Of a stretch of DNA of 24,843 nt, positions 1-24,843 are shown one piece after another. The notes beneath the pieces are model-generated. The model made no database searches. It was not told the DNA's origin and saw only the letters and a list, made by a program, of their open reading frames with translations. Made by a program: the position numbers and the translations under genes. Origin of the DNA: a virus; IMG/VR virus record IMGVR_UViG_3300046463_000849, positions 1-24,843 of that record; one strand, given 5' to 3'. Position 1 is the first letter of the stretch. The number at the start of each line of letters is the position of its first letter.

Positions 1-255
1 AAATACGGGAATTACAACATCGCGAGCGTGTATTGCATCGGTCAGATGGATGTCGAGGCGCGGCGCCACGCCCGGCGGTTGATCCCGGTCGTCAAATCCC
101 GGTTAATCGATCAGACAACCACCGAGATCGAAATCGTGAGGATCGAGGCCATCGCGGTCGTGATAGGGGGTGAAGGCGGGGTTCCTGCCGGGACGCCATC
201 CCCGGATCTCTTGACTGCCATCCCCGAGACAGACGGGTCGAGCAGCTAATTACCT
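1..255. other. No convincing gene at the left edge
   Basis: A GTG-started plus frame (28-249, 73 codons) and a short minus frame starting at an ATG near 200 (MASRQEPRLHPYHDRDGLDP, about 31 codons) both exist, but neither has an SD or a recognisable family. With 256-644 this makes a 600-base segment without a firm gene, beyond the end of the late operon. Confidence 0.4.
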
Positions 256-294
256 GTTCCCAGGTGTGTGAGGTGGCTTGCTCACCTCGGGAAC
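256..294. other. Large imperfect palindrome with alternative pairings
   Basis: GTTCCCAGGTG (256-266) pairs with CACCTcGGGAAC (283-294) to form an 11-bp stem with one bulged base; GAGGTG (270-275) can instead pair with CACCTC (283-288). There is no T tract on either side, so it is not a standard terminator. A second small palindrome GGTTC-AC-GAACC lies at 327-338. Role unknown. Confidence 0.4.
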
Positions 295-353
295 CCTCGC
301 CATCCAAACACCACGCAGGGTGCAACGGTTCACGAACCACCCATCGGGGGCAC

Positions 354-408
354 TTGTCCAATGGGCAACGAATAGATATAGGCGAGCACGGCTTAAAGCA
401 AGCTTAAA
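354..408 (+). promoter_or_regulatory. Candidate plus-strand promoter with downstream direct repeats
   Basis: TTGTCC (354-359), 17 bases, TATAGG (377-382): 4/6 and 4/6 matches to the sigma-70 consensus. GCTTAAA follows at 391-397 and 402-408, two copies exactly 11 bases (one helical turn) apart, as expected of an operator near the transcription start. It would drive the plus-strand ORFs to the right. Confidence 0.35.
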
Positions 409-617
409 CCTCAGGAAGCAGCCAGCCGCCACCGGAGCGCGCGCCCCTTTCCGATCCGCTTGACCTTGCCCTTGCGTGCCATATCGTTGAGTTGCAGTCG
501 AATTGCCGCCGTAATTCCGCGCGGACTTCGGGCCGCTCATCGACGATCCGCGACAAGATTACCGAGATCGCTCGGCAGTTCGATGACCTAGCCGAGAAGG
601 CGCGCGGGTTCGTGTAA
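408..617 (+). pseudogene. Possible plus-strand gene or remnant without a normal start
   Basis: The frame is open for 69 codons up to TAA at 615-617. The end reads like real protein (STIRDKITEIARQFDDLAEK; ARGFV), preceded by CHIVELQSNCRRNSARTSGR. No ATG or GTG is in frame; the only candidate is TTG at 492 without an SD. It could be a degraded small gene. It overlaps the opposing winged-helix-like fragment, so at most one is likely functional. Confidence 0.3.
411..536 (-). pseudogene. Winged-helix-like C-terminal fragment
   Basis: A 41-codon frame between stops ends GITAAIRLQLNDMARKGKVK then RIGKGRALRWRLAAS, resembling the recognition helix and wing of small DNA-binding proteins. The natural start is missing. 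An ATG at 540 in another frame (MSGPKSAR...) would join it after a 1-base shift near 519-522, so a frameshifted small regulator is possible. Confidence is low because the segment also reads well on the other strand. Confidence 0.25.
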
Positions 618-644
618 TTCCCACGGATCGGCTATGCTAATCGC

Positions 645-809
645 ATGGACGAAATAGCACTCATTGTTGTTGCGGCAATCGAACGGCACGCTGAAGCCGA
701 GCCGGCCGCGTTGGCGACCGCGATCATCGAGCGGCTATGGGAGGCCGGTTACGAGATACGGCCCCGGCCCGACATGATCCCGATCCTACTCAATCCGGGA
801 CACGCTTAA
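645..809 (+). CDS. 54-aa plus-strand small protein
   Basis: ATG at 645 to TAA at 807-809. The sequence (MDEIALIVVAAIERHAEAEP; ALATAIIERLWEAGYEIRPR; PDMIPILLNPGHA) looks like a two-helix protein with good coding character. There is no SD; TATGCT at 633-638 lies where a -10 element would place the transcription start at the ATG, so a leaderless mRNA is possible. The stop overlaps the stop of the opposing secreted-protein gene in a shared TTAA. Function unknown. Confidence 0.45.
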   Translation: MDEIALIVVAAIERHAEAEPAALATAIIERLWEAGYEIRPRPDMIPILLNPGHA

Positions 810-1063
810 TTCCCCTTGCTGGCCCGAAACCCTGACTTGTCGGCAAACGCCCGGCAGGTGAAGCCGCCGGCCTTGGTCTTGCCGTAAAACTGCGATCCGG
901 GCGGGAAGTAGATTTTCGAGTCCGGGTTGAACCATACGACATTGCCGGCTTTGCAGAAGGCGGTTGCTTTGGCTTCGTCCCCGAACTTCTGAGGGTCAGC
1001 GGCATGGGCTGGCCCGGCCAGCACGAAAGCCAGCCCGACCGCGAGAATGAGATTCCTGAGCAT
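806..1063 (-). CDS. Small secreted/periplasmic protein
   Basis: An 85-residue protein starting at ATG 1063 with GGGAGG six bases upstream. Residues 1-22 (MLRNLILAVGLAFVLAGPAHA) are a classic signal peptide with probable cleavage AHA|AD. The mature part has two cysteines and NPDSKIYFPPGSQFYGKTKA followed by GGFTCRAFADKSGFR, a pattern I associate with small exported proteins of alphaproteobacteria (a conserved Y-x-P-G-x-x-F/W-Y-G-x-T-K core). Function unknown; it is likely host-derived or a lysogenic-conversion gene. It ends the minus-strand series, and its TAA overlaps the TAA of the convergent plus-strand ORF. Confidence 0.75.
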   Translation of the reverse strand: MLRNLILAVGLAFVLAGPAHAADPQKFGDEAKATAFCKAGNVVWFNPDSKIYFPPGSQFYGKTKAGGFTCRAFADKSGFRASKGN

Positions 1064-1069
1064 CGCTTT

Positions 1070-1088
1070 CCTCCCGTTTTGTGGGAGG
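1070..1088 (-). promoter_or_regulatory. Hairpin sequestering the Shine-Dalgarno of the secreted-protein gene
   Basis: Minus-strand RNA CCUCCC (1088-1083), loop ACAAAAC, GGGAGG (1075-1070): a perfect 6-bp stem that buries the SD six bases before the ATG at 1063. RNA starting at the proposed promoter (about 1079) would lack the CCUCCC arm, so only read-through RNA from the tail operon would form the hairpin. Confidence 0.5.
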
Positions 1089-1114
1089 GTAGCGCGACCG
1101 GGTTTGACGGTCAA
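1086..1114 (-). promoter_or_regulatory. Candidate promoter with palindromic operator for the secreted-protein gene
   Basis: On the minus strand TTGACC (1114-1109) is followed after 17 bases by TACCCT (1091-1086), 5/6 and 3/6 matches to the sigma-70 consensus. The palindrome TTTGAC-G-GTCAAA (1103-1115) covers the -35 element and could be a repressor site. Predicted transcription start is near 1079. Confidence 0.45.
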
Positions 1115-1157
1115 AGGTGGGCGCAGGCTATTCGTGCGGCCTGGGTGTCGGGGGCGT

Positions 1158-1799
1158 TCAGCTCAACAGCTTCAAAATCTCTTCGTACTTGTCGAGCATC
1201 TGTTTGAGCGTGGCGAGGCCTGCCGCGTCCACATCGGCCGTGATTTGCAGTCGGTTACCCGTGAGCAAAACGTTAATGTCTTTGGTCGCCCGCCCGACAT
1301 TTTGGACGGCAGCGGCGGCAGCCATACCGCCAAGCGGCGGCGGCTTCGGCGGATCAACCACGCTGGTCTCGCTCGCCGGAATGCCGGTCATACTACCGAG
1401 CACCCGCAAATAGCTTCCGTCCTCGGAAACCCAAGTGACCTTTTGAGGTCGCTTGAACTGCTCCGCCCCGTCGCTGGACCACTGGACATAATCGCCAATC
1501 TTGACCACTGGCGGTGGTGGATATTCTTCCTCTTCGACGCCATCTTGGCCCTCCGAATCTGCCGTTATCGGAGGAAGTGTAGCAGAACCCGGCATCCCGA
1601 CAAGGGCCAAATTGTCCCTATAAATTCGCAGAACCTCGCTCGCCGAGTTGTCGGGAAATCCGTAATCCACCTTAAGAATGCTACGCGCGGAGGGGTCGGG
1701 CGGCGGGTCGTTTTTCCAATCACCCCAAAGCCGCCGCTCGGCGAGCGCTTCGTCGATTGCGGCCAATTCGTCTGCGTAGGGTTGTCGCTTGTCGCTCAT
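1158..1799 (-). CDS. Unknown protein with C-terminal helical segment
   Basis: A 213-residue protein if started at ATG 1799; the frame extends to TTG 1868 but neither start has a clear SD. The N-terminus is charged (MSDKRQPYADELAAIDEALA) and rich in proline near residues 30-45. The middle has VVKIGDYVQWSSDGAEQFKR and VTWVSEDGSYLRVLGSMTGI, a short SH3-like beta segment, followed by PPKPPPLGG. The end is a likely helix: QITADVDAAGLATLKQMLDK then YEEILKLLS. I do not recognise the family with certainty. It is the penultimate minus-strand gene and could be accessory rather than virion. Confidence 0.6.
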   Translation of the reverse strand: MSDKRQPYADELAAIDEALAERRLWGDWKNDPPPDPSARSILKVDYGFPDNSASEVLRIYRDNLALVGMPGSATLPPITADSEGQDGVEEEEYPPPPVVKIGDYVQWSSDGAEQFKRPQKVTWVSEDGSYLRVLGSMTGIPASETSVVDPPKPPPLGGMAAAAAVQNVGRATKDINVLLTGNRLQITADVDAAGLATLKQMLDKYEEILKLLS

Positions 1800-1878
1800 G
1801 GCCGCGAGCGTATCACGATTTTGGTCCCATTTGCGCCCGAATACCGGGTCGAAGCGGCCTCCTATCAAAGTTCGACGG

Positions 1879-2286
1879 CTAGATGAACCACCCGGCGGAA
1901 TCCATGATCAGGTTGTAGCTCGCACCGGCGGGCGTGACAGGCAGACCGGTGACCCCGGTGTCCTGGAAAAACACAAGACGCGAGCTCGATGGCGACCCCG
2001 TGTCGACGAACATGGCGATCGCCTCGACGCTGACGCTGGTGACCGAAGTGAAGGTGGGATTGGCGCTCTTGAAGCTCCCGTCGTCGCCAACCGACTTCGA
2101 GGTCAGAGCACCGGTGATTGAGATCTGCGCGCCGCCTGGAATATCCGAGAGAAATTCGTGCGTCGCCGAATAGGTATAGGCTCCAGTGTCAAGCAGCACG
2201 AACTTGACTGTGCCAGCCAAGAGGTCAATCGAGGCACTGCCAGACTTAGTTGCTTTGATGTATTTGGGATAGACCGCATTAGCCAT
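1879..2286 (-). CDS. Small phage virion protein (conserved, unknown role)
   Basis: A 135-residue protein starting MANAVYPKYIKATKSGSASI, with LLAGTVKFVLLDTGAYTYSA, THEFLSDIPGGAQISITGAL and RLVFFQDTGVTGLPVTPAG. The combination (MANAxYPK..., VKFVLLDTGxYTYSATHEFL) is familiar from many phages and is regarded as a structural protein near the fibre genes; no biochemical role is known to me. ATG at 2286 with AGGGAAG six bases upstream. It follows the fibre gene after 22 bases. Confidence 0.8.
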   Translation of the reverse strand: MANAVYPKYIKATKSGSASIDLLAGTVKFVLLDTGAYTYSATHEFLSDIPGGAQISITGALTSKSVGDDGSFKSANPTFTSVTSVSVEAIAMFVDTGSPSSSRLVFFQDTGVTGLPVTPAGASYNLIMDSAGWFI

Positions 2287-2308
2287 CTATGTCTTCCCTG
2301 TATTTGGT

Positions 2309-3253
2309 TTATGAGCCTACGCTGTAAAGCGATGCGTTGCCGGAGGTGATGCCTCCAGTGCTGGGAATGAGGCGCACCGCGGTCAATGCGGCGCCGAGCG
2401 AGACATAGCCGGAGAAGTATTGGGCCTCGGGCTGCCCGGCGGTCAGAAGATAGCTTGCCGTACCGCAATAGGCGGCATAGGTGCCGTCCGTGGTGATCAG
2501 CATGTCGAGCGCCGCCACGCCGGGAGCGGCGTTGTGGACGTTGAAGACGACGCGGCCGGCGGTGTCGCTGGCGCTGTTTCGCCCCGAACTCCCCGAAGCG
2601 CCGGTGACAAATTCCGACCAGGCATAACCAGATGTCGCGTAAGTAGGGCCGCCGCCGGTGCCGAACCGGATGTTGAGGTGCGCCGTGTCGGTCGCCGGGA
2701 TGAGAACCCTTCCAACCAGGCGATAGGTCGTGAACCCCGAGAGCCCCGCCCAGTCCAGCGTTGCACTGGACGTCGCGGTCTGCGTCGAGATCAGCGACAT
2801 TGCGCCGGCGGCGCCCCAGCTGTTGAGCGCGCTGGCGCCCCCGGATATCAGTGCCTGCCCGGCGGTGCCGGGTGCCAGAACCTGCCATCCGGATGCGCCG
2901 CGCTGCAGGATCTGGCCCTCGGTCGAGCCGAACGCCCCGTCGAGCAATAAGCTCGCGCTCGCCGGCACCACGCAGAAGACGCGGCTGGTACCCGTCAGGG
3001 AGATCGCCGCGTTGCCGTTGGTCGAGATCGAGGGGCTGCGCGCGAGCGTGTCGGGCGTGCCGGCGGTGACCGTCCCGGTGCCGATTTCCCAGCTCGATCC
3101 GTCCCCGGAGACGAGACAATACCGGGTCGTGTTGCCGTTCCCGATACCGGCGACAAAGGTGCGCATCGCCGGTGTGGCGCCCGCGAGGTTGAGCGTGCCC
3201 GTGCCGGTGGTGACGGTGGTCTCGCGGACGCGCTCGGCTAAGACAAAGGCCAT
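2309..3253 (-). CDS. Tail fibre / receptor-binding candidate
   Basis: A 314-residue protein. Residues 1-75 (VRETTVTTGTGTLNLAGATP, GNTTRYCLVSGDGSSWEIGT, GTVTAGTPDTLARSPSIS) form a fibre N-terminal domain that is widespread in phage structural proteins. The middle has FGSTEGQILQRGASGWQVL, a typical short fibre-shaft repeat, and the last 165 residues a beta-sandwich-like domain (FTTYRLVGRVLIPATDTAHL; AQYFSGYVSLGAALTAVRLI) that may bind the receptor. ATG at 3253 has GAGGA three bases upstream. It is the last large fibre gene, the usual place for host-range determinants. Confidence 0.8.
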   Translation of the reverse strand: MAFVLAERVRETTVTTGTGTLNLAGATPAMRTFVAGIGNGNTTRYCLVSGDGSSWEIGTGTVTAGTPDTLARSPSISTNGNAAISLTGTSRVFCVVPASASLLLDGAFGSTEGQILQRGASGWQVLAPGTAGQALISGGASALNSWGAAGAMSLISTQTATSSATLDWAGLSGFTTYRLVGRVLIPATDTAHLNIRFGTGGGPTYATSGYAWSEFVTGASGSSGRNSASDTAGRVVFNVHNAAPGVAALDMLITTDGTYAAYCGTASYLLTAGQPEAQYFSGYVSLGAALTAVRLIPSTGGITSGNASLYSVGS

Positions 3254-3262
3254 GCTTCCTCG

Positions 3263-3733
3263 CTAGAGCGGCGCTTCGGCGATCGCGCCCGATGCGATGG
3301 CCTCGAAATCGTCACCCTCCGGGATGATTTCGCTCAAGACCGGAGAGCCAAAGCTGCGCGTCCCGGTAATCGCTGTCGCGCGCAGCAGGACAAGGACCTC
3401 CTCCGCGAGCGTGGGGGCGCCAAAGCTCGATGTCCTCGCCACGGTCGTCGCGCGCAGGACCTCGTCCGGGAGCGCCTCGGCAAGGGTGGGCGACCCAAAG
3501 CTCGACGTCCGCACCACTCGCGTCTGCAGGAGACTCACGTCCGCGAAGGCGCTCGCCACAAGCCGCGCCGCCCCAAAGAACGACGGTCGGATTACGAGGG
3601 TCGCCTGGAGAGCGGCGTCCTGGGTGAGCTGCTTACCGGGTATCCGGTATTGCCAGGCGATCGTGCGCGGGTGGAACTCGTTGAGGACGACAACCGGCGG
3701 CGGCTCCGGGACGATGAAGACAATGACGGTCAT
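3263..3733 (-). CDS. Repeat-containing tail protein (RTSSFG repeats)
   Basis: A 156-residue protein with a hydrophobic proline-rich start (MTVIVFIVPEPPPVVVLNEF) and four imperfect tandem units of about 24-26 residues between positions 40 and 138: LQATLVIRPSFFGAARLVAS, LLQTRVVRTSSFGSPTLAEA, LRATTVARTSSFGAPTLAEE, LRATAITGTRSFGSPVLSEI. The core is TxVxRTSSFGxPTLAE. Such short repeats with a conserved aromatic-Gly turn are found in phage fibre proteins and may form a beta-solenoid stalk (inference). ATGA overlap with the fibre gene upstream; nine bases to the next gene. Confidence 0.75.
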   Translation of the reverse strand: MTVIVFIVPEPPPVVVLNEFHPRTIAWQYRIPGKQLTQDAALQATLVIRPSFFGAARLVASAFADVSLLQTRVVRTSSFGSPTLAEALPDEVLRATTVARTSSFGAPTLAEEVLVLLRATAITGTRSFGSPVLSEIIPEGDDFEAIASGAIAEAPL

Positions 3734-4488
3734 GCAATGAGCCGCTGCGCCGCCAGTGCGACCGTCATCCCGGCCGCTGTTGCATCCGTCGCTCCCGGCA
3801 CCCCGATCGTCAGCCGCTCGCGAAAGAGGATCGTCTCGTCGGCGTTGATGACCACGGCCCCCTCGTTGGCGCCGATCGCGAAGGTGACGGTACCGAACTG
3901 TGACCCGTCATGGAGGATCGGAAGCACCTGTGTTGCGGTCGATGCAGGGGTGACGAGATAGGCCGAGTGCTGGTTCCCCGCCGCGGGCACGAGGATCTTG
4001 CGCGGCGCGATGAAATTGACCGGCGGGAGAACCGCGTCGGAAAGCCGGCCCTGGTATTGGAATTCGAGGTCGTAGATGATCGAGCTGCCGCCGTCCGGGG
4101 CAAAGCCCATGAGCTTCCGGTAGGCCGCGACCCCACCCACACTAAGCGCCGGGTCAAAGGTCGCTCCCGTCGTATGCGGCACCATCGTCGTGAAGATGCC
4201 AACCCCGTCGACAACGAAGGTGTCCAATTCGACGTAAAGGGTGAACGGCGTCCAGGCGTCGAAGAAATGAAAGGTGACCGCGGGCAGATCGACCGGACCC
4301 AGGGTCGAGCCGTTGGCCAGGTTGAACGTGATCGCCAATCCGTTCTTGGTGACCGAGACGATTTCGTTGGGGCTCGGCCGGTCGTTCTGCAACGCGGTGA
4401 TCGCGTCGACGACCGACTGGAAGTTGTCGTCAACCTGGTCGGCCGAGAGATCGGTGCCGAGATCGCGGCGATAGGTTATTGCTACCAT
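3730..4488 (-). CDS. Tail fibre-type protein
   Basis: A 252-residue protein. The start MVAITYRRDLGTDLSADQVD and the following DNFQSVVDAITALQND helix are typical of N-terminal anchors in phage tail fibres (a D-x-x-V-D-D-N-F pattern before a coiled helix). A beta region follows (SVTKNGLAITFNLANGSTLG; FTLYVELDTFVVDGVGIFTT) and a C-terminal jelly-roll-like part (QVLPILHDGSQFGTVTFAIG; RERLTIGVPGATDATAAGM). It probably contributes to host recognition. It is coupled to both neighbours by TGATG and ATGA overlaps. Confidence 0.75.
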   Translation of the reverse strand: MVAITYRRDLGTDLSADQVDDNFQSVVDAITALQNDRPSPNEIVSVTKNGLAITFNLANGSTLGPVDLPAVTFHFFDAWTPFTLYVELDTFVVDGVGIFTTMVPHTTGATFDPALSVGGVAAYRKLMGFAPDGGSSIIYDLEFQYQGRLSDAVLPPVNFIAPRKILVPAAGNQHSAYLVTPASTATQVLPILHDGSQFGTVTFAIGANEGAVVINADETILFRERLTIGVPGATDATAAGMTVALAAQRLIA

Positions 4489-5507
4489 CAGGCTACAAGC
4501 CCGGCCTTGTTGAAGGCGAAGAGGTAATCACTGACGGCATTGAAAATCTCTCGATTGACTTCAAGCAGAGAAGTGTCGTTGAGGTTCTTGACCATCGAAA
4601 CCGCCCAATCCACTGGTCCCGCGTTTTTCTTTTCCGCATCGGTGAAGACCGACAATTTCCCGTCTGACCCCAGCGAGAAGAAGAGCACCGCGCGGGAATA
4701 GGCTCTGACCGATACGCTGCATGCGATTGGAAGCCAGCCGGGCAGTGGAAAGAACCTGATAGCGGCGCGATTTGAGATATGCGCAAAATTCAATAGTGCG
4801 GTCTGCCTCACCACGGCGCGGTAGGTATTCACTGCGTCGGTTTGCGGTGAGGACGATAGGGAAAGAACCCCGCCGGCCTGGAATTGCCAGGGATTGTTGG
4901 GTGGCATTGGAAGGCCCCACGGCTGAGCATTTGGGTAGACGTGATATGTTGCTTGAAATTTAGCGATCCCGGCGGCCAGGATCGCCTCGGCGTTAAAGCC
5001 ATCCGGTTGAGTGGGGTCGGGAGGAATGCCCAGATCCGTCAGCGGATTGTAAGTCACCGAGAAGCCGCCGCTAAGCGATGAGGTGCGCGCCAAAACCCGC
5101 GGCGCCAGCACTGCGCCAGGGAAGGTCCATATCGCGACGTCTGAATAAAAGGGTTTCCCCACAAGCGCCGGCGGTACCGCTGCTTTCGGCGGAGGCAACG
5201 GCAGGTCAACGGTATCGGGCCCGCCATCTTGCGCACCGTCGAAGGGCGGGGCAGGCGCCGGAGCAAAATCAACGAGAGCACACCGCAGATTTGGACCGTC
5301 GAAGGGGCTGAACGGAATCGGGCCCGCTGTGATGAACCCGCCTGACACGGTTTCGCCGGCGCCGGATATTCCCACCATCTCGACAACAGCGATGGGCGAT
5401 TTCCCGCCGAAGTGAACCGCGACAATCCGCTGGAAGGGGTCGAGCCGCACGGGATGCGCGAGTGGGCCCTCGATCGGCAATCCGTCCGAGTCGACAGGGT
5501 CGCTCAC
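4488..5507 (-). CDS. Tail protein of unknown function (fibre/tip region), GTG start
   Basis: A 339-residue protein. The first 120 residues are proline-rich (FAPAPAPPFDGAQDGG; VDLPLPPPKAAVPPALV), and the rest is mixed beta with FRFFPLPGW-like segments and a final helix NREIFNAVSDYLFAFNKAG. There is no recognisable catalytic motif. The start is GTG at 5507 in a GTGA overlap with the previous stop; no nearby ATG fits better. The end overlaps the next ATG (TGATG). The second half looks somewhat less G/C-rich than flanking genes. Confidence 0.7.
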   Translation of the reverse strand: MSDPVDSDGLPIEGPLAHPVRLDPFQRIVAVHFGGKSPIAVVEMVGISGAGETVSGGFITAGPIPFSPFDGPNLRCALVDFAPAPAPPFDGAQDGGPDTVDLPLPPPKAAVPPALVGKPFYSDVAIWTFPGAVLAPRVLARTSSLSGGFSVTYNPLTDLGIPPDPTQPDGFNAEAILAAGIAKFQATYHVYPNAQPWGLPMPPNNPWQFQAGGVLSLSSSPQTDAVNTYRAVVRQTALLNFAHISNRAAIRFFPLPGWLPIACSVSVRAYSRAVLFFSLGSDGKLSVFTDAEKKNAGPVDWAVSMVKNLNDTSLLEVNREIFNAVSDYLFAFNKAGLVA

Positions 5508-6064
5508 GGCACCAAGGTTTCATTGGGACCCGGCGGCGGGTTGTCGAACACGTAAACGCGGTCCTTGATCTGGAAATATGACTGTCCGCCGACGGCTGGC
5601 AGGTTGCGCTTGTCGACGAACAGTGTATCTCCCGACTTGGTCACCGGAATGGCGTTGGGATCGCCACCGCTTAGATCGATGACGGGCGCCGTCTTCGCTG
5701 CGCCGCCGTCAGGCTTCGTCAAATACGTGGGTTCCGGGGGGGCGTCCGGTGTCTTGCCGAAGGTGATCTTCTTGATCCGTTCAATCACCACGAAATTGTC
5801 GGGGTTGCCCTCCTGTTGAACCTTGACCTTCTCGGTCTCGCGGCTTGTCTCGGTGAGCCGCTGGTCCTGTTTTTTCGTGTTGAACCCGATGCCCGCTGCC
5901 GGCTGCAGGGCTGGGGTCTCGATCGCGCTCGGCAAGGTGCCGGCAACGCCCCAGTTGACGTGCGCGGTCTGGGTCGGCTGCTTGACCGAGGTCGCGACGA
6001 GGCGTTGCGTGTTGAAAGGCTGCGGCGGCGCAAATGGCCGGACAATCTGTTCAAGCGCTGACAT
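5504..6064 (-). CDS. Tail-tip associated protein of unknown function
   Basis: A 186-residue hydrophilic protein starting MSALEQIVRPFAPPQPFNTQ. The N-terminal 100 residues are proline/glutamine-rich with a charged stretch (KKQDQRLTETSRETEKVKVQ); the end is more regular (SGDTLFVDKRNLPAVGGQSY; FQIKDRVYVFDNPPPGPNET). I do not recognise it; it could be a linker or minor fibre component. ATG at 6064 shares its A with the hub stop. Its TGA overlaps the GTG start of the next gene. The longer frame to 6490 lies inside the hub gene and is a shadow. Confidence 0.7.
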   Translation of the reverse strand: MSALEQIVRPFAPPQPFNTQRLVATSVKQPTQTAHVNWGVAGTLPSAIETPALQPAAGIGFNTKKQDQRLTETSRETEKVKVQQEGNPDNFVVIERIKKITFGKTPDAPPEPTYLTKPDGGAAKTAPVIDLSGGDPNAIPVTKSGDTLFVDKRNLPAVGGQSYFQIKDRVYVFDNPPPGPNETLVP

Positions 6065-8232
6065 CAGGCTGCCGCCTCTAAATCGATAGTCTTCGGCAGG
6101 ACGAGCTCGTCGACCGCGACCGTGTAGAGGGTCTGAAAGTCGCCGCCCGTTACCGGCACCAGGTCGAGGTTGACGACGGTCGCATGCTTGCCCAGCGTCC
6201 CGATCGGGTCCGGGACGAGCCCGATTGAGACGGCGGGGTCGCTGTTGGTGATCGTCAGGAATCGGCCTTTGTTCGATTGCGCTGTCACGGTGTTCTGCAT
6301 CGCGCGGCTGAGCGTTCCGCCATGCGCGCCGTCGAAGGTAAAGAAGGTCGCCGGCGGCAGGAAACCGAGGACCGGCTCGCTGCTGCCCTGGCTTCCGATG
6401 CCGGGGCCGAGCGCCACATATTGGACGCCGGTGAGGAGGCCCGCGACGTTGGTCATCTCCGTAATGTGGACGCCGTCGGTCACCGTGCATTGAGTGGTGA
6501 CCCTGACCGGCGCCTGCTGGCCGGGGTGCTCGACCGCCGTCAGGATTTCGCCCCTCTGGTCCGCGGGGCCATCAACCACGGTTAACGAGCTGATCACGGT
6601 TTCCGGCGTCATGTTGAAGAGGTCGACCGCGTCGTCGTCGACGACATAGCTCCCCGCCAGGTCGTCGTAGTGCAGTTCGCCGGTGAGGACCGCGACCTTG
6701 GCCCCGGTGCGCGCGGTATAACCCGTGGCATACCCGGTGGCGTAGACATCCGTCCCCGCGTCCGCCGCGGGGAGGACGACCCCATGGCCGATGCTGCACC
6801 CGATCGTCGCCTCGCAGAAATTGTTGCCTGTGCCGCTGGCGACGAGGCGATAACCGATGATCTTCCCCAGGGCCTCTCCGGCCGGGAGCCGGCGATCGTG
6901 GAGGAGGAGGTTCTTCCTGCAGCTCAGCGTCTCGGCGAACTTGGCCCAGGTGCCCTCGAACTTGATCTTGACCGCCCGCGCCCGCATCCGCAGCTTCGCC
7001 CGCGCCAAGAGGAGGAGGAACTGGAGGCTCATCTGACCGCGGTCGGTCGGGATATAGGCGTTGCGCCTGAGATCGCCGATCGGCAGCGCACCGCCCTCGT
7101 CGACCGGCTGGTCGACCAAGGTCGAGTTGAGCGTCAGCGTCTCGATTTCAGCGCCGGCAGGGTCGGTGAGGATCGACTGGACGTCGGCCGAGACGGTGAA
7201 GCTGACGACCTCGCTGCGCTTCCTCGACGCGGCATAGCTGAGTTTGAAATCAGCGATGATCGGCGAGCAGGTGAAGACGACGTCGAAATTCTTCCAGTTG
7301 ATGAAGAAATCGTGGGGCGACCCCTGGAACCCCAGGTTGAGTCCGCTGGTGCCGCCGATCTCTTGAGCCGGACGATCGAAGCCAAGGACGTCGGTATTGT
7401 CCGACTTGTCGATATAGCGCACCGCAAAGGACTCGGCCTGCATCGCGGTCGCGAGGGTGGCAGTCGAATCGGGCGCCATCGACCAGCCGCCCGAGAGCGA
7501 CGTATTGGGCGCCGGCCAACTGCTCAACAAACCGTCGCCTGTATAGCTCGACACCAGGGGCCAGGGGTAGGGCGAGCCGGCCGCCTGGAACACCGCGACA
7601 AGCGGGGCCGTCAGGTCGACTTCTCCCGTGGCCGCCTGGGTGAAGGTGAGGGTTGCGGTTCCGACGATCTGGCGCAGCGGTGTCGCGCCAAAGGTGACCT
7701 CGACCGCGTCGTAGAAATGCTCGGCCTCGGATACGTCGATGAGGCCGTCCTCGCCGTCAAGAACGTCGCTGACCGTTACTTCCAGCGTCGTGCGATCGAT
7801 GTGGTAAAGCGCCGAGCGCGCCTCGATCACGGTATCGGGGTCGCCGACCCCCTCGACCAGGAAGACCGGGTCCGACCACGGCAGCACCCGAAGCGTCGCC
7901 GCGAGAGCTTCCTTGCGTGCCGGGTAATCGGACGGCCGCGCGATAAAGAGGAGCCGCACGACTTCGTCCGTCAGGCGTTCCGGCACCCCGACAAGGCGCC
8001 CGTGAAAGAGGGCGACGACCGAAACACCGTCGAACCAGCTGACCCAGCACCATTGATGTCGGCCGGGCCCCAGAAGCCCGATGCGCGGGTTGGCCACCTC
8101 GATCGTAAGCATCGCGAAATCGCCCTCGATCTGGGCGACCTCAAGCTCGAATATCGCCTCGTCCTCGACCTGCACCCCGACGCCGAATGTGGTTCCCTCG
8201 TCACACCAGGCGAAATAGTACGGACCCGACAT
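6064..8232 (-). CDS. Baseplate hub / tail-tip protein
   Basis: A 722-residue protein starting MSGPYYFAWCDEGTTFGVGV. The first 130 residues carry a pattern seen in phage tail hubs: QIEGDFAMLTIEVANPRIGL, GRHQWCWVSWFDGVSVVALF, HGRLVGVPERLTDE and LARPSDYPARKEA-like helices. A mid part with KNLLLHDRRLPAGEALGKII and a C-terminal beta domain (LFNMTPETVISSLTVVDGP) follow. It would close the tail tube and carry the fibres (gp27/gpJ-like role, inferred). ATG at 8232 follows GGAGG with seven bases between and begins directly after the previous TAG. The stop overlaps the next ATG. No lytic-enzyme motif is visible. Confidence 0.8.
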   Translation of the reverse strand: MSGPYYFAWCDEGTTFGVGVQVEDEAIFELEVAQIEGDFAMLTIEVANPRIGLLGPGRHQWCWVSWFDGVSVVALFHGRLVGVPERLTDEVVRLLFIARPSDYPARKEALAATLRVLPWSDPVFLVEGVGDPDTVIEARSALYHIDRTTLEVTVSDVLDGEDGLIDVSEAEHFYDAVEVTFGATPLRQIVGTATLTFTQAATGEVDLTAPLVAVFQAAGSPYPWPLVSSYTGDGLLSSWPAPNTSLSGGWSMAPDSTATLATAMQAESFAVRYIDKSDNTDVLGFDRPAQEIGGTSGLNLGFQGSPHDFFINWKNFDVVFTCSPIIADFKLSYAASRKRSEVVSFTVSADVQSILTDPAGAEIETLTLNSTLVDQPVDEGGALPIGDLRRNAYIPTDRGQMSLQFLLLLARAKLRMRARAVKIKFEGTWAKFAETLSCRKNLLLHDRRLPAGEALGKIIGYRLVASGTGNNFCEATIGCSIGHGVVLPAADAGTDVYATGYATGYTARTGAKVAVLTGELHYDDLAGSYVVDDDAVDLFNMTPETVISSLTVVDGPADQRGEILTAVEHPGQQAPVRVTTQCTVTDGVHITEMTNVAGLLTGVQYVALGPGIGSQGSSEPVLGFLPPATFFTFDGAHGGTLSRAMQNTVTAQSNKGRFLTITNSDPAVSIGLVPDPIGTLGKHATVVNLDLVPVTGGDFQTLYTVAVDELVLPKTIDLEAAA

Positions 8233-8445
8233 CTACCGGCCTCCGAACCACCAGCCGCCGGCGACAGCCGAGATGACGAAGAAGGTCAAAAGCACGACGA
8301 GGAAATAGGGGCCGGCCTGGCTCCGCCTCTGCCGCGGCGGCATAGCGGCCGCTGCCCTCTCGCGCAGTGCTCGCCGGACGAAATGCACCCCTCCCATCCG
8401 GTTGCGGATAAACCTGCCGCGGTCGTCGCGATCAGGCTCGGGCAT
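8233..8445 (-). CDS. Small single-pass membrane protein in tail-tip module
   Basis: A 70-residue protein. The N-terminal half is strongly basic (RGRFIRNRMGGVHFVRRALR); residues about 49-66 (YFLVVLLTFFVISAVAGG) are a transmembrane helix, ending WWFGGR. ATG at 8445 overlaps the preceding stop and has AGGAGG five bases upstream. The hub gene starts directly after the stop. The basic side in and short C-terminus out would fit the positive-inside rule. A membrane protein inside a tail-tip operon could be involved in superinfection exclusion or assembly; neither can be shown from sequence. Confidence 0.75.
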   Translation of the reverse strand: MPEPDRDDRGRFIRNRMGGVHFVRRALRERAAAAMPPRQRRSQAGPYFLVVLLTFFVISAVAGGWWFGGR

Positions 8446-8879
8446 CAGACCTCCTCGAACTCCATGGTCCATGCCACGCCAGCTTCCCATTCCGCGATCG
8501 TGGCGTCGAGGGGCGTTGTCATCATCATCGAGAGGCGGGGCCGGTAGAATGTCCAGGGCCCGACAACCCGCGAGCTGCCGTCGACGACCGGCCTCTCCGG
8601 GGTTCCGCCAGTCAGGTAGGCCAACTCCTCGATGCAATCGATCGTCACCAGCCGGCCGGGCCAGACACCGTCATTGGCGGGCGGGCTCTGGTCGTTGCCG
8701 GTGATGACCGTGCGGAATTTCTGGAACTGGGAGGGGCTGAGGTTGATCAAGGCGCCGTTGACGGTGCGGCGCATGTTCGCCGAGGCGGCAATCGGGATCA
8801 GCTGCTGCTTCAATCCGCGTGCCGAGTATGGGGGGATGCCCATTCCCGTGAGGACGAGCAGCGTGTCGAAATCGGCCAT
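8445..8879 (-). CDS. Conserved tail-tip protein following the tape measure
   Basis: A 144-residue protein with TGMGIPPYSARGLKQQLIPI, NMRRTVNGALINLSPSQFQK and a short GVWPGRLVTIDCIEELAYLT segment. I recognise this pattern from phage tail modules of alphaproteobacteria, where it sits between the tape measure and the baseplate hub, but no function is established; a distal-tail or tail-tip initiator role is inferred. ATG at 8879 shares its A with the tape-measure stop, and the stop overlaps the next ATG, so it belongs to a translationally coupled chain. Confidence 0.8.
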   Translation of the reverse strand: MADFDTLLVLTGMGIPPYSARGLKQQLIPIAASANMRRTVNGALINLSPSQFQKFRTVITGNDQSPPANDGVWPGRLVTIDCIEELAYLTGGTPERPVVDGSSRVVGPWTFYRPRLSMMMTTPLDATIAEWEAGVAWTMEFEEV

Positions 8880-11344
8880 CAGGTATAGGAGCTCGGCTTG
8901 CGCCCGCCCGACGTCATCTGCCGGCGCCGTGCCGTGCGCTCCAGACTGTCTGCGGTCCTGCTGTCGCTATGGGCGTCGAAGTATTGACCGTCGAGGACGA
9001 TCGTAAAGGCGCTCCTCGACAATCCACCGCCGCCTGCCGCCACTATCCCACCCATCGCGAAGTGCTGCGGGGCGGGGTTCATTGCATCGACAAACCCGCC
9101 CATCTCGAAGCGCGGGATTTGCATGTTGTTGAGCCTGTGGAAGAGGTCGGCCCCATAATGGCGCACGGCCGCAACCCTGGTGACGGCTTCGCCGGCGGTC
9201 GCCCAAATGGGGACCCGGTCCCTGCCGCTCGGCCCATTGACGATGCCGCCAGTGGCAAAGGTGCCGGAGAAATTGTCGGAGGACCCGCCCGCCGCCGCGC
9301 CTGCGCTGCCGCCTGTCACCGCGTCCTTTACGGCAGCGCCCTTGCCGATGATATCGTTGATCCCCTTAGTGATGCCCGCGATCACATCAATCAATGGCTG
9401 AAAGAAATCGGTGATCTTCTGAACGGCGCTCTCGAAAAGATCGAGCAGGTATTGCTTGAGCGCGTCGAACTTCTCGTGCATCCACTCGCCGATGTGGAGG
9501 ATAGCATCGTCAAAGCCCTTGGCGAACGCATCGAAGGCATTCCCGAGCGCGTCGCCGAAATGCTCATGGAGGAAGGCCGAGATTTCCTTGACCGGCCCGA
9601 ACGCCAGGACCAGAGCCGCCCCTACGGCCACAATCGCCGCGCCGAGCAGGATCCATGGCGCAGCGGCGGCATCGACCCAGAGGAAGGCGGTCTTGAGGGT
9701 GCCCAAGGTGCCTGTTATCAGCCCGAGCGAGGAGACCAGTTTACCGATCACCAACACAACCGCGCTCACCGCGGTTACGGCCGCGACAGACGCAACGGGC
9801 CATTCCTTGCCAAAGTATTTGGCGACGTCGCTGATCAGACCGAATATCTGGTGCAGGCTCTCGGCCAAAAGCGCGAAAGCGTTCCCGACGCCCCTCAATG
9901 CCGGGCCGACGACATCGACAACGGTTTGCGCAAATTCCCGGATTTCCTTTTGATTATCCGCCAAGGTCTGCGCGAATTCCTTCATACCCCCGGTAAACAT
10001 CTGCCCGAAAATGTTGCCGACGGCATCGGACAAGCCTCCGACTACGGTCTTCAGCTTCTCGAACGCCCTCATAAACCCGAGCGCCATCTTTTCTTCTTCG
10101 TCGGTCGGCAGGATGTTGAGCGCCTTCAACTCCTCCTGGAACTCCCGTAGCGCTTCGCCGCCCTGCTTCAGCAGCGGCACCATCGCCAGCGCTCCCCGCC
10201 CCATCATCCGCATGACCTCGGCGGTTTGCTTGGCCGGGTCCTGGATGGCCTTGATGTGGTCGGCGAACTCTCGCAGCGCCTGGTCGGTGTCCGATCCCGG
10301 CGACCCGGTGAATGTCGGCGTCCGGGCACCGAGGCCAATCTGTGCCCCCTCCGCTGTGCCGGAGGCGTTCTGCTTCGTCATCTGATCTTGAAGTTCTTGG
10401 TTGTGTTTTTTTGCCGCTTCCGCGCGCACGCGCTCGGCCTCGGCCAGCTTTTCGACGGCTATCTTCTGCGCGTCGATCGCTTCCTTGGCGCGCTGTTGTG
10501 CGATCGTCAGCGCCTGTTCGGCATCACGGATCTGCAGTTTGAGCCGGGCGTCGGTCTCCTGACTGTTGTTGGAATTGCGATAGGCGTCTTGCAGGTCTTT
10601 CAGCTTTTGCGCGGCGTTCTGGACACCGACATTTGCCTGCAGTATCGAGGTGCCCGACTTGTCGAGGGCGAGTTGCGCCTGCTCAACCGACGTCGTCAGG
10701 TTGCGATAGGAGTCGGCGAAATGGTCGACAGGGGGCTTTGCCGCCGCGAGTTTTTCCGCCGCTGCATCCGCCGCCTCGCGTGCTTGGCCGAGCCCTCTGG
10801 AAAAGCGTTCAAACGCCGTCGCCGCGACTTCGCCCGAGATGCCAGTCTGCCCGGCGGCAAATTTGAGACCCTCGAACTTCTCAACCGATGAGCCAAAGAC
10901 GGCGGCCTGGTTTCGGGCCTCGATCGTTGATTCTGCAGCGCGCTTGCCCAGCTCGAAAAAACCCGCCGCGGCGGCGACGGCCGCTGCGGCAACACCGTTA
11001 AAGCCGTGCGTCAACTCCCCGAGCAACCCGCCGATGGCGCCAAACCCGCCGCCGAGCTTGTCGAGGCTGGCGACGATGCCGTCGAGCGCCTCGCCGAGAC
11101 CTCCGCTATCGCCGGCACCGGTTTCCTTGATCGCGTCCCTGAGGCCGGACACCTTAACCCGCGCCTGCTCATAGGCGTCGGCAAGGCCGCGTATTGCTGT
11201 CGTGTCGCCGGTCTGATTTGCTTCGGTCGCCGCAGCGCGCAACTCGCTTCCCAGCGCTCTGACTTGGGCCTGGGCGAGCGCCAGGTCGGCGCGCATCTGA
11301 CTCGCATCGGCTCGAATGCCTATTGTGAGATTTTGGTCAGCCAT
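8879..11344 (-). CDS. Tape measure protein
   Basis: An 821-residue protein that sets tail length and is ejected with the DNA. The N-terminus (ADASQMRADLALAQAQVRAL) is typical of alphaproteobacterial tape measures. Residues 1-190 are Ala/Gly-rich helix; 190-330 is a long charged coiled coil (KLKDLQDAY, RLKLQIRDAEQALTIAQQRA); 516-585 is a strongly hydrophobic segment that may insert into a membrane during ejection; the C-terminus has GGIVNGPSGRDRVPIWATAG and GEAVTRVAAVRHYGADLFHR, a conserved end motif. By the usual 0.15 nm per residue this predicts a tail near 120 nm. The ATG at 11344 has no good SD. The stop overlaps the next start (TGATG). Confidence 0.92.
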   Translation of the reverse strand: MADQNLTIGIRADASQMRADLALAQAQVRALGSELRAAATEANQTGDTTAIRGLADAYEQARVKVSGLRDAIKETGAGDSGGLGEALDGIVASLDKLGGGFGAIGGLLGELTHGFNGVAAAAVAAAAGFFELGKRAAESTIEARNQAAVFGSSVEKFEGLKFAAGQTGISGEVAATAFERFSRGLGQAREAADAAAEKLAAAKPPVDHFADSYRNLTTSVEQAQLALDKSGTSILQANVGVQNAAQKLKDLQDAYRNSNNSQETDARLKLQIRDAEQALTIAQQRAKEAIDAQKIAVEKLAEAERVRAEAAKKHNQELQDQMTKQNASGTAEGAQIGLGARTPTFTGSPGSDTDQALREFADHIKAIQDPAKQTAEVMRMMGRGALAMVPLLKQGGEALREFQEELKALNILPTDEEEKMALGFMRAFEKLKTVVGGLSDAVGNIFGQMFTGGMKEFAQTLADNQKEIREFAQTVVDVVGPALRGVGNAFALLAESLHQIFGLISDVAKYFGKEWPVASVAAVTAVSAVVLVIGKLVSSLGLITGTLGTLKTAFLWVDAAAAPWILLGAAIVAVGAALVLAFGPVKEISAFLHEHFGDALGNAFDAFAKGFDDAILHIGEWMHEKFDALKQYLLDLFESAVQKITDFFQPLIDVIAGITKGINDIIGKGAAVKDAVTGGSAGAAAGGSSDNFSGTFATGGIVNGPSGRDRVPIWATAGEAVTRVAAVRHYGADLFHRLNNMQIPRFEMGGFVDAMNPAPQHFAMGGIVAAGGGGLSRSAFTIVLDGQYFDAHSDSRTADSLERTARRRQMTSGGRKPSSYT

Positions 11345-11386
11345 TTGCGCACATCAACTTCATTGATTTTTAACACTCCGAGGCGG

Positions 11387-11755
11387 ATGAATGGCCCGAT
11401 GAAAAAGGGACTGAAAACTGCTCTCGCCGTGGTCGCGCCGGCCGGCGCGATTCTCCTGATGACTGTCGTCGCGGTCGCGCTCCACGATCCAGGCGCGCCC
11501 CGGGCCCAAAACCGCGTGCAACAGCACAGCGTCAGACCCGCCTATTGCGCCGGCTCAGGCACCTACCGCCTCCCCGAGTGCGGCTTGACCGAGAAGCAAG
11601 CGCTCGAAGTGGAGGCAGTTTCAGTCAGGGAAAAGCAGGAGCGGGATTACCGCGCATTGATGGGTTGCTTGAACTTCTCTTACCGCGGCGTGCATCCCTA
11701 CAGCGACGAAAGCTGTCTGGACGACGCAGACCGAAGATATCAGGCGGGACATTAG
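11387..11755 (+). CDS. Plus-strand membrane-anchored/exported small protein (moron candidate)
   Basis: A 122-residue protein on the strand opposite to the tail operon. Residues 9-32 (GLKTALAVVAPAGAILLMTV...) form a single hydrophobic segment preceded by MKK, a signal anchor or signal peptide. The remaining part has four cysteines (YCAG, PECG, MGCLN, ESCLDD), suggesting a disulphide-bonded periplasmic domain. It fills the 407-base gap between gp10-like and tape-measure genes almost exactly, and its TAG overlaps the opposing TAA. GAGGCGG precedes ATG at 11387; the in-frame ATG at 11399 is an alternative. Upstream is A/T-rich (GATTTTTAAC), a weak promoter candidate. Opposite orientation and export signal suggest host-altering cargo; the function is unknown. 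Confidence 0.65.
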   Translation: MNGPMKKGLKTALAVVAPAGAILLMTVVAVALHDPGAPRAQNRVQQHSVRPAYCAGSGTYRLPECGLTEKQALEVEAVSVREKQERDYRALMGCLNFSYRGVHPYSDESCLDDADRRYQAGH

Positions 11756-12231
11756 GTCACATCGTCGATCGCCGCCTTGATCGCCTCTGTCGCTTCCGGC
11801 CTCGTCGCCGCGAAGGGGCCGCGCAGGAACATCCGGGCGGTAATGTTTACCCGCCGCTGGTAGGACCTTACGTCCTCTCCGCGCCGGCGCCTGAAAGCCT
11901 GCACTTGAACCGAGCCGGTTGCGCCGTATTCAAGGGCCGCGGCTTTCCCGGCGTCGTAATTGCCCCTTTTGCCGCTGCCGGCACCCTTGTCGATGATCAC
12001 CCGGACCCGGGCGCGCACCCAGTCGGGGCCGCTGTCGAGGAACCCCTGGATCTCGTTGAGGAGTTTCCCCGTCCGCACCGGTACGGCCGCCTTCACCCGC
12101 GACAGCATCTTCTCCTCGATCGGCCGCAGCCGGACGAGGAGGGCCTTTTGCAGGTTTGGCGGGAGGTCGGTGAACCGGGCAATCTCCTTGGTCTCGTTGA
12201 AATCGAAGGACAAGGTGATCGGTGCCGCCAT
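11752..12231 (-). CDS. HK97 gp10-like tail/neck protein
   Basis: A 159-residue basic protein: LPPNLQKALLVRLRPIEEKM, LSRVKAAVPVRTGKLLNEIQ, then a beta region (DWVRARVRVIIDKGAGS) and a C-terminal ARMFLRGPFAATRPEATEAI helix. The VPVRTGKLLxxI motif is characteristic of gp10-type phage proteins, which usually sit between head-closure and tail-terminator genes. Here it lies after the chaperones and before the tape measure. ATG at 12231 follows GTGAGGGG, a strong SD. Its TAA overlaps the TAG of the convergent plus-strand gene at 11753-11755. The role in tail completion is inferred from family. Confidence 0.75.
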   Translation of the reverse strand: MAAPITLSFDFNETKEIARFTDLPPNLQKALLVRLRPIEEKMLSRVKAAVPVRTGKLLNEIQGFLDSGPDWVRARVRVIIDKGAGSGKRGNYDAGKAAALEYGATGSVQVQAFRRRRGEDVRSYQRRVNITARMFLRGPFAATRPEATEAIKAAIDDVT

Positions 12232-12235
12232 CCCC

Positions 12236-12517
12236 TCACTCCTCGCTCGACAGTTCCAGTATCCGCAGCTGGCGCTTGATCGCGTCCCCGTCGCCGCTTG
12301 CCGCGAGGGCCGCTATCGAGAGGGCTTCACGGAGGGCCCGGGCGTGCTCTCTTGCCTCTATCATCAAAAGCGCCGCTATCTGGCGCGGCGTTTTTCCCCA
12401 TACGGCGTCTTCGGCGTAACCGAGGACTGTCAGTCGGTGGATCGCTCGGGCGAGCTCGTCGCCGGGGCTGCGGGGCTGTCCGGGGCCGGTGTCGCGCCCT
12501 GAAACACCGCGGCGAAA
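12236..12517 (-). CDS. Tail assembly chaperone, -1 frame extension (gpT-like part)
   Basis: From 12517 the -1 frame reads 93 codons to TGA at 12236-12238. Its conserved-looking part is DELARAIHRLTVLGYAEDAV followed by WGKTPRQIAALLMIEAREHA, then a charged helix ending RILELSSEE. There is no start codon with an SD: an internal ATG at the LLMIEA position has none, so the natural product is the fusion with residues 1-110 of the zero-frame chaperone (202 residues). It would recruit tube subunits to the tape measure. The gp10-like gene starts 4 bases after the stop. It may be left unannotated by automatic calling because it lacks a start. Confidence 0.75.
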   Translation of the reverse strand, partial: FRRGVSGRDTGPGQPRSPGDELARAIHRLTVLGYAEDAVWGKTPRQIAALLMIEAREHARALREALSIAALAASGDGDAIKRQLRILELSSEE

Positions 12518-12843
12518 GGGCCGGCTATGCTGGCCGGCAACGACATTTCAGCGATGGCAGCGAGGGCAAGCGACTGGTCGGCCCCGGACCATCTGGCAGC
12601 GGCTTCCTCCTCCTCGACGCCCTCCGCGTGCGCCGATGCCGCAATTGCGGCCGCGGCCAGCTCGGGGAATATGTCGACGATCGTGGCCGGGCTGGAGCCG
12701 GCACCCAATAGCACCTGCGCCTCGGGAAAGCGCTTTACCAGCGCGCCGATTTCCCGGGCGCTGAGACCGAAGAACTCGACCTCCTGGCCGCCGCCGAGCC
12801 GCACCTTCTTCGATAGCGGCATGATGTCGAGAAGAGACGGCAT
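12430..12843 (-). CDS. Tail assembly chaperone (gpG-like, zero frame)
   Basis: A 137-residue protein: MPSLLDIMPLSKKVRLGGGQ, EVEFFGLSAREIGALVKRFP, then an Ala/Glu-rich helix. The opening resembles tail assembly chaperones that coat the tape measure during tube growth. It lies between tube and tape-measure genes, starting 1 base after the tube stop (ATG at 12843). The last 28 residues after Phe110 are low-complexity Pro/Ala/Ser-rich, as expected of a frame that is bypassed when ribosomes shift at CCCTTTC. The fused product would be 202 residues. Confidence 0.85.
   Translation of the reverse strand: MPSLLDIMPLSKKVRLGGGQEVEFFGLSAREIGALVKRFPEAQVLLGAGSSPATIVDIFPELAAAAIAASAHAEGVEEEEAAARWSGADQSLALAAIAEMSLPASIAGPFAAVFQGATPAPDSPAAPATSSPERSTD
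12514..12520 (-). promoter_or_regulatory. Programmed -1 frameshift slippery site CCCTTTC
   Basis: In minus-strand reading the heptamer is C CCT TTC in the zero frame of the chaperone (Pro109-Phe110), an exact X XXY YYZ site. Slipping back one base reads CCC TTT and then continues in a frame with no stop until 12236, matching the second chaperone ORF. This is the gpG/gpGT arrangement of lambda-like tails. Confidence 0.75.
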
Positions 12844-12844
12844 G

Positions 12845-13387
12845 TCAGTACACAACCTCGTCGGTGATTCCGTGGGTGATGAGGCCAAAACTGCCGACGA
12901 CCATCAGCCCGCCGATCCCGGTGCCGGTCGTCAGCGCGAGGACTTCGCCGTCGACTTCGAGGATTGAATACTGCTGGCCGATCCATTCGAGCGCACCGCC
13001 TGGCGCAATCGTGACGTTCGGGAAATCGGCCTGCTCCTTGTCGCCCGTGCTGTTGGTGCCGATAAAGCGCAGCGCTCCGGTGACGTTGCCGACGTCCAGG
13101 ATGTTGACGATGCTGCCGGCCTGGGAGCCGAGGAAGGCCAGCGCCAGGTTCTCCGGCGTGATTTCTTCAAGCTGCACCTTCAACGCCATGCCGAGCTGCA
13201 CGACCGGGTTGAGGTCGAGACGGCGGATGCCCTCCTGCGCGTTATAGTGCGGGAGGCGCGTGACGGCCGGGGTCGTCGTCAGGCTGGGAGCATTGCCGAG
13301 AAACCGGTAGCTGACGTCGAGCGCGCCCTTCCATTTCACAATGCCCCGGCCGATGCGGTAATTGAGGGGGCTGGGTGAGGTGGCCAT
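12845..13387 (-). CDS. Major tail (tube) protein
   Basis: A 180-residue protein starting MATSPSPLNYRIGRGIVKWK. It shows the tube-protein pattern: N-terminal GRGIVKWKGALDVSYRFLGN (ring-fold first strands), LDLNPVVQLGMALKVQLEEI, TPENLALAFLG, and a C-terminal beta part with VDGEVLALTTGTGIGGLMVV. It polymerises around the tape measure to form the tail tube. ATG at 13387 with AGGAGAG six bases upstream is strong. A longer frame to 13618 would overlap the terminator gene and is rejected. It directly precedes the frameshifted chaperone pair, the standard siphovirus order. Confidence 0.9.
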   Translation of the reverse strand: MATSPSPLNYRIGRGIVKWKGALDVSYRFLGNAPSLTTTPAVTRLPHYNAQEGIRRLDLNPVVQLGMALKVQLEEITPENLALAFLGSQAGSIVNILDVGNVTGALRFIGTNSTGDKEQADFPNVTIAPGGALEWIGQQYSILEVDGEVLALTTGTGIGGLMVVGSFGLITHGITDEVVY

Positions 13388-13416
13388 GAAATTCTCTCCT
13401 TTTTGAAGGGCGGCCC

Positions 13417-13878
13417 TTAGGTGCCGGCTACCTTGTAGGGATAGGTAAAGACGATCGTCAGCAGCATCCGCCTCTCCCTCGACTCGGCCACGGCCGGCTC
13501 CAGCACGCAGCTCTCGTAGCGGATTTCGCCGTCGGCGGTCGTTCCCGACGGGTCGGCGCCGATGGCCGCGAGGAGTTCCGTGTCTTGCGTCAGCGCCGAG
13601 AGAAAGCGCTCGGCGCACTGGTTCAAAAGCGTCCCGACATCCGGCTCCGAGGCGTAGGCGAGGATGAAGATTTCCGGCGTCAGTTCCCGGTTCTGCCGAC
13701 GCGAAAAACGCTCGCTCAGGGGCCCGTCGAGCCGCGTCTCCGACCCGTCGTGGATGATAATCGCCGGCCGGGTAAGACCCGCAGCGTCGGCGGCATTGCG
13801 TACCGCCGCGTTGATGCCCGACGTCCCCTGGGCGATGAGGAGGAGACGGGCGAGGATCGTCTCGCGACCGGAGGCCAT
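13417..13878 (-). CDS. Tail terminator / minor tail protein
   Basis: A 153-residue protein: N-terminal helix (MASGRETILARLLLIAQG), a beta/alpha middle with RPAIIIHDGSET and the RRQNRELTPEIFILA strand, a helix SALTQDTELLAAIG, and a final strand RMLLTIVFTYPYKVAG. This alternation, length and position directly before the tail-tube gene match tail terminators (lambda gpU/HK97 gp10-region proteins), which cap the tube and join it to the head. ATG at 13878 lies 6 bases after the previous stop and has no clear SD, so coupling is likely. No diagnostic motif; assigned by pattern and synteny. Confidence 0.65.
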   Translation of the reverse strand: MASGRETILARLLLIAQGTSGINAAVRNAADAAGLTRPAIIIHDGSETRLDGPLSERFSRRQNRELTPEIFILAYASEPDVGTLLNQCAERFLSALTQDTELLAAIGADPSGTTADGEIRYESCVLEPAVAESRERRMLLTIVFTYPYKVAGT

Positions 13879-13884
13879 CAGCAG

Positions 13885-14277
13885 TTACGGCAGCGTGAGG
13901 ACCGCTACCTGCAGCTCCTTGTCGGAATAGTCGATAAAGAGCACATTCCCGGTCTGTGCCCAGCCAGGGGACTTGAAGGGACCGAAGATTGCGATAGGAA
14001 CCGCGGCGGAGGCGGGCTTAACCGAGTAGGTCTCGATGTCGCCGGCGCGGTTCAGCGAATCCACGATGCTGGTGAAGCTGATCGTGTGCGCGATCGTGCC
14101 GCTGTTGTACGCGAGGACCATCGTCTTCCCGTCGATCAGAGCGGTCTGACGGCTTATCGCGACGTCGCTTGTCGAGGTGAAGGAGGGTGTGGCCGCGTCG
14201 CTCCCGATCGGCAGCGTCGGGTAGGACGTCAAGAGACTGACGCCGGCGGCATTTGCGACGATGTTGGTGCGTGCCAT
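13885..14277 (-). CDS. Small virion protein of unknown function
   Basis: A 130-residue beta-rich protein starting MARTNIVANAAGVSLLTSYP. It is Ser/Thr/Ala-rich, has no cysteine, no membrane segment and no catalytic motif, and ends YSDKELQVAVLTLP. ATG at 14277 has AGGGAG eight bases upstream. A 125-base non-coding gap separates it from the LamG gene. Composition and place suggest a decoration or surface component, but the function is unknown. Confidence 0.65.
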   Translation of the reverse strand: MARTNIVANAAGVSLLTSYPTLPIGSDAATPSFTSTSDVAISRQTALIDGKTMVLAYNSGTIAHTISFTSIVDSLNRAGDIETYSVKPASAAVPIAIFGPFKSPGWAQTGNVLFIDYSDKELQVAVLTLP

Positions 14278-14402
14278 GGTTTTTGCTCCCTGTGGAAAAG
14301 GGGTTGCTGGGTGTTTGGGTTTGCGCCGCCGAGGGCGTTTATGCGGGAGAGGGTGCGTGAGGTGGCCGGATGGTCCTGGCGCGGTAGACGCTGCCGGGGG
14401 CT

Positions 14403-15194
14403 TTAGTCGCTCGGGCTGGTGCTCGCGTTGGTCAGAGAGCCGGTTAGAGTGAAAGCACCGCCCGTTCCGAGGTTCGGCTGCCCGAAGGCCGAGGCGTCGT
14501 CGGAGAAAAAGATTGCTGGAGCTGTTCCCGTTGGCGTCGAGCCGTCCGCACCAAGATCGACGGGTTTGATGCCAGCGGTCACGAACTTATCGAGCGTCGC
14601 AGATGGGATATCACCCGCGATAAGTAATGATTGACCAGGAGCTATCCATAAATCAGCAACATCTCCGATAAATTCATCACCCCCAAAAGTATCCGCGCCG
14701 ACCATAAATGACAAACCATTGAAGGCTATCGTAAACGGTGCACCGTTAAAGATCGCAGTCCCGGCATCAACTCGGTCGAGATATAGTTTTGCAATTCCCG
14801 CTCCGCTGACATCCATACTCAAAAGCACGTGATGCCAGATGTCTAGGGAGATTGCGACGCCCGTCGTATCAATCGAAGCATTGTCGGTGTTCGCCGCGTT
14901 AGCAATATTCTGCGTAAACAGGGAAGATGGGCCGGCAGCCTGCCCAAATCCACAAGTGGAAAGATAAATTCCGGCGGGGTCTACAGTCCAAAGTTGCGCT
15001 GATGCCGCGATAACATGACGACGAAACCAAAATGATACCGAGAGAAGCCCGCTGTCCGTCGCGGTCAAACTGTTTATATTTAGAAACTGACTACCATCGA
15101 AATGCACCGCCTTTGCGACATAGGGAGCACCGCCACCCGCGGCGCTTAGCGCCGCGACCGGTGCTACGAGCCCCCGGTGCGCGGGCAGCAGCAT
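14403..15194 (-). CDS. LamG/concanavalin A-like lectin-domain virion protein
   Basis: A 263-residue protein. Residues about 28-205 fit a laminin-G/concanavalin-type jelly roll: KAVHFDGSQFLNINSL, GLLSVSFWFRRHV, LDIWHHVLLSMDVSGAGIAK, LYLDRVDAGTAIFNG, FMVGADTFGGDEFIGDVADL. The C-terminal 60 residues (KPVDLGADGSTPTGTAPAIF; FTLTGSLTNASTSPSD) are a conserved-looking extension of this phage family. It would bind polysaccharide or glycans on the host or environment, displayed on the virion (inference). Start ATG at 15194 overlaps the upstream stop. The middle of the gene is less G/C-rich than its surroundings (28 of 60 G/C at 14641-14700 versus 41 of 60 at 15601-15660), a sign of separate origin. Confidence 0.8.
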   Translation of the reverse strand: MLLPAHRGLVAPVAALSAAGGGAPYVAKAVHFDGSQFLNINSLTATDSGLLSVSFWFRRHVIAASAQLWTVDPAGIYLSTCGFGQAAGPSSLFTQNIANAANTDNASIDTTGVAISLDIWHHVLLSMDVSGAGIAKLYLDRVDAGTAIFNGAPFTIAFNGLSFMVGADTFGGDEFIGDVADLWIAPGQSLLIAGDIPSATLDKFVTAGIKPVDLGADGSTPTGTAPAIFFSDDASAFGQPNLGTGGAFTLTGSLTNASTSPSD

Positions 15195-15682
15195 CAGGTG
15201 AAGTTCCCCACCCCGATCGCTGTCACGTTGGCGCCAGTCGTGATCTTCCAGCCTGGTGTCGTCGCATTACGTGATCTGATCCCGAGCGGAACAAAGAAGG
15301 AGATCAGCGTAGAAAGAGGGGTGGTGCCCCCGCCGGCGAAGATCGAGATGGCCGAGCCGTTGCCGTCCTTGATCGACACGGCGCCCGCTGCGGTCGTTCC
15401 AGGCACGATGAGGACCCCGGAGAGATAGTCGCCGACACCGCCGGTCGCGCCGAGGATCTGGTCGGTCTGCGAGGCGGCGACGATTTCATATTCGCCGTCG
15501 TTGATGTCCGTCAGCCAGACCTTGTTGGTCGTCCCCGGAGTGGTCTGGGAGATGGCTACGTCCCCGATCGTGATCGCCGGGTTGTCCGCGAGCTGCACGA
15601 CCTCGGCCCAGGTGCCGTCGCCCATGTCCTTGAGGCGCTTGGTTATGCCGGTCTCGGGGACGACTACCAATTTATCCGCCAT
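15194..15682 (-). CDS. Virion surface protein of unknown function, beta-rich
   Basis: A 162-residue Gly/Thr/Ile-rich protein: MADKLVVVPETGITKRLKDM, then ATGGVGDYLSGVLIVPGTTA, VSIKDGNGSAISIFAGGG and PGWKITTGANVTAIGVGNFT. The DYLxGVLIVP...VSIKDGxGSAI pattern is one I associate with small phage structural proteins. There is no enzyme motif. ATG at 15682 has GGGGGAG six bases upstream. The stop shares a base with the start of the LamG gene (TGATG), so the two are probably made together. An attachment or scaffold partner for the lectin-like protein is a reasonable guess. Confidence 0.7.
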   Translation of the reverse strand: MADKLVVVPETGITKRLKDMGDGTWAEVVQLADNPAITIGDVAISQTTPGTTNKVWLTDINDGEYEIVAASQTDQILGATGGVGDYLSGVLIVPGTTAAGAVSIKDGNGSAISIFAGGGTTPLSTLISFFVPLGIRSRNATTPGWKITTGANVTAIGVGNFT

Positions 15683-15697
15683 GCGGCTCCCCCTGAC

Positions 15698-16072
15698 CTA
15701 TAGATTGAAATCGCCGCGGCATTCGAGTTCGATGCGCACGATCACATCGCCGATCGAGAGCGGGCTGACGATCTCGATGTTGTTGTTCTTGCCGCCGATC
15801 ACCAGCCGGTCGTCCTTTTGCGGAAGGCCTGGCCAGTTCGCTTTCCTGAGGCCGGTCGGCGAGAGGATGACCCGGGTGTTCGGCGCCTCGCCGCTCATCG
15901 GAACCAGCTCTTGCGGATGGTGGGCATCGACCCGGGCCCGAAAATCCGCCGAAAACGACACCGTCCGGTTGCCGGTATCCGGGTCCGCTATGAGGCGCTG
16001 GAGTTGCACCGTGTCGCCAAGGCGTGTCAACTCACGATCCAAATCGGCGATGCACCTCGACGCCTCGCTCAT
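15698..16072 (-). CDS. Head-closure / head-tail joining protein
   Basis: A 124-residue protein that follows the connector with a 4-base ATGA overlap. It begins with a helical segment (ASRCIADLDRELTRLGDTVQ) and continues as a small beta barrel: VSFSADFRARVDAHHPQELV, NTRVILSPTGLRKANWPG, DDRLVIGGKNNNIEIVSP, IVRIELECRGDF. Size, fold pattern and position match head-closure or stopper proteins (SPP1 gp16/HK97 gp7 role), which cap the connector before tail attachment. This assignment rests on position and pattern, not a diagnostic motif. Confidence 0.65.
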   Translation of the reverse strand: MSEASRCIADLDRELTRLGDTVQLQRLIADPDTGNRTVSFSADFRARVDAHHPQELVPMSGEAPNTRVILSPTGLRKANWPGLPQKDDRLVIGGKNNNIEIVSPLSIGDVIVRIELECRGDFNL

Positions 16073-16746
16073 GCGGTAACCGGGACGCGGTAGGGCAGGA
16101 GGAGCTGTGCGATGTCGGGGGGGATGTTGCTTCCCGTCGCGGCCGGGCCGTATTGACGCTCGACGACGCCGGGAATGTTGATCTGGCGCTCGGCCGGGTC
16201 CCGGCCGCGCAGGTAGAAGCGATAGGTCACCATTCTGAGGACCGCGAGCGCGACGTCGAACGGGATCGGCTGGTAGCCCGCCTCGTAGACGACCGTCGTC
16301 ATGCTCGGGTCCCAGGTCGTCGGGTACAGAAGCGTCTTGCTGAGGCGGACCAGCTGGCCGCTCTCGGCCATGAGCTTGTAGTCGATGCCGTCGACGAGGA
16401 CTGTCGCCGTGCCGGGCGGGTCGACCACCGTCAAGGAATCGATGCCGACGATCGGCCAGTGCGAGAGCTGCAGGGTGTCGAGCTGTCCCGGCACCTGATA
16501 GGGATAGGCGTCGCGTTCCGGGTAGATGATGTCCTGCACCGTTTCGACGGCGAACGTGTTCCGGGGCGAGACGCGGTTGCAGAACCTCGCGGCGATCGCC
16601 GACGCCTCGCTGATGGCCCGCTTCAGGAAGGTATCGCTCGACTCGTCGTCCGCGGCGATGTCGAGTTCGTCCTTCACCGTTGCGAGATCGGTGAGGTCCC
16701 TGTTCCCGGCCTGGGACTGGATCGTCGTGACGACGGAAAGGGCCAT
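16069..16746 (-). CDS. Head-tail connector protein (HK97 gp6-like)
   Basis: A 225-residue protein with the pattern of gp6-like connectors that bind below the portal ring: TDLATVKDELDI near residue 18, then SDTFLKRAISEASAIAARFC, and a following beta region (ETVQDIIYPERDAYPYQVPG; LSHWPIVGIDSLTVVD). The C-terminal half contains MTTVVYEAGYQPIPFDVALA followed by VLRMVTYRFYLRGRDP, also typical. ATG at 16746 is chosen because the family homology begins directly after it; AGAGG lies very close to it. The frame extends to 16800 but overlaps the upstream gene. It overlaps the next gene by ATGA, indicating coupling. Confidence 0.85.
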   Translation of the reverse strand: MALSVVTTIQSQAGNRDLTDLATVKDELDIAADDESSDTFLKRAISEASAIAARFCNRVSPRNTFAVETVQDIIYPERDAYPYQVPGQLDTLQLSHWPIVGIDSLTVVDPPGTATVLVDGIDYKLMAESGQLVRLSKTLLYPTTWDPSMTTVVYEAGYQPIPFDVALAVLRMVTYRFYLRGRDPAERQINIPGVVERQYGPAATGSNIPPDIAQLLLPYRVPVTA

Positions 16747-16750
16747 GCCT

Positions 16751-17263
16751 CTAGGCGCCGACCGCCATCCAGTTGACGACGTCGCCCGTGGTAACGGCAT
16801 AGGTCGAGCCGTCGGCGACGGTCAGGGTGCCACCGGAGACGCTGACATGCGCGTCGGCCGTGACCACTGCGCCCGAGCGCAGGATCTGCACGAATTGCGC
16901 GACAACCGTCGTGGCGCCCGTCACGATGTCGAGCGTATGCGCCCCCGCCTCGCCACCCGATACCGTGTGCCGCGCCGCGCGCACCGCCCCCGAACTGACG
17001 AGCCGGTTTGCCCCGACGCCGAATGTCGTCACATTGAGCGCGTCGAGCGCCTTGTTCGCGTCGACGACGAGAGCCTTCGAGGCCGCCGTGGTGCCGGGAG
17101 TGACGGAATGCAGGGTGTTGAGTTCGGTGGCCGTCGCGGTTGTCCCGGTCGGCGCCAGGGCCGCGTCCGCGACCGCCTCGTCGATGACATCCGAAAGGAC
17201 GACCGGCACCGGATATCCCATGGCGCCGGTCGCCGAGACGGTCTGCGTGCGATCTAGCGCCAT
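16751..17263 (-). CDS. Beta-rich virion structural protein (head-fibre/decoration type)
   Basis: A 170-residue protein with the motif TATELNTLHSVTPGTTAASK followed by ALVVDANKALDALNVTTFGV, a pattern common in phage structural proteins where a trimeric coil or fibre repeat leads into a beta domain. The rest is Thr/Val/Gly-rich and ends with a short SGGTLTVADGSTYAV beta stretch. There is no catalytic motif. ATG at 17263 has GGGAG eight bases upstream, embedded in the palindrome GGGAGTTCTCCC. It precedes the connector gene by four bases. The exact virion location is unknown. Confidence 0.7.
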   Translation of the reverse strand: MALDRTQTVSATGAMGYPVPVVLSDVIDEAVADAALAPTGTTATATELNTLHSVTPGTTAASKALVVDANKALDALNVTTFGVGANRLVSSGAVRAARHTVSGGEAGAHTLDIVTGATTVVAQFVQILRSGAVVTADAHVSVSGGTLTVADGSTYAVTTGDVVNWMAVGA

Positions 17264-17305
17264 GGGGAGAACTCCCGGATAATGCGTTTACAGGTCGGAG
17301 CCGGT

Positions 17306-17671
17306 TTAGGGGCCGGCAGCCGTTGGCGCGTCCTGCGTGGTAATGGTCGCGCCCGCTACGTCGGCGGTGATGTCGCCGGGCGCCGCCGGTACGGGATAGT
17401 CGACGCCAATCTCCAGAGCCACGTCGCCGGCGCTGTCGCGAACCGTGAGGACCATCCCCATTGTCGCTGCGCTCGGCAGGGTCAGGGCGTTGACGGCAAG
17501 CGTCGGCTCGCCGTTGGCGTCCGTGCCGATGACGCCGGGAACCACCGCCGGGAGGCTGGAATCGACGCTGAACACGTCGCCGGCGGGGACCGCTTCGACC
17601 GAACCATCGGCGGCCTTGAGCCCGATGCGGACGGTGTAGACGTCGGTCGGCTTCAGAACGATCTTGTCCAT
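17306..17671 (-). CDS. Small Ig-like/beta-sandwich virion protein
   Basis: A 121-residue protein starting MDKIVLKPTDVYTVRIGLKA. The sequence is beta-rich, with VEAVPAGDVFSVDSSLPAVV, TLAVNALTLPSA and GMVLTVRDSAGDVALEIGVD, resembling an Ig-like (big-domain) fold, ending ADVAGATITTQDAPTAAGP. The last 19 residues match 12 of 19 positions of the neighbour's tail. No enzyme motif or signal peptide is seen. ATG at 17671 with GGAG nine bases upstream. A decoration or surface role is inferred from composition and location between head genes. Confidence 0.7.
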   Translation of the reverse strand: MDKIVLKPTDVYTVRIGLKAADGSVEAVPAGDVFSVDSSLPAVVPGVIGTDANGEPTLAVNALTLPSAATMGMVLTVRDSAGDVALEIGVDYPVPAAPGDITADVAGATITTQDAPTAAGP

Positions 17672-17717
17672 GTTTTCTTACTCCGGGTTTTGTGTGGGGA
17701 TTTCAGTCAGCCCGCAA

Positions 17718-17744
17718 GCCCCGCAGGGGTCATCAATGCGGGGC
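17718..17744 (-). other. Intergenic inverted repeat (8-bp stem)
   Basis: GCCCCGCA (17718-17725) and TGCGGGGC (17737-17744) are perfect reverse complements around an 11-base loop. They lie in the 91-base gap between two virion-block genes. There is no T tract on either side, so an mRNA stabiliser or processing hairpin is more likely than a terminator. Confidence 0.4.
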
Positions 17745-17762
17745 CGAAAGGGGAAATGGCGG

Positions 17763-18233
17763 CTATGGTCCAGCCGTGGTCGGCGACACCTGTATCGTCA
17801 CGACGGCGCCCGCTACGTCGAGGGTGATCTGCCGGGGCCTTTCGACATCGAACACACCGGCCACCATGCCGAGTTCGGCGATTTCCGCTTCCAGCGCATC
17901 GTAGAGCGCGGGCCTGATCGGGATCTTCTCGCCGGCCGCGAAATCCTGGTCCTCCAGGACGCCGATCCCGTCGAGCGCCGCGAGCATCTCCTCGATCGCG
18001 GCCTGCCGACCGCGGTGCTCCGCCAGGAGCCCCCGCAACGCCCTTTGGTGTTCGGCACCGGCGGTAGCGGGTGACGCGGCGTGTGTCTCTCTCAGAACCG
18101 TCTTCGCCTGCGGCAGCAATGCGTAAAGCTCGTGCACGGCCGCGTCGAGATAGAGCGTCCCAAGGGGTTCGCCGTCGGCCTCCGCCATTTCGGTGGCGCG
18201 CGCGTGGATCAATGCTCGCAGGCGCTCAAACAT
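17763..18233 (-). CDS. Unknown virion-block protein with helical body and shared C-terminal tail
   Basis: A 156-residue protein I do not recognise. Residues 1-115 look alpha-helical and charged (MFERLRALIHARATEMAEAD; RGLLAEHRGRQAAIEEMLAAL). The last 30 switch to a beta-like segment ending LDVAGAVVTIQVSPTTAGP, closely similar to the end of the next protein (17306-17671). The ATG at 18233 overlaps the zinc-ribbon gene by 8 bases and has GAGGGG upstream, so translation is probably coupled. The tail could be a common docking segment for a virion partner (inference). Confidence 0.75.
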   Translation of the reverse strand: MFERLRALIHARATEMAEADGEPLGTLYLDAAVHELYALLPQAKTVLRETHAASPATAGAEHQRALRGLLAEHRGRQAAIEEMLAALDGIGVLEDQDFAAGEKIPIRPALYDALEAEIAELGMVAGVFDVERPRQITLDVAGAVVTIQVSPTTAGP

Positions 18234-18642
18234 CGTGAACCCCTCGGGTCATGTACCGCTTCCCCGGCCGCGTCTCGACCGGTTCTGCGTCTTCAGGCGG
18301 CTTCGCCTTCACCGGGAACGGGCCCGAATCTCTGGCGGTATCCTCTTCGACAAGACGTGCGGCAACCTCGTCCGGGAGGACACGGGTCTCCCCTGCCTTG
18401 TGCGGCGCCATGTCTTTGGTGAAGGTCACGAGCCGCATGAATACCTCCTGAGAAATCTCGACGCCCGGTGCGCTAAACCACGTCTGGATATGACGACCGC
18501 CATCGTCGCAATCCGGGCAGAGGCTTTCGATCAGGCGGACCTCAGCAGGCAAAGCGCCGAGGATCCTGCGCGGCAAGGTCTTATATTGCCGACAGCAGGG
18601 GCATTCGAGCGTCACGTCGGTTTTAATGTCGAACGGTTTAAT
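18226..18642 (-). CDS. Small zinc-ribbon-like protein, probable ATT start
   Basis: The frame encodes about 138 residues. Near the N-terminus it has ECPCCRQ (about residues 13-19) and, some 30 residues later, CPDCDDGG: a CxxC...CxxC zinc-ribbon pattern. The rest is hydrophilic and proline-rich. No enzymatic function is recognisable. There is no ATG or GTG at a suitable position: the frame overlaps the glycosyltransferase end, and the best signal is AGGAGG followed six bases later by ATT at 18642, overlapping the glycosyltransferase TAA. ATT is a rare but known bacterial start. GTG eight codons later (no SD) and ATG at 18681 (inside the upstream gene) are alternatives. It overlaps the next gene by 8 bases. 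Confidence 0.65.
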   Translation of the reverse strand: MKPFDIKTDVTLECPCCRQYKTLPRRILGALPAEVRLIESLCPDCDDGGRHIQTWFSAPGVEISQEVFMRLVTFTKDMAPHKAGETRVLPDEVAARLVEEDTARDSGPFPVKAKPPEDAEPVETRPGKRYMTRGVHDV

Positions 18643-20095
18643 CGGCCGCCTCCTGCAGCGCTGGCGCCGGTGTGAGGGCATCGGCGAACTTGCCCTTGAA
18701 TTCGGTCTCGCCGCAGTGGCCGAGCTCGATCTCCGGGTCGGCCCAGACCTTGCCGCCGACCGAGCGCCAGAGCTCGCAAAACTGGTAATCCTCGCCGCCG
18801 TCATCCTCGCCAAAACGGAAAAAGCGATGATACCGGGAGCGGGGCTCTTCGGGGAGGCCGGGAAGGTCGATCTTGAGGTCGGGCCGGGCGGCGACAATCC
18901 GATCCAGCGCCTCGCGGGCGACCTTCAGAAACCCGGTGCCGATCGAATGGACTTCGACGGCGCCCATGGCGTCCTGGTTGATCTCGTGGTTCGAGGAGGG
19001 GAAAAGCCGCGCGCACCATTGCGTCTCTTCGGTCTTACGCCGGCCGACGGCTCCGATCACCTCCTTGTCGGACGCGAGGAGCCGGGCGACGCCGTTGGGC
19101 TCCCAACTCATGTCGGCGTCGACATAGAGGAGGTCGGTGAAGTCTGATGCGAGAAACCACGCCGCCAGTTCGTTTCTCGCCTTCGGCAGGTTCGAGCAGC
19201 CGGCGAGAAAGAGCGTGCGGTTACGCACGCCGAGGCGGTCGAGCGTCGTCTTCGTGTCAACGAGGGATCGTGTGTACTGCCAGGCCGTGTCGCGGTGAAC
19301 CGGCGTGCAGATCATCACCGAGCGCGACCGGGCGCGCTCCAGCCGGCGCAATGCCTCGGTGTCGTCGTCATCCTCCGGGGCTTCCGGTGAGAACTGGCGC
19401 AGGTATTCGGCGACCCGCGCGAAGACGTGCGGGCGGTCCTCCTTCGCCCATTCCTGAAGCCGCCTGCCGTCGGCCTCGATCGAACTCTTCGAGGCATAGC
19501 TGGCGGCATAGGTCGCGTCATTGGGCGCCTTGCCGTTGAGGACGTGGCTGTGCTCGGCCTTGACATCCATCAGGATCTTCCAGCACCCGAAGCGCCGGCC
19601 GATGTCCTCGATGATGTCGTCGGCGTAGAAGGACCAGAGCCCGGGGAGGAACCAGAACCCCATTGCCTCGAGAAACCCGAGGTCGAAGACGCTGGTCGGC
19701 GACAGCCGTGATCGCAGTGGGTCGGCGTCGCTCTGCCAGCAGTCGTTCGCCGAGACGATTTTGGTGCGGCCCTTCAGTTCGGCGAGGAGCCGCCGGTCCC
19801 ATCCCGGCGTCGAGGGGATCGCGTCGTCGGCCATGCAGCCGAGCCAGGAGGAGCGAGGAGTTCGCGGCGAGGCGCAGACATCTTCAAGGAATTCCTGGCA
19901 GGCCCCGTTGAAGCCGAGATTTTTGGGCAACACCCGGGAGGACCAGTTCGAGGGATACCGCACGCCGGCGTATTTCTCGCGCTGGTCCGCGCCGTTGATC
20001 AGAACCAGCCCGGGCGAGGTCATACCGGTCTCGACGCAGGCATCGAGCACCTGTTGGAGCCGCTCCGGGCGGTTCATGGTAGGCAGGATGAACAT
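18638..20095 (-). CDS. Two-domain GT-A-type glycosyltransferase
   Basis: This 485-residue protein appears to carry two nucleotide-sugar transferase-like domains. Domain 1 (residues 1-205) starts MFILPTMNRPERL, typical of a GT-A first strand, and has NLGFNGACQEF, an acidic CMADDAIP (about 88-94), FYADD (157-160) and a late EHSH. A charged linker (EAPEDDDDTEAL) follows. Domain 2 (residues 258-470) starts VMICTPVHRDTAW, has the DxD-type motif YVDADMSWEP (324-333), a GTGFLKVAREAL segment, EDYQFCELWRSVGGKVWADP and GHCGETEFKGKF, the order seen in phage-encoded GT-A proteins. It would transfer a sugar in the cytoplasm to a virion protein or a host surface precursor; the acceptor is unknown. Start: ATG at 20095 with GGAGG 12 bases upstream, 19 bases after the previous gene. 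Its presence inside a head operon is unusual. Confidence 0.85.
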   Translation of the reverse strand: MFILPTMNRPERLQQVLDACVETGMTSPGLVLINGADQREKYAGVRYPSNWSSRVLPKNLGFNGACQEFLEDVCASPRTPRSSWLGCMADDAIPSTPGWDRRLLAELKGRTKIVSANDCWQSDADPLRSRLSPTSVFDLGFLEAMGFWFLPGLWSFYADDIIEDIGRRFGCWKILMDVKAEHSHVLNGKAPNDATYAASYASKSSIEADGRRLQEWAKEDRPHVFARVAEYLRQFSPEAPEDDDDTEALRRLERARSRSVMICTPVHRDTAWQYTRSLVDTKTTLDRLGVRNRTLFLAGCSNLPKARNELAAWFLASDFTDLLYVDADMSWEPNGVARLLASDKEVIGAVGRRKTEETQWCARLFPSSNHEINQDAMGAVEVHSIGTGFLKVAREALDRIVAARPDLKIDLPGLPEEPRSRYHRFFRFGEDDGGEDYQFCELWRSVGGKVWADPEIELGHCGETEFKGKFADALTPAPALQEAAD

Positions 20096-20114
20096 GGGCG
20101 CAGGGGTCCTCCGA

Positions 20115-20597
20115 TCAGGTCGGGGCGGGCAGCCGGTCGAACCCGGCCAGGGTCGCGACGATGATCGCGACCGCCGTGTCGGTGCCGCTGGCCGAGAGGT
20201 TCGGCACGATATCGGCCCGAATGTACCGCTTTGCCGACGAGAGGTTGACGTTGATCGAGCTGTGCGAGTTGACGACACCGCCCCCCGAAACTCCGGTCGC
20301 GACAGTGACCCCGGCGGCGCTCGCGTAGGTGGCGAAGGTGCTGTTGTCGGCCGAATCGAGGATCGTCCAGGCGAGCGTCAGCGTCGCACCGCTCGCCAGC
20401 GTCGTCCCGAAGAGCGCGGTGAACTTCGCCGAGAGCGCGGGCGAACCCGCTCCCCCTGAAAGCACGGCCTCCCGGTCGATCGAGATGCCGGTGAGGGTCG
20501 TGTTGTCGCCGGTGCCGGCGGCGGTCCACACCAGAGGGGTTGAGGCGACCCGGTTTTCGACGACCGAGCCGATGTCTTTCTGAATGACCATGTCCAT
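20115..20597 (-). CDS. Small beta-rich virion protein next to capsid (probable decoration/head protein)
   Basis: A 160-residue protein of unknown exact function. It begins MDMVIQKDIGSVVENRV and is rich in Thr, Ser, Gly and Ala with alternating hydrophobic residues; it ends AGFDRLPAPT. Similar proteins occur directly after the major capsid gene in phages of alphaproteobacteria and are usually left unnamed; a head-decoration role is inferred from position. There are no cysteines, TM segments or signal peptide. The ATG at 20597 is chosen because GGAG lies 7 bases upstream; that SD is inside the palindrome CGGAGAACTCCG that touches the ATG. A longer frame to 20747 would run back into the capsid gene and has a low-complexity Arg/Ser N-terminus, so it was rejected. 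Confidence 0.75.
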   Translation of the reverse strand: MDMVIQKDIGSVVENRVASTPLVWTAAGTGDNTTLTGISIDREAVLSGGAGSPALSAKFTALFGTTLASGATLTLAWTILDSADNSTFATYASAAGVTVATGVSGGGVVNSHSSINVNLSSAKRYIRADIVPNLSASGTDTAVAIIVATLAGFDRLPAPT

Positions 20598-20609
20598 CGG
20601 AGTTCTCCG

Positions 20610-20646
20610 AAAAATAAGGAAACGATGGGCCGGACGGCGCCGGCCC
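20610..20646 (-). terminator. Terminator-like hairpin after major capsid gene
   Basis: Just after the capsid stop, minus-strand RNA can form GGGCCGG-(6 nt)-CCGGCCC, a perfect 7-bp G/C stem (20627-20646), followed four bases later by the T-rich stretch TTTCCTTATTTTT (20610-20622). This resembles a partial Rho-independent terminator that would lower transcription of later genes relative to capsid. The gap before the T tract makes it imperfect. Confidence 0.45.
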
Positions 20647-20664
20647 CGGGAGGGGCGCGGCGTC

Positions 20665-22104
20665 CTACGAGATCGCCGGGGCGTACCTGACGGCCTGGAT
20701 GACCGCGACCGCCTGGTCGTGGCGCATCTGGAAGTCGTGCTCGGCAATCGCCCTGATGATCGTCTGGTCGCTCTGGAAGGCCGAGATCGTGGCGCCGGTC
20801 GAATCGATGTAGGTGCCCTCGCGGCTGACCGCGAGTTCGAGCTGCATCGAATCGAGGATCATCGATTCGTCCATCTCCGCGAGGAAGATGAACGAGAGGT
20901 CCTTGTTGCTGCCGTTGGCGTTCCAGTAGCCGTTGCCGATCTGCGTGGTCTTCCGGAACGGGTAGCCGAGCAGCGTCCCGTCGGTCAATTCGTCGCGGTA
21001 GACGTAGACGCCGAGGCTGTTCTGGACGTTGTTCAGGTAGTTGAAGCTGCGCGGGTGCATGAACCAGACGCGCTTCGTATCGGGCACGTTCGCCGTATCC
21101 AGCCGGTTGACGGCCCCGCCCAGTTCGGCCGCGACGGTGGCCAGCGTATAGGTCTGGTTTGCGGTAATGAAGTTGCCGCCGGTCGTATTCGCCGGATCGG
21201 TGCCGTTGACCGCGAAGACCGAGTTGGCGGTCGTCGACCAAACACCGATCGTTCCAGCGTTCGCCCCGACCCAGCCGTTGGCAAAGCTGAGATAACCCCG
21301 CGGGGTGTCCTGCGTACCGTCGCCGAGGAGGAATGCCAGATCCTCGCGAAGCGCGATGACCTTCACCAGGTCGTCGCGCACGAAGGCGTCAACCGCCGGG
21401 TCGGCATACCGCATCATGTCGTTGGACACGGGCACGAGGGCAGTCAGCTTCTTGTAGGTCGCGACGATCGTGCGGAGCGTCTGCTGCGACTGCGCGATTG
21501 CGGTGTTTTCCGCTCCGTAGGAGGCCGTCGCCGCGCTCGCCTGCCCGGGGAGCCTCATCGTGCCCCTCGGCATTGGGATCGTGCGGGGGCCGGCCGCGCG
21601 GACCTGCGCCAGCGGTCGCAGGAGTTCGATGATCTCAGCGATGTAATCGGGCGGGACGATAAAGCCGCCGGCGGGACCCGTGCCGGTGATGAGCGCGCGG
21701 GTGATCGGGTGATTGGCACCGTAGACCCCCTCCGCGATCTTGGCGGGTGAGGTGAACTCGCTCGCGGCCCGGCCGATCATCCGCATCATGCCGCCAACGA
21801 CGAGACCCTTGCTGGTGCCGATGCCGCGCGCCTTGGCGGCCTCGTCGCTGATGTACGGGTCTTTTTCCGGCGAGGCCGGCGCGCGGTAGGCGTTCTCCTG
21901 CCCGGCCACCGGGCGAGCGGTAGCCGCCGAGAGTTCCTGTGCCTCCCGTGCCCGGACGATCTGCGCGTCAAGGTCGGTGACGGCGTCCTTCAGCGTCGGA
22001 TAATCCCGCCTCTGCTGGTCGTCCAGGGTTTCGAGGTTGGCGATTGCCGCGAAAGCATCGTAAGCGGTCGCGCGCCGCTTGATCAGGTCGCTGACCTTTT
22101 CCAT
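20665..22104 (-). CDS. HK97-fold major capsid protein
   Basis: This 479-residue protein forms the icosahedral shell. Residues 1-100 are a charged, helical N-terminal region (EKVSDLIKRRATAYDAF; DAVTDLDAQIVRAREAQ) like the delta/scaffold domain removed by the protease in HK97-type phages. The shell domain then starts near residue 110-145; GPAGGFIVPPDYIAEIIELL is a hallmark of the Phage_capsid family, followed by the AAGPRTIPMPRGTMRLP segment and a long E-loop/P-domain region. The ATG at 22104 is preferred over the TTG one codon upstream because GGAG lies 8 bases before it. The gene directly follows the protease, the standard order. The length is at the upper end for the family because the delta region is retained. 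Confidence 0.95.
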   Translation of the reverse strand: MEKVSDLIKRRATAYDAFAAIANLETLDDQQRRDYPTLKDAVTDLDAQIVRAREAQELSAATARPVAGQENAYRAPASPEKDPYISDEAAKARGIGTSKGLVVGGMMRMIGRAASEFTSPAKIAEGVYGANHPITRALITGTGPAGGFIVPPDYIAEIIELLRPLAQVRAAGPRTIPMPRGTMRLPGQASAATASYGAENTAIAQSQQTLRTIVATYKKLTALVPVSNDMMRYADPAVDAFVRDDLVKVIALREDLAFLLGDGTQDTPRGYLSFANGWVGANAGTIGVWSTTANSVFAVNGTDPANTTGGNFITANQTYTLATVAAELGGAVNRLDTANVPDTKRVWFMHPRSFNYLNNVQNSLGVYVYRDELTDGTLLGYPFRKTTQIGNGYWNANGSNKDLSFIFLAEMDESMILDSMQLELAVSREGTYIDSTGATISAFQSDQTIIRAIAEHDFQMRHDQAVAVIQAVRYAPAIS

Positions 22105-22200
22105 CAAGTAGGCTCCAATGATCAGGAAGGCGGCGTCTCACGACGCTGCGGGAAGCCGTTGCCCAAGCGGCGACTTATTTGGGCGATCCCCGTGGGGATT
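22105..22200 (-). promoter_or_regulatory. Structured leader between protease and capsid genes (three hairpins)
   Basis: Three perfect inverted repeats lie in 96 non-coding bases: ATCCCC/GGGGAT (22186-22199), GCCCAA/TTGGGC (22161-22184) and GCGTC/GACGC (22133-22146). Read as minus-strand RNA, the last has the loop GUGA, a GNRA tetraloop closed by C-G. The capsid Shine-Dalgarno GGAG and ATG follow. The role is unproven: mRNA stabilisation or processing ahead of the most abundant protein is likely. Confidence 0.5.
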
Positions 22201-23703
22201 TCAGTGATCGGCGAAGGCGGAGGGGGAGAGAGCCAGGGCTTCGGCTTCCCTGCGGCGGTAATCGAGGCTGCGCGATCCCTCGTCCTCGGCGACGCCATTG
22301 GGCTTCTGGATCGTCGAATTATCGCCCTCGGCGCCCTGGCCGTTCTCGTCGCCCGTGTCGTCTTCGGGGTCGATGAGGTCGCGGATATATTGCGCCCCCG
22401 CCCGGTGTGCCCGCATCGCCGAGCGGTGCTGGTCCATGGCCGTATCGTGCATGTCGAGGGCCGAGCGCAGGCAGCGCGCCGTCTCCGCCGACAGGGTCTT
22501 GCCCTTGCGGGTGAGGAGCGCCCTTGCACGAGCGGCCCCGACGCGGAACCGCTTCTGCGCCGGCGTCGTCGAGGCCATGATCATCATCATGTCGTCGTCG
22601 CCCAAGCCCTCGCCGCTGTCGTCGTCGGCCTCTTCGCCGCCGATCAGCTCGGCGATCTCCTCGGCGGCCATCGCCAGCATCGCAGTGCCGGCGCTCTGCA
22701 GCGCGGCGGCGATCATTGCCGGAACCTGCGATTCGTCGTCTTCAAGCGCCGCCTCGATCTCGGCTGAGCATTTGAGGTCGGCGAGGCAATCGAGCAGATA
22801 GGCGAACCGGCCAAGATCCCACATGCCGCGCAGCTTGATCGCCGGCGGCGGCACGCGGCGCGCCCGGCGCGGTTTTACGGCACGCTCGGCATCATCACCG
22901 ATCCCGGCCTTTTTCTCGTAGGCCTTGAGGACCTTCTCCGCCTCGTCCTTCGCGTCGCCGATGTCGGCCTGCGGGAGGCGCGAGGCCGCGGCGCGCAGGG
23001 CGCCCTTCGGCACCTTCAGTTCGCCGTCAACCACGTGCGCGATCGGCAGCTTGTAGGAGCCGCGCAGCTTTGGCGCGTCGGCGTCGTAGACGAGGAACCC
23101 CGCCCGCGCCTTCACCGGGTCGAAGTCGTCGCCACCGGCATGGTCGAAGATCGACTTCTCGGCCGCCGGGCCGTCCCAGGCGTCGCTGTCCTCGACCGGG
23201 AGGTTGCGCGCCGCGCCGACTTTCCAGTCCGCCATGTCGATTTCTCCGTTCGCACGCGCCGTGACGATCGCGCCAGGGTCGGCTGGGACGCTGACGAAAC
23301 TGCATTCCAGCAATTCCCAGCGGGTGAAGCGCTGCCCGCCTCTGGGGCGCTTCGGGTCGAGCGGTTCGCCGTCGACCGGGTCGAAGCCCACCGAAACGGC
23401 CGAGATCACGTTCGCCTTGACCAGCCCGCGCACCTCGTCGGCCTTGGGCGACACCCCCAGGGGCGCAAAGGTGATGCGCGCGATGATTTTGTCGTTGCTG
23501 ACCTGGATCTCCGAGGCGCGACCGACCGGGATTTCGGGCGAGTGCTGCCAGAGGACGATCGGGTTGCTTCGGTAGCCGGAGAGGTCGCAGCCCTCGGGCA
23601 CGAGGACGTGACCGTCGCGCGCCTTGAGGCCGGTCGAAAGGACGACCTCTACCTCGTCGTCGCCGAGGCTGGTAACCTGCGCTGGGAAGATCGTGCGGAT
23701 CAT
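22201..23703 (-). CDS. HK97-family prohead protease (peptidase S78) with fused acidic scaffold-like C-terminus
   Basis: This 500-residue protein would mature the procapsid by cleaving capsid and scaffold segments. Residues 15-147 match the S78 prohead protease fold: candidate catalytic His54 in WQHSPE, Ser104 in SAVSVGF, and the ECSFVSVPADP segment around Glu133. Residues about 157-265 form a second domain (WDGPAAEKSIFDHAG, GSYKLPIAHVVDGELKVPKG) that I recognise from other phage protease-fusion proteins. Residues 280-500 are charged and partly helical, with the acidic run EEADDDSGEGLGDDD, and could act as scaffold. The ATG at 23703 is chosen because TTAGGGGGAC lies directly before it and homology begins at once; a longer frame to 23874 lacks family features. 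The stop of the repeat gene lies 8 bases upstream. Typical HK97-type proteases are much shorter, about 200 residues. Confidence 0.9.
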   Translation of the reverse strand: MIRTIFPAQVTSLGDDEVEVVLSTGLKARDGHVLVPEGCDLSGYRSNPIVLWQHSPEIPVGRASEIQVSNDKIIARITFAPLGVSPKADEVRGLVKANVISAVSVGFDPVDGEPLDPKRPRGGQRFTRWELLECSFVSVPADPGAIVTARANGEIDMADWKVGAARNLPVEDSDAWDGPAAEKSIFDHAGGDDFDPVKARAGFLVYDADAPKLRGSYKLPIAHVVDGELKVPKGALRAAASRLPQADIGDAKDEAEKVLKAYEKKAGIGDDAERAVKPRRARRVPPPAIKLRGMWDLGRFAYLLDCLADLKCSAEIEAALEDDESQVPAMIAAALQSAGTAMLAMAAEEIAELIGGEEADDDSGEGLGDDDMMMIMASTTPAQKRFRVGAARARALLTRKGKTLSAETARCLRSALDMHDTAMDQHRSAMRAHRAGAQYIRDLIDPEDDTGDENGQGAEGDNSTIQKPNGVAEDEGSRSLDYRRREAEALALSPSAFADH

Positions 23704-23711
23704 GCGTCCCC

Positions 23712-24843
23712 CTAAGCGGCCAGCAGCAGCCATGGCCAGAGCGCGGAAATTTCGTCGTCGCTGAAATGGTCGAACCTGCCGACCGCCCGGGCTTCGACAG
23801 CCAGAAAACTTCGCAGCTCGCCACAGGGCGCGGTTTCCCCGTGCACCGCGACACTGAATTCCGGCAGTGGACATTCGAGCGCACCGGCGGCGCCGACTGC
23901 TCCGCGAGCCCGAGCCGCGAACCCGAAGAGAGCCGCCGCGCGGCCCTCTCTCGGCTCCTCGACCTCGCCCGAGGCTTCCGCGCCGAACGCCATCAGGTAG
24001 AGGGCCAGGTTGCCCCGGACGGCGCGGTGCCGCCTGCGGGCTGAATGACCGCCGAGGATCGGGGGTTCCCCGGCTGCCGCGGCCGAAATGACGCCTAAAT
24101 CCGCCCGAAGAGCACCCGCCCCGGCCATTGCGGCTGCGACGGCCCGCGCCGTTCCAGCCGCAGCAAAATCGGCGCTCAAGGCCGCCAAACCTACGAACGA
24201 CGCGGCCGTGAGTTCCTTCTCTGCTAAGTTCGCCGAGAGCAACCCCGAACCAGTAAGAACCGCGCTCGCGAATTGCTGCGGCAGGAAATCGGCGGCAAGT
24301 GCGCCTGCACCGCTCAAAAGGCTTATGGCGGCGCCCACGGATGATCCTGCCGCGGCGGCGATCGAGCCCGCGCTGTTCAACGCGCTTACGACGACATCCA
24401 CGGATTCGGGCGCGGCGGCCATCGACCCCACACCAGCCAGGACGTTGGTGACAAACTGCTGCGGCAGAATATCCGGGGCGGTAATGGCACCCGCGCCGAC
24501 AAAGGCGCCGAGGACCTGTTCTCTCGTCAACGTTCCGCCGCCGAGAGACCCGGCCGCGGCGAAGGTGACCGTGACTGCCTCGGCCGCCCGCAGGCCGGCC
24601 GCTATCGATCCAGCACCCGCGAGACTGACCGAAATGAACTGCTCGGGGATGACGTCCGCTGTGATGGCCCCCGCGCCCGCAAGGGTGCCGAGGACCAACT
24701 CGGCCGCCCGCAGACCAGCCGCTATTGATCCCGCACCCGCGAGACTGACCGAAATGAACTGCTCGGGGATGACGTCCGCTGTGATGGCCCCGCCACCAGC
24801 AAGGGTGGTGCCTAAGAACTGTTCCGGTAGAACGCCGGCCGTC
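23712..24843 (-). CDS. Partial repeat-rich virion-associated protein (5' end outside window)
   Basis: The reading frame is open to the right edge, so the start is missing; 376 residues are visible and it ends with TAG. About the first 240 residues are some twelve tandem units of about 20 residues, for example VIPEQFISVSLAGAGSIAAG (present twice), with a conserved LAGAG core followed by a small or acidic residue. The last 125 residues are unlike the repeats: an Arg-rich stretch (GHSARRRHRAVRG), an Ala-rich part, and a conserved-looking end FDHFSDDEISALWPW. No catalytic motif is visible. Regular short Gly/Ala units with alternating hydrophobics suggest a beta-solenoid or fibre-like rod (inference). 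It sits just upstream of the prohead protease, where a portal gene usually lies, and its stop is 8 bases from the protease start. It may be a fibre or decoration protein, or a C-terminal extension of an unseen gene. Confidence 0.7.
   Translation of the reverse strand, partial: TAGVLPEQFLGTTLAGGGAITADVIPEQFISVSLAGAGSIAAGLRAAELVLGTLAGAGAITADVIPEQFISVSLAGAGSIAAGLRAAEAVTVTFAAAGSLGGGTLTREQVLGAFVGAGAITAPDILPQQFVTNVLAGVGSMAAAPESVDVVVSALNSAGSIAAAAGSSVGAAISLLSGAGALAADFLPQQFASAVLTGSGLLSANLAEKELTAASFVGLAALSADFAAAGTARAVAAAMAGAGALRADLGVISAAAAGEPPILGGHSARRRHRAVRGNLALYLMAFGAEASGEVEEPREGRAAALFGFAARARGAVGAAGALECPLPEFSVAVHGETAPCGELRSFLAVEARAVGRFDHFSDDEISALWPWLLLAA
24579..24671. repeat. Direct repeat of about 93 bp (second copy 24699-24791)
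   Basis: The segment 24579-24671 recurs 120 bases further right at 24699-24791 with four visible mismatches. The spacing equals two 60-base (20-residue) protein units, so it reflects recent duplication within the repeat-coding gene. It keeps the reading frame. Confidence 0.9.

What the first reader, a model, noticed from the sequence alone, without database searches (positions are those of the whole stretch)
18638..20095. Two-domain glycosyltransferase embedded in the head operon
The gene sits between the decoration-like protein and the connector region and is transcribed with the capsid genes. Both halves look like GT-A domains with separate acidic motifs (CMADD and YVDADMSW). Expression timed with virion proteins suggests glycosylation of the capsid or of the Thr/Ser-rich decoration proteins next door, rather than classic lysogenic O-antigen conversion. 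Two fused domains would allow sequential addition of two sugars. Virion glycosylation by a phage-encoded enzyme is little described.
Basis: partly seen in the sequence, partly recalled or inferred. Interest (0 to 1): 0.72.

Follow-up and report, generated by a model that had tools for sequence, protein, structure and literature searches.

The report
Double glycosyltransferase beside phage capsid genes
A phage gene lying among the genes that build the virus shell encodes two different sugar-attaching enzymes fused together, one related to the enzyme of an archaeal virus whose shell is sugar-coated, so this phage probably sugar-coats its own particles.

Summary
The gene is real, on the MINUS strand: complement(18638..20095), 485 aa. 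It lies between the major capsid protein (one gene upstream) and the head-tail adaptor (four small ORFs downstream). Both halves model as GT-A glycosyltransferases with conserved acidic motifs. They belong to two families that do not match each other (N: phrog_14945; C: phrog_1574). The C half is related in sequence (profile E 1.7e-5) and structure (Z 18.3) to A197 of archaeal virus STIV, an essential glycosyltransferase whose virus has a glycosylated coat protein.

Two 96%-identical relatives extend past the window's end; both carry a GT9-type glycosyltransferase and an FkbM methyltransferase between portal and protease, so the gene belongs to a glycan-building set inside the head module. Homologues of the C half lie just behind a major capsid gene in 11 of 19 sampled phage types, covering three capsid families (nine share one). 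A related fragment fuses N half, GT17 and C half. dN/dS is 0.09.

Virion glycosylation is the most likely reading (about 0.6); donor, acceptor and activity are untested, and DNA or host-surface glycosylation is not excluded. The principle is known from mycobacteriophages (Freeman 2023) and proposed for STIV: a new variant of a known kind.

The parts
18638..20095 (-). Two-domain GT-A glycosyltransferase, 485 aa, ATG at 20095
19406..20095 (-). N-terminal GT-A domain (aa 1-230), phrog_14945 family; D90, D91, D118, D159, H182, H184 invariant in the 7 aligned sequences (window included)
18638..19342 (-). C-terminal GT-A domain (aa 252-485), phrog_1574 / STIV A197-like; D326 and D328 of the DxD, D436 and C440 invariant in the 29 aligned sequences (window included), H460 in 90% or more
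20115..20597 (-). 160-aa ORF directly upstream of the GT, phrog_5707 (unknown function), 23.7% Ser+Thr; possible decoration protein and possible acceptor
20665..22107 (-). HK97-type major capsid protein (start codon within the ORF not fixed), possible acceptor
22201..23667 (-). Stretch of a longer open frame holding the prohead serine protease domain (S78) and a long C-terminal extension; true start not fixed
18226..18609 (-). Small ORF with two CxxC pairs (zinc-ribbon-like by eye only), next gene after the GT; start codon uncertain
16069..16749 (-). Head-tail adaptor (phrog_442) after the four small ORFs; start codon not fixed

Best explanation
A phage-encoded bifunctional glycosyltransferase made of two GT-A domains from different families. 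Each most likely uses a host nucleotide-sugar and a divalent metal bound by its acidic motif. It is probably made with the head proteins and, with the GT9-type glycosyltransferase and FkbM methyltransferase that close relatives carry in the same head module, builds a short, probably methylated glycan on a virion protein (capsid, or the Ser/Thr-rich protein encoded next to it). Shown: gene, strand, operon-like packing, two predicted GT-A folds, conserved motifs, purifying selection, family relationships, recurring coat-adjacent position. Inferred: enzymatic activity, donor sugars, metal use, acceptor, order of addition, co-expression, and presence of the GT9 and FkbM genes in the window's own phage (its record ends before that region).
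For: Both halves GT-A: N half pLDDT 78.2, best Z 15.9 to polypeptide GalNAc-T2, rmsd 3.2 over 214 residues; C half pLDDT 89.3, best Z 18.3 to STIV A197, rmsd 2.1 over 162. C-half profile finds A197 in the PDB by sequence, E 1.7e-5. A197 is described as essential and possibly glycosylating the STIV coat protein (PMC10551542, passages). In both close relatives the order is portal, GT9, FkbM, protease, capsid-side GT; GT9 over its cut-off in 2 of 2, FkbM in 2 of 2. Coat gene just upstream of the C-type GT in 11 of 19 phage types, three capsid families. Related fragment L017 fuses N half, GT17 and C half in a phage with an HK97-type capsid gene. GT dN/dS 0.09; N half 0.13, C half 0.03.
Against: No biochemical or mass data. 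Nine of the 11 coat-adjacent types share one P22-like coat family (phrog_283), so independent acquisitions may be few. In 7 of 19 types no coat gene was identified near the GT (replication, RNA-ligase, tail or virion-structural neighbours) and in an eighth, L017, the GT is 5 kb from the capsid gene; the largest cluster, 53 loci, is among the seven. The one Streptomyces phage N homologue whose neighbourhood was opened (EGole) is not by capsid genes. GT-A folds also occur in DNA-modifying and envelope enzymes. Three of 3 HK97-type relatives opened have no GT annotated in the slot, so it is not a fixed part of such heads. GT9 support is modest: 22.9 and 21.7 bits per stretch against a cut-off of 22, no PHROG hit, no PDB sequence match.
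Confidence: 0.6

Rival explanations
1. DNA glycosyltransferase: the two domains add sugars to a modified base (5-hydroxymethyl-pyrimidine) of phage DNA to evade restriction.
For: Phage enzymes that put glycans on DNA exist (Pyle 2024, seen only as cited in PMC12619734). Two of 7 N-family members weakly touch TAGT, the TET-associated GT family (best E 0.062); a Streptomyces phage N homologue E 0.053.
Against: The TAGT signals are weak and absent from the window's own protein. The gene sits with head genes and, in relatives, FkbM and GT9 genes. No thymidylate-synthase-type gene (PF00303) in 0 of 3 records G000-G002, with the control ringing in 9 of 14 genomes. The TET/JBP search (PF12851) was also 0 of 3, but nothing rang in its controls, so it shows little. 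All three records are fragments and may lack the early genes.
Confidence: 0.15
2. Host envelope modification: the enzyme alters LPS, capsule or another surface glycan of the host (receptor masking, superinfection exclusion, seroconversion).
For: GT9 is the heptosyltransferase family (Pfam name); fold matches of both halves include wall-polymer enzymes such as TarP and RmlT; one N-family member (L102) lies in a long run of same-strand ORFs that could be a polysaccharide cluster (not profiled).
Against: No GtrA/GtrB-like hit among the neighbours profiled (no membrane-segment test was made). The gene lies inside the head module, and coat-adjacent placement recurs in other phages.
Confidence: 0.17
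3. Cargo (moron) gene that only shares the head operon's transcript, with some other acceptor such as a host protein or metabolite.
For: Three related phages have no GT annotated in the slot; family members also occur in replication regions.
Against: Recurrence behind coat genes of three families; linked glycan genes in the same module of relatives; purifying selection.
Confidence: 0.08

Closest known systems
STIV A197 (archaeal virus glycosyltransferase, PDB 2c0n)
   Same: C half: same GT-A fold (Z 18.3, rmsd 2.1 over 162 residues), significant profile match (E 1.7e-5), virus-encoded; STIV coat protein is glycosylated (PMC10551542, passages)
   Different: A197 has no further domains and comes from an archaeal virus with a double-jelly-roll coat; here it is fused to a second GT-A domain in a tailed-phage head module
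Mycobacteriophage Che8 gp108-gp110 glycosyltransferases (virion glycosylation, Freeman 2023)
   Same: Phage glycosyltransferase genes in a row; mycobacteriophages glycosylate capsid and tail tube; Che8 gp108 looks by eye like GT-A plus methyltransferase, so the enzyme set is similar
   Different: No significant sequence match of either half (at most 6.5 bits); the Che8 genes lie near the genome end, not in the head module
phrog_14945 glycosyltransferases, for example Streptomyces phage EGole gp36
   Same: N half family, 28% identity
   Different: Stand-alone, 218 aa, beside another GT and an adenylyltransferase, not by capsid genes
GT-A plus methyltransferase fusions behind P22-like coat genes (MW202691 and IMG/VR relatives)
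   Same: C-half homologue just downstream of the coat gene
   Different: Fused to a class I methyltransferase-like domain instead of a second GT-A; P22-like capsid

Membership tests
GT-A fold glycosyltransferases | GT-A fold in N half | tested here: met
   AF2 pLDDT 78.2 (best of five models; the others 47-58), Foldseek E 3.5e-6, 877 of 999 chains Z 8 or more
GT-A fold glycosyltransferases | GT-A fold in C half | tested here: met
   pLDDT 89.3, Foldseek E 7.2e-9, best Z 18.3
GT-A fold glycosyltransferases | Acidic metal/donor motif conserved | tested here: met
   D90 and D91 invariant in 7 rows; D326 and D328 invariant in 29 rows
GT-A fold glycosyltransferases | Sugar transfer activity | not testable with these tools
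   needs protein
STIV A197-like GT (C half) | Significant sequence relation to A197 | tested here: met
   profile A6 vs PDB, 2c0n E 1.7e-5, 110 profile positions
Pfam GT2 / Anp1 (GT62) | Score over curated cut-off | tested here: not met
   15.1 of 23.3 and 14.2 of 28.8 bits; 11 of 29 C-family members touch Anp1, best 7.6e-6, and 8 of 29 GT2, best 2.3e-4
TET-associated DNA glycosyltransferase (TAGT) | Score over curated cut-off | tested here: not met
   no hit for the window protein at E up to 1; 2 of 7 N-family members, best E 0.062
Phage virion glycosylation systems (Che8 type) | GT homologous to Che8 gp108-110 | tested here: not met
   scores at most 6.5 bits with either half profile
Phage virion glycosylation systems (Che8 type) | Glycan on capsid or tail protein | not testable with these tools
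   needs virion mass spectrometry
Phage virion glycosylation systems (Che8 type) | Several GTs plus methyltransferase together | tested here: inconclusive
   met in relatives G001 and G002; the window record itself ends before that region, and GT9 is not found in it. That this set typifies Che8 rests on my reading of gp108 by eye

The most novel reading that the evidence does not exclude
An A197-type capsid-glycosylation module is widespread in tailed phages, parked directly behind the coat gene in several capsid lineages. Its enzymes are assembled by domain fusion (GT-A + GT-A, GT-A + GT17 + GT-A, GT-A + methyltransferase, tandem GT-As) to build methylated glycans on phage heads, linking archaeal virus and bacteriophage capsid glycosylation through one enzyme family.
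Probability: 0.4. Interest if true: 0.8.

Novelty: new variant of a known kind. Interest (0 to 1): 0.56.

Why it matters
Virion glycosylation by phage enzymes has been reported for few phages. A recurring coat-adjacent enzyme family with ties to an archaeal virus would give a sequence marker for glycosylated phage heads and make the question of how common they are directly testable. It would also bear on phage stability, adhesion and immune recognition.

Tried and rejected
Recent duplication of one GT-A domain: rejected, the two half profiles do not match each other (hhalign probability 0.6%). Homology to Che8 gp108-110: not found. Whole protein against PDB sequences: nothing significant (best E 0.51); the N-half profile reached only E 0.0077. 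NCBIfam: best E 0.24. Relatives in genome contigs: none among 42 pattern matches, a narrow pattern search. A first C-family profile was too diverse to scan with; a three-row one worked. PF05065 in 21 records hit 1, L017's. In Foldseek's own ranking of the C half the first rows are LH3 and A197 is not among the 50 shown; A197 comes first only in the VIA-align second look.

Own error: the 160-aa ORF was first queried out of frame (20115-20598) and in the Ser/Thr table; searches use the right frame. The 19 phage types come from 60%-identity clusters (23 clusters, several per record) of the C-type GT domains in the loci then held; near-copies of the window (L001-L003, L015, L016) were dropped before clustering. 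The ten proteins were chosen because they looked like coat genes by position and length (nine, in eight types) plus L008; 10 of 10 hit major head protein families. One search then put a P22-coat profile built from the nine on all 93 loci with a C-type GT: 15 of 93 hit (73 of 93 have 1.5 kb or more upstream). The largest cluster (53 loci) was profiled in one representative, L076, three neighbours only: a 2OG-Fe(II) oxygenase, a virion structural protein, and an ORF with weak tape-measure hits. Coat families other than PF05065 and the P22-like profile were not searched in the seven other types. The binomial figures printed assume an invented background of 0.1 or 0.2 and independent types, and are not relied on. 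In one search dN/dS for the protease failed (a TAG in the pair).

Full report
WHAT IS THERE. The window is one IMG/VR virus record of 24,843 bases. The reported gene is on the minus strand, complement(18638..20095): 485 codons, ATG at 20095, GGAGGA ahead of it, codon-position GC 0.64/0.47/0.85. In transcription order: prohead protease domain (within the 22201-23667 stretch), HK97-type capsid protein (20665-22107), a 160-aa ORF (20115-20597; phrog_5707, unknown; Ser+Thr 23.7%), the GT, an ORF with two CxxC pairs, three more small ORFs, head-tail adaptor phrog_442 (16069-16749). Gaps around the GT are 19 nt upstream and about 28 nt downstream (start of the next gene uncertain). No minus-strand promoter or terminator consensus was found in 16000-24000, and the + strand matches are at chance level (sigma-70 types only). 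Two relatives, G001 and G002, carry the gene at 96% identity. dN/dS is 0.09 for the gene, 0.13 for the N half and 0.03 for the C half, against 0.03 for the capsid gene.

TWO DIFFERENT GT-A DOMAINS. Residues 2-202 hit phrog_14945 (glycosyltransferase, 3e-15) and 252-467 hit phrog_1574 (unknown function, 1e-20); a third, weaker hit is phrog_2675 (DNA methyltransferase, 1.5e-5, aa 80-255), not followed up. Pfam GT2 and Anp1 touch the halves below cut-off. AlphaFold2 gave pLDDT 78.2 for the N half (best of five; the others 47-58; 7 sequences) and 89.3 for the C half (29 sequences). Against the PDB both are GT-A: the N half is nearest to polypeptide GalNAc-transferases (Z 15.9, rmsd 3.2, 214 aligned), but ranks are close and the fold is common. 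For the C half Foldseek ranks lysyl hydroxylase LH3 first, and A197 is not among its 50 rows shown; the VIA-align second look puts A197 of Sulfolobus turreted icosahedral virus first (Z 18.3, rmsd 2.1, 162 aligned), then LH3, Mimivirus R699, Mnn9 and ColGalT1. A197 is also the only significant sequence match of the C profile in the PDB (E 1.7e-5; the next is 0.45). The halves do not match each other, so this is a fusion of two families rather than a recognisable duplication. In N: D90, D91, D118, D159, H182, H184 are invariant in 7 rows. In C: D326, D328, D436, C440 are invariant in 29 rows, with H460 in 90% or more.

THE SURROUNDING GLYCAN GENES. The window ends before the portal gene; portal and GT9 are not found in its record. 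In both relatives the order is portal, GT9-type glycosyltransferase, FkbM methyltransferase, protease, and further on the GT. In G002: portal 2700-3698, GT9 4750-5283, FkbM 6539-7000, protease 9717-10022, GT 13688-15142. In G001: 3-578, 1630-2163, 3419-3880, 6593-6898, 10564-12018. FkbM is strong (2.4e-16; phrog_8156 methyltransferase 8.9e-26). GT9 is modest: 23.5 bits against a cut-off of 22 for the protein, 22.9 and 21.7 for the matched stretches (over the cut-off in both), no PHROG hit, no PDB sequence match. That these genes exist in the window's own phage is inferred.

RELATIVES. With annotated phages and the window they form 23 clusters in 19 phage types. In 11 of 19 a major capsid gene lies just upstream, at most three genes between: the window (PF05065), MW202476 (phrog_9953) and nine P22-like types. 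Of those nine, eight are shown by phrog_283 (the L004 type through its sister L023) and one, L034, by the profile only. In L017 (HK97-type capsid) the GT lies about 5 kb downstream. In the remaining seven types no coat gene was identified near the GT: L005, L010, L025 and L038 have replication or RNA-ligase neighbours, L035 and L076 have virion-structural neighbours, L007 lies in a tail/structural region. Nine of the 11 share one coat family, so they may reflect few acquisitions. Architectures vary: L017 has N half + GT17 (1.6e-15) + C half in one frame, cut by the contig end; L004, L034, L040 and L088 have the C type fused to a class I methyltransferase-like domain (best PDB match a putative O-methyltransferase, 8e-4); L040 has three C-type genes, L024 and L071 two each. 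N-half relatives found were few in viral contigs (7 and 4 loci) but include many Streptomyces phages (63 of 123 records are Streptomyces phages; of the 60 rows listed, all Streptomyces rows match the N half). In the one opened, EGole, the gene sits beside another GT and an adenylyltransferase. Three related HK97-type phages have two or three small hypothetical ORFs in the capsid-to-adaptor slot and no GT annotated there.

MECHANISM. Most likely each domain takes a host nucleotide-sugar and adds one residue to a glycan on a virion protein, helped by GT9 and capped or altered by FkbM methylation. Predicted fold, motifs, selection and gene neighbourhood are shown; activity, donor, acceptor and order are inferred. 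A197 is described as an essential glycosyltransferase that possibly glycosylates the STIV coat protein (PMC10551542, passages). Mycobacteriophages Che8, Corndog and Myrna are reported to glycosylate capsid and tail proteins with their own enzymes (Freeman 2023, not held; seen as cited in passages of PMC12363180, PMC11256854 and PMC12619734). Che8 gp108-110 are not detectably homologous to either half.

WHAT IS OPEN. DNA glycosylation cannot be excluded. Thymidylate-synthase-type genes were not found in 0 of 3 records G000-G002 exceptions, that is none of the three has one (control positive in 9 of 14 genomes), and none has a TET/JBP match, but that search had no positive control; all three records are fragments. 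A weak TAGT signal exists in some N relatives. Host-surface modification is also open. A paper search for phage + FkbM + capsid + glycosyltransferase + virion returned four papers; some searches listed others. By title and the start of abstract shown, none describes coat-adjacent A197-type enzymes in tailed phages. Only listings and a few passages were seen, and the library lacks most subscription journals.

Noticed in passing
L014:4691-5779 (G001): An ORF that reads by eye as a DNA methyltransferase lies between the tape measure gene and the next gene in one relative; it is not at this place in the window or G002.
   Followed up: no
L017:1181-1906: A 241-aa ORF with no Pfam or PHROG hit sits in the slot after the post-capsid ORF of a related phage, where the window has the GT; it may be another cargo gene of that slot.
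   Followed up: partly
window 23712-24842 (-): Ala/Gly-rich frame with imperfect repeats of the type AGAGAITADVIPEQFISVSLAGAGSIAAGLRAAE, cut by the record end, upstream of the protease; another minus frame is open over the same stretch, so which is coding is not settled.
   Followed up: no
L014:2171-4687 against window 8879-11344: The tape measure protein of G001 is about 51% identical (gapped tblastn) to the window's, while G002's is 97% and the 6064-8232 protein is 98% in both, which suggests recombination within the gene.
   Followed up: no
L076:4881-5615: In the representative of the largest C-type GT cluster (53 loci) a 2OG-Fe(II) oxygenase lies just upstream of the GT and a virion structural protein just downstream, an arrangement that recalls hydroxylysine glycosylation; LH3 and ColGalT1 are also fold matches of the C half.
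   Followed up: partly
window 18638-20095 (-), aa 80-255: A weak hit to phrog_2675, a 599-position family labelled DNA methyltransferase (1.5e-5), may mean that this GT-A domain also occurs fused to methyltransferases in other phages.
   Followed up: no
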